NCBI RefSeq assembly: GCF_945605565.1
Contig: NZ_OX216966.1
Span: forward strand, 4,208,001-4,272,000
Source: Paenibacillus dendritiformis
GTDB lineage: Bacteria > Bacillota > Bacilli > Paenibacillales > Paenibacillaceae
DNA: 64,000 nt
Direction of reading: 5' to 3'
Shown here in pieces: positions 1 through 64,000 of the stretch. The notes below the pieces were generated by a model that was given only the letters and a program-made list of their open reading frames with translations, had not been told where the DNA came from and did not search any database. Every line of letters begins with the position of its first letter. Positions within the stretch are counted from its first letter, which is position 1. A program made the position numbers and the translations under genes.

Positions 1-154
1 CCGTTTCCCATTTGGCTTTCTTCACGGCAGGCGCTTCCATCTTGTTCGCTGCGGCCGACGCCGCTGCGGGAGCCGCGGCTGTCACTCCGGATGAGAGTGC
101 TCCTAGCAGCATCAAACCTGAGATCGCGGCAGCAATGTTTTTCTTAGTTAACAT
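1..154 (-). CDS. secreted protein, N-terminal fragment (runs off the left edge)
   Basis: The first 51 codons of a minus-strand gene are present and the rest lies outside the window. Translation begins MLTKKNIAAAISGLMLLGAL, which is a typical Sec signal peptide: positive N-terminus, hydrophobic core, then Ala-rich sequence with several possible AxA cleavage sites near residues 25-35. The start is chosen because AAAGGAG lies 8-12 bases upstream of the ATG. The mature part visible here is only about 20 Ala- and Lys-rich residues, so no family can be assigned. It is the last visible gene to the left of the ECF sigma pair and is separated from it by a terminator. Confidence 0.6.
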   Translation of the reverse strand, partial: MLTKKNIAAAISGLMLLGALSSGVTAAAPAAASAAANKMEAPAVKKAKWET

Positions 155-235
155 TCCTTAATCTCCTTTCGGGCATTGCCCTTTCGAATTCGCTCATCAG
201 TATAACCAATCTGGCTGCGCAAAAGGGACATTGAC

Positions 236-262
236 AAGAAAAAGGCCCGCGATTACGGCCTT
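236..262 (-). terminator. rho-independent terminator of the sigma/anti-sigma operon
   Basis: On the minus strand AAGGCC pairs with GGCCTT around a 9-base loop and is followed by a T-rich run. It lies 16 bases after the stop of the anti-sigma gene. Confidence 0.65.
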
Positions 263-277
263 CTTGAAGGGGAGGGA

Positions 278-1330
278 TTATGGCTTGATGACGAGCGCTT
301 CCAGCGCCTGCACGAATTCTTTTTTGGACAGCTTGCTCTCTTTATTCTCTATAAGCGTATAGGTGTACTTGCTCTTTTCGTCATACCAGAGCGCCATGTA
401 GTTCAGGCGGGATTTCTTTGATTTGGATTCATCATGGAAAAGTATCTCTTGGCCGTTAAGCTCAATTATGTCGACTTTCGTTCCGTCAGTAGGGTAGGTT
501 TGCACCTTCCCAGTACTTGATAATTTGCTGACATTAAGCCGCAACGAGCTTTGTCCGTCGCCATAGAGCACGCTGAGGGTTCCTTCTTCCCCAACAATCC
601 AAGGCATCTTCTTCGTAAAAATTTTCTGATTGCCCTTTGCCTTTTTGGCTTCCTGTTCGAACTCTTCGGCCAGCTTCATCCGTTCCGCGAAGTTCTCGTG
701 GACATCCTTGCCAAACATGAAATCGGGGTTCAGAATTCCTTCTTCAAAGACAAGGGTATCCGTCAGCCGCTCCGGAATAACCGGTCGCGTTTTCTTCTCC
801 TCGGTTACGCGCGAGATATATTGGCCGTAATCTGTATATTTCAGCGGCTTATACGCAAATTTGGCTTTGCCCGACGTATCCAGCGTATTTATAACGTCAT
901 CGTCCATATAATAAGCGATAATTTCCCCGGGACGAAGCTGCTCCTTCAGTTTCTCTATTTGCGGCTCGTACTTCTCAAGCTGCCTTGACAGCTTGTTTTG
1001 ATAGTATTGATATTTACGGTTCCTCTTTGCCTCGTCTTCGTACGACTTTGTTTGAATCAGCACTCTTCCTTTTTCATTAGTGATCTGAAAATATCGGGTT
1101 GCGGCAAAGCCGGTAAGTGAGGTCAATGCCACGATAATGCCCGTCACGATTATGAATGTCCTGCGGGTCATCCGGCGGGCTCCACTTCCCTTGGCATGGC
1201 TCTCCTTATGTATCCGGTAGACCCGTTCCATTACCTGCTCGCGCACATTGAAGGAAGAAGCGGCCGGATCCGGCTTCAGGCAACTGGCTATCTTCTTCTC
1301 ATCTGCAAGGCCGCCGCGGCATTGACGCAT
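278..1330 (-). CDS. membrane-anchored anti-sigma factor-like protein
   Basis: A 350-residue protein encoded directly after an ECF sigma factor; the two reading frames overlap by 43 bases, which indicates translational coupling. AGGTGAGCGA precedes the ATG. Residues 1-55 are a soluble basic region, one transmembrane segment spans about residues 58-76 (TFIIVTGIIVALTSLTGFAA), and the remaining ~270 residues would be outside the cell and are Lys/Glu rich. This N-in/C-out layout is that of anti-sigma factors that hold the ECF sigma at the membrane until an envelope signal arrives. I see no clear zinc-binding HxxxCxxC motif, so the sigma-binding mode is not evident. Role inferred from position and topology. 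Confidence 0.65.
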   Translation of the reverse strand: MRQCRGGLADEKKIASCLKPDPAASSFNVREQVMERVYRIHKESHAKGSGARRMTRRTFIIVTGIIVALTSLTGFAATRYFQITNEKGRVLIQTKSYEDEAKRNRKYQYYQNKLSRQLEKYEPQIEKLKEQLRPGEIIAYYMDDDVINTLDTSGKAKFAYKPLKYTDYGQYISRVTEEKKTRPVIPERLTDTLVFEEGILNPDFMFGKDVHENFAERMKLAEEFEQEAKKAKGNQKIFTKKMPWIVGEEGTLSVLYGDGQSSLRLNVSKLSSTGKVQTYPTDGTKVDIIELNGQEILFHDESKSKKSRLNYMALWYDEKSKYTYTLIENKESKLSKKEFVQALEALVIKP

Positions 1331-1872
1331 GTCTCGCTCACCTCGCTTTTACCCATTACGCTCTTTAACTTCTGTCTGACCCTTCCAAATCTCTTTTTCA
1401 CGGCTTCCTTGTTCTTATTCATGATGGCCCCAATCTCTTCGAACGACTTCTCCTCGAAGACGCGCAGCACGACCAGACTGCGCTCCTCGCCCGACAAGGA
1501 GAGCCAGGCCGATGCCAGCGGCTCGTCGAACAGTTCGTCCGTCATCGCCTGTTCTGCGCTCGGCGCCAGGTCATCCTGGCGGAAGAACCACATGATCTTG
1601 TGCTGAAGCTGGCGGCGCCGCAGCAGATTGAGACAGTGGTGATACGCGAGTTTATACAACCAGGAAGAGAAGCTGGCCAGCGGTTGGTACAGATGGATTT
1701 TCTCATACGCCTTGACCAGCACCTCCTGCACCGCATCCTCCGCTTCCTGCCGGTTCCCGAGCAAGCGGGTGCAATACCGGTAGAGCGGCTCCTGGAACCT
1801 CTCTACAATGCAGGCATACTCATGCACGTTCCCGGCCTGAACTTGAATGACCTTCTCTTCGATGCCGTCCAC
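1288..1872 (-). CDS. ECF-type RNA polymerase sigma factor
   Basis: A 194-residue sigma-70 family protein of the extracytoplasmic-function type. Region 2 is seen in the N-terminal half (AEDAVQEVLVKAYEKI, then FSSWLYKLAYHHCLNLLRRR) and region 4 in the C-terminal half (LSGEERSLVVLRVFEEKSFE followed by IGAIMNKNKEAVKKRFGRVR, the helix-turn-helix that reads the -35 element). The start is GTG, set by GGAGGG eight bases upstream. It would redirect RNA polymerase to a small envelope-stress type regulon; the partner gene downstream encodes its likely membrane-bound inhibitor. No target promoters could be identified with certainty. Confidence 0.88.
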   Translation of the reverse strand: MDGIEEKVIQVQAGNVHEYACIVERFQEPLYRYCTRLLGNRQEAEDAVQEVLVKAYEKIHLYQPLASFSSWLYKLAYHHCLNLLRRRQLQHKIMWFFRQDDLAPSAEQAMTDELFDEPLASAWLSLSGEERSLVVLRVFEEKSFEEIGAIMNKNKEAVKKRFGRVRQKLKSVMGKSEVSETCVNAAAALQMRRR

Positions 1873-2034
1873 AAATTAGACCCTCCTCTCTACCTTGCTA
1901 TAACACTTCAGCGAAGGAAAAAGGGACATATCCTGGCCAATTATTTTCCGGGCTTCATTCGGCGAGAGATTCACGCTGGAGAAAGCCGGACAGGAACCTC
2001 GGACCGCCGGCTTGACGGCACTCCCGATGGAACG

Positions 2035-2499
2035 CTAAGCGTATGCCGCGAGCTGCGCTTCGATGTAGCGCCAGGCGCTCTCCCTGTCCCGATGAACCCA
2101 ATCGAACTTGTCGAGCGATTCGGTGCTGTGAATGCCGAGCAGCAGGGTTCTGACCGCTTCCTCGCAATGCGGTCCGACAATGACGGCCAGCGGAAAGGGC
2201 TCCTCCACATCCTTGGCGCTCCCGATATCCAGTACGATGTCCAGCATATCCCCCCACTCATAATGCAGCTCCGACCAGTCGAGAATGACGCCGCTCGGAT
2301 CCCATGCCTCCATCGCGGCGACTCCCATCGCACTCATGAATCTCGCATCGCTGTTGCCGGAGGAGCCGAAGCCGTATTGGCCGGCATAAGCAATAAGCAG
2401 GATCTTATCATAGGTGCGGTTCGCCGCCGCTCCGATATAATACTTCACCTCAATGCCGCTCATGTCCGCAAGCTGCACTTCGCTAATTGGTAATGTCAT
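2035..2499 (-). CDS. conserved-looking hypothetical protein
   Basis: A 154-residue soluble protein with a good ribosome binding site (GGGAGGAAGC before ATG). No signal peptide, membrane segment or known catalytic motif was recognised. It contains an acidic, aromatic stretch (VILDWSELHYEWGDMLDIVL) and a C-terminal region rich in Trp, Arg and Asp. It follows the double-GNAT gene by 68 bases on the same strand, so the two may be co-transcribed. Function unknown; I do not assign a family. Confidence 0.6.
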   Translation of the reverse strand: MTLPISEVQLADMSGIEVKYYIGAAANRTYDKILLIAYAGQYGFGSSGNSDARFMSAMGVAAMEAWDPSGVILDWSELHYEWGDMLDIVLDIGSAKDVEEPFPLAVIVGPHCEEAVRTLLLGIHSTESLDKFDWVHRDRESAWRYIEAQLAAYA

Positions 2500-2567
2500 G
2501 CTTCCTTCCTCCCGTCTGCTTTTTAGAATCCATTATCGCGGCTAGCGGGATGAGGGCCGCTCCCCCC

Positions 2568-4001
2568 TCATTCGCTTGTCCAATTGGCAGCCGCAATCGT
2601 ATAAAAGCGAAGCCGGTGCAATTCATGGAATCCGGCTTTGCGATACAAACGCAGCGCCTGCTCGTTGTCTGCCCGAACGCACAGCGTAATATTTTCGATC
2701 CGAGGGTCTTCGAACAAATAACCCAGCCCCCGCTGGAGCAGCGCCTGCCCGATTCCTCTCCCCCGTGCCGAAGGGGCGACGGCAATGAACTCAATCCGGC
2801 CTTCGCCGAACTCCGGCTCCCGCTCCACGTAAATATAACCTTGCAGGCCATTCTCGTCTTCATACATAAAGACGCGATAATTTGCGTTCATTCGTTCCAA
2901 TATGTCCGGGCCGCTCCGGTACGTTCCGGGAAATGCGGCCTCATGCAGGCGAAGGAATTCGCCTGAGCGGAGCGGTGACAGTTCCCGCACGGAGGGGGGC
3001 GCATGGCTGAGAGGGAGCGGCCGCTCTGCCTTGAGCACCACCTCCGTACTCTTCAACTCCGCCCCAAGCTGCAGCATCCATTGCTGGGCATTCCGGTTCA
3101 TCTCATGATAAAAGCCGTAAAACGTATCTACCTGATACTCCAGTTCATTCTTCATTCGGTTCCATAGCTGCATCGCTCGCTGCTGCCATTCATCCTGCGG
3201 ACAGCTCAGGAACGGCCCCCATATTTCCGCAGATCGGCCGCCCGCATCGATATCGAACCCAAGCGCTCCAATCAGCTCGCCTCGTTCCATCTGTACGGCG
3301 AATGATGCATCCAGAGCGGAGAATTCATGCTCCAGCGTATGCTCGATCTCATCCGCATCCTCCCCGCAATAACCGATATGATGCTTCGGATCCCGATTCA
3401 AGCCCGCGATGAACGAAGCAAGCGTGCGCTTGTCCGGGAACACGCGGGCGCATTCGGCCGCGGAAGAAACGATCGCTGCTTCATCGCCGGTCTGACGCAC
3501 CTGATCCCATACCATCGCAATCTCGGTATGCCTGTCTTCTCCAATCTGTATCTCTTTCGTATGCCGCGCCCTGCCGCCCATCTTCTCGTAAAAGGCAATG
3601 GCCGGATTCCCTTCCAGCACCCATAAATGCAGCGAGGTTCGCCCCCTCGCTCTCATCTCGGCCGCCATCCGCCCGAACAGATTTCGGCCCAAGCCTCTGC
3701 CCTGGACATCCGCCAATAAATAGAAGGCGTAGATTTCATAGTCATAACCCCACTCCGGCTCCCGGCTGCTGCCGGCATGAAGGAAGCCGACGATCCCCTG
3801 CTCCTCCGTCTCGGCGACGATAAGCGTCTGATCGGGGGGCAATTGCGTCAATATGCTGTCCCATATCTTCCTGCGGCGCTCTACGCGCAGGGATTGGAGA
3901 TATTTTTCCGACACCAAGCCCGAGTATGTAGTCAGCCAGCTAGCCACATGAACCCCAGCGATGGCTGCCGCATCGTCTGCGGAAGCGGTTCTTATCCTCA
4001 T
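2568..4001 (-). CDS. tandem GNAT-fold acetyltransferase (two or three GNAT units)
   Basis: A 477-residue protein with a GNAT domain at each end. Domain one (about 1-165) has the acetyl-CoA loop in VQGRGLGRNLFGRMAAEM and the family ending NPAIAFYEKMGGR. The last domain (about 335-477) has ARGRGIGQALLQRGLGYLF and NEQALRLYRKAGFHELH. The central ~160 residues look like a degenerate GNAT fold without a clear acetyl-CoA loop. Proteins of this build N-acetylate small molecules or peptides; the substrate cannot be read here. TAAGGAGGTTCGTTGCGCG precedes the ATG. The hypothetical gene downstream may be in the same transcript. Confidence 0.85.
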   Translation of the reverse strand: MRIRTASADDAAAIAGVHVASWLTTYSGLVSEKYLQSLRVERRRKIWDSILTQLPPDQTLIVAETEEQGIVGFLHAGSSREPEWGYDYEIYAFYLLADVQGRGLGRNLFGRMAAEMRARGRTSLHLWVLEGNPAIAFYEKMGGRARHTKEIQIGEDRHTEIAMVWDQVRQTGDEAAIVSSAAECARVFPDKRTLASFIAGLNRDPKHHIGYCGEDADEIEHTLEHEFSALDASFAVQMERGELIGALGFDIDAGGRSAEIWGPFLSCPQDEWQQRAMQLWNRMKNELEYQVDTFYGFYHEMNRNAQQWMLQLGAELKSTEVVLKAERPLPLSHAPPSVRELSPLRSGEFLRLHEAAFPGTYRSGPDILERMNANYRVFMYEDENGLQGYIYVEREPEFGEGRIEFIAVAPSARGRGIGQALLQRGLGYLFEDPRIENITLCVRADNEQALRLYRKAGFHELHRLRFYTIAAANWTSE

Positions 4002-4277
4002 CGCGCAACGAACCTCCTTATCGTGGAATGCACTGCTGATCCGGCAGCAGAATCATTCCTCCATTTTATTTAACGTAATTAATAATTATGATCATTAATG
4101 ATTTTTCTGCCGCAGTTCAGGCACGCTTCAATCTTGTCGATCGGCTTGACGCGTTGCTCCGGTTCTCAGCACCCCAAGCGAAATCAAGCCCTGGCAATAT
4201 CCTCAAGCCGGGGTGTAAATTCGCCGTGCCTCCCCGGCACGCGCATCATAGTGTAATGATAAAGGAGGGGAGCACCA

Positions 4278-4508
4278 ATGGAAGCTTATTATAATTGCTT
4301 ATATTGCATGAACAAAAAAGTCCGCATTCTAACCGTGGACCGCAAAGAATATGTCGGAACGATTGTGAATGTGGATAGAGAGAATGTCTATTTGCGTCCT
4401 GAGACGAGAGGCGGCAAAGTCAAGACTTCCGGATTCTACCCCTACTCTTACAGCAACGATATCATCACACTCAGCTTATTCGTCCTGCTTGCCATCGCAT
4501 TGCTGTAA
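4278..4508 (+). CDS. small membrane-associated protein
   Basis: A 76-residue protein with a very strong ribosome binding site (AAAGGAGGGG, spacing 7-8). The N-terminal part (MNKKVRILTVDRKEYVGTIV then NVDRENVYLRPE) reads like a small Sm/LSM-type beta-barrel strand set; the C-terminus is a hydrophobic tail (IITLSLFVLLAIALL) able to enter the membrane. Many Bacillales carry short proteins of this layout of unknown role. The gene stands alone on the plus strand and ends in a hairpin at 4517-4537. Confidence 0.65.
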   Translation: MEAYYNCLYCMNKKVRILTVDRKEYVGTIVNVDRENVYLRPETRGGKVKTSGFYPYSYSNDIITLSLFVLLAIALL

Positions 4509-4516
4509 CGCGACAA

Positions 4517-4537
4517 GGCCCGGCATGCTGCCGGGCC
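4517..4537. terminator. GC-rich hairpin, possible bidirectional terminator
   Basis: GGCCCGGCA and TGCCGGGCC form a perfect 9-bp stem around three bases. There is no strong T-run on either side, so termination is plausible rather than certain. It sits between the small plus-strand gene and the end of the minus-strand methyltransferase pseudogene. Confidence 0.45.
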
Positions 4538-4593
4538 AGTTGCTTGCCCTATGAAGAAGCTCTGCGTGAACAGGCATGGATGCGCTTCCGACG

Positions 4594-5382
4594 CTAGAAC
4601 TTAACCGCCATGATGATATAAGACTTCGGTATGCCCTTATCGAAAACATCGCAAGAGAGGTTCGGAAGTTCCTCCAACGACTTCACGTAAAGCCCTTCCG
4701 CCGCGATCGAGGTCACGATTTCGCCCAATGTCCAGTTCCGCAGCCGCACCTTGCGGGTTGTATCCGGGACAGCGCCCCTATCCAGATATTTGGTATAGGC
4801 GACTTCTTTTTCAATCAGCGACGTATCGAAGTAATCTCCCGTCACTTTATGCTTACGTATATTCGCGGTCGTTCCTCTGGATTATATCAGCTTCGTCGAT
4901 ACGGGATGGAAATCCTGCAGAATCAGCCAGCCTCCCCGGGCCAACAGGCAGGAGACCACTCCGAACAGAGGACGCAGATCCTGGAAATAATGCAGAATCC
5001 CCTGTTCCATCAGCACGATATCGTATGATTGCGTCAGCTCACAAGCGGGCAGATGCAGCACGTCGGCGACGATATATTGAATGCGGACGCCCGCTTCCGC
5101 AGCCAGCTCCTTCGCATAGCGCTCGTTGTCTGTTGAGAAATCGACGATCGTGACCTCCGCCCCCAGCAAGGCAAGGGCCACCGCTTTGCTGCCGTTTGAA
5201 CCGAGAAGATTGATGATCCTCTTCTGTCGAATATCTCCTGCATGTTTATATAATTCTCCGATCCGCTTCGCCGGGTCTTTTTTGATCCGGGCCGCCGCTT
5301 CTTCCGGCTTACCGAAGCGATTCAGCCATGCTTGATAGGCATGGGCATTCCATGATGCTTGATTGCCTTGTGTCGTCTCCAT
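4594..5382 (-). pseudogene. class I SAM-dependent methyltransferase gene, interrupted by one in-frame TAA
   Basis: Read as one frame of 262 codons this is a complete class I methyltransferase. The SAM-binding region is IINLLGSNGSKAVALALLGA followed by the acidic VTIVDFS, then VADVLHLP, and IVLMEQGILHYFQDL with LLARGGWLILQDFHP. A TAA at 4882-4884 stops the frame just after HPVSTKLI. The same frame continues across it (SRGTTANIRKHK then VTGDYFDTS) to the natural C-terminus DKGIPKSYIIMAVKF. There is no frameshift, only a single nonsense codon. The truncated 166-residue product would lack the C-terminal substrate lid. Either a recent pseudogene, a sequencing error, or a readthrough case; the first two are more likely. 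Confidence 0.75.
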
Positions 5383-5533
5383 TCGACATCCTCCATCCTA
5401 GTCCGTTCGATGTTATGCGATTGTGGAGACAGAATTGAACAATGGAATCACCTCGGCCTTCGGATTGGATAACGGTACGGTAACGTATTATAGGATATCT
5501 GCATGAATGGAGAGTTGCTTGGTTATTCCCTGC

Positions 5534-6061
5534 CTATCGATTGATTAGATACCTCGCCGCCTCCCATATTTCAGCGGCGATATAATCGGGTTCGATATCC
5601 GGCCATCTGTGCTTGAATTCGGTCAGCGACCCCTCGCCCCAGCCGGTTCGAACCAAAATTTTGAGCGCTCCGGCCCTATGGGCCGCGATCATGTCTGTGT
5701 CGCCGACATCGCCGATGACGGCACATCTCGCCAGATCGAGTCCGTGCTCTGCGGCGGCTTGAAGCAGCATGCCGATGCCCGGCTTCCTGCAGGCGCAGCC
5801 CGCCTCGGAGCTATGCGGGCAAATATAGGCTTGATCGAAGCCGTACGTCCGGAATTGCTCTTCGAATTCCTCGATCGCGGCTTCTCCTCTTGCAATCCGG
5901 TGCTGGTTCGTAAACGCGAAGATTCGCAGCCCGGACCCTTTTAATAATGCGATCGCTTCTAATGCGCGCGGGTACAGCGTAAAGTCTCTCGGATGAATAA
6001 AGTGGCCCGTGCCTCCCAAGGTGCCGTCCCGATCGATAAATACGGCCTGCATTTCGCCCAT
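5534..6061 (-). CDS. HAD-superfamily phosphatase, GmhB / histidinol-phosphatase type
   Basis: About 175 residues. Motif I is FIDRDGTLGG (nucleophile and acid/base Asp in DxD), motif II is FAFTNQ, and motif III/IV is RKPGIGML with GDVGDTDMIAA. A Cys-x-His-x5-Cys-x-Cys cluster (CPHSSEAGCAC) gives the zinc loop seen in D-glycero-D-manno-heptose-1,7-bisphosphate phosphatase (GmhB) and HisB-N enzymes. The ATG at 6061 is preferred over an in-frame start at 6124 because GAAGGAG lies eight bases upstream. No heptose or histidine genes are near, so the substrate is open. Confidence 0.85.
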   Translation of the reverse strand: MGEMQAVFIDRDGTLGGTGHFIHPRDFTLYPRALEAIALLKGSGLRIFAFTNQHRIARGEAAIEEFEEQFRTYGFDQAYICPHSSEAGCACRKPGIGMLLQAAAEHGLDLARCAVIGDVGDTDMIAAHRAGALKILVRTGWGEGSLTEFKHRWPDIEPDYIAAEIWEAARYLINR

Positions 6062-6148
6062 GTTACACACTCCTTCGCAAGAGGATAAGGTACTCGGAGC
6101 CGGAACATGCGAACTTCCGCGCAAGACGGGAGCGCTGCGCAGCCCGCC

Positions 6149-6727
6149 CTAAATGGACGTCTTGGGGCTGGAGACGTTAGAATACAGAATCGATACGGCG
6201 ATCTCGCAGATTTCATCGGTGTTGTTTTTGTAAATATGTCCGGTCTCCGCCGAGAACGAGATGGCATCGCCCTTGCTTAACGTGCTCGTCTCCGGCCCGA
6301 TCTCGATCGTCAGCGTGCCCTCAAATACGGTGATCGACTCGATCACCCCCAGACCGTGCGGCTCCGATTGATAGGAGCAGCCCGGAAGCAGCCGGGCCCG
6401 GAACGTCTCCAGCGAGACGCCAGGCGCCGCATACGTGTTGTACGCCTCGAAGCGCTTGTTGTCTTCTCGGAACTGGGGCTGTTCCTCCGCCCGCACCACT
6501 TTCAGGGACGGATTCTCGAATATGAACGCCGTGAGCGGCACCTGTAAGCCGGAAGCAATCTTCCACAGCGTAGCGACCGTCGGGTTCGAGCTGCCGCGCT
6601 CAATCTGGCCAAGCATTGGCTTGCTTACGCCCGTTAGCTCCGCCAGATCATCCAGCGTCAGGTTCAACTGCTGCCGATAGTGACGAAGACGCTTGCCGAT
6701 CCGATCTGAGATTAAATCTTTTTCCAT
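6149..6727 (-). CDS. XRE-family regulator with C-terminal cupin domain
   Basis: About 192 residues. An N-terminal helix-turn-helix (LTLDDLAELTGVSKPMLGQI then ERGSSNPTVATLWKIA) is followed by a cupin beta-barrel (about residues 95-190) with a metal/ligand-type stretch (VFEGTLTIEIG, LSKGDAISFSAETGHIYKN). The start at 6727 is set by GGGAGG; another in-frame codon lies ten codons upstream. The gene diverges from azlCD across a 150-bp intergenic region. XRE-cupin proteins next to azlCD commonly regulate that transporter, probably sensing an amino acid or its analogue in the cupin pocket; this role is inferred from position. Confidence 0.88.
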   Translation of the reverse strand: MEKDLISDRIGKRLRHYRQQLNLTLDDLAELTGVSKPMLGQIERGSSNPTVATLWKIASGLQVPLTAFIFENPSLKVVRAEEQPQFREDNKRFEAYNTYAAPGVSLETFRARLLPGCSYQSEPHGLGVIESITVFEGTLTIEIGPETSTLSKGDAISFSAETGHIYKNNTDEICEIAVSILYSNVSSPKTSI

Positions 6728-6877
6728 AGCTTCCTCCCAAGATGCAGAGATGTTCAAAATTCAAACACTTTCACAATAACATGACAAAAATTAGACAGAA
6801 AAGTAGTTGATTCCGCCTGCCGGTATGTTATATTATATCTCGGGACTTACGATAACATATTAGAGGAGCATACCGGA

Positions 6878-7588
6878 ATGTCGGGCTATGTATCATCCAC
6901 AATACCAAAGACTATACCACTGCGAAAAGGGTTTACGAAAGCCGTTTTCGATGTATTTCCGCTTGCGGTGAGCGTGTTCACGTATGGTCTTGCGTTCGGC
7001 GCGCTGGCCAACAACGCCAATCATTTCACATGGTTGGAGACGATTGCGATGTCCTTTTTTGTCGTGTCTGGCGCGGGGCAATTCACGATCCTGTCCTTAC
7101 TCCAGCAGGATGCGGCCCTGTGGACGATTGCGCTCAGCACGTTTCTAATCAATGCCCGTTATATCATTTATACCTTGTCCGTGGGCCGCGAGCTTGAATC
7201 ATGCCGCCGGGGACAGCCGCTCTGGCTGTGCCACATCATTACGGACGAGAGCTACAGCGTGTCCATGATGGAGGCGCAGCGCGGCAAGCTCAGTGTCGGC
7301 TACGTCGCAGGCGCTGGCTGCACCGTATTCCTGTCATGGGTTCTGAGCTCGGCTGTCGGGTACCAGATCGGTGGATTCATCCAGGATCCTGCCCGGTTCG
7401 GCCTGGACTTCGCCTTCACGGCAGCCTTCCTCGGCCTGCTTGTCGTCATGCTCAAGCGACGCAGCCACGCCGCGGCAGCCGGACTCGCGATTGCCGCCTC
7501 CGTGCTGGCCTATCCTTGGTTCGGCACGTCCGGAGCGGTGTTCGCCGGAGCGGCGGCCGCATTTGCCGTAGGAGTGTATGCCAAATGA
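6878..7588 (+). CDS. azlC: branched-chain amino acid export protein, large subunit AzlC
   Basis: A 236-residue membrane protein of the AzlC family. The family start is visible in FDVFPLAVSVFTYGLAFGAL and the membrane signature in SFFVVSGAGQFTILSLL; another conserved part is LINARYIIYTLSVG and ITDESYSV. With AzlD it forms a two-subunit exporter for branched-chain amino acids or toxic analogues such as azaleucine in Bacillus. GAGGAGCATACCGGA precedes the ATG. The stop overlaps the azlD start (ATGA). A possible promoter with TTGATT and TATATT spaced 16 bases lies in the gap to the XRE regulator, which reads the other way. Confidence 0.92.
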   Translation: MSGYVSSTIPKTIPLRKGFTKAVFDVFPLAVSVFTYGLAFGALANNANHFTWLETIAMSFFVVSGAGQFTILSLLQQDAALWTIALSTFLINARYIIYTLSVGRELESCRRGQPLWLCHIITDESYSVSMMEAQRGKLSVGYVAGAGCTVFLSWVLSSAVGYQIGGFIQDPARFGLDFAFTAAFLGLLVVMLKRRSHAAAAGLAIAASVLAYPWFGTSGAVFAGAAAAFAVGVYAK

Positions 7589-7902
7589 TCTCGCTGCCGA
7601 TCCTTATCGTCATCTGCGTTGCCGCCGCAGCGACCTACCTGACGCGGTATCCGAGCATGGCGCTCGCCCGGTACATCAAGATGTCGCCCGGCATCGAACG
7701 CGGCTTCCGCTATGTGCCGATCGGTGTATTCGCCGCGCTCGTCGCTCCAGCCATCTTCTATCACCCGACCGTCGACGGCCAGATCGAATGGATGTATTAT
7801 GTAGCGGTCGTCGTGACCAGCCTGACCGCCTGGCTTAGCAAAAGCCCGCTCTGGGCCATGGTCGCCGGCGTGCTCGTCATTGCGCTGCTGCGGCTCATAT
7901 AG
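7585..7902 (+). CDS. azlD: branched-chain amino acid export protein, small subunit AzlD
   Basis: A 105-residue protein with three or four transmembrane segments. It begins MISLPILIVICVAAAATYLT and carries RYVPIGVFAALVAPAIF, both typical of AzlD. The ATG overlaps the azlC stop in an ATGA arrangement, so the subunits are translationally coupled, as expected for a 1:1 complex. An 11-bp hairpin follows at 7925-7950. Confidence 0.92.
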   Translation: MISLPILIVICVAAAATYLTRYPSMALARYIKMSPGIERGFRYVPIGVFAALVAPAIFYHPTVDGQIEWMYYVAVVVTSLTAWLSKSPLWAMVAGVLVIALLRLI

Positions 7903-7924
7903 TTCAGCGGCCGCGTTCCGATTC

Positions 7925-7950
7925 AAGCGCATTCCAGCAGGAATGCGCTT
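7925..7950. terminator. bidirectional terminator between azlCD and the S51 peptidase
   Basis: AAGCGCATTCC and GGAATGCGCTT form a perfect 11-bp stem with a 4-base loop. It lies between two convergent genes; T-runs are weak. Confidence 0.55.
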
Positions 7951-7960
7951 GTAGCTGTTC

Positions 7961-8617
7961 CTACGATTGCAGATCCTGTCGGGCGAAGCGGTACAGCCCC
8001 TCGCCTTCCGATTGCACAGGCTCTTCGTTCATGAAATGCACGCCTGTGCCGTCATCCAGCCCGTACCCAATGGATGCCCCGGTCCGCAGAACCGCTGCCT
8101 TCAGGTTCTCCTCCTCATTCCATTGCGTGTAATGGACGCTGATTACCGCATTGCGAAGCAAGCCCAATCCTTGAAGGAACAGATTCGTATTGCTGGCGTT
8201 ATCGATCGCCGGGATGACGCAATCGGCCGGGCTGATCAAGGCGCCGGCGGAAAAGCCCGCCACCGGGACGCCCTTGCCGTACATGTCCTGGATAACGCTC
8301 CCCAGCACCGTACCGACGATATGACTCCGGTACCGCTCCGTATCCCCGCCGCAGATGACGATTCCGTTGCAGCCGAGCAACTGCTCGATCGCCGTGCGCG
8401 AAGGTTGGGGAGTTAGCGCCAAATACATAAATTCGGTCAATCCGGTCCGTTCGATCACCTCTGTGTAGAGAGGCATATACTCTCGCCATCCGTCTCTCTC
8501 GATGAATAATATCGCTGTCTTGCCCTTCCTGGCTGAAGCGATTGCCGCGAACTTCCTTCCCAGCTCTTCCCCGAACGGCGGTCCTCCGCCAAATAGAAAC
8601 AGATGACGATCCTTCAT
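7961..8617 (-). CDS. peptidase S51 family protein (peptidase E / cyanophycinase-like)
   Basis: A 218-residue protein with the class I amidotransferase-like fold of family S51. The nucleophile elbow is GFSAGA with Ser at residue 123, preceded by VICGGDTERY, the usual block carrying oxyanion-hole residues; a GLGLL...SVHYTQWNE segment supplies the His-containing part. Known members cleave alpha- or beta-aspartyl dipeptides, or cyanophycin. No cyanophycin synthetase is near, so a cytoplasmic dipeptidase role is more likely. The gene is alone between a convergent azlD and the upstream lipoprotein. Confidence 0.82.
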   Translation of the reverse strand: MKDRHLFLFGGGPPFGEELGRKFAAIASARKGKTAILFIERDGWREYMPLYTEVIERTGLTEFMYLALTPQPSRTAIEQLLGCNGIVICGGDTERYRSHIVGTVLGSVIQDMYGKGVPVAGFSAGALISPADCVIPAIDNASNTNLFLQGLGLLRNAVISVHYTQWNEEENLKAAVLRTGASIGYGLDDGTGVHFMNEEPVQSEGEGLYRFARQDLQS

Positions 8618-8656
8618 TCCAACTACTCCTTTCTTGTCCGCGAGATGATTACGATA

Positions 8657-9310
8657 TTATGGCTCCTTCCGCTCAACCTTGATTTTCAACAGCAAAATGG
8701 CGGCATCCGTGTCCATCGCCTGCCGAATCTCTTCCTCATTCGTTGTATCCATTGTCGGGATCAAATGGGAATCGATGAGTCTGTATATGGCTAATAACCG
8801 GGTCTCGCCGGACTGCAGCCGCACCGGTTCGTCACCTATCGTGTACTCCCGCATCGTTGCCGTGACCGTGTTCGCCTGGCCCTCCAGCAATTCGACGGTG
8901 ATATTGCCGGTACGCACGCTGGGCGCATAGAGGAACAGGCAGCTGCGCTCCGTCTCCCCTTCCTTCGCATCGATCATGGCGAAGCCCATTGGCCCTTGTT
9001 CCCGTTCCCCGGGAAAGGCGCCGAAGGATAACTCGGCCAGCGGCTGCTGTCCGGTCAGAAGCGGCTGCCCTCTACGGTATCCTTCCACCCATAGCGTCAC
9101 CCAGCTTCGATCGGCCTGCGGCAGATTAAGATCGAAGTTGAAGAGATGACCGAGACGAAGCTCCTCAAATGTGCGGGTATAGGCGATATCCTCCTCCTTC
9201 TTCACCTCCGCGATGATGCCGCTTCCCATTTCCGGCTGCGTTGAACGGCAGCTCAGGAACAGCACTGAGAAGGCTAGCATCGTAATGAATAGCTTGACTG
9301 TCCTGCCCAT
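8657..9310 (-). CDS. lipoprotein of unknown function
   Basis: About 217 residues. The start at 9310 is taken because AAGGAGGGACAT directly precedes it. The N-terminus MGRTVKLFITMLAFSVLFLS followed by Cys-21 is a lipoprotein signal with lipobox LFLSC, so the mature protein is anchored to the outer face of the membrane. The mature part shows no family I recognise; it includes RTFEELRLGHLFNFDLNLPQ and ends in a basic ILLLKIKVERKEP. It may be co-transcribed with the S51 peptidase 40 bases downstream. Confidence 0.65.
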   Translation of the reverse strand: MGRTVKLFITMLAFSVLFLSCRSTQPEMGSGIIAEVKKEEDIAYTRTFEELRLGHLFNFDLNLPQADRSWVTLWVEGYRRGQPLLTGQQPLAELSFGAFPGEREQGPMGFAMIDAKEGETERSCLFLYAPSVRTGNITVELLEGQANTVTATMREYTIGDEPVRLQSGETRLLAIYRLIDSHLIPTMDTTNEEEIRQAMDTDAAILLLKIKVERKEP

Positions 9311-9362
9311 ATGTCCCTCCTTCCCCCTTGTTTGCAACCGCTGTCTTTCTTTACCATATCAG

Positions 9363-9387
9363 AAAAAAGAGCCTATTAGAAGGCTCT
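9363..9387 (-). terminator. rho-independent terminator
   Basis: On the minus strand AGAGCCT pairs with AGGCTCT around six bases and is followed by TTTTTT. It ends transcripts from the GNAT gene and the hydrolase remnant to its right, before the lipoprotein gene. Confidence 0.7.
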
Positions 9388-9390
9388 CTT

Positions 9391-9690
9391 TCAACATCCA
9401 TATCGCTGGCCGGGGCAGACCGGCGGACGTTCCATCCGGCCTGATTGCATATTTCCATGACCGCCTTCACGACGGCGTCAGGCTGATAAATAGGGATGGA
9501 ATGCCCGCGGTAAGCGCTGCGCCCCGATATACAGCTTCATCAGGCGGGGAATGCCCAATGGGGATAACAAGTATCCCCATCGGGTCATCGGCTCGAGGCG
9601 GAGAGCCCGCAGCAGCTCCCTCAGATCATCCACATATTTATTCTCGTCGCCTGAGTCTGCCCCTGCGCGCTCCAGCCCAATCCGGCGGGG
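9391..9690 (-). pseudogene. remnant of an alpha/beta hydrolase gene
   Basis: Directly after the GNAT stop, the minus strand encodes RRIGLERAGADSGDENKYVD then DLRELLRALRLEP and RWGYLLSPLGIPRLMKLYIG. This resembles the segment before the nucleophile elbow of alpha/beta hydrolases. Shortly after, in another frame, comes GHSIPIYQPDAVVKAVMEIC, which resembles the C-terminal catalytic-His helix of the same family. The middle (nucleophile and acid) is missing and the two parts are out of frame, so the gene is broken by an internal deletion. There is no start codon or ribosome binding site of its own. Confidence 0.5.
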
Positions 9691-10218
9691 TTATAGCGTA
9701 ATAATCATATGGATATCATGAGGTTCTTTCTCGAACAGCTCGGGATCTTTATCCTGAGTCAGCTTGCTGCCGCAGGATTGATAGAACTGGACTGCAGATT
9801 CGGTCTCCGTCGAGGAAAGATATAAATATTTCGCTCCGCGGCGCTTCGCCTCCTCCGACAGCAGCTGAATAATCCGGGTTCCGATGCCTTGCCGGCGGTA
9901 TGCTCTGGATACATACATCAGATCGACCTGAATCCGATCATTGTCGGGACCTCTTAATCGATGGGCCAGTACACCGAATCCGGCCAGCTTGTCCCCGTCA
10001 AAAGCGCCAATCGCCAAACCGCCATGCTTCAGCTCATACTGGAATCTCTCTTCCAGCTCCTTCAATTCAGCCTGATTCCATGTCGGGCATTCATGGCCCG
10101 CCGACTGTTCTACGATCGAATCCCCTTGATTGACGTAAATCAAATTTATCTGCTCGGAACGGTCAATCTCTTTAATTTTGCGGTATTCCTCGAGCTCCAT
10201 CTCTCTGATGCTAATCAT
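9691..10218 (-). CDS. GNAT-family N-acetyltransferase
   Basis: About 175 residues. The acetyl-CoA-binding loop is YRRQGIGTRIIQLLSEEAKR and the fold ends with SAVQFYQSCGSKL. The N-terminus MISIREMELEEYRKIKEID is set by the ATG at 10218, which has GGGAGG at nine bases; the in-frame ATG at 10227 abuts the ribosome binding site and is unlikely. The substrate is unknown. Downstream lies a hydrolase remnant in the same frame, beginning directly after the stop codon. Confidence 0.85.
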   Translation of the reverse strand: MISIREMELEEYRKIKEIDRSEQINLIYVNQGDSIVEQSAGHECPTWNQAELKELEERFQYELKHGGLAIGAFDGDKLAGFGVLAHRLRGPDNDRIQVDLMYVSRAYRRQGIGTRIIQLLSEEAKRRGAKYLYLSSTETESAVQFYQSCGSKLTQDKDPELFEKEPHDIHMIITL

Positions 10219-10467
10219 GATTTGCATCCTCCCTTGTTTTTCTCTCTTCTCTTCATGAACATGATCCTTCCTCTTGTTCACTGCAGAATGCAAACCAACT
10301 CCTCTACGAAATAATGGCGGCACGTAATCTACACCATGACGCCGCTTATAATAAACAGGACGAGCAAGCCCCGCTCGTTCCTATAGATTCCAGCATGATT
10401 GGCTTATATTGGATCAGACTTCTTTATCTTACCACGGCCCCTGCCAAGTTAACAGCACCAAAAAGAT

Positions 10468-10496
10468 TTGCCAAAACCAAATTTATGTGATAAGTT
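10468..10496 (+). promoter_or_regulatory. erm: possible promoter of the erm leader transcript
   Basis: TTGCCA and TAAGTT are separated by 17 bases, about 20 bases upstream of the first leader ribosome binding site. The -10 match is modest. Confidence 0.35.
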
Positions 10497-10511
10497 GGGA
10501 GTAATTTCAAG

Positions 10512-10620
10512 AATGGAGGGTTACGTGTGGTAGATAACAACCGAGTTTTTTCTTTTTGCATCTAATCGGATAATGCAAAGACTCTGCCTGCGGCAGAGGA
10601 CTCGGGATTGGTCTGCCATT
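10512..10620 (+). promoter_or_regulatory. erm: leader module 1: short leader peptide plus alternative hairpins
   Basis: GGAGGG is followed by a short reading frame from GTG at 10527 to TAA at 10565 encoding MVDNNRVFSFCI; an alternative GTG two bases earlier would give only two codons. Downstream, CTCTGCC (10582) pairs with GGCAGAG (10592) around TGC, and the same GGCAGA can instead pair with TCTGCC at 10612. The two hairpins exclude each other. A second, related copy lies at 10870-10976. Such layouts are used for antibiotic-dependent ribosome stalling upstream of resistance genes; that role here is inferred. Confidence 0.55.
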
Positions 10621-10797
10621 TTCAAGGTAACCCAAATCGTAATCTTATACAGGATGAACAGAAGCGTTGATCGGACAGGTGAGCCTTAAGCTCCCTGCCG
10701 TTAGCATTCCATGCGCATCCGATGATTAGGCCCGATCTAACCGGCAAGGAGGCATTGCTTCCTTACGGTTTGTTCCCTTGTCCTCTTCCGAACAGTC

Positions 10798-10828
10798 ACA
10801 CAGGCAGATGTCATGCCTGTGTTTTTTT
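10798..10828 (+). terminator. erm: strong rho-independent terminator inside the erm leader
   Basis: ACACAGGCA pairs perfectly with TGCCTGTGT around seven bases, followed by seven T residues. There is no protein gene between leader module 1 and this terminator, so it may be the attenuator controlled by module 1, or the end of an old gene now lost. Confidence 0.8.
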
Positions 10829-10869
10829 GCGTTCTGTGAGCCATGGAATGGCCCGCCATCATCAGGGAA

Positions 10870-10980
10870 GGAGGATTACGTGTGGTAGATCAGTACATCT
10901 GAGTTCGAACTTTGCGCACATGAAGATTTTTGCCAAAGGCTCTGCCGGCGTGCAGAGGACTCAGGACTGGTCTGCCCATT
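10870..10980 (+). promoter_or_regulatory. erm: leader module 2: short leader peptide plus alternative hairpins before erm
   Basis: GGAGG is followed, at the same spacing as in module 1, by the identical ACGTGTGGTAGAT block. The frame from GTG at 10882 ends at TGA 10902 and encodes MVDQYI. CTCTGC (10940) can pair with GCAGAG (10952), and GCAGA with TCTGC at 10971, as in module 1; the block GCAGAGGACTC is shared. The 200 bases from here to the erm start hold a further inverted repeat (CCGATCCG near 11008 with CGGATCGG near 11040). Regulation by drug-induced ribosome stalling is the likely purpose. Confidence 0.55.
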
Positions 10981-11181
10981 TTTCGAGGTACGCTTCCACA
11001 TTGCGAAGCCTTCCGATCCGCTTATCCGGATGGATTCATCCCGGATCGGGCGATCATGCGGCATGCCCATTTGTCGGCAGGGCGTCTCATCCCTTGCCCA
11101 TCTCAAGCAGAGTTCTCTTCGATTGCACGCATACGGCAGCAGCCGATCGATTCATTTTTTGCGGGTAACGGAGGGACATCG

Positions 11182-12051
11182 ATGAATAGAAATAGACAAG
11201 ACAAGCGGCATGCCGGCAGACGAAGTACAGGACCTGATCCCAATTACAGCGGGAAGCACCTGCTCCTGAACGAGCGGATCGTTCACGAAATGATGGATAA
11301 GGCCAAAATTCGCCGAGCGGACACCGTGGTCGATCTCGGAGCCGGAACCGGCGCGTTCACCTTCGTCTTGGCCGAGAAGGCCGGCAATGTGATCGCCATT
11401 GAGAACGATCCGGAATTTGCAGACGTGCTGCGGCGCAAGTCGAAGGGGCGTACGAATATTACGATCGTGGAAAGGGATATCCGGAAGGCGTATCTGCCGA
11501 AGCAGCCCTTTTGCGTTGTGGCCAACATCCCGTTTTCCATTACGACGCCAATTCTCAACATGCTGATGGATTCGCCTGCGGCCTCCTTCCAGCGAGCGGC
11601 GCTCATCCTTGATTACGGCGCGGCCAAGGGCTTGACCGCCCGGCTCATTCGCCGCCCTCGCCTGCTGACGTGGCGAATGGGGTTCGATATCGAGCTGGTT
11701 AAGGTGATCCCGAAGCATCACTTCGCTCCTCCGCCGAGCGTGGATACCGCGATGGTCCTTATTCGGCGGAAACCGCAGCCTCTCGTCGCGCCCAAGCACA
11801 GCCATACGTTCGCGGCATTGGCCGAGTACGCGCTGAAGCGCCCCGATCTTCCGTTGAGTGCGGCCTTGCAAGGAATATTCACGCCGCCGCAGATGAAGCA
11901 TCTGGTCAGATGCCTCGGCGTAAGCCGGGATATCCCGGCCTGCGCGCTGAATGAGCGCCAATGGGGCATCGTGTTCCAGACGATGCTGGAACGGGTCGAA
12001 GCGTACCGCTGGCCCCGGCGGCAGCGTAAAAATAGCCCGCGGAGCGAATAA
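11182..12051 (+). CDS. erm: Erm-type 23S rRNA (adenine-N6)-methyltransferase
   Basis: A 289-residue KsgA/Erm-family protein, close in length to the ErmD group. The SAM motif I is VVDLGAGTGAFTFVLA (residues 49-64), the acidic motif II is VIAIENDP, motif III is IVERDI, and the catalytic motif IV is NIPFSITTPIL (from residue 115), where Erm and KsgA have N(I/L)P(F/Y). Erm enzymes dimethylate A2058 of 23S rRNA and give macrolide, lincosamide and streptogramin B resistance. The ATG at 11182 has GGAGGG at seven bases; an open frame continues upstream but has no such signal. A long leader with two peptide/attenuator modules precedes it. No mobile-element genes flank it, so it may be an intrinsic chromosomal gene. 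Confidence 0.85.
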   Translation: MNRNRQDKRHAGRRSTGPDPNYSGKHLLLNERIVHEMMDKAKIRRADTVVDLGAGTGAFTFVLAEKAGNVIAIENDPEFADVLRRKSKGRTNITIVERDIRKAYLPKQPFCVVANIPFSITTPILNMLMDSPAASFQRAALILDYGAAKGLTARLIRRPRLLTWRMGFDIELVKVIPKHHFAPPPSVDTAMVLIRRKPQPLVAPKHSHTFAALAEYALKRPDLPLSAALQGIFTPPQMKHLVRCLGVSRDIPACALNERQWGIVFQTMLERVEAYRWPRRQRKNSPRSE

Positions 12052-12059
12052 TCAAGGAG

Positions 12060-12096
12060 CGGCAGCCTGGAATGGAATCGTTCCAAGCTGCCGTTT
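12060..12096 (+). terminator. terminator of erm
   Basis: A hairpin with CGGCAGC and TGGAA on one side and TTCCA and GCTGCCG on the other, one mismatch, followed by TTT, nine bases after the erm stop. Confidence 0.6.
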
Positions 12097-12113
12097 GACC
12101 GCTTGTTATATTG

Positions 12114-12212
12114 TTATACCGTCAGCCTCAAGCCGATGATGGTGCCGACGATGCCGGCGATACATACGAGGCGCAGCAGAGTCGCACGCTGAATGCCCCT
12201 GCTTTTCCGCAC
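12114..12212 (-). CDS. possible 32-residue membrane peptide
   Basis: A GTG immediately after the stop of the thioredoxin-reductase-like gene opens a frame encoding a basic start (RKSRGIQRAT) and one hydrophobic segment (LLRLVCIAGIVGTIIGLRLT). It has no ribosome binding site of its own and would depend on coupling. It might instead be the decayed tail of a lost gene. Confidence 0.25.
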   Translation of the reverse strand: MRKSRGIQRATLLRLVCIAGIVGTIIGLRLTV

Positions 12213-13436
12213 TTATGATAAAAGGCTGGCCAACGACGCTTCATTGATATTTTCGGTAATGACCCGCCGTATCTTCCCTTCTGTTACATAGGCTATGGCC
12301 GGAACGGTATCGATCCCCAATCTGGCCGCAAGTCCAGGCGATTTGTAGACATCGACCTTGGTCACTCTGAACTCCGTTGAATGCGCCTGCTCGAATGCCT
12401 CCATCACCGGCAGTAGCTCCCGGCACGCCGCATCCGTCGCGTTCCACAGGTAGACAACTGAAGGCTTGCCATGATTCAGAATCTGATTCTCATACACTTC
12501 ACATTCCGATATATATTTCTCGGCCCCATACCCCGCTATCGCTCCGTCGCCGACGGCCGTCGCCACCTGCTTCAGGAATTTGTCGCATACGTCGCCCGCA
12601 GCGAAGACGCCAGGCACGTTCGTCTCCATTCTGTCGTTGATGCGGATATAGCCGTTCCGGTTCATGTCGATCATGCCGGTGAAAATCTCCGTGTTCGGCA
12701 CATAGCCGATGAACAGGAAGCAGGAATCGACCAGAACCTTGTGCAGCTCATTCGTCTTCACGTTCCTCAGCACGACGGTATCCAGCCGCTCCTCGCCTTC
12801 GAAGGAATGAACGACCGTGTTCCAGATGAACTCCATTTTCGGGTTTTCGAGCGCCTCGGTTTTGGCGATTTCGTTGCAGTCCATTTTGCCGTGCTCATGC
12901 ATGACCGATACGATGACCCGATCCGCGAACTTGGTCAGGAACATGCCCTCCTCAATGGCTGCATCGCCGCTTCCGACCACCATGACCGTTTTGCCCGTAT
13001 TCGAGGCGGCGTCGCAGGTCGCGCAGAAGGAAATGCCTTTGTCATACAAATATTTGTCCTCATTCTGGGCTCCGGTCAGCCTTGGCTTGCCGCCGCTGGC
13101 AATAATGATCGCTTTGCATTCGTACCGGATTCGGAACGTCTCGACGATTTTGACATCGCCGTCGACGGATACCGATTTGACGTCGGTCATTTTAAAATCA
13201 ACGCCGAACTTCTTCGCCTGCTTGTGGAACAACCCCATCAGCTCTGTCCCGGTCGCGCCTTCCGGGAAGCCTGGGTAGTTCTCTATCTCATTCGTGTAGG
13301 TGGCGAGACCGCCTACAAGCGATTTCTCCAGAATAAGCGTCTTCAAGCGCGCGCGTCCGCAGTAGATTCCCGCAGTCAAGCCCGCGGCCCCTCCCCCAAT
13401 AATGACAACGTCATATTGTTCCGTTTTCTTCTCCAT
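12213..13436 (-). CDS. thioredoxin-reductase-like flavoprotein with C-terminal thioredoxin-fold domain
   Basis: A 407-residue protein. Residues 1-305 are a TrxB-type pyridine-nucleotide disulfide oxidoreductase: FAD site VVIIGGGAAGLTAGIY, active-site pair CATC (Cys138, Cys141) in ISFCATCDA, NADPH site VMVVGSGDAAIEEG, and the second FAD motif GVFAAGDVCDK. Residues ~320-407 are a thioredoxin-like domain ending in the cis-Pro region DTVPAIAYV. Its expected CxxC is DAAC, so only the second Cys is kept. It is the last main gene of a minus-strand cluster with two YeeE/YedE proteins and TusA, which suggests a redox role in handling a sulfane-sulfur or thiosulfate substrate. CAGGAGGAGCG precedes the ATG. 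Confidence 0.87.
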   Translation of the reverse strand: MEKKTEQYDVVIIGGGAAGLTAGIYCGRARLKTLILEKSLVGGLATYTNEIENYPGFPEGATGTELMGLFHKQAKKFGVDFKMTDVKSVSVDGDVKIVETFRIRYECKAIIIASGGKPRLTGAQNEDKYLYDKGISFCATCDAASNTGKTVMVVGSGDAAIEEGMFLTKFADRVIVSVMHEHGKMDCNEIAKTEALENPKMEFIWNTVVHSFEGEERLDTVVLRNVKTNELHKVLVDSCFLFIGYVPNTEIFTGMIDMNRNGYIRINDRMETNVPGVFAAGDVCDKFLKQVATAVGDGAIAGYGAEKYISECEVYENQILNHGKPSVVYLWNATDAACRELLPVMEAFEQAHSTEFRVTKVDVYKSPGLAARLGIDTVPAIAYVTEGKIRRVITENINEASLASLLS

Positions 13437-13508
13437 CGTCTTCGCTCCTCCTGTATTTCGCGATAATCGTTTATGAAAAGAGGCTGACTCTCGTCAGCCC
13501 TCTTTCGC

Positions 13509-14057
13509 CTACATAAAATATTTGGCCAATAGCTTGCTGCCTACAAAGGCTCCGGCGAACAAGAACAGCCAGAAAATCCAGCCGGACAGCGACAGCGAAG
13601 AAATGGAGGTGAACAACGCGCCGATATTGCACCCGTTCGCCAATCTCGCGCCATAGCCCATTAGCAGACCGCCTAATGCCGCAGCCACAATTTGCTTTTT
13701 GGATTTGATTTTCTTCAATTTGAATTCCGATGCGAACAGCGTAGCCAGCAGCGCACCCAAAATAATGCCAAGATTGCGTATCGAGCCGCCATCGTTCATG
13801 AATCCGCCGGTTAATGTTTTCTGCGCCTTTTCCGAGCTGAAATAAGCCCAATCGTCAACATTGCCGCCCACGAGCTGATACAGCCATGCTCCCCAGTCCG
13901 CAAACGCGCTCGTGACGCCCCATCCTTTGGAGAAAACGGCTAAATGGGCGATGGCGAAAATCGCGAGCAGCACAGCTCCGGTCACATACGTAAACGGTTC
14001 TTTCAGCAGACGTTTGTAAAAGCGGTTCGATGTGATTTTCAACCAAAATGCGTTCAC
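13509..14057 (-). CDS. YeeE/YedE-family sulfur transport protein (half-size, C-terminal-type)
   Basis: A 182-residue membrane protein with about four or five transmembrane segments. The family signature is LLMGYGARLANGCNIGALFT, with the conserved Cys thought to relay thiosulfate or sulfane sulfur in YeeE. Full YeeE proteins are about 350 residues; here the family is split into this protein and the 229-residue one upstream, each with a Gly-Cys motif, with tusA between them. The start is GTG, with AGGATGGGG upstream. The substrate is inferred from the YeeE-TusA (YeeD) association, known for thiosulfate uptake. Confidence 0.85.
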   Translation of the reverse strand: MNAFWLKITSNRFYKRLLKEPFTYVTGAVLLAIFAIAHLAVFSKGWGVTSAFADWGAWLYQLVGGNVDDWAYFSSEKAQKTLTGGFMNDGGSIRNLGIILGALLATLFASEFKLKKIKSKKQIVAAALGGLLMGYGARLANGCNIGALFTSISSLSLSGWIFWLFLFAGAFVGSKLLAKYFM

Positions 14058-14091
14058 CGCTTACACCCCATCCTTTCTTCCTCACCAAAGG

Positions 14092-14319
14092 CTACTTGGT
14101 CTTCTCGATTACGATTTCCCATTCCCCGTCTTCGATCTCTTCGATTTCCACGTTATGCCCTTGCTTTCTCGCCCACTCCGGAACATTCTTCATCGCGCAG
14201 CTATGGTCGATCGAGACAATCAGGACATCACCGACATTCAGTTCAGCCATTTTTTTCTCCGTTCTCATTAGAGGTACCGGACAAGCTTCTCCCATGCAAT
14301 CAAGTGTAAATTCAGCCAT
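14092..14319 (-). CDS. TusA-family sulfur carrier protein
   Basis: A 75-residue TusA/SirA/YeeD-type protein. The N-terminal motif LDCMGEACPVPLM holds the CPxP element whose Cys carries a persulfide; the second conserved part is VSIDHSCAMKNVPEWARKQG. The ATG at 14319 is chosen because AAAGGTGG lies eight bases upstream, while an in-frame GTG at 14331 overlaps that site. It lies between the two YeeE/YedE genes and would accept sulfur imported by them. Confidence 0.92.
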   Translation of the reverse strand: MAEFTLDCMGEACPVPLMRTEKKMAELNVGDVLIVSIDHSCAMKNVPEWARKQGHNVEIEEIEDGEWEIVIEKTK

Positions 14320-14391
14320 CTTGATAACCACCTTTATCTCATTATTTTTATGAAAAGAAAAACTTTGTGAACAAAAGAACTTAATGCCGCA

Positions 14392-15081
14392 TTATTCGGC
14401 GCTGCCCATCTTCTTCTCCTGCCATTTGACCGAAGCGATATAGAGCAGCAATATAATGAGGAACTGGACGATCAAGGCGCCAAGCCATCCGAATACATCC
14501 GGCAGGAACACCGATGGCGCATCTTTGATGACGTGGGCCCGCCACCAGCCCATATCATGTGCTCCCCAGAGAGAGCCGAGTACGAAGAAAAACAGTGAAA
14601 TCATTTGCATCGTGAAGCCTTCCCCTACGCGCATAAGCGTTCCCGAGGCGCAGCCGCCGGCGATGACCATTCCGATGCCGAACAGCACAGCGCCGATGAC
14701 GAGGGCGAAGCTGATCTGTCCCACATTGTCCATGCCGGGAATCGGATTCCCTTGCATGAAGGCCGAATATTTGATGGCCGTGAATCCAATCGTGGCCAAG
14801 GAGCAGGCAATAAGTACCGCTCTCGTAACCGACGTGCTTCCCGTAATGCACGGGTCCCTCATCGAAGCGGTGAAGCAGAATCGCGATCTTTGCAAAATGA
14901 CGCCAAACGAAAGACCGAACAGCAGATAGACGACCATGTTGTCATTGTACTGATTCAAGTAGAATCCGAAGGCAATGACGAGAGCGGTTGCGATTAAAGC
15001 AAATGGCAATTGGCTCTTCTTTGGCTTTCTAGGTGCCCGGATTCGGGTCGATTTCGTCGCGGGACTCGGAGTTTGTCCCAT
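14392..15081 (-). CDS. YeeE/YedE-family sulfur transport protein (half-size, N-terminal-type)
   Basis: A 229-residue membrane protein with a basic cytoplasmic N-terminus (residues 1-25) and about six transmembrane segments. Signatures are GVILQRSRFCFTASMRDPCI and IAGGCASGTLMRVGEG, both with the Cys residues conserved in YeeE/YedE. GGAGGTGCTGCAAG precedes the ATG. It is the first gene of the minus-strand sulfur cluster and diverges from a LysR-type regulator over 172 bp, which is probably where that regulator binds. Confidence 0.88.
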   Translation of the reverse strand: MGQTPSPATKSTRIRAPRKPKKSQLPFALIATALVIAFGFYLNQYNDNMVVYLLFGLSFGVILQRSRFCFTASMRDPCITGSTSVTRAVLIACSLATIGFTAIKYSAFMQGNPIPGMDNVGQISFALVIGAVLFGIGMVIAGGCASGTLMRVGEGFTMQMISLFFFVLGSLWGAHDMGWWRAHVIKDAPSVFLPDVFGWLGALIVQFLIILLLYIASVKWQEKKMGSAE

Positions 15082-15253
15082 CTTGCAGCACCTCCAGCAA
15101 TAAGATGTTTTTTAACTTTGTGAAAATATTAACATACTTATACGTGCCGTGGTTATATGCTTTGTTTATACTGTATAAGTTTTGCTAATGGCAGGAGAGA
15201 TAAACAGAAGAGGCTTCAACAAGTTCTAAGCGGGTAAACAGGAGGAGTCACGC

Positions 15254-16135
15254 ATGAATGTGGAAACGCTTAAATTGTTCCTGGACATCGCGGCGCTCAA
15301 GAGTATCTCAAAGGCGGCGCATAAATCTCACATTACGCAATCGGCGCTTAGCCAGCAGGTCAAATCATGGGAAACGTTGTTGGGGGCCGAGCTTCTTCAA
15401 CGAAGCAACAAGGGTGCCCAGCTCACCGAAGCGGGACAGATCGCGCAGAAATACGCGGTTCAAATTTGCAAGCTGTACGATGATATGCTGATGGAAATGA
15501 AGCATCTGGAGCACGGTCCGCACCAGTTGTCCATTTACGCCATTCCGGAAGTGTGCAATTATGCCCTTCCCTGCACACTGTATGAAATGAAGAAGCATTT
15601 TCCCGAGTTTTTGATCACCTTGAATGAAGGCTTTACATCGGAGATTGAGAAGCATATTTTGCTTGAGGAAGGCAACATCGGATTTATTTCAGGGCCTTCG
15701 ACCAATCCCGAATTGAGTTCCTGCAAAGTATTCTCGGACAAGGTCATGCTCGTCACCAGCAGCAGCGCCCTGCGTCCCGATACCATAGCATTAAGCGAGC
15801 TCCCGCGGTTCCCGCTGATCTGGTCTGCCCAGCTGTCCTGCGTGCAGCGGGCCTTGAATGCGATGGAGGGCAAGCCGCTCTTGAACATTCTCTATAATCT
15901 GGATTCGATCGAAGCCGTCAAGCTTGCCGCCGTCAAAGGACACGGGGCCGCCTTTCTCCCCTACATGTCCATCAAAAAAGAGCTGTACAGCAAACAGCTC
16001 CGCATCATCCATATCGATAATTTTCAAGTCTACAACGAGATTCACATGATTAAAAAACAACACCGGCGCTGCGATAAGGAGACCCGGCAATTAATTCGCT
16101 ATATCGAGAAGAGACTGGTCGATACGGTTTGTTGA
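15254..16135 (+). CDS. LysR-type transcriptional regulator
   Basis: A 293-residue LTTR. The winged helix-turn-helix occupies residues 1-60 (KSISKAAHKSHITQSALSQQ, then LGAELLQRSNKGAQLTEAG), followed by a periplasmic-binding-like effector domain (about 90-290). It diverges from the YeeE/TusA sulfur cluster, so it most likely controls that cluster in response to a sulfur metabolite, as CysL- or YtlI-type regulators do; this is inference from position. GGAGGAGTCACGC precedes the ATG. The intergenic stretch holds TACTTATACGTG-type AT-rich dyads but no certain operator. Confidence 0.88.
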   Translation: MNVETLKLFLDIAALKSISKAAHKSHITQSALSQQVKSWETLLGAELLQRSNKGAQLTEAGQIAQKYAVQICKLYDDMLMEMKHLEHGPHQLSIYAIPEVCNYALPCTLYEMKKHFPEFLITLNEGFTSEIEKHILLEEGNIGFISGPSTNPELSSCKVFSDKVMLVTSSSALRPDTIALSELPRFPLIWSAQLSCVQRALNAMEGKPLLNILYNLDSIEAVKLAAVKGHGAAFLPYMSIKKELYSKQLRIIHIDNFQVYNEIHMIKKQHRRCDKETRQLIRYIEKRLVDTVC

Positions 16136-16159
16136 GGGGTTGGTTGCACCTGGAAGAAA

Positions 16160-16204
16160 AAGACGCTTCCGTCCCCGCTTGTTTTGCGGTTTTGGAAGCG
16201 TCTT
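16160..16204. terminator. bidirectional terminator between the LysR gene and the SLH gene
   Basis: AAGACGCTTCC and GGAAGCGTCTT form a perfect 11-bp stem with an A-rich 5' side and T-rich 3' side, so it can serve both convergent genes. Confidence 0.75.
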
Positions 16205-16260
16205 CGTTCATTAATCAGCTCCGTCTAGGCCTCGATTGCTTCGGGAGCGCTTTGCGTTGG

Positions 16261-17661
16261 CTATAGACCTAATGCATTGGCAACGACGGTGACTGCTTCT
16301 GCTCTGTTGGCGTTCTCTTGCGGGTTAATCTTGTTGTTGTAACCGCTCATAATGCCTTGAGCAACTGCCGTTTCAACAGATTCCACAGCCCACTTGGATA
16401 CTTTATTCTGGTCTTTCAATTTTGCATTCGGTTTTTCATGTTTCAAATCGAACGCTTTGACAACCATTGCGGCCATTTGTTCTCTTGTAATCGGATCGTT
16501 AGGTCCGAAGGTGGTTGAATCATAGCCATTCACAATGCCATGCGCGCTCGCAATGGCAATGTTATCTTTCGCCCAGTGTTTCTCCGTATCCTTGAATACT
16601 TTGCCGTCGGTACCCTTCAGATCGAGCGCTTTGACGAGAATCGTGGCGAATTCAGCTCTCGTGATTTTATTTTTTGGCTTAAACGTGTTGTCTTGATATC
16701 CGGTAATTGCTCCTCTTTGAACCAATGCGAGAATGTTCTTCTCTGCCCAATGTCCATTAATGTCCTTCAGCAGGATTTGCGGAGTTTTTGGTTCTTCTGT
16801 CTTTGTTTCTTTGGCTTTGGCCAATACCGCAAACTTCGCGAATTGGTCGACATCCCCGCTTACCGTCTTATCGGACGCGTTGATGGCAATGTTCTCCAGT
16901 GAGATCCATTCCTTTTTATCTGCGTCCAACCGGTATACCGCCAGCTCGTATTTATCCGGATGGAACTTGGAGATGTCGAATGGCAGCGCGATCGTCATGT
17001 TTTTCGCAAGTTTCTCTTTCGGGCTGACCGTGATGTCGAACACCTCGCTCGCCAATTGCAGATGAGCCGGAATATTCAGTCCGGAAGTGCCGCTGACTTT
17101 TTCCACTTTGAGCTGCAGCGATTTTGCCGCCGCGCCCGCAGGGATATCGAACTTGACTCCGTTCAATGTAAAGGAAGCGCTGTTTGCATTGATCGTTCGA
17201 GTATTGGATGGCGTTGTCGATGAAGACGAAGAAGTGCCGCCTCCTCCACCCCCTCCTCCGCCACCGCCGCCAGAGCCGCCGCTTCCTGGGGTTCCGCCTG
17301 GCGTGCCGCCGTTATCCTCTTTGGCCGTTACGTTAAATGTTCGGGAGGCCGTGTCCGAGCCTTGGCCTGCTACTGCCGTATAATCCCCAAGATCAGCGTC
17401 GGAAGGAAGATGGAAGGTGACCACAAATGCTCCTTCTGCACCGATGTCCGCCACATCTACATAGAGAATCGTCTTGTTCGGACGAAGGACTTTAACGCTC
17501 ACTTCTTTTAAAGTTGATTTTCCCTTCAGTTCGACCGCTTCCCCGGGCTTTTTATTCGCTATCTGCTCCAATGTGATAGCATCAGCAGCAAATGCGGACA
17601 ACGGGAAAATGGTCAAGAGCACGGCCACAATCGTTATGTTTCTCAGGAATCCTTTAATCAC
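16261..17661 (-). CDS. SLH-domain surface protein with glycine/serine-rich linker
   Basis: A 466-residue secreted protein. Residues 1-26 are a signal peptide ending SAFAA. A beta-rich region (27-110) is followed by a low-complexity linker with a run of Gly and then Ser (about 117-150), a second beta domain (about 155-290), and three SLH repeats (about 298-466; for example KDINGHWAEKNILALVQRGA, with ITRAEFATILVKAL and ITREQMAAMVVKAF). SLH repeats bind pyruvylated secondary cell-wall polymer, so the protein is held on the cell surface. The start is GTG with GAGGT nine bases upstream. It is the last gene of the secA2 operon and is separated from the repeat-protein gene by a 15-bp hairpin. Confidence 0.9.
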   Translation of the reverse strand: MIKGFLRNITIVAVLLTIFPLSAFAADAITLEQIANKKPGEAVELKGKSTLKEVSVKVLRPNKTILYVDVADIGAEGAFVVTFHLPSDADLGDYTAVAGQGSDTASRTFNVTAKEDNGGTPGGTPGSGGSGGGGGGGGGGGGTSSSSSTTPSNTRTINANSASFTLNGVKFDIPAGAAAKSLQLKVEKVSGTSGLNIPAHLQLASEVFDITVSPKEKLAKNMTIALPFDISKFHPDKYELAVYRLDADKKEWISLENIAINASDKTVSGDVDQFAKFAVLAKAKETKTEEPKTPQILLKDINGHWAEKNILALVQRGAITGYQDNTFKPKNKITRAEFATILVKALDLKGTDGKVFKDTEKHWAKDNIAIASAHGIVNGYDSTTFGPNDPITREQMAAMVVKAFDLKHEKPNAKLKDQNKVSKWAVESVETAVAQGIMSGYNNKINPQENANRAEAVTVVANALGL

Positions 17662-17685
17662 GAACTGCTTACCTCGCTTTCAAGT

Positions 17686-17719
17686 ATAATCGAATCCGGA
17701 ACGCTCCGGATTCGATTAT
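17686..17719 (-). promoter_or_regulatory. perfect 15-bp hairpin between the two surface-protein genes
   Basis: The two arms, 17686-17700 and 17705-17719, are exact inverted copies around ACGC. No T-run follows on the minus strand, so it is more likely a partial terminator or mRNA-stability hairpin that sets different amounts of the two proteins than a full stop. Confidence 0.55.
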
Positions 17720-17745
17720 GAGCATGATATCAACTTAAAGAGTTC

Positions 17746-19272
17746 TTATTTTAAAATGACAGCCTTCGCCAACGAGGTTGGGGCTTTCCCCGGATCGCTG
17801 GTGAACTCGTCAAAGACGAACACCTTAACGGAATAGCCTGAACCGTCCACATTAAAATGAGCGGTTACTTTTTCAAGCTCGGAAATGTTTCTTTCCAAAG
17901 CAACAATGCTAATCGGCGTCGTATCATCCTTAACCAGTTGGAACACGACGACGACATTTTGTCCCTCTCCTTGCGGAGCGACATCGACGGAGACGGTTAT
18001 GCCGCCATCCAGAGAGATCGTTCCATTTTCGATGGCGTAAGCCTTATCTTCGTCACCCGGCTCTTCGCCATCGCCTGGTTCTTGTCCATCACCTGGATTT
18101 TGGCCATCTCCTGGCTCCTCTTCATCATCGGTGCCTGGCTCCTCTTCATCATCGGTACCTGGCTCCTCTTCATCATCGGTACCTGGCTCCTCTTCATCGT
18201 CGGTACCTGGCTCCTCTTCATCGTCGGTGCCTGGCTCCTCTTCATCATCGGTGCCTGGCTGCTCTTCATCATCGGTGCCTGGCTCTTCATCGTCGGTGCC
18301 TGGCTCCTCTTCATCATCGGTGCCTGGCTCCTCTTCATCATCGGTGCCTGGCTGCTCTTCATCATCGGTGCCTGGCTCTTCATCGTCGGTGCCTGGCTCC
18401 TCTTCATCATCGGTGCCTGGCTGCTCTTCATCATCGTCATTGCCCGGCTGCTCTTCATCGTCGTCATTGCCTGGCTGCTCTTCATCGTCATTGCCCGGCT
18501 GCTCTTCATCGTCGTTGCCTGGCTCCTCTTCATCGTCGTTGCCTGGCTGCTCTTCATCGTCGGTGCCTGGCTGCTCTTCATCGTCGCTGCTTGGCTGCTC
18601 TTCATCGTCGCCATTGCCTGGCTGCTCTTCATCGTCATTGCCTGGCTGCTCTTCATCGTCGTCATTGCCTGGCTGCTCTTCATCGTCATTGCCCGGCTTC
18701 TCTTCATCGTCGGTGCCTGGCTGCTCTTCATCGTCGCTTCCTGGCTGCTCTTCATCGTCGTCATTGCCTGGCTTCTCTTCATCGTCATTCCCCGGCTGCT
18801 CTTCATCGTCGTTGCCTGGCTGCTCTTCATCGTCGCTGCCTGGCTGCTCTTCATCGTCGTTGCCTGGCTGCTCTTCATCGTCGTTGCCTGGCTGCTCTTC
18901 ATCGTCGCTGCCTGGCTGCTCTTCATCGTCGTCATTGCCTGGCTTCTCTTCATCGTCATTCCCCGGCTGCTCTTCATCGTCGTTGCCTGGCTTCTCTTCA
19001 TCGTCGGTACCTGGCTGCTCTTCGTCGGTACCTGGCTCTACTCCACCACCATCCTGCTCTGTCCCTGCTTCAATATCCTCCACAGGAATATCTTCCTCAT
19101 TGGTTCCCTCCGCGGATACCGTTCCAGGCACGACAGCAACAACCGGAGCGACGGCCATCGTCGTGGCCGCCAACACTTTAGCCGCTGCCAGAACAGTGGC
19201 TGTTGCTTTGCGGCTTCCCGGCACATTCAAATCTTTCATTTCTTCGTTACGTTCTTCTCTTTTTTGTGTCAT
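17746..19272 (-). CDS. secreted acidic Pro-Gly repeat protein
   Basis: A 508-residue protein in three parts. Residues ~1-55 form a signal peptide with a long basic start and cleavage likely after GTVSA. Residues ~75-395 are about 38 tandem copies of an octapeptide of the type (Q/E/K)PG(T/N/S)DDEE, with some nine-residue copies, ending in PGDGQ-type units. The last ~105 residues are a non-repetitive, beta-rich domain (ITVSVDVAPQGEGQNVVVVF). The repeats would give a long, strongly negative, possibly calcium-binding stalk. There is no SLH domain or LPxTG motif, so attachment is unclear. Its place between secA2 and an SLH gene suggests a SecA2-exported surface or matrix component. Antisense frames through the repeat are shadows. 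Confidence 0.85.
   Translation of the reverse strand: MTQKREERNEEMKDLNVPGSRKATATVLAAAKVLAATTMAVAPVVAVVPGTVSAEGTNEEDIPVEDIEAGTEQDGGGVEPGTDEEQPGTDDEEKPGNDDEEQPGNDDEEKPGNDDDEEQPGSDDEEQPGNDDEEQPGNDDEEQPGSDDEEQPGNDDEEQPGNDDEEKPGNDDDEEQPGSDDEEQPGTDDEEKPGNDDEEQPGNDDDEEQPGNDDEEQPGNGDDEEQPSSDDEEQPGTDDEEQPGNDDEEEPGNDDEEQPGNDDEEQPGNDDDEEQPGNDDDEEQPGTDDEEEPGTDDEEPGTDDEEQPGTDDEEEPGTDDEEEPGTDDEEPGTDDEEQPGTDDEEEPGTDDEEEPGTDDEEEPGTDDEEEPGTDDEEEPGTDDEEEPGDGQNPGDGQEPGDGEEPGDEDKAYAIENGTISLDGGITVSVDVAPQGEGQNVVVVFQLVKDDTTPISIVALERNISELEKVTAHFNVDGSGYSVKVFVFDEFTSDPGKAPTSLAKAVILK
18100..19045. repeat. tandem 24- and 27-bp coding minisatellite
   Basis: DNA underlying the acidic repeats: about 38 units of 24 bp (some 27 or 21 bp), all in frame multiples of three. 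Third-position differences give sub-families, with the GGTGCCTGGCTCCTCTTCAT type clustered on the left (C-terminal) side and GTTGCCTGGCTGCTCTTCAT types on the right. Copy number can be expected to change by slippage or recombination without breaking the frame. Confidence 0.9.
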
Positions 19273-19329
19273 TGAAATATTTTTCTCCTTCCCATTCCTT
19301 TTTTGGTCGATGGATTCGATTCTACTTTC

Positions 19330-19746
19330 TTAACATGGCATCACCTCTTTTACCTGAAATACGCGCCACGAATCCCCACTGAACCGCACCAGACTGACCA
19401 GATACATCGCTTTCTTTTCGCCTGATTGATTTTGGTAGAACACTTCCATGTTGCAGCGGTAGACCGGATCTTCGCCTTGCGTGACGAACACTTCATTGAG
19501 CAGGGCAAACCCTTTAGACCAAGCAGGATCAGGCTTGATATGCGGGTATAGAAACTCCTCCGCATACTGATTGACCAGCGTGATCATGCGAAGCTGTTCG
19601 CTCAGCTCAATGACTTCCTTGTTCTGCACCGTTTCATTTTCCTGGGGCTGTTCCGGCTGTTCGATCAAGGTGTCTTTCTCAGGAACTGGTTCTCTCTTAC
19701 ATAACTTTTCACGAATAAGAGAAATAAAAGTTTGCTTCATTGCCAA
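19330..19746 (-). CDS. hypothetical protein encoded in the secA2 operon
   Basis: A 138-residue soluble protein with no signal peptide. The first 50 residues are basic then Gln/Glu/Pro-rich; the rest contains LRMITLVNQYAEEFLYPHIK and a folded region ending SWRVFQVKEVMPC. Its start (TTG at 19746, or ATG at 19740) lies 5-11 bases after the secA2 stop, so it is probably translationally coupled. By position it could be an export accessory factor for the SecA2 route, comparable in context to SlaP of Bacillus anthracis, but I see no sequence basis for homology. Confidence 0.6.
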   Translation of the reverse strand: MAMKQTFISLIREKLCKREPVPEKDTLIEQPEQPQENETVQNKEVIELSEQLRMITLVNQYAEEFLYPHIKPDPAWSKGFALLNEVFVTQGEDPVYRCNMEVFYQNQSGEKKAMYLVSLVRFSGDSWRVFQVKEVMPC

Positions 19747-19751
19747 TCTAG

Positions 19752-22115
19752 CTACCCTACCTTTCCGCTGAACTGCCGCCCTTTGTGAAGCCTCTCTTTC
19801 AAAACGGCATCATATACCTTTTTTCTCACCGTTTCTTCCATTTGGCCATATAGCTTCCAAGCATCTTCCTTATAGGCTTGCACCGGATCTTGTTTGCCGT
19901 ATTTCCGAAACTGAATTCCTAACTTCAGCAACTCCAACTGCTCCAAATGACGCATCCATGCTTTGTCGAGAATTTGCAAATAGACGCTTCGCCATTTTTT
20001 GCAGCATTGGCTTCGATTCTCTAATGAGAACAAGTCTTCCAGCTTCGCATCAAAATATGAGGTGATGATTTGCGCGAGCTCCAACCCGTTGGCAAGCTTC
20101 TTGTCCGAAGCAAAGAGATTTGGCCGCAAGCCAGACTCGCGAGACAACACGGAAATATCCCATTCATCAGGCGACTGTTCACGAGGAGCATGCGTTTCCA
20201 TCCATTGCTGGACATAACGTACAAGATGCCCACGCAGAAAATACTGGATATCCTGACCATCTACCACTTCTTTTCGATGCTCGTAGAAGCTTACTCTTTG
20301 ATCGTGCACAATCGAATCCAGCACATAGACGAAGGTGCGAATTTCATGATTTTGCTGCTCAATCCTCTTCTGAACTCGTTCAATCCAGCGCATAAGCGCC
20401 GGTTCCCTCGTCCCGATCTTTCTCCATTGGATTGTGCTGCGCCATTGCCTAGCTTCTTCAGAAGCGAATCTCTCAATCAGTTCATCTTCCATCGAAATAT
20501 AAAAGCAGGATGAGCCCGGATCTCCCTGTCTGCCTGATCGGCCTCTTAATTGATTATCTATCCGGCGGCTCTCGTGCCGCTCCGTCCCGATGACATGCAG
20601 CCCCCCAAGCTCAGCTACACCCGGTCCCAGCACGATGTCCGTACCTCTGCCCGCCATATTGGTCGCGATCGTTATCGCTCCCTTCAATCCAGCAGCAGAT
20701 ATAATAGAGGCTTCTTTTTCCTCCTCTTTGGCGTTCAGAAGCTGATAGGGCAGTCCTAATGCTTGCAGATGAGAGGCAACCTCCTCAGATTGTTCAATCG
20801 ACGTCGTTCCGATCAATACCGGTTGTCCAATGGCATGCCGTTTTTTAACTTCACGCATGATTTCGCTGTACTTTTCTTGTCTCGTCATGAAAAATACATC
20901 TTCTTCATCGCTGCGCTGAATGGGCTTATGCGTTGGAATGGCGACGATATCCAATCCGAATAGATTCTGAATTTCTTCCGCTTCGCTCCGTATCGTTCCG
21001 GTCATCCCGGTCAGGTATGTATACAAGCTAAAATACTTTTGTATCGTAATCACCGCATGCGTCACGTTTTCCGGACTTAACGGCACATCCTCTTTCGCTT
21101 CGATCGCTTGCTGCAAGCCGTCATTATATTGCCTGCCCTGCAAAATACGTCCGGTAAAGGCATCAATAATGGCTACTTTTTCATCCTTGACAATGTAATC
21201 CACATCACGCTTCATTAATGCTTTGGCGCGCAGGCTTTGCAATAAATAATGGTAGACGTTGGTATTTTCCAAATGGTATAAATTATCAATCATGAAGACC
21301 GTTTCAATCGTTTGAATGCCTCTGTCCGTAAACGTAACCTGATTCAGCTCGCGATCCACTTCATAATCTCGATTCTCCTGCAGCCGCTCGACAAACCGGG
21401 CGCATACGTAATACAGATCGGGCGATGCCTTCGTTTTTCCAGCTATGATTAACGGAGTGCGCGCTTCATCGATTAAGATGCTGTCGATCTCATCAATCAG
21501 CGCATAAGCTAGAGAGCGTTGAACCCGCTCTTCCGGCTTCCGTGCCAAATGATCCCGCAAATAATCAAAACCGAATTCGCTGCAAACGCCGTAAGTCACA
21601 TCTTTCTGATAAGCCTCCTGCTTCGCCTTAACACTTGAGCCCGCAAGATTTAATCCGACACGAATCCCGAGAAATTCGAAAATCGGCTTCATCTCCGCAT
21701 AATCTCGTGCAGCCAAGTATTCATTCGCCGTAATGAGATGCACCCCGTGCCCCTGCAACGCGAACCAATATATGGGGAGTATGGAAGTTACGGTTTTCCC
21801 TTCGCCAGTCGCCATCTCCGCAATATTGCGCTCGGTCATCGCCCATCCGCCCATCAGCTGCACATCATGCAGCGTCTTCCCGGATATTCGGCGAACGGCT
21901 TCTTTGGCCAGCGCGAACACTTCGAATTTCACATGAGGCGAACTCCTGTCCTCTCCCGCTTGGGAGCGCAATTGCCGGGATAGCGACTGCAGCTGCTCAT
22001 CCGAAGAAGAAGACAGTTCGTGATAGCGGCAGTTGATCTGATGGACGATGCGCCGCAATTTTCGTAACTCTGCTGACTGGCGGTCAAATATCCGCTTCGT
22101 GAGTCGGGACAGCAA
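19752..22115 (-). CDS. secA2: accessory preprotein translocase ATPase SecA2
   Basis: A 787-residue SecA-family ATPase. Walker A is MATGEGKT (Lys107), the DEAD-type motif is LIDEIDSILIDEARTPLIIA, and the nucleotide-domain-2 motif is TIATNMAGRGTDIVLGPG with QLRGRSGRQGDPGSSCFY. It ends after the helical scaffold and lacks the C-terminal zinc-binding SecB-interaction tail; with its shorter length this points to the accessory SecA2 and not the housekeeping SecA. The start is TTG with AAAGGAGG seven bases upstream. It heads an operon with a repeat protein and an SLH protein, its likely dedicated substrates. No secY2 is nearby, so it would use the normal SecYEG channel. Upstream lies an invertible recombinase segment. 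Confidence 0.92.
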   Translation of the reverse strand: MLSRLTKRIFDRQSAELRKLRRIVHQINCRYHELSSSSDEQLQSLSRQLRSQAGEDRSSPHVKFEVFALAKEAVRRISGKTLHDVQLMGGWAMTERNIAEMATGEGKTVTSILPIYWFALQGHGVHLITANEYLAARDYAEMKPIFEFLGIRVGLNLAGSSVKAKQEAYQKDVTYGVCSEFGFDYLRDHLARKPEERVQRSLAYALIDEIDSILIDEARTPLIIAGKTKASPDLYYVCARFVERLQENRDYEVDRELNQVTFTDRGIQTIETVFMIDNLYHLENTNVYHYLLQSLRAKALMKRDVDYIVKDEKVAIIDAFTGRILQGRQYNDGLQQAIEAKEDVPLSPENVTHAVITIQKYFSLYTYLTGMTGTIRSEAEEIQNLFGLDIVAIPTHKPIQRSDEEDVFFMTRQEKYSEIMREVKKRHAIGQPVLIGTTSIEQSEEVASHLQALGLPYQLLNAKEEEKEASIISAAGLKGAITIATNMAGRGTDIVLGPGVAELGGLHVIGTERHESRRIDNQLRGRSGRQGDPGSSCFYISMEDELIERFASEEARQWRSTIQWRKIGTREPALMRWIERVQKRIEQQNHEIRTFVYVLDSIVHDQRVSFYEHRKEVVDGQDIQYFLRGHLVRYVQQWMETHAPREQSPDEWDISVLSRESGLRPNLFASDKKLANGLELAQIITSYFDAKLEDLFSLENRSQCCKKWRSVYLQILDKAWMRHLEQLELLKLGIQFRKYGKQDPVQAYKEDAWKLYGQMEETVRKKVYDAVLKERLHKGRQFSGKVG

Positions 22116-22168
22116 TGCTTGACCTCCTTTGCGAACAACTCATTTGGCATAATAACCATTTCCAGGTT

Positions 22169-22196
22169 TTGCTTTCTCTGATTTTTCCATTACAAT
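22169..22196 (+). promoter_or_regulatory. probable promoter of the recombinase gene, outside the invertible segment
   Basis: TTGCTT and TACAAT are separated by 16 bases and read to the right, through the left inverted repeat into the recombinase. Since it lies outside the repeat, inversion would disconnect it from the recombinase. Confidence 0.5.
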
Positions 22197-22197
22197 T

Positions 22198-22223
22198 TAA
22201 CTTCGTACAATATGTGTTGTTCG
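22198..22223. repeat. left inverted repeat (IR-L) of the invertible segment, a crossover-type site
   Basis: Twenty-six bases identical to the reverse complement of 23283-23308. Inside it, CGTACAA (22204-22210) and TTGTTCG (22217-22223) are near-perfect inverted arms around the asymmetric 6-bp spacer TATGTG. This is the architecture of a tyrosine-recombinase crossover site; the asymmetric spacer gives it direction. Confidence 0.85.
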
Positions 22224-22250
22224 CAGAATCAATAAGGAGGAATTCAAACG

Positions 22251-23186
22251 ATGCTTCAGACAGTCTTACGGTTACTGCCCAACTATTCCGAAATGATTGA
22301 ACCTTGCTCCGACGAACAAATTATCAATATGTTTTTGTCGTCAAGCAGCCGTTCTCCATATACAATTCGCAATTATCGGAACGCGATTAACAAATTCCGT
22401 CTGTTTATTGGGAATAAAGCGTTGAAGGATGTGACGTGGAGAGAAATCGAGGTCTATAAAATCAGCCTGGCTCAAGGCTTTTTAAGTCCAAACAAGAAAC
22501 CGATGGCGCCCGCCACGATCGCTGCTCATATTGCGCCCTTGCGCTCGCTATACAATTGGGGAAGTGACGAAAATAGAGGCTTCTTTCCATCCAATCCGAC
22601 AACTTGCGTTCGTGTGCCGAAGATCGTGGTGAACAGCAAAAATCATTATTTAACGGTGAGTGAAGTCCGCCTTCTGCTCGAACAATTAAAAATCCAGGGA
22701 TTCCGTGACTATGTGATCGGAATGACGCTTGTGCTGCTCGGGGTGAGGGTATCGGAATTAATTGCATTGGAATGGGGGGACTTCCACACCGATCCCGAAG
22801 AGACATCGATGTGGGTTACGATAAGCGGCAAAGGCGATAAACAGCGTGAAGTGAAGGTTCCCCAACTATTATGGCGGTTATTATGCGAATACCGGGAACA
22901 AAATAAGGATATGGACGGCAAGCGGATTTTCCCTATTTCCGTAAGACTCGTTGAAAAGATCATCCAGAAAGCCCGTGAACAAAGCGGCTTGAAGAAAAAA
23001 GTAACGCCGCATTGGCTTCGGCACACCAATGCGACGCTTGCTCTGCTCCGTGGCGCTTCCTTGCAGCAAGTGCAGGAATCTCTTGGACACACGCATATTA
23101 ATACAACGCAACGTTATCTGCATACGGTGCAGCAAATTAAGAAGGCCGCTCCCGATTTCGTAGCTGATTCGATTGCGATGAAATGA
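22251..23186 (+). CDS. tyrosine recombinase of the XerC/D type, inside an inverted-repeat-flanked segment
   Basis: A 311-residue tyrosine recombinase. The N-terminal core-binding (SAM-like) domain covers about 20-110 (SPYTIRNYRNAINKFRLFIG). The catalytic domain has all expected residues: Arg156 in LLGVRVSEL, Lys184/187 in ISGKGDKQREV, His244 and Arg247 in TPHWLRHTN, His270 in SLGHTHINTTQ and nucleophile Tyr279. AAGGAGG lies ten bases before the ATG. The gene is enclosed by a perfect 26-bp inverted repeat only 27 bp before the start codon and 97 bp after the stop, and sits beside the secA2 surface-protein operon. It most likely inverts its own segment, acting as a phase-variation switch. Housekeeping XerC/XerD roles are unlikely in this setting. 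Confidence 0.93.
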   Translation: MLQTVLRLLPNYSEMIEPCSDEQIINMFLSSSSRSPYTIRNYRNAINKFRLFIGNKALKDVTWREIEVYKISLAQGFLSPNKKPMAPATIAAHIAPLRSLYNWGSDENRGFFPSNPTTCVRVPKIVVNSKNHYLTVSEVRLLLEQLKIQGFRDYVIGMTLVLLGVRVSELIALEWGDFHTDPEETSMWVTISGKGDKQREVKVPQLLWRLLCEYREQNKDMDGKRIFPISVRLVEKIIQKAREQSGLKKKVTPHWLRHTNATLALLRGASLQQVQESLGHTHINTTQRYLHTVQQIKKAAPDFVADSIAMK

Positions 23187-23203
23187 AACTTACTTGTAAG
23201 GGG

Positions 23204-23232
23204 TTGATCAAATGGTTAATTTTATCTATACT
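23204..23232 (+). promoter_or_regulatory. outward-facing sigma-A-type promoter inside the invertible segment
   Basis: TTGATC and TATACT are exactly 17 bases apart, reading right toward the right inverted repeat. A further perfect TATAAT lies at 23265-23270, though without a good -35. In the present orientation the transcript meets a terminator at 23414 and no gene. After inversion the promoter would face secA2. Confidence 0.65.
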
Positions 23233-23282
23233 ATTTTTTGGGACCTGAATGTAGAATTGAATACTATAATAGCAAAACATGT

Positions 23283-23308
23283 CGAACAACACATATTGTA
23301 CGAAGTTA
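23283..23308. repeat. right inverted repeat (IR-R) of the invertible segment
   Basis: Exact reverse complement of IR-L (22198-22223), with the crossover spacer at 23290-23295. Exchange between the two spacers would invert about 1.08 kb holding the recombinase gene and the outward promoter. No target-site duplication is seen outside the repeats. Confidence 0.85.
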
Positions 23309-23331
23309 GTTTACCTAACGAATCATAGAAC

Positions 23332-23343
23332 AACACTAGTGTT
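23332..23343. promoter_or_regulatory. 12-bp perfect palindrome next to IR-R
   Basis: AACACTAGTGTT lies 23 bp outside IR-R, beside a minus-strand TATGAT that could be the -10 of a promoter reading into the segment when inverted. It may be an operator; nothing else identifies it. Confidence 0.3.
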
Positions 23344-23413
23344 TTATTTCCTACATAAGATGAATTACCCATTTTTACTTTTTTCGACAAACCCATTGAA
23401 AATTTCAATACAA

Positions 23414-23450
23414 GCCTGCGTAATTTTTTTGCGCAGGCCTTATTATTTTC
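23414..23450 (+). terminator. terminator facing the outward promoter
   Basis: GCCTGCG pairs with CGCAGGC around an 11-base loop with seven T residues, followed by TTATTATTTT. It would end transcripts leaving the invertible segment to the right. Confidence 0.6.
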
Positions 23451-23484
23451 CGCACTCCCGCTTCAGCGGCCTTCTCCTCAACCC

Positions 23485-23517
23485 AAAAAAGAGTTGTATG
23501 CGGTCTACATACAACTC
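23485..23517 (-). terminator. terminator of the second tusA-like gene
   Basis: GAGTTGTATG and CATACAACTC form a perfect 10-bp stem; on the minus strand six T residues follow. It lies 30 bases after the tusA stop. Confidence 0.8.
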
Positions 23518-23546
23518 GAACTCAACATTTTTATAAAAGGCATTTC

Positions 23547-23762
23547 TTACGCCTCTATCGTAATCTCCCACACGCCATTAATGACTTCGTGAACGGAGCA
23601 AACCAGGTTGTTGCTTCGGCAGTACTCGCCTATCGATACTTTAGCGCAGCTATGATCGGTGACGAGCAGCACCTTCTCTCCGCCGCGGATCGCTTCCTGA
23701 TGCTTCTTCAGCATCATCACGGGCACCGGACAGACTTCACCCAAGCAATCGATCTCGATCAT
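23547..23762 (-). CDS. TusA-family sulfur carrier protein (second copy)
   Basis: A 71-residue TusA/SirA-type protein with the motif IDCLGEVCPVPVMMLKKHQE (CPxP) and VTDHSCAKVSIGEYCRSNN. It differs from the copy at 14.1-14.3 kb in most positions outside the motifs, so the two are paralogues, not a recent duplication. No YeeE gene is next to it; it stands alone between the invertible segment and a quinone oxidoreductase and has its own terminator. It would carry sulfur as a Cys persulfide; the partner is unknown. Confidence 0.88.
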   Translation of the reverse strand: MIEIDCLGEVCPVPVMMLKKHQEAIRGGEKVLLVTDHSCAKVSIGEYCRSNNLVCSVHEVINGVWEITIEA

Positions 23763-23908
23763 AAAAACCGCCTCCGTCCAACTTGATAGACTCTATGCTC
23801 CGCTATTCTGAGTATACGCCGCCTGATTGCGAACCTCAAGAGCTCCGTTCAGGCGGCTCTCCTATATCTGGGACTCGATTGCGCTACATTTGCGGCGCCG
23901 TCGGCACT

Positions 23909-23946
23909 AAAAAATACAGACAATGAACACATGGTCCATCGTCTGT
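23909..23946 (-). terminator. terminator of the quinone oxidoreductase gene
   Basis: On the minus strand ACAGACGATG pairs with CATTGTCTGT (one mismatch) and is followed by ATTTTTT. It lies 46 bases after the stop codon. Confidence 0.7.
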
Positions 23947-23991
23947 CCGGTTCAAAGTATGCATAGCACGCCAATCGATGCTGTTAGGGGC

Positions 23992-24993
23992 TTACGGAAT
24001 CAGCAGCAGCCGGCCAGTCACCTGCCGCTGCTCGAATGCGGCATGCGCCTTGGCCGCTTCAGCCAGCGGATACATCCGCTCGATCTTGATGGAGAGACGC
24101 CCCTCCTTCATCCACTCCAGGAATTGCGGGATGTATTGAGACCACTCCTCCATATAATAGAGTCCGGAGAAGCGGTTAATATACAACGATCCCTTTTCTT
24201 GCAGCCGCATCAGATCGAAGGGGGGAATGTATCCGCTCGCTTGTCCGAAAATTTCTAAATAACCGCGAGGCGCAAGGCTGTCCAGACTGGCATCGAACGT
24301 GTCCTTCCCAACACCATCGTACACGACGTTCACCCCGCGCCCACCGGATATGCGCCGTGCTTCCATTGCAATATCCGCCTGCGTCGACACAATGACCTCA
24401 TCGGCACCTGCTTCCTTGACGGCCGCCGCTTTCGCCTCCGTCGAGGTTACGCCGATTACTTTCCCGCCGCGAAGCTTCGCCATCTGGCACAGCAGCAGCC
24501 CGACTCCTCCAGCAGCGGCATGGATAAGGCACCAATCTCCCGGCTTAACCGGATAGGCGGCATGGGTAAGCGCATAGGCCAGAAAGCCCTGCGTCAGACC
24601 CGCCGCAGCCTGCTCGGTGCTAATCCCGTCAGGCACAGGCATCAGCCGGCGCGCCGGCGCGATCACATGCGTGGCATACGTCCCGCTTCCTCCGCCGCAG
24701 ATAACCCTGTCGCCTACCTTCACATGACCCTCGCCGGGACCGAGTGCTTCAACAATCCCTACGCACTGGCTTCCAATCGTAGCCGGCAGATCAGCAGCCA
24801 CGGCTCCCTCCTTCTTATAAAAAGCTTGCGCAACAAGTTCGCCGCGGCGGTGTTGAACATCGAGGAAGTTCACGCTCGCGGCCAGCACGCGCACAAGAGC
24901 CTGGCCCGGCCCCGGCGCTGGCAACGGCAGCTCCTCCAGCCGCATCTCTTCGGGTCCCCCGTAAGCCTGGATTCGAATCGCCTTCATGTTCAT
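23992..24993 (-). CDS. NADPH:quinone oxidoreductase, zinc-less MDR family
   Basis: A 333-residue medium-chain dehydrogenase/reductase of the QOR type. The N-terminal GroES-like domain contains PATIGSQCVGIVEALGPG and KVGDRVICGGGSGTYATHV; the NADPH-binding Rossmann region has WCLIHAAAGGVGLLLCQMAK and GGKVIGVTST. It lacks the Cys/His zinc ligands of alcohol dehydrogenases. It would reduce quinones or activated alkenals with NADPH. The gene diverges from a MarR regulator; its promoter (TTGACA, 17 bp, TAGTAT) is bracketed by two copies of a palindrome, so it is probably induced by reactive electrophiles relieving MarR repression. Confidence 0.9.
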   Translation of the reverse strand: MNMKAIRIQAYGGPEEMRLEELPLPAPGPGQALVRVLAASVNFLDVQHRRGELVAQAFYKKEGAVAADLPATIGSQCVGIVEALGPGEGHVKVGDRVICGGGSGTYATHVIAPARRLMPVPDGISTEQAAAGLTQGFLAYALTHAAYPVKPGDWCLIHAAAGGVGLLLCQMAKLRGGKVIGVTSTEAKAAAVKEAGADEVIVSTQADIAMEARRISGGRGVNVVYDGVGKDTFDASLDSLAPRGYLEIFGQASGYIPPFDLMRLQEKGSLYINRFSGLYYMEEWSQYIPQFLEWMKEGRLSIKIERMYPLAEAAKAHAAFEQRQVTGRLLLIP

Positions 24994-25018
24994 GGTGCAA
25001 TCTCCTCTCCTTTATTTT

Positions 25019-25031
25019 GTTTCCTGGAAAC
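25019..25031. promoter_or_regulatory. MarR-type operator 1
   Basis: GTTTCCTGGAAAC, a palindrome just downstream of the -10 of the quinone-oxidoreductase promoter. A second copy lies 47 bp away. Confidence 0.7.
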
Positions 25032-25032
25032 T

Positions 25033-25061
25033 ATACTACCGCAGGCGTAGAATGCTGTCAA
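25033..25061 (-). promoter_or_regulatory. promoter of the quinone oxidoreductase gene
   Basis: On the minus strand TTGACA and TAGTAT are spaced 17 bases. Operator copies lie on both sides, so a bound MarR dimer pair would block it. Confidence 0.75.
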
Positions 25062-25065
25062 TATT

Positions 25066-25078
25066 GTTTCTTGGAAAC
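25066..25078. promoter_or_regulatory. MarR-type operator 2
   Basis: GTTTCTTGGAAAC, differing from operator 1 at one central base. It lies between the -35 elements of the two divergent promoters; the marR-side promoter reads TTGTCT (25080), 16 bases, TATACT (25102). Confidence 0.7.
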
Positions 25079-25141
25079 ATTGTCTTTCGCCTATTTCTTG
25101 CTATACTAAAATGAGAAATGAAGGGTTAAGGAGATCATTCC

Positions 25142-25714
25142 ATGACAGATACAGCCGATAATCACGCTCAGTCCGAAGATCATCAGGAAGGCAAGCCAAT
25201 GATTGAAGAGATTCTGCGCCTCATCGCCGCCCTGCAGAAGCGGGCGGAATCAGAGGAAGATGAGGAGAGAGAATGGATGCTGCGCAATTGCTCTAATCCG
25301 GCCGTTGCCGAGCATCTGCGGGATATGACAATTATGGAGCTGCATGTTCTTGATGCCATCGGGCAGCTGGAGCCGGTCAATGGCATTACCATTTCCAAGC
25401 AGTTCGGAATTTTCAAAGGCACCGTATCGAAAATTACGCGAAGACTGGCTGCCAAAAATCTGATTCAAAAGGAGTTCCTCCCCGGCAATAAAAAAGAAAT
25501 TCTGTTCCGCACGACACCGCTAGGCAGCGAGCTTCATCAGCTTCATCAAGCACTGCATCGGCAGTTGGAAATTGGGGTCGTCCGGTTCCTGCAAAAGTAC
25601 GAACCTGATGAATTGCGCATTCTCGTCCGTGTCCTCCAAGATGCGTCGACAGCCTCTTGGGTACATCCGGAGCACGGTCCCGATACCGCAACGGGGCAAC
25701 CGGAGAGCCGTTGA
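25142..25714 (+). CDS. MarR-family transcriptional regulator
   Basis: A 190-residue protein with a winged helix-turn-helix of the MarR type: MTIMELHVLDAIGQLEPVNG, ITISKQFGIFKGTVSKITRR (recognition helix) and the wing LIQKEFLPGNKKEILFRTTP. The N-terminal ~50 residues are a charged helix. AAGGAGATCATTCC precedes the ATG. It diverges from the quinone oxidoreductase gene across 148 bp that contain two near-identical 13-bp palindromes, so autoregulation and control of the oxidoreductase are likely. Confidence 0.88.
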   Translation: MTDTADNHAQSEDHQEGKPMIEEILRLIAALQKRAESEEDEEREWMLRNCSNPAVAEHLRDMTIMELHVLDAIGQLEPVNGITISKQFGIFKGTVSKITRRLAAKNLIQKEFLPGNKKEILFRTTPLGSELHQLHQALHRQLEIGVVRFLQKYEPDELRILVRVLQDASTASWVHPEHGPDTATGQPESR

Positions 25715-25750
25715 CCCAACGGCTCCGGATGCCCTGCTTCGCCCTCCCCC

Positions 25751-26266
25751 TTACTCCATGAACGCCGGGGGATAGACCAGTTCTCCGGTTATATTCGACA
25801 ATGCTCCATCCGACAGCTCGCATACCATAAATACGTTCTCCGGGACTTCGAATTGCTTCAGCTCGAAGCCGCGGGGTCCGGCCGGCACGAAGCCGAACCG
25901 GGGATAATACGTGGGATGTCCGATTACAAATACCGCATCATATCCCCGTTCCCGGCCCCTGCGCAGCCCTTCATCGATAAGCTGGCCGCCGATTCCTTCC
26001 CTTTGATGCGAAGGCTTCACCGCGATTGGGGCGAGCGCAAGCACCTCGTGCCGGTCTTCCCCGTTCACGATATGGGCGACGCTTAGCAGCGCATGTCCCA
26101 CAATCTCATCGTTCATCTCGGCCACGAGCGATAATTCCGGTACGAACTGATCCGATCGGCGGATTCGCTCCACCAGCTTCGACTCTTCTTCCCTGCCGCC
26201 AAAAGCCTGGCGATGCACGTCGTACACCTTTTCGTGATCCGCTCTTGTCTCCATACGGATGATCAT
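25751..26266 (-). CDS. GNAT-family N-acetyltransferase (YhbS type)
   Basis: A 171-residue acetyltransferase. The acetyl-CoA loop is VKPSHQREGIGGQLIDEGLR, preceded by ALAPIAV, and the end of the fold is VIGHPTYYPRFGFVPAGPRG, the usual layout of the YhbS-like group. AAGGAG precedes the ATG, and the start overlaps the stop of the upstream GNAT-C39 fusion gene by four bases (ATGA), so the two are translated together. The substrate is unknown. Confidence 0.87.
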   Translation of the reverse strand: MIIRMETRADHEKVYDVHRQAFGGREEESKLVERIRRSDQFVPELSLVAEMNDEIVGHALLSVAHIVNGEDRHEVLALAPIAVKPSHQREGIGGQLIDEGLRRGRERGYDAVFVIGHPTYYPRFGFVPAGPRGFELKQFEVPENVFMVCELSDGALSNITGELVYPPAFME

Positions 26267-27369
26267 AGCTGACGCTCTCCTTCAGATACCGGGATGAACT
26301 TCGTAACCCCGTGACCCTTCTGAATAATTTGACAGGCGCAGCCCGTGAAACATTCGAAAAATGCCGATTCCTCGATCTGCCTCACGTATTCTCCGCTGTC
26401 TCCCTTATACCAAGGGTCCAAATAAGTGAATACCGGCCCTTCCTTGTCTACGACGACAACCCAGTGCCCGTGCGGCTCAAATTCGTCTCCATCGTCTCTC
26501 ATCAGCACCATGATAGGCCCGCTCAGCAGACAGGTTTCCCACTCATGCTTGAAAAAAGATACCCGGAACAAAATCTTCCTGTCCAATAAAAACCGGTAAA
26601 CGTCTTCCGGATATACGCCAATCGGAGGATCGGTTGCTTGATAGCCTTTGATAGCCGGTGGATCGGTCAACCGCAGCTCTTGGGCCAATAGAAGAAACGT
26701 CACCTCATCCGCAAGCTGATGATAACGCAGCAACATCAACAGGCTGGCTACCCCGCAAGCAACCTCCGGATGATAATCTTGATCATGCTGGCTTACGAAA
26801 AATGAACGATACATCATACCGAATTTGGCTTGTGCGGCATACTCCGAATCCAGGATCGAATAGAAATACTGATCCGTCCAACGCTCATTCCAGTACAGCT
26901 CTTCTTTGAAAACGCCTTCCCTTCTCATCCCGATATGCTCCATCAGCGCTGACGAACGATGATTATGGGCATTACACATGCCGACGACCTTATGAGCGCC
27001 AAATTTGTTGAACGCCAACGCCAGCAGAAGCTCCGCCGCTTCGCGTCCGTATCCATGTCCCCCGTATTCCGGTATAATTGCGAACCCGATTTCCCAGCTT
27101 TTCCGCCAATCGACATAGCTCCAAATCTGTGCAATCCCGATAGGGGTTGCGGTCTGATCCGAGGCCAGTCTGACGACGAAATCATAGCTTGCCCCTTCCT
27201 CGTCTTCATCTACAGCGAATTTCTCAAGACAATTCTCCCTTGCCTCTTCCACACTCGGAACCGATTCTTCAAAATGCCATAAATCCTTATCACATTCCAT
27301 TCGGCACAGAAAGTCCAAGTCTTGTTCCGTGCTCAAAGTTAATTCAATTCTTTCGCCTTGTAGTTTCAC
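26263..27369 (-). CDS. GNAT acetyltransferase fused to a C39-like peptidase domain
   Basis: About 368 residues. Residues ~1-180 are a RimJ/RimL-like GNAT domain (EIGFAIIPEYGGHGYGREAA then NHRSSALMEHIGMRREGVFK). Residues ~190-368 look like a papain-like C39/BtrH-type domain: the putative nucleophile Cys in HPEVACGVASLLMLLRYH, the putative His in HGHWVVVVDKEG, and a following FTYLDPW with the Asp. The GTG at 27369 is chosen for GGGAGAGG six bases upstream; an in-frame TTG lies eight codons before. The pairing suggests acyl transfer to, and cleavage of, a peptide or peptide-like metabolite. The following GNAT gene overlaps it. Confidence 0.75.
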   Translation of the reverse strand: MKLQGERIELTLSTEQDLDFLCRMECDKDLWHFEESVPSVEEARENCLEKFAVDEDEEGASYDFVVRLASDQTATPIGIAQIWSYVDWRKSWEIGFAIIPEYGGHGYGREAAELLLALAFNKFGAHKVVGMCNAHNHRSSALMEHIGMRREGVFKEELYWNERWTDQYFYSILDSEYAAQAKFGMMYRSFFVSQHDQDYHPEVACGVASLLMLLRYHQLADEVTFLLLAQELRLTDPPAIKGYQATDPPIGVYPEDVYRFLLDRKILFRVSFFKHEWETCLLSGPIMVLMRDDGDEFEPHGHWVVVVDKEGPVFTYLDPWYKGDSGEYVRQIEESAFFECFTGCACQIIQKGHGVTKFIPVSEGERQL

Positions 27370-27601
27370 GTCGAGCCTCTCCCAACCATTCAATTTATCT
27401 CGGATAAAAGTGATTCAGCCCACTGCCTTCCGCTATTGTACCAAGAAAGAGGTTTCTTTGAAATATATTCCTCTTGGGGCTTACACAACCTCCTCTTTTC
27501 ATCGCGCTCCCCGCCGCTCTCTCTAGAGGGTTTTATACGCTCATCCCCAGATAGTGTTGACGCTTCCCTGGCAATCATGCCATTGTTTGTATTCGTCCAC
27601 A

Positions 27602-27644
27602 CAAAATGGCGCCAAAGCTGAACAATCAGCTCGGCGCCATTTTG
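27602..27644 (-). terminator. long hairpin after the NRPS gene
   Basis: A 12-bp perfect stem (CAAAATGGCGCC with GGCGCCATTTTG) encloses a second stem (AGCTGA with TCAGCT). It lies 18 bases after the NRPS stop and is followed on the minus strand by TTTTGTGTGG, a moderate T-run. Confidence 0.65.
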
Positions 27645-27661
27645 CGATGTTTCATTTTCCG

Positions 27662-30600
27662 CTAAAAACGATATGCCAAATGGGTTGTTTCGAATATTTC
27701 ATTTATGATGCGTTGAATGACCTTCGCGTTCTCCTCGACAAAACCAGGTACAAGCACCTCCATATGTTGGCCGTGCAGCTCATACTCGACATAACATTTT
27801 GAGGTTGCCTGTTTCCATAATAGAACATCGTGATTTTCAGCTTCCCTGATTGGTGAACTTTCTGCAACCAAGCCGTAGATGTTCGCTTGGACGACCCCTG
27901 TATTTACGAGTTCATTCCAGTACATATGGTAAGCACGCATTTTATTTCTTACTTTATCCCTTGTAACTGGTGCATTTAGAACTTGTTTAAAATGCTCAGG
28001 AACAACCTCCAATAATTGCGTGATCTGATGATCTATTTCCTCAGCCGATTCTTCTTTCCGACTCTTTCGTTTCATCGAGTCTACCATAATGATATCCGAT
28101 ACTTCGTATCCTCTTTTTTCCATTGCTTTAGCAACTTCAAACGCCAGATTGCCTCCCGCAGAGTAACCCAAAAATACATAAGGCGCTTTCTCTTGAATAC
28201 TTATAATAGAATCCACATATTGATCCAGCATATCTGTGTGAGCATAGTTACCTTCTATAAATTCGATAGCGTAGACTACACAGTGGTCTTCAAGATGTTT
28301 GGCCATTTCGGAAAAAGCAATGCCATACCCCAGCGCAGGAGGAAAGCAGAAAACATTCATTAATCCATTTTTATTTAGTTTTATAATATTGCTTCCATTT
28401 CGCTGTTCAAACTTGTTAAACTTTCGTTGTAATAGCTCAATAGCCATTTCTTCTATGGAAGGCATCTCAAATACGACACGAAGAGGAATATCGATTTCCA
28501 TCTCTGCATGAATCTTCTGAGTCAATTGCAGCACTTTTAAAGAGTGCCCCCCAATGTCAAAGAAGTTATCCTTCACGCCAATGCGTGGAAGTCCAAGCAC
28601 CTCTTGCCAGATTTGCGCGAGCTGCGCTTCCACCGCTGTGCGCGGAGTCACATAGTCAGCTCCGGTTTGCATGCTTCCGTCGGGTGCCGGAAGGGCTTTA
28701 CGGTCGATTTTTCCGTTGGACGTCAGCGGCATGTGCTCCAGCTGCACAAAGCAGGAAGGCACCATGTAGCCTGGCAACGCTTGAGATAACGCGCTTCTCA
28801 GCTCGCCTGCCGTCAGCTCTTTGTCCGCGACGATATAGGCGCATAAATACGGCTGTCCGTCTCCGTCCTCCCGCGCGATCACGACTGCTTCCTGAACCGA
28901 AGCTATCTTCAACAGCTGCGCCTCCACCTCGCCCAGTTCGATCCGGTATCCCCGAATCTTCACCTGATGGTCGATTCGACCCAGATACGCGATAGTGCCG
29001 TCCGGCAGCCACTTGGCCAGATCCCCCGTCCGGTACATCCTCGCGCCCGGTTCGAACGGGTTGTCCACGAACCTCTCTTCGGTCAGCTCCGGACGATTCA
29101 AGTAACCGCGGGCCACACCCGCGCCTGAAATGCAGAGTTCCCCGGCTATGCCGACCGGCAGCAATTGATCGTTCGCCCCCACGATATACACCCGATGATT
29201 CGGGAGCGGACGGCCGATCGGCACCACCTTCCCGGCCGGAGCGACAGCAGATGCCGGCCATATCGTGGTCACAATCGAGTCCTCTGTCGGACCATAGGCG
29301 TTCACATACAACACGCGGTCCTGCCACTGCTGAACCAAATCCACGGAACTGGCGGAGCCTCCCGTGATCAACGTTTTCAAGCTCGGCAGGTTGCCCGGAG
29401 TTAAGGATGCCGCGTAGGCTGGCGGTAAAATAGCGGCCGTAATGCGGTGACGGCTCATATAATCTTCAAATAACCGCGGATCCAAAATCGTCTCTTTCGC
29501 CGGAATATACAACGTCGCGCCCGTAAAGAGTGCCTTGAAAATTTCCCAGCACGACGCATCAAAGGACAAGCTGGCGAATTGGACAACGTTGTCCTCTTCT
29601 CCGATGTGCAGCGTGTCTTCAAACAGGAGCTTCAGATTGCACAAGCCGCGATGCTCGACCATCACCCCTTTCGGTTTCCCCGTCGTTCCCGACGTATAGA
29701 TCACGTAGGCCAGATGATCCGGTCCCGCACCCGGCTCCAAGTTCGATCCGGCTTCACTGTACATTCGCTCGTCATCCAGCATCAAGCGTTTGCCGTCAAA
29801 GGATTCACACTTCTGCAAATGGCTCTGTGTCAATAACAGCTTGGCTCCTGAATCCGTGAGCATATACCCAAGCCGTTCCTCCGGATATTCCGGGTCCATC
29901 GGCACATAGGCGCCTCCGGCTTTCATGATCGCCAGCATGCCCACGATCATCTCCAGCGAACGCTCGGCCAGGAGGCCGACGGGCAGATCCGGCCGCACCC
30001 CTTCGGCTCGTAACGTTCGCGCCAATCGATTCGCTTTGGTGTTCAATTCGCGGTACGTCAGTTGGCTTCCCTCGCAGACGACAGCCGCTCGATCCGGTGT
30101 ACGCTCCGCCTGTTCCTCAACCAACTGATGAATCGTCTTGTCGCGCGAATAGTCTGCCGCCGTATCATTGAAGGTCTCCAGAATCTGCGCTTTCTCCTCC
30201 GGGCTGATAATCTCGATCGACGACAGCTTCCTGTGCGGATCACGTGCAATGGCGTCTATTACCTGCTGGAAGTGCCCGGCCATCCGCTCGATCGTTTCTT
30301 CCCTGTACAGCGAGCAGGCGTACTCGATGCTGCCTGCAATTCCTTCGGCTTCTTCTGTCAAGCTGAAGGTCAGGTCGAACTTGGCGATGTGATGTTCGTT
30401 CGGGTAAAGCTTACAGGTCAGCCCCTCGATGCTCACTTCTCCTTGCTCTATGTTTTGCAGAACAAACATCGTGTCAAAGATCGGATTGCGGCTCACATCT
30501 CTTGACACATCCAGCTTGCTGACCAATTCTTCAAACGGATAGTCTTGGTTCTCGTACGCGTTCAGCGTATGTTCCTTGACTTCCTGCACGTACGCCTGGA

Positions 30601-33600
30601 ACGTCTTCTCCCCCGCCGGCGCATTACGTATCGCCAGCGTGTTCACGAACATCCCCAGAAGGGGCTCCAGCTCCGCATGCGTTCTTCCTGCAACCGGCGT
30701 TCCCACGATAATATCTTCCTGTCCGCTGTACTTGGACAGCAAGGTGGTATAGGCCGCAAGCAAGACCATGTACAGCGTCGTTCCGGTTTGCATAGCAAGT
30801 TGCCTTAATTCATCACTTCTCTGCTTGTCGATGACAAATCTAAACGTATTTCCTTGAAAGCTTCGGACCAGCGGCCGGGCATAGTCCGCGGGCAGATCGA
30901 GGACCGGGATTTCTCCGCCGAATACCTCCAGCCAATACGCTTCCTGCTTGCTCATCCGTTCGCGCTGCATTTCTCCCTGCTGCCATGCCGCGTAATCCTT
31001 GTACTGAATTCGAAGCGGCGGCAGCTCCGCTCCCTCGTACAACTGCGCAAACTCCCGAAGGAACAAGCCCATGGAAGCTCCGTCCGAGATAATATGGTGC
31101 ATGTCAAAAAGCAACAAATGGCGATTCGCCTGCAGTTCGAGGAGTCTCACTCGCAAGAGCGGCGGCTGACGAAGATCAAACGGGCGCATGAACTCCCGAA
31201 GGTGAGCGTTCGCTTCCTCTTCCTTCACCCGTACATGCTCCACTGCAAACTCCACATCACGGTGTACCCGCTGCACCGCTTCACCGCCGACCAGTTCAAA
31301 GCCGGTCCGCAACGTCTCGTGACGACGAATCAGTTGGCGGAACACTTCCTCCAGCCGCTCCCGCTCCAACGCTCCTTCCATCTCCAGAACGCCCGGCATA
31401 TTGTAGCTGAGCTCTCCGCCTTCCAGTTGGCTCAAAATGTACAAGCGTTTTTGCGCGGATGAGACGGGGTAATAGGCGCGCTCCTCCGCGATCGGGATAG
31501 ACCGATACGCAGCCTGGTGTTCCTTGGCCGTGATCACTTCCACCATTTGCTCCAACGTCGGGTATTGGAAGACCTCCCTCAGCTGCATCTCGATCCCTAT
31601 CTCTTTGTGCAGCTTGGCCACCAAAGCCGTTGCCCGCAACGAATGTCCGCCGATGTCAAAGAAGTTGTCTTTCACGCTGACGCGCGGAAGCCCAAGCACC
31701 TCTTGCCAGATTTGCGCCAGCTGCGCTTCCACCGCTGTGCGCGGAGCCACGTGGTCGGCTCCGGTTTGCATGCTTCCGTCGGGTGCCGGGAGAGCTTTAC
31801 GGTCGATTTTTCCGTTCGGCGTCAGCGGCATGTGCTCCAGCTGCACAAAGCAGGAAGGCACCATGTAGCCCGGCAACGCTTGAGATAACGCGCTTCTCAG
31901 TTCGCCTGACGTCAGCTCTTTGTCCGCGACGATATAGGCGCATAAATATGGCTGTCCGTCTCCATCCTCCCGGGCGATCGCGACCGCTTCCTGAACCGAA
32001 GCTATCTTCAACAGCTCCGCCTCCACCTCGCCCAGCTCGATCCGGTACCCCCGAATCTTCACCTGATGGTCGATTCGGCCCAGATACGCGATAGTGCCGT
32101 CCGGCAGCCACTTGGCCAGATCCCCCGTCCGGTACATCCGCGCGCCCAATTCGAACGGGTTGTCCACGAACCTCTCCTCGGTCAGCTCCGGACGATTCAA
32201 GTAACCGCGGGCCACACCCGCGCCTGAAATGCAGAGTTCTCCGGCGATACCGACCGGCAGCAATTGATCGTTCGCCCCCACGATATACACCCGATGATTC
32301 GGGAGCGGACGGCCGATCGGCACCACCTTCCCGGCCGGAGCGACAGCAGATGCCGGCCATATCGTGGTCACAATCGAGTCCTCTGTCGGACCATAGGCGT
32401 TCACATACAACACGCGGTCCTGCCACTGCCGAACCAAATCCACGGAGCTGGCGGAGCCTCCCGTGATCAACGTTTTCAAGCTCGGCAGGTTGCCCGGAGT
32501 TAAGGATGCCGCGTAGGCTGGGGGTAAAATAGCGGCCGTAATCCGATGACGGCTCATATAGTCTTCAAATAACCGCGGATCCAAAATCGTCTCTTTCGCA
32601 GGAATATACAAAGTCGCGCCCGTAAATAGCGCCTTGAACATCTCCCAGCACGACGCATCAAAGGACAAGCTGGCAAATTGGACAACGTGGTCCTCTTCTC
32701 CGATGTGCAGCGTGTCCTCAAACAGGGGCTTCAGATTGCACAGGCCGCGATGCTCGACCATCACCCCTTTGGGTTTGCCCGTCGTTCCCGACGTATAGAT
32801 CACGTAGGCCAGATGATCCGGCCCGGCCATCGGCTTCAAATTCGCTCCCTCGGCGCTGTACATGCGTTCGTCATCCAGCATCAAGCGTTTGCCGTCAAAG
32901 GATTCACACTTCTGCAAATGGCTCTGTGTCAATAACAGCTTGGCTCCCGAATCCTTGAGCATATACCCAAGCCGTTCCTCCGGATATTCCGGGTCCATCG
33001 GCACATAGGCGCCTCCGGCTTTCATGATCGCCAGCATGCCCACGATCATCTCCAGCGAACGCTCGGCCAGGAGGCCGACGGGCTGATCCGGCCGTACCCC
33101 TTCGGCTCGTAACGTTCGCGCCAATCGATTTGCTTTTGTGTTCAACTCGCGGTATGTCAGTTGGCTTCCCTCGCAGACGACAGCCGCCCGATCCGGCGTA
33201 CGCTCCGCCTGTTCCTCAACCAACTGAGGAATCGTCTTGTCTCGCGGATAGTCTGCAGCCGTATCATTGAAGGTCTCCAGAATCTGCGCTTTCTCCTCCG
33301 GGCCGATGATCTCGATCAACGATAGTTTCTTGTACGGATCATCGACAATGACGTCTATTACCTGCGTAAAGTGCTTGGCCATCCGCTCGATCGTCTCTGC
33401 CTTGTACAGGGAACTCGCATACTCGATGCTGCCTCCGATTCCTTCGGCTCCTTCGGTCAAGCTGAAGGTCAGGTCAAACTTGGCCACATTATGTTCGTTC
33501 GGGTAAAGCTTGCACGTTAGCCCTTCGATGTTCACTTCGCTTTGCTCCGTATTCTGCAGGACAAACATCGTATCAAAGAGCGGATTGCGGCTCACATCTC

Positions 33601-36600
33601 TTGACACATCCAGCTTGCCGACCAATTCTTCGAAGGGATAGTCTTGGTTCTCATAGGCCCTCAGCGTATTTTCTCTGACTTCCTGCACATACTCCTGGAA
33701 CGTCTTCTCCCCCGCCGGCGCATTGCGTATCGCCAGCGTATTCACAAACATCCCCACAATCGGATCCAACTCCGCATGCGTTCTTCCCGCAACCGGCGTT
33801 CCCACGATAATATCTTCCTGTCCGCTGTACTTGGACAGCAAGGTGGTATAGGCCGCAAGCAAAACCATGTACAGCGTCGTTCCGGTTTGCATGGCAAGCT
33901 GCCTTAATTTCTCACTTCTCTGCTGGTCGATGACAAAGTGAAACGTATTTCCCGTAAAGCTTCGGACCAGCGGCCGGGCATAGTCCGCGGGCAGATCGAG
34001 GACCGGGATGTCTCCGCTGAACACATCCAGCCAATACGCTTCCTGCTTGCTCATCCGTTCACGCTGCATTTCTCCCTGCTGCCATGCCGCGTAATCCTTG
34101 TACTGAATGCGAAGCGGCGGCAGCTCCGCTCCCTCGTACAACTGCGCAAACTCCCGAAGGAACACGCCCATGGAAGCTCCGTCGGAGATGATATGGTGCA
34201 TGTCAAAAAGCAGCAGATGGCGATCCGGCTGCAGTTCGAGGAGTCTCGCTCGCAAGAGCGGCGGCTGACGAAGATCAAACGCGCGCATGAACTCCCGAAG
34301 GTACGCTTGCGCTTCCTCTTCCTTCACCCGTACATGCTCCACTGCAAACTCCACATCACGGTGTATCCGCTGCACCGCTTCACCGCCGACCAGCTCAAAG
34401 CCGGTCCGCAACGACTCGTGACGACGAATCAGTTGGCGGAACACTTCCTCCAGCCGCTCCCGCTCCAACGCTCCTTCCATCTCCAGAACGCCCGGCATAT
34501 TGTAGCTGAGCTCTCCGCCTTCCAGTTGGCTCAAAATGTACAAGCGTTTTTGCGCGGATGAGACGGGGTAATAGGCGCGCTCCTCCGCGATCGGGATCGG
34601 CCTATACGCGGCATGGTGTTCCTTGCCCGTGATCACTTCCGCCATTTGCTCAATCGTCGGGTATTGGAAGACCTCCCTCAGCGGCATCTCGATCCCCATC
34701 TCTTTGTGCAGCTTGGCCACCAAAGTCGTTGCCCGCAACGAATGTCCGCCGATGTCAAAGAAGTTGTCCTTCACGCCAGTGCGCGGAAGTCCAAGCACCT
34801 CTTGCCAGATTTGCGCCAGCTCCGCTTCCAACGCTGTGCGCGGAGCCACGTAGTCGGCTCCGGTTTGCATGCTTCCGTCGGGTGCCGGAAGGGCTTTACG
34901 GTCGATTTTTCCGTTGGACGTCAGCGGCATGTGCTCCAGCTGCACAAAGCAGGAAGGTGCCATATACCCCGGCAGTTTCTTCGAAAGCGCGCTTCTCAGC
35001 TCGCCTGACGTCAGCTCTTTGTCCGCGACGATATAGGCGCATAAATACGGCTGTCCGTCTCCGTCCTCCCGCGCGATCGCGACCGCTTCCTGAACCGAAG
35101 CCATCTTCAACAGCTGCGCCTCCACCTCGCCCAGCTCGATCCGGTACCCCCGAATCTTCACCTGATGGTCGATTCGACCCAGATACGCGATAGTGCCGTC
35201 CGGCAGCCACTTGGCCAGATCCCCCGTCCGGTACATCCGCGCGCCCGGTTCGAACGGGTTCTCTACGAACCTCTCCTCGGTCAGCTCCGGACGATTCAAG
35301 TACCCGCGGGCCAGACCCGCGCCTGAAATGCAGAGTTCTCCGGCGATACCGACCGGCAGCAATTGATCGTTCGCCCCCACGATATACACCCGATGATTCG
35401 GGATCGGACGGCCGATAGGCACCAGCTTCCCGGCCGGAGCGACAGCCGTGGCCGGCCATATCGTGGTCACAATCGAGTCTTCTGTCGGACCATAGGCGTT
35501 CATATACAACACGCGGTCTTGCCACTGCTGAACCAAATCCACGGAGCTGGCGGAGCCGCCCGTGATCAACGTTTTCAAGCCCGGCAGGTTGCCTGGAGTT
35601 AAGGAAGCCGCATAAGCCGGCGGTAAAAGAGCGGCCGTAATGCGATGACGGCTCATATAGTCTTCAAATAACCGCGGATCCAAAATCGTCTCTTTCGCAG
35701 GAATATACAACGTCGCTCCCGTAAAGAGCGCCTTGAAAATCTCCCAGCACGACGCATCAAAGGACAAGCTGGCGAATTGGACAACGTGGTCCTCTTCGCC
35801 GATGTGCAGCATATCCTCAAACAGGGGCTTCAGATTGCACAGGCCGCGATGCTCGACCATCACCCCTTTCGGTTTGCCCGTCGTCCCCGACGTGTAGATC
35901 ACGTAGGCCAGATGATCCGGCCCGGCCATCGGCTTCAAATTCGCTCCCTCGGCGCTGTACATGCGTTCATCATCCAGCATCAAGCGTTTGCCGTCAAAGG
36001 AGCCGCCCTTCTGCAAATGGCTCTGTGTCAATAACAACTGGGCTCCCGAATCCTCGAGCATATAACCAATCCGTTCCTCCGGATATTCCGGATCGATCGG
36101 CACATAGGCGCCTCCCGCTTTCAGGATCGCCAGGAGGCCCACGATCATCTCCAGCGAACGCTCGGCCAGGAGGCCGACGGGCTGATCCGGCCGCACCCCT
36201 TCGGCTCGTAACGTTCGCGCCAATCGATTCGCTTTGGTGTTCAAATCGCGGTACGTCAGTTGGCTTCCCTCGTAGACGACGGCCGCCCGATCCGGCGTAC
36301 GCTCCGCCTGTTCCTCAACCAACTGATGAATCGTCTTGCCGCCCGGATAATCTGCCCAAGTGTCATTGAAGGTCTCCAGAATCTGCGCTCTCTCCTCCGG
36401 GCCGATGATCTCGATCGACGACAGCTTCCTGTGCGGATCACGTGCAATGGCGTCTATTACCTGCTGGAAGTGCCCGGCCATCCGCTCGATCGTTTCTTCC
36501 TTGTACAGCGAGCAGGCGTACTCGATGCTGCCTGCGATTCCTTCGGCTCCTTCGGTCAAGCTGAAGGTTAGGTCGAACTTGGCGATGTGATGTTCGTTCG

Positions 36601-39600
36601 GGTAAAGCTTACAGGTCAGCCCTTCGATGTTCACTTCTCCTTGCTCTATGTTTTGCAGAACAAACATCGTATCAAAGAGCGGATTGCGGCTTACATCTCT
36701 TGACACATCCAGCTTGCCGACCAATTCTTCGAACGGATAGTCTTGGTTCTCGTAAGCGCTCAGCGTATGTTCTTTGACTTCATGCAGGTACTCCTGGAAC
36801 GTCTTCTCCCCCGCCGGCGTATTGCGTATCGCCAGCGTGTTCACGAACATCCCCAGAATCGGCTCTAGGTCCGCATGCGTTCTTCCTGCGATTGGCGTTC
36901 CCACGATGATATCTTCCTGCCCGCTGTACTTGGACAGCAAAGTAGTGTACGCCGCAAGCAAAACCATGTACAGCGTCGTTCCTGTTTGCATGGCCAGTTG
37001 CCTTAATGCTTCGCTTTTGTGTGCATCAATGACAAATTCGAACGTATTACCCTTAAAGCTTCTAACCAGCGGCCGCGCATAGTCCGTTGGCAGATCGAGC
37101 ACCGGGATTTCTCCACCAAACACATCCAGCCAATACGCTTCCTGCTTGCTCATCCGTTCACGCTGCACTTCTCCCTGCTGCCATGCCGCGTAATCCTTGT
37201 ACTGAATGCGAAGCGGCGGCAGCTCCGATCCCTCGTACAACTGCACCAACTCCCGAAGGAATAGCTCCATGGAAGCTCCATCGGAGATGATATGGTGCAT
37301 GTCAAAAAGCAACAGATGGCGATCCGGCTGCAGTCCGAGGAGTCTCGCTCGCACGAGCGGCGGCTGACGAAGATCAAACGCCCGCATGAACTCCCGAAGG
37401 TGAGCGTTCGCTTCCTCTTCCTTCACCCGTACGTACTCCACCGCAAATTCCACGTCCCGGTGTATCCGCTGCACCGCTTCACCGCCGACCAGTTCGAAGC
37501 CGGTCCTCAGCGTCTCGTGACGACGAATCAGTTGGCGGAACGCTTCCTCCAGCCGCTCCCGATCCAACGCTCCTTCCATCTCCAGGACGCCTGGCATATT
37601 GTAGCTGAACTCCCCGCCTTCCAACTGGCTCAAAATGTACAATCGTTTTTGCGCAGATGAGACGGGGTAATAGGAGCGCTCCTCCGCGATCGGGATCGGC
37701 CTATACGCGGCATGATGTTCCTTGCCCGTGATCACTTCCGCCATTTGCTCAATCGTCGGGTATTGGAAGACCTCCCTCAGCGGCATCTCGATCCCCATCT
37801 CTTTGTGCAGCTTGGCCACCAAAGTCGTTGCCCGCAACGAATGTCCGCCGATGTCAAAGAAGTTGTCCTTCACGCCAATGCGCGAAAGTCCAAGCACCTC
37901 TTGCCAGATTTGCGCCAGCTCCGCTTCCAACGCTGTGCGCGGAGCCACGTAGTCGGCTCCGGTTTGCATGCTTCCGTCGGGTGCCGGAAGGGCTTTACGG
38001 TCGATTTTTCCGTTGGACGTCAGCGGCATGTGCTCCAGCTGCACAAAGCAGGAAGGCACCATGTAGCTTGGCAACGCTTGAGATAACGCGCTTCTCAGCT
38101 CGCCTGCCGTCAGCTCTTTGTCCGCGACGATATAGGCGCATAAATACGGCTGTCCGTCTCCGTCCTCCCGAGCGATCACGACCGCTTCCTGAACCGAAGC
38201 TATCTTCAACAGCTGCGCCTCCACCTCGCCCAGTTCGATCCGGTATCCCCGAATCTTCACCTGATGGTCGATTCGACCCAGATACGCGATAGTGCCGTCC
38301 GGCAGCCACTTGGCCAGATCCCCCGTCCGGTACATCCTCGCGCCCGGTTCGAACGGGTTCTCTACGAACCTCTCCACGGTCAGCTCCGGACGATTCAAGT
38401 ACCCGCGGGCCACCCCCGCGCCTGAAATGCAGAGTTCTCCGGCGATACCGACCGGCATCAATTGTTCGTTCTGACCCACGATATACACCCGATGATTCGG
38501 GATCGGACGGCCGATAGGCACCAGCTTCCCGGCCGGAGCGACAGCCGTGGCCGGCCATATCGTGGTCACAATCGAGTCTTCTGTCGGACCATAGGCGTTC
38601 ATATACAACACGCGGTCTTGCCACTGCCGAACCAAATCCACGGAGCTGGCGGAGCCGCCCGTGATCAACGTTTTCAAGCCCGGCAGGTTGCCTGGAGTTA
38701 AGGAAGCCGCATAAGCCGGCGGTAAAAGAGCGGCCGTAATGCGATGACGTCTCATATAGTCTTCAAATAACCGCGGATCCAAAATCGTCTCTTTCGCAGG
38801 AATATACAACGTCGCTCCCGTAAAGAGCGCCTTGAACATCTCCCAGCACGACGCATCAAAGGACAAGCTGGCGAATTGGACAACGTGGTCCTCTTCTCCG
38901 ATGTGCAGCGTGTCCTCAAACAGGGGCTTCAGATTGCACAGGCCGCGATGCTCGACCATCACCCCTTTCGGTTTGCCCGTCGTCCCCGACGTGTAGATCA
39001 CGTAGGCCAGATGATCCGGCCCGGCCATCGGCTTCAAATTCGCTCCCTCGGCGCTGTACATGCGTTCATCATCCAGCATCAAGCGTTTGCCGTCAAAGGA
39101 GCCGCCCTTCTGCAAATGGCTCTGTGTCAATAACAACTGGGCTCCCGAATCCTCGAGCATATAACCAATCCGTTCCTCCGGATATTCCGGATCGATCGGC
39201 ACATAGGCGCCTCCCGCTTTCAGGATCGCCAGGAGGCCCACGATCATCTCCAGCGAACGCTCGGCCAGGAGGCCGACGGGCTGATCCGGCCGCACCCCTT
39301 CGGCTCGTAACGTTCGCGCCAATTGATTCGCTTTTGTGTTCAACTCGCGGTACGTCAGTTGGCTTCCCTCGTAGACGACAGCCGCCCGATCCGGCGTACG
39401 CTCCGCCTGTTCCTCAACCAACTGATGAATCGTCTTGTTGTGCGGATAGTCTGCCCAAGTATCATTAAATACGTTAAGTATCGTATTTTTCTCTTGCTCA
39501 CTAATTAGAGATACCTCAACTATTTTTTCAAATGGACGATGAATCATATGTTCGGCAATCGCTATGATCTGCTCAAGCATTTGCTGTACTTCATTTTCTT

Positions 39601-40816
39601 CAAATATGTGCGTACGATAATGCACATCAAGCACAAGCTGCTGCTCATTCGACATTTCTTTAATATGAAGTACGCAATCATTCCCTTCATGTCCGCCAAA
39701 CTCAACTTTACTTCGTACACTAAAGGTATCAAAATCGAGAAAACGTATGTTTTGATACTCCACTGCAATACCGAACAGCCGTTGAATATCTTTGTTGTTA
39801 TGCTTCTCCCTCAAATCTTGAATTAATTGATTATAAGGATATTTTTGATGACGCAGAATTGTCATCTGTTCTTTGGCCACCCTTTGAAGAAATGAAAGCA
39901 GCTCCAGTTCCGGTTCCACGGACATCCGCCCCGCTACTGTACTGGCGAACATGCCAATCGTTTCTTTTTCTTTCTTCGTTGTTCGGTTTGCATAAACGCT
40001 CCCAATCGTTATGTCATTCTGGTTGCTTACTTTATGCAGGTAAATATACATAGCGGATAAAAAGAAAATAAACACACTGACTTTATTTTGCCGAGAAAAT
40101 TCCGACAATTTGTGATAAAGTACGCTGCTTATGATTAGGCTTTTTCTTTTTGCAGCTGTACTTGTCACCAGAGGATTATAGGACTTCATACCTGTTATCT
40201 CAGGGAGAGACTGGAACTTCTCCAACCAATACGCTTTATCCTTTTGGTAACGTTCTGATCTCTCATAGTCCTGTTCCGTGTCAATGTAATCGGTGTAAGG
40301 CTTTTTTTCATCCCCTGCGGATAAAATTCCTTCTGTGAGCCTTACATAATTTTCGGAAATCTGATTAATAGCGAGATTCATGGATATGCCATCAGATATA
40401 ATGTGATGCACTTTGAAGCTGTATCGGTATTCCTCATTGTTAATTTTTAATATAACAAACTGATATAAGTCCGAATGAAGCAGCTTTATTGGCTTTCTAT
40501 TATGAAGATTCAACCATTCCTCTACATGCGATTCATCGTATTCGGAGAAATCTAAAAACTCGATTGCTTTATGTACATAGGGATCGACATATTGCATTGG
40601 TTCGCTGTTCTTCTGCATAATTTTTATTCGAAAAGCTTCGTTTTGTTGAATGACTAACTGGATGGCTTGCTCCAAAAGCTCCAGATTTATATTCCCTCTT
40701 ATCGTAATTGTACCGGAGAGCATACATGTCGTTGTATTCGGATATAGCAATTCCGTATACCATATTCTTTGCTGCGCATGAGTTAAAGGGAACAATTTAA
40801 TTGCATTCTCACTCAA
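27662..40816 (-). CDS. four-module nonribosomal peptide synthetase with lipoinitiation-type C domain and thioesterase
   Basis: A 4384-residue synthetase: C1(1-440)-A1-T1-C2-A2-T2-C3-A3-T3-C4-A4-T4-TE. C1 resembles the SrfAA starter domain (FPLTHAQQRIWYTELLYPNT, HHIISDG at 137-143, RHQKYPYNQLIQDLRE), which couples a fatty acyl-CoA to residue 1. The other C domains carry HHIISDG at 1174, 2207 and 3240. Carrier serines (GGHSL) are 993, 2026, 3059 and 4092. The TE has GYSAGG (Ser4219) and a late His (4351). All A domains share FDASCWE, LITGGS, NAYGPTEDSIV; the 10-residue codes read DAWLIGAIVK (A1, A2) and DAWIIGAIVK (A3, A4), pointing to the same hydrophobic residue, perhaps Leu-like. There is no epimerase domain, MbtH, Sfp or exporter nearby. 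The start is TTG after AAAGGAG. Predicted product: an all-L N-acyl tetrapeptide, linear or cyclised. Confidence 0.95.
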   Translation of the reverse strand: MSENAIKLFPLTHAQQRIWYTELLYPNTTTCMLSGTITIRGNINLELLEQAIQLVIQQNEAFRIKIMQKNSEPMQYVDPYVHKAIEFLDFSEYDESHVEEWLNLHNRKPIKLLHSDLYQFVILKINNEEYRYSFKVHHIISDGISMNLAINQISENYVRLTEGILSAGDEKKPYTDYIDTEQDYERSERYQKDKAYWLEKFQSLPEITGMKSYNPLVTSTAAKRKSLIISSVLYHKLSEFSRQNKVSVFIFFLSAMYIYLHKVSNQNDITIGSVYANRTTKKEKETIGMFASTVAGRMSVEPELELLSFLQRVAKEQMTILRHQKYPYNQLIQDLREKHNNKDIQRLFGIAVEYQNIRFLDFDTFSVRSKVEFGGHEGNDCVLHIKEMSNEQQLVLDVHYRTHIFEENEVQQMLEQIIAIAEHMIHRPFEKIVEVSLISEQEKNTILNVFNDTWADYPHNKTIHQLVEEQAERTPDRAAVVYEGSQLTYRELNTKANQLARTLRAEGVRPDQPVGLLAERSLEMIVGLLAILKAGGAYVPIDPEYPEERIGYMLEDSGAQLLLTQSHLQKGGSFDGKRLMLDDERMYSAEGANLKPMAGPDHLAYVIYTSGTTGKPKGVMVEHRGLCNLKPLFEDTLHIGEEDHVVQFASLSFDASCWEMFKALFTGATLYIPAKETILDPRLFEDYMRRHRITAALLPPAYAASLTPGNLPGLKTLITGGSASSVDLVRQWQDRVLYMNAYGPTEDSIVTTIWPATAVAPAGKLVPIGRPIPNHRVYIVGQNEQLMPVGIAGELCISGAGVARGYLNRPELTVERFVENPFEPGARMYRTGDLAKWLPDGTIAYLGRIDHQVKIRGYRIELGEVEAQLLKIASVQEAVVIAREDGDGQPYLCAYIVADKELTAGELRSALSQALPSYMVPSCFVQLEHMPLTSNGKIDRKALPAPDGSMQTGADYVAPRTALEAELAQIWQEVLGLSRIGVKDNFFDIGGHSLRATTLVAKLHKEMGIEMPLREVFQYPTIEQMAEVITGKEHHAAYRPIPIAEERSYYPVSSAQKRLYILSQLEGGEFSYNMPGVLEMEGALDRERLEEAFRQLIRRHETLRTGFELVGGEAVQRIHRDVEFAVEYVRVKEEEANAHLREFMRAFDLRQPPLVRARLLGLQPDRHLLLFDMHHIISDGASMELFLRELVQLYEGSELPPLRIQYKDYAAWQQGEVQRERMSKQEAYWLDVFGGEIPVLDLPTDYARPLVRSFKGNTFEFVIDAHKSEALRQLAMQTGTTLYMVLLAAYTTLLSKYSGQEDIIVGTPIAGRTHADLEPILGMFVNTLAIRNTPAGEKTFQEYLHEVKEHTLSAYENQDYPFEELVGKLDVSRDVSRNPLFDTMFVLQNIEQGEVNIEGLTCKLYPNEHHIAKFDLTFSLTEGAEGIAGSIEYACSLYKEETIERMAGHFQQVIDAIARDPHRKLSSIEIIGPEERAQILETFNDTWADYPGGKTIHQLVEEQAERTPDRAAVVYEGSQLTYRDLNTKANRLARTLRAEGVRPDQPVGLLAERSLEMIVGLLAILKAGGAYVPIDPEYPEERIGYMLEDSGAQLLLTQSHLQKGGSFDGKRLMLDDERMYSAEGANLKPMAGPDHLAYVIYTSGTTGKPKGVMVEHRGLCNLKPLFEDMLHIGEEDHVVQFASLSFDASCWEIFKALFTGATLYIPAKETILDPRLFEDYMSRHRITAALLPPAYAASLTPGNLPGLKTLITGGSASSVDLVQQWQDRVLYMNAYGPTEDSIVTTIWPATAVAPAGKLVPIGRPIPNHRVYIVGANDQLLPVGIAGELCISGAGLARGYLNRPELTEERFVENPFEPGARMYRTGDLAKWLPDGTIAYLGRIDHQVKIRGYRIELGEVEAQLLKMASVQEAVAIAREDGDGQPYLCAYIVADKELTSGELRSALSKKLPGYMAPSCFVQLEHMPLTSNGKIDRKALPAPDGSMQTGADYVAPRTALEAELAQIWQEVLGLPRTGVKDNFFDIGGHSLRATTLVAKLHKEMGIEMPLREVFQYPTIEQMAEVITGKEHHAAYRPIPIAEERAYYPVSSAQKRLYILSQLEGGELSYNMPGVLEMEGALERERLEEVFRQLIRRHESLRTGFELVGGEAVQRIHRDVEFAVEHVRVKEEEAQAYLREFMRAFDLRQPPLLRARLLELQPDRHLLLFDMHHIISDGASMGVFLREFAQLYEGAELPPLRIQYKDYAAWQQGEMQRERMSKQEAYWLDVFSGDIPVLDLPADYARPLVRSFTGNTFHFVIDQQRSEKLRQLAMQTGTTLYMVLLAAYTTLLSKYSGQEDIIVGTPVAGRTHAELDPIVGMFVNTLAIRNAPAGEKTFQEYVQEVRENTLRAYENQDYPFEELVGKLDVSRDVSRNPLFDTMFVLQNTEQSEVNIEGLTCKLYPNEHNVAKFDLTFSLTEGAEGIGGSIEYASSLYKAETIERMAKHFTQVIDVIVDDPYKKLSLIEIIGPEEKAQILETFNDTAADYPRDKTIPQLVEEQAERTPDRAAVVCEGSQLTYRELNTKANRLARTLRAEGVRPDQPVGLLAERSLEMIVGMLAIMKAGGAYVPMDPEYPEERLGYMLKDSGAKLLLTQSHLQKCESFDGKRLMLDDERMYSAEGANLKPMAGPDHLAYVIYTSGTTGKPKGVMVEHRGLCNLKPLFEDTLHIGEEDHVVQFASLSFDASCWEMFKALFTGATLYIPAKETILDPRLFEDYMSRHRITAAILPPAYAASLTPGNLPSLKTLITGGSASSVDLVRQWQDRVLYVNAYGPTEDSIVTTIWPASAVAPAGKVVPIGRPLPNHRVYIVGANDQLLPVGIAGELCISGAGVARGYLNRPELTEERFVDNPFELGARMYRTGDLAKWLPDGTIAYLGRIDHQVKIRGYRIELGEVEAELLKIASVQEAVAIAREDGDGQPYLCAYIVADKELTSGELRSALSQALPGYMVPSCFVQLEHMPLTPNGKIDRKALPAPDGSMQTGADHVAPRTAVEAQLAQIWQEVLGLPRVSVKDNFFDIGGHSLRATALVAKLHKEIGIEMQLREVFQYPTLEQMVEVITAKEHQAAYRSIPIAEERAYYPVSSAQKRLYILSQLEGGELSYNMPGVLEMEGALERERLEEVFRQLIRRHETLRTGFELVGGEAVQRVHRDVEFAVEHVRVKEEEANAHLREFMRPFDLRQPPLLRVRLLELQANRHLLLFDMHHIISDGASMGLFLREFAQLYEGAELPPLRIQYKDYAAWQQGEMQRERMSKQEAYWLEVFGGEIPVLDLPADYARPLVRSFQGNTFRFVIDKQRSDELRQLAMQTGTTLYMVLLAAYTTLLSKYSGQEDIIVGTPVAGRTHAELEPLLGMFVNTLAIRNAPAGEKTFQAYVQEVKEHTLNAYENQDYPFEELVSKLDVSRDVSRNPIFDTMFVLQNIEQGEVSIEGLTCKLYPNEHHIAKFDLTFSLTEEAEGIAGSIEYACSLYREETIERMAGHFQQVIDAIARDPHRKLSSIEIISPEEKAQILETFNDTAADYSRDKTIHQLVEEQAERTPDRAAVVCEGSQLTYRELNTKANRLARTLRAEGVRPDLPVGLLAERSLEMIVGMLAIMKAGGAYVPMDPEYPEERLGYMLTDSGAKLLLTQSHLQKCESFDGKRLMLDDERMYSEAGSNLEPGAGPDHLAYVIYTSGTTGKPKGVMVEHRGLCNLKLLFEDTLHIGEEDNVVQFASLSFDASCWEIFKALFTGATLYIPAKETILDPRLFEDYMSRHRITAAILPPAYAASLTPGNLPSLKTLITGGSASSVDLVQQWQDRVLYVNAYGPTEDSIVTTIWPASAVAPAGKVVPIGRPLPNHRVYIVGANDQLLPVGIAGELCISGAGVARGYLNRPELTEERFVDNPFEPGARMYRTGDLAKWLPDGTIAYLGRIDHQVKIRGYRIELGEVEAQLLKIASVQEAVVIAREDGDGQPYLCAYIVADKELTAGELRSALSQALPGYMVPSCFVQLEHMPLTSNGKIDRKALPAPDGSMQTGADYVTPRTAVEAQLAQIWQEVLGLPRIGVKDNFFDIGGHSLKVLQLTQKIHAEMEIDIPLRVVFEMPSIEEMAIELLQRKFNKFEQRNGSNIIKLNKNGLMNVFCFPPALGYGIAFSEMAKHLEDHCVVYAIEFIEGNYAHTDMLDQYVDSIISIQEKAPYVFLGYSAGGNLAFEVAKAMEKRGYEVSDIIMVDSMKRKSRKEESAEEIDHQITQLLEVVPEHFKQVLNAPVTRDKVRNKMRAYHMYWNELVNTGVVQANIYGLVAESSPIREAENHDVLLWKQATSKCYVEYELHGQHMEVLVPGFVEENAKVIQRIINEIFETTHLAYRF
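28400..39480. repeat. NRPS module repeat with an exact 3099-bp period
   Basis: Four A-T units and the three C domains between them repeat every 3099 bp (1033 codons) with no length change: the carrier-serine codons fall at 28541, 31640, 34739 and 37838. Long stretches are nearly identical between copies. A1 and A2 share some variants (for example GGSFDGKRL) and A3 and A4 share others (CESFDGKRL), suggesting pairwise duplication or later gene conversion. Confidence 0.9.
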
Positions 40817-41849
40817 TTTTCATGACTCCTTTGGATATTCTGTTTCAGGTTCTTAGGACTATCGATCTATCCTGTATTTCGTCAAGCATAATTCCAAAAA
40901 AATCGAGGATTTTCCCCAGCACCGGGGGGATTTTTTCATCTTTTCCGTCATGAATGCACACTAGTTCTGGTATAAAACTTTACTGTCAGGTCGCCCCTAG
41001 GAAGGTGGAAAATTACCGCCATGCCTTTCGCAGCCTTCCAGTGTTTTATACACTTGCTTCCTCCATAGCTTGGAGAGCAGTATTGAAGCACAGAGTCCGG
41101 ACAGGTCATGTACTGCAATTGTTAATTGCGGGAGAGCGAATCCTTCCCCTAATCTGAAAAATTAACTTTCCTTTAACCTTTGCTTTTCTTAAATAAAGCT
41201 GCTTCCCTCAATTCCTCATTTTCTCAAATGACGTGTTTAATAGGGTTGTTGCTGTTTTTTACCAACGTTGGCCTTGTTTATATTTTTACCTCCTTTTTCC
41301 TCATTAGTCAAGTTATTACGTATCCGAAGAAGTATGTACACGAAATCGGACGGAACCATGTGGATACGGCAAGTAATCAGTATTCTTGGCGCTTCGACGG
41401 CTTAACATCGCCTTCTACGTCCAGAGTCAGATTTGTAGGCAATTGCGACTAGCACACATCGTGGAGCCGATACATAGGGATTGCCGGACAGCAGGCTATG
41501 GTATTAGGCGTAGAGGCCTGCCTCTTTCCCAGCCAGTCAAATCCGAACATCCTCCACTCTTTGTGGCATTATCCCAATCGGTCAGCACCACTCTTTTGGC
41601 TCTTTTCACCAATATCCCAATTGGTCAGGTACTCACACTTCCTTCTGTACCATCTTCCATCTTCATGAGTTCTGGGAATCCCCCCATTTGTGCGCTATTC
41701 TGAGTCTTTGGGAGATTTGATCATAAGGTTCTCCACACTATTGCGCCGTTCTGAGCCTTGGGGAAATTGCTCATAAGAAGCTTCGGACATAACATATTTG
41801 CGTTCACCTTCGTTGGAGCCGAGAATCCCCCGTCATCTCACAATAAATT
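40817..41849. other. 1.0-kb non-coding region upstream of the NRPS gene
   Basis: No convincing gene on either strand: the open frames are short, lack ribosome binding sites and show no domain. Near the NRPS start, the minus strand has TTGACG at about 40886 as a possible -35, and upstream of it an A-rich/C-rich to G-rich/T-rich hairpin (40905-40945) that may be a terminator. Two imperfect direct repeats lie farther right: ATCCCAATNGGTCAG at 41571 and 41614, and a ~37-bp unit (start TGCGC, centre TTCTGAG) at 41691 and 41742. They may mark a lost insertion. Confidence 0.5.
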
Positions 41850-41879
41850 CAGCCCGTTCGCAATAAGCGAAACGGGCTG
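41850..41879 (-). terminator. hairpin after the Gfo/Idh/MocA gene
   Basis: CAGCCCGTTCGC and GCGAAACGGGCTG form a stem with one bulge, 29 bases after the stop codon. The following T content on the minus strand is modest. Confidence 0.55.
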
Positions 41880-41907
41880 GTTGTATGAACGATACGGCTG
41901 CACAATT

Positions 41908-43179
41908 TTAGGTTGTGGCGGATGCGAATCGCTCCAGGTACGCAGGCATATGAACGACCTGGCCAGTGACTCTGGCCTGTTCCGCCGCAAAGGCCATCAT
42001 GTGGCTCTGCACGGAAATATCTGCAGATGTCAGGCCTTGGGCCATGCCGCCGTCCGCCACGAGACGAATGAAGTCGCGGATCAAGCCTTCGTCGCCTCCC
42101 CCATGGCCGGCATGGCCGCCAGGCGTCTCCAGGGAGATCAGCTCCGGCTCGTTCCGGTCAAAGCGGATCAGTTCGATTTCGTTCTTTTCCATTGCACCGC
42201 GAATCTCGCCTTCCGTCCCCATCAGCTTGATTGTCCGCGAGCATTCCTTCGTGAAGGCGGACATCGTGAACACGGCCGTTACTTCATTGCGGAAGTCCAT
42301 ACTCACCACCTGATGGTCGACGACATTGTTGTCGCAGTGATAGACACAGCGCCCGTACGGCCCTTCCTGGATCGCCTTCAGCCGCCCTTCATAGCTCTGA
42401 TCGTCGCTGATGGCGAGCTTCATCCAGTTGTCTTCGTCCGTCAAATACGTTTTCGGCGCATAATACAAGCAATCCTCCGCAGCCGGGCAGCCGTCAAGAC
42501 ATCGCTTCGGGGCGCCGGCCGGCGCATTCTCGGCCGTGAAATGGCTCAAGCTGCCGAAGGAAGAGACATTCGTGCATGAATCTCCGGCCAGCCACAGCAG
42601 AATGTCCATATCGTGGCACGATTTCGCCAGAATCATCGGACTCGTCTCGTCCGCATTCCGCCAATTGCCGCGCACGAAGCTGTGCGCCTGATGCCAGTAG
42701 CCGACATTCTCATTATGCTGAATGGACATCAGCCGTCCGATGCGGCCTTCCTCCAGCATCTGCTTCATGGTGCCGAAAAATCGGGTATAGCGCAGCACGT
42801 GGCAGATCGAGAATACGAGCCCCGATCGTCTCGCCCGCTCTCCCATTCGGATGCATTCCAGCGGATCCGGGGACATCGGCTTCTCCAGCAGGACATGATA
42901 ACCGCACTCCAGCGCCCGCATCGTCGGCTCATAATGCATATAGTCCTGCGTGCAGATGAGAACGGCATCCGCCAGCTTCGGCTGATTCAGCATCTCGCGC
43001 CAATCCGCATAGCACATCTCATCCGGCAGCCGGTGCGCCTGCTTGAAGCTCATCCGTCTGTCTTCCACCGGTTCGGCCACCGCGACGACTTCGACCTCGC
43101 CGGGATGTTCGAGGGCATAATTCGTGTAGTTGACTCCCCGAAGTCCCGCCCCGATCAGGGCCAGCTTCACTTTCTTCAT
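41908..43179 (-). CDS. Gfo/Idh/MocA-family oxidoreductase
   Basis: About 423 residues. The N-terminal Rossmann fold has VKLALIGAGLRGVNYTNYAL and the family motif CGYHVLLEKPMS, with the conserved Lys of EKP. The C-terminal domain carries MILAKSCHDMDILLWLAGDS, including the conserved His-Asp pair, and a Cys-rich loop (CLDGCPAAEDC) found in a subgroup of these enzymes. They oxidise or reduce a sugar or inositol hydroxyl with NAD(P). The ATG at 43179 is chosen for GGAGGAGAGAGCAGAG directly upstream. As the last gene of an LplABC-type operon it would act on the imported sugar or glycoside. Confidence 0.9.
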   Translation of the reverse strand: MKKVKLALIGAGLRGVNYTNYALEHPGEVEVVAVAEPVEDRRMSFKQAHRLPDEMCYADWREMLNQPKLADAVLICTQDYMHYEPTMRALECGYHVLLEKPMSPDPLECIRMGERARRSGLVFSICHVLRYTRFFGTMKQMLEEGRIGRLMSIQHNENVGYWHQAHSFVRGNWRNADETSPMILAKSCHDMDILLWLAGDSCTNVSSFGSLSHFTAENAPAGAPKRCLDGCPAAEDCLYYAPKTYLTDEDNWMKLAISDDQSYEGRLKAIQEGPYGRCVYHCDNNVVDHQVVSMDFRNEVTAVFTMSAFTKECSRTIKLMGTEGEIRGAMEKNEIELIRFDRNEPELISLETPGGHAGHGGGDEGLIRDFIRLVADGGMAQGLTSADISVQSHMMAFAAEQARVTGQVVHMPAYLERFASATT

Positions 43180-43221
43180 CTCTGCTCTCTCCTCCATATT
43201 CCGTCCTGAGCACAAGCGGCA

Positions 43222-44106
43222 TCAACCTTTGACGCTGCCTACCGTAATGCCTTTCACAAAATACTTCTGCAAAAATGGATAGACCGCCATAATCGGCAGC
43301 GCCCCGAGGAAGATCTGCGCCGTGCGCAGCGTCTTTTCCCCATAGCTCTGCATCGTCGCCAGCTCATCGACAGATATGCTCTCCTTATTCGAAGAGGTGA
43401 TCAGCGTCGACAGATACGTCTGCAGCGGATAATTGTCCGGAGAATTCATGTAAATAATGCCGTCGAACCAGGAATTCCAGTGGCCGATAATCGTGAACAG
43501 CAGAATCGTGGCGATGGCGGGCAGAGAGACCGGCAAGTAAATCCGGAACAGCAGCGACCCGTGCCCGGCACCGTCCATAATCGCCGCTTCATCCAGATCC
43601 TTCGGAATATTGCGGAAAAAGTTCAGCAGCATGACCATATTCCAGACACTCAGCGCCCCAGGGATAATGAGGGCCCAGATCGTATTCAGCAAGCCGGCGT
43701 TCTTGACGACCATGTACGTCGGAATCAGCCCGCCGCCGAAAAACATCGTGATGACAAAAAACCATACATAAGCGGTGCGGGACTTGAAGTCGCTCGTTTC
43801 CCTGGATAGCGGATAGGCTGACAGCACGCACAGCAGCATGCTGATGATCGTCCCGAGCACGACGCGCTGCATGGAGACCCAGAGCGATTGGAAGAATTCT
43901 GCCTTTTGCCCGAGATAGACATAAGCATCCCAGGTGAACTCCACAGGCCACAGCCGGACTTGACCGGCCACGGCGGCCGAGTTCGAGCTGAACGAGACGG
44001 CCAACAGATGAATGAACGGAATGATGCCGAGCAGCGTAATGGCTGCCAGCACAATGCCGTTAATGATTTGAAATGCCACTCTGGAGGGCGATGGCTTGTA
44101 ATGCAT
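43222..44106 (-). CDS. ABC transporter permease, carbohydrate type (LplC/YtcP-like)
   Basis: A 294-residue inner-membrane permease of the CUT1 family with six transmembrane segments. The cytoplasmic coupling (EAA) loop is DEAAIMDGAGHGSLLFRIYL followed by PVSLPAIATI. Ending QKYFVKGITVGSVKG is typical of LplC-like proteins in Paenibacillus. It pairs with the permease gene 18 bases upstream. No ATP-binding subunit is in the operon; such systems normally share a general MsmX-like ATPase encoded elsewhere. Confidence 0.93.
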   Translation of the reverse strand: MHYKPSPSRVAFQIINGIVLAAITLLGIIPFIHLLAVSFSSNSAAVAGQVRLWPVEFTWDAYVYLGQKAEFFQSLWVSMQRVVLGTIISMLLCVLSAYPLSRETSDFKSRTAYVWFFVITMFFGGGLIPTYMVVKNAGLLNTIWALIIPGALSVWNMVMLLNFFRNIPKDLDEAAIMDGAGHGSLLFRIYLPVSLPAIATILLFTIIGHWNSWFDGIIYMNSPDNYPLQTYLSTLITSSNKESISVDELATMQSYGEKTLRTAQIFLGALPIMAVYPFLQKYFVKGITVGSVKG

Positions 44107-44124
44107 GCATGACGTCTCCTCTCG

Positions 44125-45057
44125 CTAGAATATGCGGTAATTCGTGAAGCGATAGGCCAAGTAATAAGAAATGGATACGAGGATAACCGAGACGACCGAC
44201 TTGAACAACCCAAAAGCCGCCGCCGGCGAAAATTGCTGATCAATCAGCCCCATCCGGTACACCAGCGTATCAATGACATCCGCACTCTCATACACGAGCG
44301 GGTTATAGAGCAGCAGGATCTGCTCGAAGCCGGCATTCAGCACGGACCCCAGACTCAGCGTGGCGAGCAGCACGATGATCGGCACGATGCCCGGCAGCGT
44401 AATATGGAGCACCTGCTTCCATCTTCCCGCACCGTCAATCTCCGCGGCTTCATACAGATTGGGATTGATGCCGAGAATCGCAGCAAGGAAGATGATCATG
44501 TTGTAGCCCATCCCCTTCCATACGTCCGAACCGATCAGGATGCCGCGGAACCAGCTTTTGTCCCCCATGAACATGATCGGCTCCGCCCCGAAGTAAGCGA
44601 GAATCGAGTTAAGCGGACCATGCAGCGAGAAAATCTCGAAAATGACCCCCGCCAATATCGTCCAGGAGAGGAAGAACGGCAGAAATACGCTCGTCTGTAC
44701 GGTTCGGACGATCCAGCTTCTCCTGATTTCCTGAAGGAGTAAAGCCAATAGCAGCGGCACAAGCAGCGAGAAAATAATTTTCAGAACCGCGATGATAATC
44801 GTATTCCACAGCACCTGATAGAAGTCCGGCATATTGAAGATGTACTCGAAGTTTTTGAAGCCGACCCATTTGGAGCCGAAAAAGCCCTTCGACGGCGTAT
44901 ACTTCTGAAAGGCCATGACGATGCCGAACATCGGACCGTAAGCGAAAATCAGCGTGATGATTACGCCGGGAAGCAGCATGAGATGGAGCGGCAAGGTACG
45001 GATACGCCGCTTATGACGCGGCGTAACGGCAATCTGAGCTTTCGTTGCATTCAACAT
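44125..45057 (-). CDS. ABC transporter permease, carbohydrate type (LplB-like)
   Basis: A 310-residue permease with six predicted transmembrane segments. After a basic N-terminus it shows LPLHLMLLPGVIITLIFAYG, then WVGFKNFEYIF, and the coupling loop LYEAAEIDGAGRWKQVLHIT followed by LPGIVPIIVL. GGGAGGAAACTGCGA precedes the ATG. It forms the channel with the LplC-like protein; the binding protein gene lies 70 bases upstream. Confidence 0.93.
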   Translation of the reverse strand: MLNATKAQIAVTPRHKRRIRTLPLHLMLLPGVIITLIFAYGPMFGIVMAFQKYTPSKGFFGSKWVGFKNFEYIFNMPDFYQVLWNTIIIAVLKIIFSLLVPLLLALLLQEIRRSWIVRTVQTSVFLPFFLSWTILAGVIFEIFSLHGPLNSILAYFGAEPIMFMGDKSWFRGILIGSDVWKGMGYNMIIFLAAILGINPNLYEAAEIDGAGRWKQVLHITLPGIVPIIVLLATLSLGSVLNAGFEQILLLYNPLVYESADVIDTLVYRMGLIDQQFSPAAAFGLFKSVVSVILVSISYYLAYRFTNYRIF

Positions 45058-45127
45058 TCGCAGTTTCCTCCCGTAACGGCGAGGGAGAGCGCGCTTCGCA
45101 CCCTCTCCCCCGGATTGTCGCCATGGC

Positions 45128-46807
45128 TTACTTGTTGGCGTACCATTCGTTCACTTCGTCCATAATGTCCTGCCCGCCAAGCTTCTTCCAGCTCTCTACA
45201 TACTTTTCGAATTCGCTGATGGGGGCGGAGCCCATAATGATCTTCGTGAACATCTCATCCGTCATTTTGTTGAGGGAGGCGCTCTTTTCCGTCATCGTCG
45301 GGGTGGCGGTGCCATAGAATTCATTGACTACATACGGTTTATCCCGCAGCTGGCGCGTAATTCCCCAGCCTCCGTCTTCCGCGGCACGGCTCGTGTACAT
45401 GCCCCACATGGCTTTGTCGCCTTGCAAATACTTCGTGGCGGCATCGAACACCTCCACCGAGGTCGGATTATCCGAATCAATCTGCTCCTTCTTGTTCTTC
45501 AACGCTTCATTTACTTCCGTGTAAGCGGTCTCAAAATCGAACGGATTGTAAAAGCGCGGCTGATACCAGTTATAGACATAGCCGTTTTCAGCTTTGACCT
45601 CATCCTTGTACTTCGGCTTCTCCAACTCCAGATAGAAGTTGGCCATCTTGATGATCGCTTCGGGATGCTCATACCCTTTGCGCACAGCGTAGATCCGGCT
45701 CAGCCGCTGGCTAGGAATCAGCGTCTGCCCCGGCTTGCCGTCATAGGACGGAATCGGGACCGCAATCCATTCGGCTTCCGGATTCTGATCCAGGTTCATG
45801 TTGAGCGGCCAATTCGGATACCACCATTCTCCGAACGAGATCCCCACCTTCCCCGCGACGACATCCTCGACGACCTTGTCAATGTCCTTGAACGCGAACT
45901 CCTTGTCAATCAGGCCTTTGCTGTACCATTGATTCATGCGCTCCAGCGCCGCTTTCGTCTCAGGCTGAATTTCGCCCGGCACGAGGGCGCCCTCCGCATT
46001 TTTGATCCAGGCCTTCGGATAAGCCCCCATCGAATAGAAGAAGCCGCGCGCGTCGAAGCCCCAGGAGACCAGATCCTTATTGAACGCGATCCCGTATGTG
46101 TCCTTTTTGCCGTTCCTGTCCGGATCCTGATTGACGAACGCTTCAGCGACCTTCTCCAGCTCGTCCATGGTCTGCGGAACGCTGAGATTCAGCTTATCGA
46201 GCCAATCCTTGCGCAGCCACAATATCTGGGCCGACATGAACGGATCTTCGAAATTCGGCAGCGCCAATATTTTCCCGTCGCTCTTGTACATCTCAAGTGT
46301 CTTGCCGCCATCCGCTTCCACATAAGCCTTCAGCTCCGGCGAAGCATACTTCTCGTACGCTTCCGTCAAGTCCTCCAGCATGTCGTCTTCCTTGAATTTC
46401 TCATAATCCGTAATCCCGATCTCGAATACGTCCGGCAAGTCGCCTGACGCGATGGCGAGCGAGAACTTCTGCTGCGCCTGATCGCTCGGCACCTGCCAGA
46501 GGAACTCAACCTCGATGTTCAGCATCTCCTTCAGCTTCTTCAAGTACGCATTCGTCGCCGGCGTCGTCCCCTTCGGCGTCTTCGGATCCTCCGGCGCGCC
46601 ATAGCCGATAACCTGTGTAACCTTGACGGGCTCCGGGTACTTCCAGAGCGGATCGGCCGAGATCTCGTTTTCTACTGCCGCGGCCGGCGTCTCGCCCCCT
46701 GGCGGAGAGGCCCCCTGCCTGCTTCCGCAACCGGCCAGTGTGGAGACGAAGACAAGCGATAGCAGCAGCGTCCAGATAAATATGGTGTTGCTCAAGCGTG
46801 TTCTCAT
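45128..46807 (-). CDS. extracellular solute-binding lipoprotein (LplA-like)
   Basis: About 559 residues. The ATG at 46807 has GAGGGGG eight bases upstream and gives a lipoprotein signal MRTRLSNTIFIWTLLLSLVF ending in lipobox LAGC. The mature protein is a family 1 binding protein of the large LplA/YtcQ type, with VTQVIGYGAPEDPKTPKGTT, DLPDVFEIGITDYEKF and a late AMWGMYTSRAAEDGGWGI block. It would capture a mono- or oligosaccharide for the two permeases. A 111-bp gap separates it from the response-regulator gene upstream and probably holds its regulated promoter. Confidence 0.92.
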   Translation of the reverse strand: MRTRLSNTIFIWTLLLSLVFVSTLAGCGSRQGASPPGGETPAAAVENEISADPLWKYPEPVKVTQVIGYGAPEDPKTPKGTTPATNAYLKKLKEMLNIEVEFLWQVPSDQAQQKFSLAIASGDLPDVFEIGITDYEKFKEDDMLEDLTEAYEKYASPELKAYVEADGGKTLEMYKSDGKILALPNFEDPFMSAQILWLRKDWLDKLNLSVPQTMDELEKVAEAFVNQDPDRNGKKDTYGIAFNKDLVSWGFDARGFFYSMGAYPKAWIKNAEGALVPGEIQPETKAALERMNQWYSKGLIDKEFAFKDIDKVVEDVVAGKVGISFGEWWYPNWPLNMNLDQNPEAEWIAVPIPSYDGKPGQTLIPSQRLSRIYAVRKGYEHPEAIIKMANFYLELEKPKYKDEVKAENGYVYNWYQPRFYNPFDFETAYTEVNEALKNKKEQIDSDNPTSVEVFDAATKYLQGDKAMWGMYTSRAAEDGGWGITRQLRDKPYVVNEFYGTATPTMTEKSASLNKMTDEMFTKIIMGSAPISEFEKYVESWKKLGGQDIMDEVNEWYANK

Positions 46808-46918
46808 GCGAATCCCCCTCTTCGAAAATCGGTGCGCAATGTCTACACCATTAAGCGTAACTCCCTCTGTATGCGCTTTCAATTTCACTTTGTTGACATT
46901 GATTTCGATCTGTTTACC

Positions 46919-48223
46919 TCATTTCGGAAGATGAGCTTCCCGGTATTCCTGTGGGGTCTGTCCAGTCAGCTTTTTGAAGAAGGTCGTAAAATACGACGGG
47001 GAATTGAAGCCAAGACGGAAGGCGATATCATGGAATTTCATCCGCTCCTCCACTATCCATCTCTTCGCGGCCTCCAGCCGGGTATCCGAAATATATTCGG
47101 ACAGATTGCGGCCGGTCACCTGCTTGTAATACCGGGACAGATAGCTCGGATTCATATGAACCTTCTCGGCAATGCGGACGAGGGACAGATCATCGCTCAG
47201 ATGGCTGGCGATGAACGAGTGCACCTCCTGCACCCAGCGTTCGGTATCGTCATCCTGCTGCAGCCGCCCGACGTCCGCTATCGTCAGATGAACCTTCCCC
47301 GATATACAGCGCTGCACCTTCTGCTGCAAATAATCGAGCTCCCGCTTCCACGTGTCCCATCCCAATGGCTGGCGGTGGAAGAGGAAGGATACTTCGAGCT
47401 TCAGCAAGGAGATGAACTCATTCTGGATGTTCTCCAGCGTCCCTCTTAAATAATCGGCAACCTGATCCCAAGCGACGCTGCCGTCGGTGTTCCGGAACGC
47501 CGCATCCTCCTTCCGGGGCTGAATCAGCCAGACGAACAAGGAGTCATGCATGACGAAGCCATTCGCCGCAAGCAGCGGAGGAAGCAGTTCCTTGAACACA
47601 TTCAGCACATAGCCGTAGCTCTGCACCTTCGTCTCCCACGAGATCTCCTCCTTCCAGCGGGCGCTGCCGACCAGCAGCAGAAAGGGGTTCCCGGCCTGAA
47701 TCGCCCATTCCCCGCCGCCCTTGGCCATGAGGGCATGTCCCGCTTCCGGCTGCTCCAGCAGCGCCTGAAGCCACTCTCTCGTAAGCAGCGGACGCAAGAA
47801 TTCCAGCTCCGTATGCGCGTGCCGCAGCACATCCTGCTTCTTCCGCTCTCCATCCAGCTCATCGAGCACACTTTGGACGACACGGAGCAGATGCTCGTCA
47901 TTCTCGGTCTTCAGGATGAAATGCGAGGCTCTTTTCTTCATCGCGCTGTAAATGTAATTGAAGTCGCTGTAGCCGGTCAAAAAAATGATGCGGCATTTCG
48001 GCCAATAGCGCATGATGTCATCCGCCATGTCGAGCCCTGACTTCCACGGCATGTCGATATCGCTGATGACGATATCCAGCTTCGTTCTTTTCATCATATC
48101 CGACGCTTCCTCGGAGCCGTACGCCTTGCAAATATCGAGCTCCTCCTTGTAATGCGCAGCAAGCAACTGCGATAATCCCTCCACTACGATGGCGTCGTCA
48201 TCGACGATCAAGATACGGTACAT
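46919..48223 (-). CDS. response regulator with AraC-type DNA-binding domain (YesN-like)
   Basis: About 434 residues. The receiver domain is N-terminal (ILIVDDDAIVVEGLSQLL; phospho-acceptor Asp in IVISDIDMPWKSG; Lys in HFILKTENDE). The C-terminal ~105 residues are AraC-type, with two helix-turn-helices (LSLVRIAEKVHMNPSYLSRY, then FHDIAFRLGFNSPSYFTTFF) and the ending TGQTPQEYRE. The start at 48223 is set by GAGGGAGGG. It overlaps the sensor-kinase gene by 26 bases. It most likely activates the downstream lplABC-like genes. Confidence 0.93.
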   Translation of the reverse strand: MYRILIVDDDAIVVEGLSQLLAAHYKEELDICKAYGSEEASDMMKRTKLDIVISDIDMPWKSGLDMADDIMRYWPKCRIIFLTGYSDFNYIYSAMKKRASHFILKTENDEHLLRVVQSVLDELDGERKKQDVLRHAHTELEFLRPLLTREWLQALLEQPEAGHALMAKGGGEWAIQAGNPFLLLVGSARWKEEISWETKVQSYGYVLNVFKELLPPLLAANGFVMHDSLFVWLIQPRKEDAAFRNTDGSVAWDQVADYLRGTLENIQNEFISLLKLEVSFLFHRQPLGWDTWKRELDYLQQKVQRCISGKVHLTIADVGRLQQDDDTERWVQEVHSFIASHLSDDLSLVRIAEKVHMNPSYLSRYYKQVTGRNLSEYISDTRLEAAKRWIVEERMKFHDIAFRLGFNSPSYFTTFFKKLTGQTPQEYREAHLPK

Positions 48224-49958
48224 CTTCAGACCCTCCCTCTGGATGTGCAGGCAAGAGTAGCTCAATGCATAGGCCGCCCAGCCGGCTCCGGCTCGCCTTC
48301 ATGCGGCTCTTGCCGCCATATCGGAGCTGCAAGCGGTTGCATACATTAATCAACCCTGTCTTCTCGGTTACGGCAGCCGGGTTCGCGAACTGCTTGTTCA
48401 ATGCCTCAATGGTCTCATCGGTCAACGCTTTGCCGCTGTCTTCCACCCGAATCGCGATCTCTTCCGCCTCGTACTCTACCGCAAGCAAGCATGTCTCCCG
48501 CTTCCTCTCCCGCTCGAACGCATGCTTGAACGCATTCTCGACAATCGGTTGAATGATGAGCCGCGGCACAGGAAGCTTCGCAACGGCTTCCGGAAGCGGC
48601 TCGATGGCGATATGGACGGAGCGCGCGAAGCGGATGCGCTGAATGTCGCAATAGACCTCTGCATGCTCATATTCCCGCTCCAGCGGCACCTCATCGCTTC
48701 CGCTCCGGGTGATGAATTCATAATAAGTAGCCAGCTTCAGCGACAACTCGGCCGCCCCTTCCACATCCTCCGCCCGGCACATCCGGTACACATTATAGAA
48801 CCCGTTATACAGAAAATGCGGATTGATCTGGGATTGCAGCTGGCGCAGCTCCGATTGCTGAAGCAGCAGCTTATGCTCGTAATTGAGCTGAATCGAAGCG
48901 CTCAATTCGCTCCGCATCCGGTCGAAGCTGTGATTCAAGTAGGTAAACTCATTGTTGGGGAATGTGGAGGCGGCCGTCAACTGCTGCGGATCCATTTCGA
49001 TTTTGCGGAACGCGCGAATGAGATGGCGCAGCGGCTTATGAATCATCTGATTGACCGACATGGCAAAAATGACAATAATGATCAGCGCTGCGGCGGCGGC
49101 CGCACCGATAAGCCAATTGTATTTGCTGATGACGCCTGTAATCTCTCTCTCGTCGATATAGGTGTACAGCGTGCAGCCCAACGCATTGACACGGTCATAA
49201 ATGATTAAGTAGTTCATATTATTGTAAGCGATCCGGAAGCTCCCTTCCTGCCATCTGCCGTCCTTCTGCTGCATCATATGCTGCGCAATTCCGCTCTCGA
49301 TATCGTACCGGCGCGAGGAACTGATAATCGATCGGAAGCGGTCATCGGCCAGGAAGAATCCATTGTCGCCCTGCTTCGGTATCATCTTCTCGGATAACGC
49401 GAGCATATGGTCCTGAGGAATCTGGATGTAGGTCGTGATCGTCTCATTTTTCGAGGTCTCGACAAAATACATGCGGCCGTTATGCAAATAAAAAGGCTGC
49501 TTCTGCGCCAGCGCGATCTGTCTGATCGCGTCCCATTTGCTGCCCGGAATGAATGGCCGAATCCCGTCCCCGAGCGACACGACACGCCCGGTGGACTCGA
49601 TGTAGACCGCGGCATCCTGCACGAATTCACTTGAATTGGCCATCGTTTGCAATCGATCTTGTATCCGCCGGATCAGAAGCAGTTCCTCATACTTGGTGAG
49701 GGCGTCCGCCTTGAAGCTGAGCTCCTCCAGATTGGCGTCCGTCATGAAGGCGAGATGCTGGTTGCGGATGAACGTAATCTGGTTGTTCAACTGGTCGCGG
49801 TAATAATTGACCTTGTCTCGGGTCGATTCCAGAATTTTGGCCTTCAGGTAAGACACCGCATTCATATTGACGGCGATCGTTATCGCTGTCATCGGAATGA
49901 CTAATGCCGCGAACACGATAATCACCTTCTGATATACCTGCAAGTTCAATCTTTTCAC
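48198..49958 (-). CDS. sensor histidine kinase (YesM-like)
   Basis: About 586 residues. The GTG at 49958 is taken as start because CAGGAGG lies eight bases upstream. Two membrane segments (about residues 10-30 and 285-305) enclose an extracellular sensor domain. HAMP (about 310-365) is followed by the His-kinase region with the phospho-acceptor in LQSQINPHFLYNGFYNVYRM and the ATP domain (IIQPIVENAFKHAFE as N-box, VEDSGKALTD as G1, KTGLINVCNRLQLRYGG as G2). It pairs with the YesN-like regulator that overlaps it and presumably senses the sugar or its binding protein. Confidence 0.93.
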   Translation of the reverse strand: MKRLNLQVYQKVIIVFAALVIPMTAITIAVNMNAVSYLKAKILESTRDKVNYYRDQLNNQITFIRNQHLAFMTDANLEELSFKADALTKYEELLLIRRIQDRLQTMANSSEFVQDAAVYIESTGRVVSLGDGIRPFIPGSKWDAIRQIALAQKQPFYLHNGRMYFVETSKNETITTYIQIPQDHMLALSEKMIPKQGDNGFFLADDRFRSIISSSRRYDIESGIAQHMMQQKDGRWQEGSFRIAYNNMNYLIIYDRVNALGCTLYTYIDEREITGVISKYNWLIGAAAAAALIIIVIFAMSVNQMIHKPLRHLIRAFRKIEMDPQQLTAASTFPNNEFTYLNHSFDRMRSELSASIQLNYEHKLLLQQSELRQLQSQINPHFLYNGFYNVYRMCRAEDVEGAAELSLKLATYYEFITRSGSDEVPLEREYEHAEVYCDIQRIRFARSVHIAIEPLPEAVAKLPVPRLIIQPIVENAFKHAFERERKRETCLLAVEYEAEEIAIRVEDSGKALTDETIEALNKQFANPAAVTEKTGLINVCNRLQLRYGGKSRMKASRSRLGGLCIELLLPAHPEGGSEDVPYLDRR

Positions 49959-50055
49959 GTATCGAACCTCCTGGGCAGCTAGCATTACCCGCATTATATA
50001 CCAATTCCGCAAGCCGGAGAGCAGGAGTCTCCCTCCCGCCGGAACAGCGCAAAGA

Positions 50056-50087
50056 AGCCACACTGCACTTTATTGTACAATGCGGCT
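50056..50087 (-). terminator. imperfect hairpin after the lipoprotein gene
   Basis: On the minus strand GCCGCATTGTAC faces GTGCAGTGTGGC with three G-U or mismatched positions, followed by TTCTTT. Confidence 0.5.
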
Positions 50088-50115
50088 CCTTTCGTTGGCT
50101 ATAGAACCCTTGCCC

Positions 50116-50535
50116 TTACTTCCCGGCACCCTCCGCTTCCGCATCATCCGTCTCATAGATAGAACCGATGCAGCAGAGCGAAGGATTGAATTTGATTTTA
50201 ACGAACACTTCATCCTGATCCGATCCTTTAATGAACCGCTGCTTCAGTCTCCCTTCCCCATTCTCGTAGATGAAGGAAATGTTCACGTCCTTGTAACCGC
50301 GCACAAAGCTGTACGAATACTCCTCCATCTCATAGGAATGAATCCTCGTGTCGGGTTCCGCCTTGGCTTCTGCCAGCCAATCGTTGATAAACTCCTCATG
50401 CTCCGGTTCAATGGAATTGAATTCATAGGACAATATATAAGGCGCCTGGTCAGGCTGCTCGCCGGTTACTCCGCATCCGGCCACAAGCAAGACCATCCCG
50501 ATGAGCATCAGCTTCATGAATCGCAATGAGTTCAT
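50116..50535 (-). CDS. small lipoprotein of unknown function
   Basis: About 139 residues. From the ATG at 50535 the protein begins MNSLRFMKLMLIGMVLLVAG with Cys-21 in a lipobox (LVAGC), so it is anchored on the outer membrane face. The mature domain has YILSYEFNSIEPEHEEFIND and FNPSLCCIGSIYETDD; I do not recognise the family. Its start overlaps the stop of the NTF2-like gene in an ATGA, so the two are co-translated. A weak hairpin follows at 50056-50087. Confidence 0.7.
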   Translation of the reverse strand: MNSLRFMKLMLIGMVLLVAGCGVTGEQPDQAPYILSYEFNSIEPEHEEFINDWLAEAKAEPDTRIHSYEMEEYSYSFVRGYKDVNISFIYENGEGRLKQRFIKGSDQDEVFVKIKFNPSLCCIGSIYETDDAEAEGAGK

Positions 50536-50900
50536 GCTACTTGCCCGCTCAAATGCTCGTGAACAATTTTCCACCCGTCATTACGCTTCACCAAGACGTT
50601 CGTCCCGCGTCCCTTGCCGGAACCATACCGGCCATCAATGAACCCTTCCCAATGATACGTATAAATGCAAGCGGCCGAATTCTCGTCTTCCGCAATCCAG
50701 ACTACGTCCGTAACTGAATATTTCTCCTCCTTCACGGTCTCCCATGCGTTCTCAAAATAACGCTGGATCTCTTCCGGCGTCGTGCATGTCTTGTCCGAGA
50801 ACCAGTAAACCGCGTTGCTGTCGACCCATTTACCGACATTCGAGAAATCATGACTGTTGGTCGCTTCAATGTATCTGTCTAGCGCATTTTTGTAGCTCAT
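50532..50900 (-). CDS. NTF2/SnoaL-like fold protein
   Basis: About 122 residues. The sequence MSYKNALDRYIEATNSHDFS, WVDSNAVYWFSD, TPEEIQRYFENAWETV and the end VKRNDGWKIVHEHLS fit the DUF4440/SnoaL-like group of small alpha+beta barrels. These bind or isomerise small molecules; the substrate is unknown. The ATG at 50900 has GGGGAG at six bases. It is coupled to the downstream lipoprotein gene by an ATGA overlap. Confidence 0.75.
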   Translation of the reverse strand: MSYKNALDRYIEATNSHDFSNVGKWVDSNAVYWFSDKTCTTPEEIQRYFENAWETVKEEKYSVTDVVWIAEDENSAACIYTYHWEGFIDGRYGSGKGRGTNVLVKRNDGWKIVHEHLSGQVA

Positions 50901-51078
50901 GAATGTCTCCCCTTCAATTATAGTGCCCCTAGTATACAACATTTCCCATCCGCCTGTCTCCGGCCTTGTCAGCACTTTCTTATAAAAAGTTGAGGAATTT
51001 CCTGATAATGAATAATTCCAACATATGGTGCGAAATCTACAGTATAGAGAAAACGATCATGAGAGGTGGTTTCGCGCT

Positions 51079-51663
51079 ATGTTTCATCCGGCAGGGGAAC
51101 TGGTGCCGCATTCATCGTTCCTGTATGAGGCGGCGGCCGTTGTATTCTTTTTTACTGTCTACTCGTTATTAGGCTGGTTGCTGGAAAATGTGTATAGTCT
51201 GGCTACGACGCGCGTCTTTTTCAAGGATGGGTTTCTATGGGGGCCGTTCAAGCCAATGTACGGCTTTGCGCCGCTGCTCGTTGTCTCTTTTGCCAAGCCA
51301 GATACGCATTGGACTGTCGTCCTCTTGCTCTGCTTCCTCGTGCCCACCTGCGTGGAATATGTGAGCGGATGGCTGCTTCAGACCTTTTTCGGGCGCCAAT
51401 GGTGGGATTACTCGAACCTGCCCCTGCAGCTTCACGGTCATATTTGCCTGTCCTATTCCCTATGCTGGGTCTTCCTCTCCTACCTGTGCCTGCGGTGGAT
51501 CCATCCTGTTCTCGTCGCCGTCTATCGGGCGGCTGAGCCGTACTGGCAATGGCTGTTCCCGGCTGCCGTATTGTATTTCGCCATGGAGCTGCTGTTCGCT
51601 ATCCGGCGCCACTCGCCGCAGGACGAATCGGCGGAGGAACAGCAGCCGAGCCCGGCCCCGTAG
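51079..51663 (+). CDS. putative membrane protein of the CmpB (ABC-type IV) family
   Basis: About 194 residues with four or five transmembrane segments. Family features are FTVYSLLGWLLENVYSL near the start, DGFLWGPFKPMYGFAPLLVV, and VEYVSGWLLQTFFGRQWWDY, where the Glu and Trp-Trp-Asp-Tyr are strongly conserved in PF06541-type proteins. Despite the family name, a transport role is not established. The ATG at 51079 is preferred for AGGTGG nine bases upstream. It stands alone on the plus strand; its upstream region may hold a small promoter but none is clear. Confidence 0.8.
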   Translation: MFHPAGELVPHSSFLYEAAAVVFFFTVYSLLGWLLENVYSLATTRVFFKDGFLWGPFKPMYGFAPLLVVSFAKPDTHWTVVLLLCFLVPTCVEYVSGWLLQTFFGRQWWDYSNLPLQLHGHICLSYSLCWVFLSYLCLRWIHPVLVAVYRAAEPYWQWLFPAAVLYFAMELLFAIRRHSPQDESAEEQQPSPAP

Positions 51664-51774
51664 CCGTCTGCCGCGCCGGTCCTCCGGCGGCTGGCTTCCA
51701 TCCCGGTCCGTCTGCCGCGAGATGCGCGAGCCAGTCGCAGGAACGGCCGGGGCAACCGCAACAGGAGGGGAACA

Positions 51775-51802
51775 ACGGCCTGCAGCGATCGCTGCAGGCC
51801 GT
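51775..51802. terminator. 28-bp perfect palindrome between convergent genes
   Basis: The sequence is exactly self-complementary over 28 bp, centred on GCGATCGC and containing two PstI-type CTGCAG sites. It lies between the plus-strand CmpB-like gene and the minus-strand AlkC-like gene, so a shared terminator is the simplest reading, though T-runs are weak. Confidence 0.5.
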
Positions 51803-51846
51803 CTATCTTCCGGATGGGATAAGCGGATTATCTTGGCATAACAACG

Positions 51847-52698
51847 CTAGGTCCGGCCCTTCGTTATACTCCTTGTTGCCCTGGCGGCAATACGCCGCGT
51901 CGCCTTCGTATCTGAAGCCTCGAGCCAGTCATCGCACAGTCGAAGCACCCATTCCGGATTCGTCTTGGCAGCGTCGTTCAGCCAGTTCCCGACGGAATCC
52001 TGCACATACTTGACCGGGTCGGACTTCACGGCTTCAAGCAGCGGCAGCCCAAGGGCGGGATCCTGCTTCAATGCGGCAATATGCTTCGCCCACACCCCGC
52101 GGGGACGCGTCGCTTCAATGGCGAATCGGCGGACGTTCGCATCCGCGTCCTGCGCCCAATCGCCCAGCAGACCAATGGCCGCCTGCAATTCACGAGCGAT
52201 CGGCTCCCGCACAGCCATCCACGCGATCTCCCGCACGCCGAAGTGGGAATCCGCGGCGAACGGGCGGATGCCCGCCAGCTTGTCCTCAAGGCGGAGCCGC
52301 TGATCGAGGCCGATGACATAAGCGGCCCAGCAGCGAACGCTGTCTGACCGGTGTCCGGCCAGTTCGCCGAAAATTCTCGCTCGGTCCTGAGCGGAGACAC
52401 GCTCCATCAGATCGAGCCACCCTGCCGCAACCGCCGGGATAACGGTCATCATCTTCCTTTCGCCCAGACGGGCAAGAGGAGACATGATCGCCTCTAACTC
52501 AGGCTCCAGTCCATGCTCTCGAACGATCTGCCCGAGCAGCTTCTCGTGATCGACCGCAAGCCATTCCGTCAAGTTGACAGTCTCCAACTGGCCGCGGTGC
52601 AGCAGCTCGAGCACCTCCGGCGGAATGTCACCCGCCCGGCGCGCCCCGGTCCGCTGCATAATCGCCTCGGGTACAGGGCCTTTCGTTTCTTGCTTCAT
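51847..52698 (-). CDS. HEAT-repeat DNA alkylation repair protein (AlkC-like)
   Basis: A 283-residue all-helical protein. The repeats are seen in DSVRCWAAYVIGLDQRL, HFGVREIAWMAVREPIAREL, DANVRRFAIEATRPRGVWAK, and KSDPVKYVQDSVGNWLNDAA followed by KTNPEWVLRLCDDW. This arrangement is typical of the AlkC/AlkD superfamily of DNA glycosylases that remove N3-alkylated purines. Whether the catalytic Asp/Glu and Trp are all placed correctly cannot be judged without a model. It has its own weak promoter region, and the Crp/Fnr gene upstream is on the same strand. Confidence 0.82.
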   Translation of the reverse strand: MKQETKGPVPEAIMQRTGARRAGDIPPEVLELLHRGQLETVNLTEWLAVDHEKLLGQIVREHGLEPELEAIMSPLARLGERKMMTVIPAVAAGWLDLMERVSAQDRARIFGELAGHRSDSVRCWAAYVIGLDQRLRLEDKLAGIRPFAADSHFGVREIAWMAVREPIARELQAAIGLLGDWAQDADANVRRFAIEATRPRGVWAKHIAALKQDPALGLPLLEAVKSDPVKYVQDSVGNWLNDAAKTNPEWVLRLCDDWLEASDTKATRRIAARATRSITKGRT

Positions 52699-52790
52699 CG
52701 GTATTGTCCTCCATATCGTATAAGATTTCCATGTCTTTACGATACGTTTTGTCGAATGATAAAAGATGTAATCCAGCTTACAACTTCCGC

Positions 52791-53486
52791 TTACCCGCGC
52801 TGTCTCTCCCGAAGCTTCTCGCGATGAATGAAGATCGTCTTGAATCCCGTCTTGATAACTCCCGCTGCCGCGAGCTCCTGCAGCGACGCCGTAACGGCTT
52901 CCCGGCTGGCGCCGACGAGATGCGCGATCTCCTGCTGCGAGATCGAATAGTCGATCCGGTAATAATCATGATCGTCGATCAGACCGAATTGATCCGCCAG
53001 CTTCAGCAAGGCGTATATGATTTTATCTTGCAGATTGCCAAGAGCCAAATGCTGCGCCAGATCACTCATCCCGATGATACGCTCGCTCATTACCTTGATG
53101 AGATTAAGCATGAACCGGGGGCGATGGATGATGAACGATTCGAACCGTTCTTTATCCATCAGGCAGATATCGCATTCCTCCAACGTCTCGATATACAGAT
53201 ATCTCGTGCCGAACGAGATGAGATCCACTTCCCCGAATACATTGCCCTCGCGCAAAATATCGAGAGTGAACTGCTTGCCCTCGGCCGTCAGCTTGAACAG
53301 CCGGATCGTTCCCCTCTTCACGAAATACAGCCCTTGCGGACTCGAATCCGGCGTTTGAATAAATGTATTCTTCCGGATGGTCGTAATCGAGGTTAATTGA
53401 TCCATCTCGATCAAATCTTCTTCGGACAGGGAATGCAGCAGATTAAACTGCGATAAATATTTAATGTTCTCCTGATTCGGTATCAT
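52791..53486 (-). CDS. Crp/Fnr-family transcriptional regulator
   Basis: A 231-residue protein with an N-terminal cyclic-nucleotide-binding beta-roll (FVKRGTIRLFKLTAEGKQFT then LREGNVFGEVDLISFG), a long dimer helix, and a C-terminal winged helix (ISQQEIAHLVGASREAVTAS, then LQELAAAGVIKTG). The FNR-type N-terminal cysteine cluster is absent, so it is not an oxygen sensor of that kind. The effector is unknown. GAGAGG precedes the ATG. The AlkC-like gene 92 bases downstream may be a target or operon partner. Confidence 0.88.
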   Translation of the reverse strand: MIPNQENIKYLSQFNLLHSLSEEDLIEMDQLTSITTIRKNTFIQTPDSSPQGLYFVKRGTIRLFKLTAEGKQFTLDILREGNVFGEVDLISFGTRYLYIETLEECDICLMDKERFESFIIHRPRFMLNLIKVMSERIIGMSDLAQHLALGNLQDKIIYALLKLADQFGLIDDHDYYRIDYSISQQEIAHLVGASREAVTASLQELAAAGVIKTGFKTIFIHREKLRERQRG

Positions 53487-53617
53487 TCCAGGTATCCTCT
53501 CATTCCGTTTTCAAATGCTTCCCGGTCGTTATGCTCTATGCCGTGCAGCGCTTCCTGAAGCGTCGCGGAGAGAACAACCGATAGGCCGGTGACGGCATTA
53601 CATTTCCTATCATACAT
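53483..53617 (-). CDS. possible short reading frame before the Crp/Fnr gene
   Basis: An in-frame ATG at 53617 would give 44 residues (end LQEALHGIEHNDREAFENGM then RGYLE) and its stop overlaps the regulator start by four bases. There is no ribosome binding site and no family is recognised, so this may not be a gene; if real it would couple translation of the regulator. Confidence 0.25.
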   Translation of the reverse strand: MYDRKCNAVTGLSVVLSATLQEALHGIEHNDREAFENGMRGYLE

Positions 53618-53702
53618 AGTGTGCGTCTGGAATTTCAAACCAGGGAGCCGGCAATCGGTACGTTCGTCAGCGGGGAGAGTAACCTTTGGTTCAAACCAAT
53701 AA

Positions 53703-53742
53703 CAAAAGGACGGCACTTGGCCTCTTGAAGCCCGTACCGTCC
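53703..53742 (-). terminator. terminator of the alpha/beta hydrolase gene
   Basis: On the minus strand GGACGGTAC faces GTGCCGTCC (one mismatch) around a GC-rich inner loop, followed by TTTTGTT. Confidence 0.65.
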
Positions 53743-53783
53743 CGTTTCCATGTTAGCGAATGGCAGTCTCCCGCTTTTCCGTA

Positions 53784-54566
53784 TCAAGAATTTAGTTCAT
53801 TGCCAAGAATGTCATAGAATGAGTGCGAAGCGTGCCGTTCCTTCCACGGAGTATGCCCGCATCGTGGGAGCAGGATGCAGGTTACGCCGTTGAGCACATC
53901 CGTCAGCGGGGCGAATACGCCCTGATACGGGTGCGGGTCATGCTCGCCATGGATGGCGACGACCGGGCAGGCGATGCGCTTTCCGTGCTCCAGCAGCCGC
54001 CCGGAACTCCGCAGCGCGCTTGCTTCGGCCCAGATGCGCTCATGCTGATCGGCATTGACGTGAAGCGGCTCCGCCTTCGACGCATCTTCCAGCGGCTCGT
54101 ATGTATCGGCCTTGGTCATGAGCTCATCCAGCCGCGTCAGATCCGGCAGGGCTTCCCCTGCGCCGAGCCTCGACATCATGGCGTTCCATTCGGCCCGTTC
54201 CTCGCTGGACAAGCGCTTCATTCTTGTGCTCATGATCTCCTGGGCATAGGCTTCTTCGAACGGTCCGCTCCCTACGAGAATGAGCTTGCGCACCAGCTCG
54301 GGATGGCGAGCGGCGAAGATGAAGCCGAGCCAGGAGCCCCAGGAATACCCGATGACAGTCACGGGAGGATGACCTGATGCCAATAACTGTTCCTTCATTT
54401 CCGTGACCAGTTCCTCAATGTTGTACTTCGTCTGATGCAGCTCCAATATTCCGGCATACCTTGATAACGCCGCGGCTACGGGAGCCATCTCTCCCGCTGC
54501 CCCGGGCCCGCCATGCACCAGGGCGACCGAATAAGGGGCGGAGCCATGGATGCGAATCGAATTCAT
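53784..54566 (-). CDS. alpha/beta hydrolase
   Basis: About 260 residues. The oxyanion region is VALVHGGPGAAGEM (HGGPG, typical of proline iminopeptidase relatives), the nucleophile elbow is VIGYSWGSWLG, the acid is in VVAIHGEHDPHP, and the His is in LPRCGHTPWKER. The start at 54566 follows GGTGAG; longer in-frame starts lack a ribosome binding site. The gene is alone and ends at a terminator. Substrates could be an aminoacyl amide or ester. Confidence 0.83.
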   Translation of the reverse strand: MNSIRIHGSAPYSVALVHGGPGAAGEMAPVAAALSRYAGILELHQTKYNIEELVTEMKEQLLASGHPPVTVIGYSWGSWLGFIFAARHPELVRKLILVGSGPFEEAYAQEIMSTRMKRLSSEERAEWNAMMSRLGAGEALPDLTRLDELMTKADTYEPLEDASKAEPLHVNADQHERIWAEASALRSSGRLLEHGKRIACPVVAIHGEHDPHPYQGVFAPLTDVLNGVTCILLPRCGHTPWKERHASHSFYDILGNELNS

Positions 54567-54666
54567 GTGCTCACCGCATTTCTGTTCAAGTTCACGAATG
54601 TAGCCCGCTGATGTAGAAATTGTACCTAATCGGGGCGGCCTTCGCAACGGCCCAGCTGCGGCGGGA

Positions 54667-54870
54667 TCACCACCCCACCCGGTCCAGCACCCAGGCTATC
54701 CAATCCGTTGGATTGATCTTGCGGTCCATAAAAATGCTGATCCATACGATGCATCCGAGGACAGACAAAGCGGCGAACAGCCCGACCTCACGGCGCGGCG
54801 TACGCTTGCGCAGCTGAATGGCTAGTGCGCCGCCCCCGGCCGCCAGGAAGATGACCAAAAATCCGATCAT
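54667..54870 (-). CDS. small two-helix membrane protein, GerA-type D-subunit candidate
   Basis: A 67-residue protein with two hydrophobic segments (MIGFLVIFLAAGGGALAIQL and VGLFAALSVLGCIVWISIFM) joined by a basic turn, and a Trp-rich tail. GGAGGAGACACCGGC precedes the ATG, which overlaps the gerAB-type stop (ATGA). Small two-helix D subunits are known in several Bacillus ger operons (for example gerKD) and modulate receptor function; position and topology fit this, but the sequence similarity is too short to prove it. Confidence 0.6.
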   Translation of the reverse strand: MIGFLVIFLAAGGGALAIQLRKRTPRREVGLFAALSVLGCIVWISIFMDRKINPTDWIAWVLDRVGW

Positions 54871-55970
54871 GCCGGTGTCTCCTCCTCTCCCTCCCGCCGC
54901 TTCCGAATCCAGGTCAGTACGAGCAGCATCAGCGGAAGTATGACTCCGAACAGACTGGCAAATTCGAACATATACCGCATTCCCCATTCGATATTTTCCA
55001 CGACATTTTCTCCGGATGTAAGCGCGAGCCCTGAGATCAGCAATAAGAGCGGCAGCGCAATCCAGGTTCTGTCTTGCAGCCGGAATAACTGACAGATTCC
55101 CGCCACGGCGCAATAATAGGCAATGCACAGCTTAATAAAAATCCATATCAGCCATACGATGACGATGGTCGTCTCTACCCGTTCAATGAATTCCGCGATG
55201 CGCACCTCCTGCACAATGACATACAGCGGGTATAAAAAATGAGATGCTCTCGTAACGCCGAGCACGCCGATCGTTACGAAAAGAATGCCGCTCAGCAAGA
55301 CGGTAGCCAGGACAAGGCCAAGCAGAAGACCGGACTTTATCCGGGTCTTGACATAAGGAACAATCATCATGAGACAGACAACCTCCAGATAAGGAAAACC
55401 CATAAACGCTCTTGTCTCCTTCATCGTCTTCCACACGTTCATGGTGAACATCGGCTCGAATCGTTCCCACTTCCATTCCGCCAGCGAGAACAAGCAAATC
55501 GCGATCAAGAGAAGCACAAGAAGAGGAGTGCACAGCTCGTTCACGCGCGCGATGCTCTGTATCCCTTTGATCGAGGCGTAGCACACGACAGCCAAAAACA
55601 TCAGATGGAACATCGATATCGGGGACCTGGGCATGAGCGCCGTCTTCATGAAATCGCCCAAATTGCGCGTGACCCAGCTAGCCGTCTCGATAAAGAAGAA
55701 GATATAGAGGACGGCAAAGAACCCTCCGATCTTATTCCCGGCGACCTTGGTGCAGATTTGCACGATGCTTAAGCCGGGATTGCCTCTCGCCAGCATCAGC
55801 CACAGGCAAGCGATCAGGATAGAGGCGCCTCCCGTCCACAACGGGATGAGCCACGCATCCTGACGAGCCGCAATGATGAGCCTGCCGGGGCTCAGAAAAA
55901 AAGCGGTGCCGATCGTAAAATTGAACACCAGTAAAAAGAACTGCCACCCGCTAATGCGTACGTTCTCCAT
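54867..55970 (-). CDS. spore germination receptor subunit B (GerAB family)
   Basis: About 367 residues with ten predicted transmembrane segments, in the APC amino-acid permease-like fold. It starts ISGWQFFLLVFNFTIGTAFF and carries GNPGLSIVQICTKVAGNKIG, both usual for GerAB/YndE proteins. GAGGGATAACG precedes the ATG at 55970, which lies 20 bases inside the end of the gerAC-type gene. This subunit is thought to bind the nutrient germinant in the inner spore membrane. Confidence 0.92.
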   Translation of the reverse strand: MENVRISGWQFFLLVFNFTIGTAFFLSPGRLIIAARQDAWLIPLWTGGASILIACLWLMLARGNPGLSIVQICTKVAGNKIGGFFAVLYIFFFIETASWVTRNLGDFMKTALMPRSPISMFHLMFLAVVCYASIKGIQSIARVNELCTPLLVLLLIAICLFSLAEWKWERFEPMFTMNVWKTMKETRAFMGFPYLEVVCLMMIVPYVKTRIKSGLLLGLVLATVLLSGILFVTIGVLGVTRASHFLYPLYVIVQEVRIAEFIERVETTIVIVWLIWIFIKLCIAYYCAVAGICQLFRLQDRTWIALPLLLLISGLALTSGENVVENIEWGMRYMFEFASLFGVILPLMLLVLTWIRKRREGEEETPA

Positions 55971-57168
55971 CGTTATCCCTCTTCTTGTAAGGATTGATCG
56001 TATTTCCAATCGTATTGATGGTGCTCTTCACAGACAGCTCCAGCTTCGCATTCTTCCACAGTTCCTTATCCCGCTTGGCCGCAGCCCACTCTCTTCCTTT
56101 ACTGCTCCGGATTTGCGCTTCAATTCCGAGCAGGTCCCAGCCCTTTTGCTTGGTCTCATCAAAAAAATCAGAGGCCTGTTTTTCCACCGCCTGCTTGAAC
56201 TTCAGCTTGATTTCTTCCATATTTTGCATCGTTAACGGCTCATTCTGGGTATTGTTCAAAATCTGCATTTCCGCGTTAATATCCATATGGAGCACGGGTC
56301 GGCCGGATACGAGCGACAGCTGCCTGCGCACCTTCGGTTCAGGGGCCTGGACATCGACGCGCCGTTCATTGACGAGCAGCGATTGATACAGAATGCCCAT
56401 CTGACCGCTCAGCAAGTAGTACCATGTCATCTCCGAATCCTTCAGCTTCCCGATCATCCGATCCTGCTTGAATACGGCGCCTCCTTTTACTTGGAAATTC
56501 CCCTCATTAGCATCGATGCTGTCGAATCTCTCTGCCGTCGGGGCGGACGGTAAGGCGGACAAGCGAATGACAGGCAGGACGGTAAGCTTGAAGTTTTCCA
56601 TATTTTCTGCGAAATCCTTCGCCCTCGCCTGCTGGCTTGACTGGTCCGAATATCTGGACTTGAGTTCAAGAATGGAGCGGCCGGCGCGGCCCGGCAGCCG
56701 TTCGATCGGAATATACGTGTTCATGATGTCCGACAGCGGCGCATCGGTGACGAACAAATAGATGGTAGATCGGCGATCCGGCTGCTTTTCAAAAAAATTG
56801 ATCAATTCATTCATTCCCGCTTCCGCAAACCGCTCCGTAACAATCACCCCCTGATAATGGTCGTAGAACGGCCGCCTCGGGATGATGTCATACAGATTGT
56901 CGGTGATATCTCCCGGGGTAAATGCCTCGATGCGGTAGGTGTAAACGGGAGCTTTCATGCCGCCCCCTTTCTGCGTCGCGACCCCCTCAGGGTTGATAAC
57001 CTGATAAGAAATCGTATACTTTCCGTTATCCGGATCCCTGTCCATCCCGACCAGATTGACGATCGCCAACTCGTTGACCTCGATCATATCCCAGCAGCCG
57101 GCCAGACAGAGGCAGCAGATGCCGATGATGATTCGCTTGCCTGCCTGCAAAATGGTATTGAGCCTCAT
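55951..57168 (-). CDS. spore germination receptor subunit C, lipoprotein (GerAC family)
   Basis: About 405 residues. A lipoprotein signal (IIIGICCLCLAGC) places the protein on the outer face of the inner spore membrane. Family features: LCLAGCWDMIEVNELAIVNL, GMDRDPDNGKYTISYQVINP and, late in the protein, FDETKQKGWDLLGIEAQIRS. The ATG at 57168 is used here; a GTG three codons upstream overlaps the gerAA-type stop and shares the same AGGTGAGG region. It would form the receptor complex with the A and B subunits. Confidence 0.93.
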   Translation of the reverse strand: MRLNTILQAGKRIIIGICCLCLAGCWDMIEVNELAIVNLVGMDRDPDNGKYTISYQVINPEGVATQKGGGMKAPVYTYRIEAFTPGDITDNLYDIIPRRPFYDHYQGVIVTERFAEAGMNELINFFEKQPDRRSTIYLFVTDAPLSDIMNTYIPIERLPGRAGRSILELKSRYSDQSSQQARAKDFAENMENFKLTVLPVIRLSALPSAPTAERFDSIDANEGNFQVKGGAVFKQDRMIGKLKDSEMTWYYLLSGQMGILYQSLLVNERRVDVQAPEPKVRRQLSLVSGRPVLHMDINAEMQILNNTQNEPLTMQNMEEIKLKFKQAVEKQASDFFDETKQKGWDLLGIEAQIRSSKGREWAAAKRDKELWKNAKLELSVKSTINTIGNTINPYKKRDNDGERTH

Positions 57169-57173
57169 GCACC

Positions 57174-58667
57174 TCACCTTTTTTTCCGTTGCGTCTTATT
57201 CATGCGGGGGAAGGTCGTCATCGATGGCCGCGGGACGCGCACAAGCACATCCTTCCAGTCGGAGACGAACGTCGGCGCCACCGGAGCAAGATACGGCACG
57301 CCGAACGACCGAAGGGAGGCAAGATGGATCAGGGTGAACAGCACGCCGCATAATATCCCGAATCCCCCGGAGACGGCAGCCAATATCATGTAAAAATATT
57401 GGAGGAACCGCTGCGTAATGCCGAAGTTGTAAAATGGCGCGACAAAGTGGGCAATCGCCGTGATGGCGACCACGATAACCATCGCGGCGGACACAAGGCC
57501 TGCCGTTACGGCCGCTTCGCCGAGGACGAGCGCTCCCACAATCGAGATCGCTTGACCGGCAACCCTCGGCATCCGCAATCCTGCCTCCCGCAGCACTTCA
57601 AAAATGGTCATCATCAGAAATGCCTCGATAAAAGACGGAAATGGCACGCCTTCCCGCTGCGCGGAAATGCTGATGAGAAGCGAAGGGGGAAGCAGCCCTT
57701 GATGATAGGAGGTTACAGCGATATAGAGAGCCGGAACAAAGACGGCCAGCATGAACGCGAGAAACCGGATCCAGAGCAAAAACGTGGCAATATCCGCCCG
57801 TTGGTAATAGTCTTCCGGCGACGTGAAGCTTTGCATAAAGGTAAACGGTCCGATGAGAACCAGCGGACTTCCGTCCACCATAACGGCGACTCTCCCTTCG
57901 AGGAGATGCGATACCGCCACATCCGGCCGTTCCGTCCTTACCATGGTCGGGAAAATCGTCATGGACTTGTCCTGAATCCACTCCTCCACATACGTGCCTT
58001 CCAGGATGCTGTCGGTATGAATCTTGCCTATCCGGGAGCGGAATTCGTTGACGATTCCTTCGGGGGCGAGCGATTTCATGTACAGCATGATCACCTTCGT
58101 CTCCGTTGCGGTGCCGATGATCATCTGCTCCAAGCACAAGTCGGAGGTGCGGATTCTTTTCCGAATCAAGCCGATGCTGATTCCGGCATCCTCATTCAAC
58201 GCCTCCTGCGGCCCGCGCACCGTCGTCTCTGTCTTCGGTTCCGCTACGGCGCGATGCTGGAACTTGGCCACATCCAGCACAAGCACATGCGTCGCCCCAG
58301 GAATGACAAGCAGACATTGGCCCTCCAGCAGCCGCTGCGTGCAGGTTGCCAGATCTTCGGCAACGGAAATCGTAGCGATGGGAATTCGCCGCTTCACCAT
58401 CTCTTCTACATTCGAGTCTCCATCTGAAGGAGGAGACAGCGGCTGCTCGGCAAACATGCGAAGCACATTATCCTCAATTTTGTTCTTATCCACCAGCGTC
58501 TCGAGAAATAAGCATCGTCCTTCCAGCTCTGGCTGCTGAATCACGAACGAGTGATCAACCAGATCGGGCGGATGTCCGAGGACGCTTGTCAGCCGATCGG
58601 CGAACTCGTCAGTACGGGATGAATCGAATATCGGATTATCGGCGTTTATGCGGGTGTGATGGCTCAT
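57174..58667 (-). CDS. spore germination receptor subunit A (GerAA family)
   Basis: A 497-residue protein. An N-terminal soluble domain (about 1-250; VKRRIPIATISVAEDLATCT and GRVAVMVDGSPLVLIGPFTF) is followed by a membrane domain with four or five segments (FTSPEDYYQRADIATFLLWI, LRMPRVAGQAISIVGALVLG, GFGILCGVLFTLIHLASLRS). GGAGGGCAGTCC precedes the ATG. Order A-C-B-D differs from the A-B-C order of B. subtilis gerA but matches gerK-like operons. Expression would be in the forespore under sigma-G; I could not confirm a sigma-G promoter in the 330 bp upstream. Confidence 0.93.
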   Translation of the reverse strand: MSHHTRINADNPIFDSSRTDEFADRLTSVLGHPPDLVDHSFVIQQPELEGRCLFLETLVDKNKIEDNVLRMFAEQPLSPPSDGDSNVEEMVKRRIPIATISVAEDLATCTQRLLEGQCLLVIPGATHVLVLDVAKFQHRAVAEPKTETTVRGPQEALNEDAGISIGLIRKRIRTSDLCLEQMIIGTATETKVIMLYMKSLAPEGIVNEFRSRIGKIHTDSILEGTYVEEWIQDKSMTIFPTMVRTERPDVAVSHLLEGRVAVMVDGSPLVLIGPFTFMQSFTSPEDYYQRADIATFLLWIRFLAFMLAVFVPALYIAVTSYHQGLLPPSLLISISAQREGVPFPSFIEAFLMMTIFEVLREAGLRMPRVAGQAISIVGALVLGEAAVTAGLVSAAMVIVVAITAIAHFVAPFYNFGITQRFLQYFYMILAAVSGGFGILCGVLFTLIHLASLRSFGVPYLAPVAPTFVSDWKDVLVRVPRPSMTTFPRMNKTQRKKR

Positions 58668-58828
58668 GGACTGCCCTCCGGGTAAGATATAGGACTCCGT
58701 AATTCACTCGATTGGTTATGCAAACAAGCGGCGCCATCCTTTTTGATAATAAATTGCCGGTTGAGTTAGGAATTTCATTGGAAATGGCGTCGATTCTAGT
58801 TTGATCATTTCATCTTTTTTTACTACAC

Positions 58829-58856
58829 CAAAAACGCAAGGGCATACCCTTGCGTT
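58829..58856 (-). terminator. orphan terminator-like hairpin on the minus strand
   Basis: AACGCAAGGG and CCCTTGCGTT form a 10-bp stem with loop CATA; on the minus strand TTTTTGG follows. No minus-strand gene precedes it, because the next gene to the right is on the plus strand. It may end antisense or divergent transcripts from the promoter region at 58.9 kb. Confidence 0.6.
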
Positions 58857-58898
58857 CCGAACCATCGTTTTCGCCTCCAGCGTACTACAAAATCACTA

Positions 58899-58927
58899 TT
58901 GACAAATAATTATTTTTATGATATAAT
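58899..58927 (+). promoter_or_regulatory. perfect consensus sigma-A promoter
   Basis: TTGACA and TATAAT are separated by exactly 17 bases in a very AT-rich context, 77 bases upstream of the MBL-fold gene. Strong vegetative expression is expected unless an operator blocks it; the following AAAATATTTT is a 10-bp palindrome that could be one. Confidence 0.85.
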
Positions 58928-59003
58928 AAAATATTTTATTGTTTACAAAAGGAATATTCATCTGATACGATGTGTGTGAACATTGGATTGGAGGAGATAT
59001 TAA

Positions 59004-59762
59004 TTGACAGTTGGCAAGAGTGGAATTTACATGCTCACGATTTCCGCGGACATGATGGGACGCGCCGTGACGATTCATCCGACTGTGCTCTGGGATGAGG
59101 ACGAGCTGGTATTGGTGGATACGACCTATCCCGGTCAGCTTCCTCTATTGACTGCCGAGGTGTCTCGCGCCGGCCTGTCCTTCGATCGGTTGAGCAAGGT
59201 CATCATCACGCATCAGGATCTCGATCATATCGGGAGCCTGCCGGCCATCGCAGCACACTTCGCCCCCCAGGTCGAAGTGCTGGCCAGCCCGATCGAGAAG
59301 CCGTTCATCCAAGGAGAACAGCAGCTGTTGAAGCTGACTCCCGCAGCGATAGCGGAAGCGGTCAGCTCTCTGCCTGCCAACGTACCGGAGCAATGGAGAC
59401 TCGGATTCAAGCATACGCTGGAAAACCCGCCCACAGGTCCGGTGCATGCTACGATCACGGACAGGCAGCGCTTGCCGATCTGCGGCGGAATCATCGTCAT
59501 CGGCACGCCGGGACATACGCCCGGACATATCAGCCTGTACCACGAACCGAGCCGCACCCTCATCGCGGGAGACGCCTTAATCGTAGAAGAAGGCCAACTA
59601 TACGGACCTGATCCGCGATACTGCATCGACTACGCATTGGCGCAGCATTCTCTCGCCGCCCTGCTCGATTATGACATTCAACAGGTCATTTGCTTTCATG
59701 GCGGACGGTACAACGGGGACGGCAAGCAGCGAATTGCCGAATTGGTGAAGCAGAAGCGGTAG
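59004..59762 (+). CDS. MBL-fold metallo-hydrolase
   Basis: A 252-residue metallo-beta-lactamase-fold protein. Motif II reads THQDLDHIGS (residues 69-78): the usual HxHxDH has Asp in place of the second His, a variant shared by a known subgroup of the superfamily. Other metal positions are in GTPGHTPGHISLY and IAGDALIVEEG, and the last His in VICFHGGRYNG. Hydrolysis of a thioester, lactone or phosphoester is possible. The start is TTG with GGAGGAG upstream. A perfect consensus promoter drives it. Confidence 0.85.
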   Translation: MTVGKSGIYMLTISADMMGRAVTIHPTVLWDEDELVLVDTTYPGQLPLLTAEVSRAGLSFDRLSKVIITHQDLDHIGSLPAIAAHFAPQVEVLASPIEKPFIQGEQQLLKLTPAAIAEAVSSLPANVPEQWRLGFKHTLENPPTGPVHATITDRQRLPICGGIIVIGTPGHTPGHISLYHEPSRTLIAGDALIVEEGQLYGPDPRYCIDYALAQHSLAALLDYDIQQVICFHGGRYNGDGKQRIAELVKQKR

Positions 59763-59816
59763 GGAAGCCAAGAGTTCACGCCAGGGCCCGCGTGACTCTG
59801 CCGCCGTTATGCACCA

Positions 59817-60272
59817 TTATGTACGGTTTAGCACTTCCGTCAATTCTTCCGTCATTTGCCGGACAAGCTCCGGCCGGCCGTGGAACTGAGCCGGCGTATT
59901 CTGAAATAATTCAATCCGCCATTGTCCTCCGGCGTGAACCGCCACCAGCGTGTGATGGGTATTCACATCCGGGTTCAGCACTGACTGTCCGGGCGGCACC
60001 ATGCCGGCAATCGCCCGCAATAAAGCGGTATCCGATTCAAGCAAGCGGACATATTTCACTTTCGTCGTAAAAGGAGCTGTCGGGTGATGCTCGAAGATAG
60101 GCTGAAGATGCCCAAGTATGTCATCCGGTCCGCTCGCCAGACTGCCGTCGAAGCCGATTAACTCGCCGTTCGCGGCGAACAGCTCCGCCATCCCGGAAGC
60201 ATTGCGGCTGTTCCATGCATCTATCAATTGATGATACAAACTCTCTACTTCTGTGGTTGCCTGCGCTTGCAT
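59817..60272 (-). CDS. SgcJ/DUF4440-family protein (NTF2-like fold)
   Basis: A 151-residue protein. The pattern ATTEVESLYHQLIDAWNSRN, MAELFAANGELIGFDGS, DILGHLQPIFEHHPTAPFTT and the late GGQWRIELFQNTPAQFHGRP is that of SgcJ/EcaC-type proteins, small pocket-forming barrels of uncertain function often found beside biosynthetic or resistance genes. AGAGGAGGAATCGCC precedes the ATG. It is convergent with the MBL gene. Confidence 0.82.
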   Translation of the reverse strand: MQAQATTEVESLYHQLIDAWNSRNASGMAELFAANGELIGFDGSLASGPDDILGHLQPIFEHHPTAPFTTKVKYVRLLESDTALLRAIAGMVPPGQSVLNPDVNTHHTLVAVHAGGQWRIELFQNTPAQFHGRPELVRQMTEELTEVLNRT

Positions 60273-60368
60273 GGCGATTCCTCCTCTTTCGTTCGGCAGC
60301 CTACATCAACTCTCCTTCGCTGCGTCCTGCTGTACCTTCCCTGCCTGTCATCTCTCTCATTATCGGCT

Positions 60369-60953
60369 CTATCGCTCTTCGTCATTCCTCACCCGAACCT
60401 TGAATCTTGCCTCTACCTCGTCCAAGATTCGCTCGACGATATGATCCACCGGCAGTGAGCCGTCAATGATAAGGTCTGAGTTCGGCTTCACTGCTGACAG
60501 CATTTCGGCGTAGGCCATTCTCCCGTCCTGGAGGTAGCCCGTAATATCCTCGCGTACTTCGTCAATGGATCCATCGGAGAAATCCCTTAAGATGCGTCGT
60601 GCCAAGGCAATATCGAGCGGCGTATCAATAAAAATGGACAAATCAATATACCCACGCAAGGCGCTGTTCAAATAAGCAAACGGGTAATCCAGAAAAACGA
60701 AAGAAGGCGGCGGTTGGCTCTGGAGCATGGATTGAAGATCTCGGGCAAGCGGCGCCAGCTTCCACTCTTCATAATTTGCCCCGTTCTCCACCCATTCGCA
60801 AATATCCTCCGGGCAGTCCTCGAACGTATAATCATCAAAATAAAGTGCAGCGGCATGAGGCAATTTTTCCATCAATCTTCGGGTTATCGTCGTTTTGCCT
60901 CCACCGGAGACCGCGGCAATGGCGATTACGGGCGGAATCGAATTCGTGTGCAC
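60369..60953 (-). CDS. P-loop kinase, uridine-kinase-like
   Basis: About 194 residues. The Walker A motif is IAAVSGGGKTTITRRL; FDDYTFED resembles the substrate loop of uridine/phosphoribulokinase-like enzymes, and IDTPLDIALARRILRDFSDG is the lid region with Arg residues. The GTG at 60953 is chosen because GGAGGG lies 9-10 bases upstream; the TTG seven codons earlier includes that site. It would phosphorylate a small alcohol-bearing substrate such as a nucleoside, but no neighbour narrows it. Confidence 0.82.
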   Translation of the reverse strand: MHTNSIPPVIAIAAVSGGGKTTITRRLMEKLPHAAALYFDDYTFEDCPEDICEWVENGANYEEWKLAPLARDLQSMLQSQPPPSFVFLDYPFAYLNSALRGYIDLSIFIDTPLDIALARRILRDFSDGSIDEVREDITGYLQDGRMAYAEMLSAVKPNSDLIIDGSLPVDHIVERILDEVEARFKVRVRNDEER

Positions 60954-61130
60954 AGCAGAATACCCTCCTGTCAAGTAGGTTGGCCAGAAGCCATTCTATA
61001 CTATTCTCTCTCCTCCTCCCAATCCCTTGCCTTCCTTAGAAAAATAACAACTCCTGAACACATTTTCCCATAAGAGATGATCCGCTTGTCAACTTTCATC
61101 TTGACTTTCCCGCCAACTGGAAGGTGTATC

Positions 61131-62189
61131 ATGTCGTTGCATCTATCCTTAACCAGCAAAGGGGCGCTGTATGACATGGATTACGAAATTTTTGACTTGG
61201 GCGATGTATTACTGCAATCGGGGGTGACGCTGCCCAATGCGTTTTTGGCATACAAGACCTATGGAACGCTTAATGCGGAGAAAAGCAATGCCATCCTGTT
61301 CCCTACCTCGTTCGGGGACCAGCATTATAATAATGAATGGCTTATCGGGAACGATATGGCGTTAGATCCAGAGTCCTATTTTATCATTATCCCTAATATG
61401 CTCGGCAACGGACTGTCTTCCTCCCCGAGCAACACACCCAGCCCATATGATCAAGCCCATTTTCCGAATGTGACGATATTCGATAATGTAGCGATGCAGC
61501 ATCGGCTCCTCACCGAACGGTTCGGAATTGCCAAGCTTGCGCTCGTCACAGGATGGTCTATGGGAGCCATCCAGGCTTTTCAATGGGGGGCAAGCTATCC
61601 GGATATGGTAGAGCGGTTGGCGCCATTTGCCGGTACCGCCAAGACGTGGCCCCATAATGAAGTCTTCATTGAAGGGCTGAGAGCGGTAATTCAAGCGGAT
61701 TGCGCATGGAACAGCGGAACATACGCCGCGCCGCCGGAGACCGGCCTGCGGACATTGGGCCGCGTATATGCAGGCTGGGGGTTTTCCCAACCGTTTTACC
61801 GAGAAGAATGCTACAGAACGATGGGCTACGATTCCCTGTCCGAATTCATAACCGGTTTCTGGGAAAAGAGCTTTATCGACGCTGACGCCAACGATTTATT
61901 AGCGATGCTATGGACATGGCAGCATGCCGATATTAGCAGGAACCCGCTGTATCACGGGAACTTGCCGCTTGCATTGCGCAGCATTCGAGCCCGTACGGTC
62001 GTTATGCCGGTTACGACCGACCTGTACTTTACTTCGGAAGACAGCAAGTATGAGACGAGCCATATCCCGAATGCCGTATTTCGCCCGATCGAATCGATAT
62101 GGGGCCATCTGGCCGGCTATGGGCTGAACCCGGAGGATACGAAGTTCATCGATTCCACCTTGAAGGAGCTGTTAGCCGCAGGACGATAA
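61131..62189 (+). CDS. MetX-like alpha/beta hydrolase
   Basis: About 352 residues in the homoserine O-acetyltransferase-like branch of alpha/beta hydrolases. Typical parts are NAFLAYKTYGTLNAEKSNAI, IIIPNMLGNGLSSSPSNTPS, the nucleophile elbow TGWSMGAIQAFQWG, and the late Asp and His in YFTSEDSKYE and IWGHLAGYG. True MetX proteins have GGSMGG at the elbow; the GWSMGA here fits MetX-related hydrolases of unknown substrate better. The ATG at 61131 follows GGAAGG. No methionine genes are adjacent. Confidence 0.85.
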   Translation: MSLHLSLTSKGALYDMDYEIFDLGDVLLQSGVTLPNAFLAYKTYGTLNAEKSNAILFPTSFGDQHYNNEWLIGNDMALDPESYFIIIPNMLGNGLSSSPSNTPSPYDQAHFPNVTIFDNVAMQHRLLTERFGIAKLALVTGWSMGAIQAFQWGASYPDMVERLAPFAGTAKTWPHNEVFIEGLRAVIQADCAWNSGTYAAPPETGLRTLGRVYAGWGFSQPFYREECYRTMGYDSLSEFITGFWEKSFIDADANDLLAMLWTWQHADISRNPLYHGNLPLALRSIRARTVVMPVTTDLYFTSEDSKYETSHIPNAVFRPIESIWGHLAGYGLNPEDTKFIDSTLKELLAAGR

Positions 62190-62208
62190 CAGCGGAGCCG
62201 TGATGCCA

Positions 62209-63039
62209 TCAGCAGATGGCATCCACTTCCATAATCGGCATTTGCGTATCCGTCACATACATCCTGCCGTCTCCTTCCTGACGCGACGCATACACTTCCC
62301 TGCTCGGCAGCTCCGGGCTGATCCGGTAGCCATTCCGCTCGATCCAGGCCCCCAGGTCGATGCACACATTGGATTCCGTACCCGGGCGGCTCATATGAGT
62401 CACCGAGGCCGCTGTCATCCCGGGCAGCGTCATCGTTGTGAAGCGGTCCGTGTCCGGAAGGAGACGAGGAACCGGGCAGGCAACGGCCAATTCAACGCCG
62501 TTCTCCCCTTCCGCATAGCTATGCCATACTACGATATGGCGGCTGGCTGCCGGAAGCCCGTTCCATTGCAAATATTCATCGATTTCGGCGAGCAGGCCGG
62601 GAATCCGGACTCTGTTCGTGGCCTCTCTAATGGATACAACCATCGTAGGCTCCAGCTTCTTCACCAGCACTTCATGGCGGGGAAGCTTATCGCCCTCCTG
62701 TTCGAGCTGCTTCAGTCTTGCTTCAATCCGAAGCAGACGCTCCGTCTCCGATTGAATCAGGGACTCCACTTCTGCCTGCTTCAGGAGAAGCATACGGCGT
62801 ATGTCCGCAGCCGACACCTCATCGTGGAGAATCTGCTTGATCTGCTCCAGCGTAAATCCAAGATCCTTCAACGCGAATATGCGCTGCAGACGAAGCAATT
62901 GCTCACTCGTATAGTAGCGGTAACCGCTCTGACTGTCCTTGCAGGCCGGCCGGAGCAGTCCGAGTTGATCGTAATACCGCAATGTTTTTGCCGGGACTTG
63001 ACTTAATTTGGAAAACTCACTGATCTTAAACACCGACAT
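62209..63039 (-). CDS. MerR-family regulator with GyrI-like effector domain
   Basis: About 276 residues. The MerR helix-turn-helix and wing (FKISEFSKLSQVPAKTLRYY, then LLRPACKDSQSGYRYYTSEQ) are followed by a coiled coil (about 75-120) and a GyrI/BmrR-like ligand-binding domain (about 125-276; VRIPGLLAEIDEYLQWNG, GVELAVACPVP). Proteins of this build sense lipophilic drugs and bend an over-long promoter to activate it. Its own promoter at 63083-63113 has the needed 19-bp spacer and a dyad, so it is autoregulated. No exporter gene is adjacent in the window. Confidence 0.9.
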   Translation of the reverse strand: MSVFKISEFSKLSQVPAKTLRYYDQLGLLRPACKDSQSGYRYYTSEQLLRLQRIFALKDLGFTLEQIKQILHDEVSAADIRRMLLLKQAEVESLIQSETERLLRIEARLKQLEQEGDKLPRHEVLVKKLEPTMVVSIREATNRVRIPGLLAEIDEYLQWNGLPAASRHIVVWHSYAEGENGVELAVACPVPRLLPDTDRFTTMTLPGMTAASVTHMSRPGTESNVCIDLGAWIERNGYRISPELPSREVYASRQEGDGRMYVTDTQMPIMEVDAIC

Positions 63040-63082
63040 CTTCCCTTCTGACAAGCATTGACAAGCCTATATTCCGAACTTA

Positions 63083-63113
63083 CTATAAACCTTCCTCCTA
63101 AGGGGAAGGTCAA
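63083..63113 (-). promoter_or_regulatory. MerR-type promoter/operator of the GyrI-like regulator
   Basis: On the minus strand TTGACC and TTATAG are 19 bases apart, with a near-perfect dyad (ACCTTCC ... GGAAGGT, 63089-63110) filling the spacer. This is the classical arrangement twisted into activity by MerR proteins. Confidence 0.8.
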
Positions 63114-63191
63114 CCCCCTGAACCGCAATCGGAGCGGGAGACCGAAATAAAGCGGGAAGGCCATCTCCCCGCCCATTCGGCACTGCTCCCG

Positions 63192-63938
63192 TTATTCTGC
63201 GGCGTAGGATGCCGCAGCGGCGGCAAGGTAATAAGCCAAGCCGGTCTGCTGCCCTTCGAGCATTCGGAGATGGAAATCATCCTGAAGGAAAAAACGGGTC
63301 TGCGCGGCAAATTCGGCCGCGGACACCGCATGCCCATGGCTGTTCAAAAAGTCGAGGTGAGTCCGGATAACGCGCTGCACTTCCTCGTCATCATGCTTCG
63401 TTCCGCCGCGCAGCGCTGCTGCCATGTCTTCCATAAATGCCGCCGCTTCCTGCGCCTGTTCATTCATCTGCGGAACATCGATCGTCCCGCTCTCCAAGAT
63501 GTCGAAGCCATAGGCCGCCTGCACATGCTCCTGCTGCTCCCTCAGCGCTTCCTCCCATTCTTCCTCGCTGGCAAACCCTGTGAACATCTCTGAAGGACTT
63601 ATCGGTTCACCGCCGGCCAGGCTGTCCTTAGAGGCTTGCAGCGTCTGAATGATGTTGTCGAGCCGGCGCTTGCGGGCAAGCAAGAGCTCCTCCTGCCGGA
63701 TCAACATCGTCCATCGATCGGATTCCGCTTCGAGCAGCTCTTTAATCGCTTCCAGCGGGAAATCCAATTCTTTATAGAACAAAATATGCTGCAGCCGCTC
63801 CAGCTCCTCCGTCCCGTACAGCCGGTACCCCGCCTCGCTAATCTTCCGCGGCTCAAGGAGCCCGATCTTGTGATAATGATGCAGCGCCTTGATGGTGACA
63901 TTCGTCAATGACGATACTTCCTTTACCGTGTATAGCAT
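63192..63938 (-). CDS. MerR-family regulator with TipAS-type antibiotic-recognition domain
   Basis: A 248-residue protein. The N-terminal MerR domain (MLYTVKEVSSLTNVTIKALH, then HYHKIGLLEPRKISEAGYRL) is followed by a coiled coil (about 72-110) and an all-helical TipAS-like domain (about 120-248; EMFTGFASEEEWEEALREQQ, FNSHGHAVSAAEF-type helices). TipAL and Mta are the best-known members: they bind thiopeptides or other drugs and activate resistance genes. Its promoter lies at 63964-63994 with a 19-bp spacer and dyad. Confidence 0.9.
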   Translation of the reverse strand: MLYTVKEVSSLTNVTIKALHHYHKIGLLEPRKISEAGYRLYGTEELERLQHILFYKELDFPLEAIKELLEAESDRWTMLIRQEELLLARKRRLDNIIQTLQASKDSLAGGEPISPSEMFTGFASEEEWEEALREQQEHVQAAYGFDILESGTIDVPQMNEQAQEAAAFMEDMAAALRGGTKHDDEEVQRVIRTHLDFLNSHGHAVSAAEFAAQTRFFLQDDFHLRMLEGQQTGLAYYLAAAAASYAAE

Positions 63939-63963
63939 GATGTCCTCGCTCCTTTCTGAATTC

Positions 63964-63994
63964 AGGCTACAGGCTCCCCTTGGAGGAGAGTCAA
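63964..63994 (-). promoter_or_regulatory. MerR-type promoter/operator of the TipAS-like regulator
   Basis: On the minus strand TTGACT and TAGCCT are separated by 19 bases; the spacer holds the dyad CTCC-N7-GGAG (63974-63988). Confidence 0.75.
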
Positions 63995-64000
63995 GTCCCT

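Follow-up and report, generated by a model that had tools for sequence, protein, structure and literature searches.

Tyrosine recombinases of the Xer type exchange strands within a 6-bp overlap, and dif, the site of XerC/XerD, consists of two arms and a 6-bp centre. The Hin/hix system of Salmonella comprises a ∼1-kb segment with an outward promoter at its far end. FimB and FimE, the tyrosine recombinases of the E. coli fim switch, are encoded outside the element that they invert. In the pneumococcal hsdS locus, the tyrosine recombinase PsrA/CreX reportedly lies within the DNA it inverts and is said to shuffle hsdS coding sequences, not a promoter. The respective accounts place Hin within its own segment (PMC5903667) and give the length of hixL as 26 bp (PMC4817059) and of the fim invertible element as 314 bp (PMC5763102). 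In C. difficile, the Cdi2 switch is described as having imperfect repeats of 19 bp and a length of 174 bp, which leaves no room for a recombinase gene; that account gives its recombinase as unidentified and has RecV acting on the flg and cmr switches (PMC9286219).

Here we describe a locus in a 64-kb stretch of Paenibacillus dendritiformis DNA (the window). Positions 22198–23308 of the window are probably a self-contained, Hin-like invertible promoter cassette built on an Xer-type tyrosine recombinase. In the mechanism we propose, the enzyme would bind two inverted sites and exchange strands within their identical asymmetric 6-bp spacer, and the 1.06 kb between the sites, with the recombinase gene in it, would turn round. 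Next to the right site, on its inner side, a promoter would read outward. In the assembled orientation it would read to the right into a terminator, leaving secA2 OFF; in the inverted orientation it would point left and transcribe secA2 together with the genes that follow it, turning them ON. Other members of the family would apply the same switch to HD-GYP and to CheW/CheA/MCP operons.

Two inverted sites around a tyrosine recombinase gene

A sequence-only reading of this DNA had proposed a perfect 26-bp inverted repeat, with arms CGTACAA and TTGTTCG around the spacer TATGTG, enclosing a tyrosine recombinase gene. Each of these points was borne out: the 26-nt arms are 100% complementary and separated by 1059 nt, spacer and arms are as that reading gave them, and the recombinase gene is the sole sizeable one within the repeat (Table 1). 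The cassette thus has an inverted pair of sites with an identical asymmetric spacer, the feature by which an invertible switch was recognized. No further copy of the repeat was found in the window at ≤3 mismatches (mean of 0.00 in 100 shuffles), nor was the 24-nt site core found elsewhere in the 6.72-Mb single-contig genome at ≤3 mismatches. A half-site at 22130–22143 was treated as a chance match; its sequence differs in sister species.

Table 1. Features of the cassette and its neighbourhood, in window coordinates
Feature	Position	Strand	Basis
Left crossover site, 26-bp inverted repeat, spacer TATGTG	22198..22223	+	Repeat search, family alignment
Right crossover site, exact reverse complement of the left	23283..23308	-	Repeat search, family alignment
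Xer-like tyrosine recombinase, 311 aa, catalytic R166 K194 H254 R257 H280 Y289	22251..23186	+	ORF, domain and family alignment
Recombinase ribosome-binding site GGAGG, immediately inside the left site	22236..22240	+	By eye; relatives similar
Weak candidate recombinase promoter TTTCCA-16-TACAAT, -10 within the left site	22184..22211	+	Consensus match only, at about shuffle frequency
Predicted invertible promoter TTGATC-17-TATACT, outward across the right site	23204..23232	+	Hexamers identical in 4/4 secA2 species
Intrinsic-terminator-like hairpin, would stop promoter transcription in the present (OFF) orientation	23414..23438	+	Sequence scan
secA2, 787 aa, predicted target once the cassette flips	19752..22115	-	ORF, domain and NCBIfam profiles, genus comparison
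138-aa protein downstream of secA2, without Pfam or NCBIfam match	19330..19746	-	ORF, profile search
508-aa acidic repeat protein, possible SecA2 substrate	17746..19272	-	ORF, profile search
466-aa protein with SLH domains	16261..17661	-	ORF, Pfam

The enzyme matches PF00589 (Phage_integrase) with an E value of 4.4e-25 and carries the catalytic R-K-H-R-H/W-Y set, which places it among the tyrosine recombinases; at E ≤ 0.001 tyrosine integrase families alone match it, and no serine resolvase catalytic domain was found. The sequence-only reading was right that all catalytic residues are present, but its numbering was 10 too low when counted from the start at 22251. These six residues are identical in all 113 aligned family members. 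Scores against the NCBIfam Xer profiles all fall below the cut-offs (157 of 220 bits for XerA, 139 of 335 for XerC and 125 of 330 for XerD), and the recombinase does not belong with the FimB and FimE invertases either (37 and 30 bits, with cut-offs of 222 and 221). Its best match among solved structures is XerA 5hxy. The full-length gene is present once in the genome; four other matches are 27–47% identical (one of them a 122-aa frame), and no comparable repeat was found around these four (inverted-repeat scores of 8–11, compared to 26 for the cassette). Because the ribosome-binding site follows the left site directly, the promoter of the recombinase would have to overlap that site or lie outside it.

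The secA2 neighbourhood and the predicted promoter

For the 787-aa SecA beside the cassette, the best model is SecA2_Bac_anthr at 925 bits, under its cut-off of 1085, while three general SecA models were passed. We call the gene secA2 because that model scores best and because the gene encodes the second SecA of the genome. Of the secA2/S-layer operon that the sequence-only reading had placed here, the second SecA and, further down, a protein with SLH domains were recovered. secA2 was found in exactly the four of 19 genomes of the genus that have the cassette; the other 15 have a single SecA, 41–43% identical to secA2 and of the type common to all 19. As a partner it is specific to this clade; the sequence-only reading missed that the usual neighbour in the Paenibacillaceae is an HD-GYP gene or a chemosensory operon.

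Other genes nearby were noted. The 508-aa protein consists mostly of acidic PG.DDEEQ-type repeats and has no Pfam family; cassette-adjacent relatives are 670 aa (L060) and 477 aa (L062) long, with none among the L061 frames listed. A 71-aa protein with a CPVP motif (23547–23762, minus strand) is presumably TusA-like. Also on the minus strand, two half-size membrane-like proteins are encoded at 13509–15081, the first of which (13509–14057) has a Sulf_transp domain, and a 4384-aa frame at 27662–40816 resembles, by eye, a peptide synthetase of several modules, some of them repeated in nearly identical form.

At 108 loci of the family we scanned for promoter elements between the right site and a point 30 nt ahead of the recombinase stop. 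TATAAT occurs outward at 82 of them and inward at 7 (shuffles: mean 18, maximum 31), and CTATAAT outward at 61 and inward at 3 (shuffles: 2.8, at most 9). TTGWWW-17-TATAAT was seen by eye in several relatives. An exact outward TATAAT is missing at 26/108 loci, including the three secA2 sisters, for which the aligned TATACT was used. The counterpart in the window was picked after inspection of relatives and has 9 of 12 consensus bases, in a scan that returned 4 promoter-like sites versus 3.0 expected. A second TATAAT-like motif near 23266 was dropped as a promoter, as it is not conserved in the sisters L060–L062. A promoter within the segment that reads outward is predicted; after inversion, the leader to secA2 would be ∼150 nt by arithmetic.

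The serious rival concerns the window clade itself. The family may switch while the cassette of this clade is a frozen copy and secA2 is expressed from a different promoter or from none. The orientation is the same, the predicted OFF one, in all four secA2 genomes, and exactly two sites were found in the window genome and in each of its three sisters, with no third site or junction. The 9/12 match of the promoter points the same way. Against this, the recombinases of the three sisters (L060–L062) are 95–96% identical to the window copy and free of stops, the sites are still matched with identical spacers, and the promoter hexamers are the same in all four species. Moreover, no site above the scan threshold faces secA2 between that gene and the cassette. 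On these grounds a frozen copy seems to us unlikely, though it deserves more weight than any other alternative. We favour a working cassette in the window clade, where switching and control of secA2 are inferred from the family. That inversion changes secA2 transcription, as the sequence-only reading suggested, is plausible because the promoter-like element kept in 4/4 secA2 species would face secA2 after inversion; the single orientation in those genomes speaks against it.

The cassette family and its inversions

Homologues of the recombinase (E ≤ 1e-60) occur in 83 of 394 Paenibacillaceae genomes, including that of the window, at 93 places, and in 4 of the 19 genomes of its genus. Among 398 Bacilli drawn class-wide, 24 genomes have homologues, 18 of them outside the window's family. 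We examined 115 loci (113 distinct): the window, 92 other Paenibacillaceae places, 4 further loci and 18 named ones. A first scan found a tight inverted repeat (score ≥15) on both sides of the gene at 108/113. In control pairings across loci, 127/150 scored ≤14, and the rest reached 15–28 because the sites are related. At L094, L106 and L129 the repeats lie just beyond the first scan window, so that inverted sites surround the recombinase at 111 of the 113 distinct loci. L152 has no site pair and a single degenerate site-like match. In the class-wide set, repeats (score ≥17) were found at 17 of 19 loci; at one exception (L165) N covers the position, and the other (L184) is a broken copy without repeats. 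Class-wide locus L166 is the same locus as L032.

Several loci depart from the common layout. At L068:4001-4243 (G103), two inverted sites stand 217 bp apart, both upstream of the recombinase and not around it; such a small switch with the enzyme outside is a possible intermediate toward fim-like layouts. The inverted repeat at L083 (G071) is 60 bp long and includes an ATG and following codons at both ends. Two genomes have a second, broken recombinase copy that contains stop codons, at G428:C85:62569-63357, 1.2 kb from the intact copy, and at G465:C1:2791948-2792520, far from it.

The sites of 114 of 131 loci fit one register, with the consensus TGTCGTACAA-N6-TTRTNCGACA; the 114 include L185 (a broken gene copy) and L183 (partial). 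Of the 17 out of register, 10 have a repeat unlike the pattern and 7 have none or N, although 3 of these 7 were later found to have a repeat. The 6-bp spacer is identical between the two copies at all 114 in-register loci, with 44 different spacers, none palindromic. The arms of these loci contain 164 within-locus mismatches, none of them at the two arm positions adjoining the spacer. One caveat is that site pairs were chosen by similarity, which favours identity somewhat; the contrast between spacer and arm is the informative part. An invariant spacer beside varying arms is the expected trace of tyrosine-recombinase exchange within a 6-bp overlap.

On a FastTree tree taken without support values, at least 12 reversals of cassette orientation were counted. 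When flanking DNA was compared between loci, both flanks were alike in 224 pairs, both swapped in 16 and one swapped in 146, the pairs not being independent. The best same-locus inversion, between L086 and L090, has 83–86% DNA identity over ∼3.8 kb per side; here, the outer arm of each site keeps to its flank though the cassette has turned, which indicates exchange inside the site. The excess of pairs in the same orientation (224 versus 16 swapped) counts against a switch.

Both junctions were seen within single assemblies. We inspected four draft genomes with contig ends near the cassette (G093, G100, G308 and G310), of which three were informative; in G093 there was no match to the site pattern used. 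In G100, the 5' end of the recombinase meets the left flank on contig C2. On C20, a contig that stops 45 nt beyond the site, it meets right-flank-like DNA that shares 93% identity over 1356 nt with the right flank of L114, a related locus. G308 has a third site, ahead of a gap of N, at which the recombinase 5' end adjoins another flank; over 818 nt this flank shares 70% identity with the non-HD flank of L089. In G310, one flank is joined to both cassette ends, as a repeat of 92 nt that extends to the end of the contig. Mixed populations are the best explanation of these junctions; an assembly error is possible in each. The sequence-only reading had called for a search for both orientations in related genomes and had the enzyme inverting a segment that contains its own gene. 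Both orientations do occur in the family, as same-locus inversions between species and on either side of the neighbouring gene (below), and sites, spacers, swapped loci and the three assemblies together lend strong support to such inversion.

Inversion could be real and yet be carried out by host XerC/XerD or by RecA, the enclosed gene being a passenger. The site is dif-like in form, with two arms and a 6-bp centre. This explanation is improbable, however, given that the catalytic residues are kept in 113/113 and that the recombinase is linked to sites at 111/113 loci. For RecA, 26-bp repeats are short, and a spacer that stays constant while the arms vary agrees with site-specific exchange. 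We therefore retain the enclosed recombinase as the likely agent.

At 84/113 loci, an HD-GYP gene that is directed away from the cassette begins no more than 800 nt from the recombinase gene, on the 5' side of the recombinase at 61 and on the 3' side at 23; L151 has a second HD-GYP gene, pointing in. HHExxxGxGYP is present in 89 of 92 such HD frames and a strict HDxGK in 80 of 92. At many loci without an adjacent HD-GYP gene there are CheW, CheA or MCP genes instead (by eye, with Pfam for L028, L032 and L033 only). In the class-wide set, an HD-GYP gene lies within 1.5-kb flanks at 3 of 19 loci, and that of L167 points at the cassette, a second observation that counts against a switch.

The switch might control the expression of the recombinase alone, with the neighbours as bystanders; there is little promoter room inside the left site, and transcription of the recombinase may depend on the flank it faces. 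We regard this as very improbable in view of the -10 element that faces outward at the other end and of the fixed direction of the adjacent HD-GYP gene, two features that together point to the neighbour as the target of the switch. Least probable of all, the repeats could be the terminal repeats of a small, dispersed tyrosine-recombinase transposon that jumps or excises and does not invert, since a recombinase between inverted repeats resembles a minimal transposon and nine genomes (G060, G078, G083, G093, G107, G108, G109, G118 and G312) hold two to three cassettes each, but we rejected it on copy number (one cassette in the window genome), on the scans of plasmids (one match of 32% identity in 72,556 records, E ≤ 1e-30), phages (one of 33% in 50,697 records, E ≤ 1e-20) and viral contigs (no match, in a scan sensitive to close relatives only), and on a neighbourhood that is kept between related species while orientation changes. 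Nor do the copies behave like a spreading element: in 9/9 of these multi-cassette genomes the cassettes of one genome carry different sites, as if mutually insulated. A switch that acts on neighbouring genes is thus the reading we carry forward.

Meaning and comparison with known systems

On balance, we lean towards the view that Bacilli keep, by vertical descent, a plug-in class of self-encoded promoter flippers, each combining one Xer-like recombinase with a pair of sites and a single outward promoter, and with a 6-bp spacer of its own at each locus that would prevent cross-reaction between switches in the same cell. In the Paenibacillaceae these would mostly serve HD-GYP and chemosensory genes and produce a random motile/sessile split; in the window clade they would serve SecA2/S-layer export. 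One recombinase family gives roughly one in five of the sampled Paenibacillaceae (83/394) a likely switch, and in this Paenibacillaceae-rich set the cassette stands mostly before c-di-GMP or chemotaxis genes (HD-GYP at 84/113 loci). As a compact module whose spacer may set specificity, it could serve as a genetic memory part. For comparison, a survey of 209 sequencing sets is described as having found inversion signatures in 15 Firmicutes species, one of them in the Bacilli (PMC5903667).

If such a class exists, it becomes a candidate for what causes the unexplained colony-phase variation of Paenibacillus. Genome G147 (group g6) has the cassette beside an HD-GYP gene in the predicted OFF orientation, as do all four g6 loci (L069–L072). 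Its beta-glucosidase is identical at 424/439 positions to 1bga, which we take to be P. polymyxa BglA, and the P. polymyxa complex therefore very likely carries the cassette. Spontaneous B/F colony variation is described in P. polymyxa, with flagellar and chemotaxis genes up in F and the cause left open in these accounts (PMC3694910, PMC7538429, PMC11322358). In one of the three studies F did not revert to B on plates, which argues against a simple link between the cassette and B/F, and one of the papers cites work presuming no genetic alteration. The cassette makes this puzzle testable.

We found no earlier description of this cassette family in the open-licence literature searched. Hin/hix resembles it most in layout, with the recombinase inside a ∼1-kb segment, 26-bp inverted sites and an outward promoter at the far end. 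Hin, however, belongs to the serine recombinases, an unrelated class of enzyme, and works with Fis and an enhancer, whereas the cassette has a tyrosine recombinase, sites with a 6-bp spacer and other targets; the shared layout is likely convergent. XerC/XerD-dif and archaeal XerA show the best family resemblance, and their sites too have two arms and a 6-bp centre, but the XerC/XerD system has one dif where the cassette has two inverted sites around its own gene, and the Xer cut-offs are not reached. The fim switch likewise has tyrosine recombinases inverting a promoter between short repeats, with the difference that the cassette recombinase is encoded inside. PsrA/CreX is like the cassette in that the recombinase reportedly lies in the DNA that it inverts, and differs in that hsdS coding sequence is said to be shuffled instead of a promoter. 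IntXO-PSL, from a Bacillus plasmid, was set aside, as the available description presents deletion and insertion tools with no mention there of inversion (PMC5567495). The pdcB/pdcC and RecV switches of C. difficile share short inverted repeats and, upstream of a c-di-GMP phosphodiesterase gene, an invertible promoter; as described, the pdcB switch has no recombinase inside, and PdcB is an EAL protein, whereas HD-GYP proteins are encoded beside the cassettes, but in the type of neighbour the two systems run parallel (PMC9286219).
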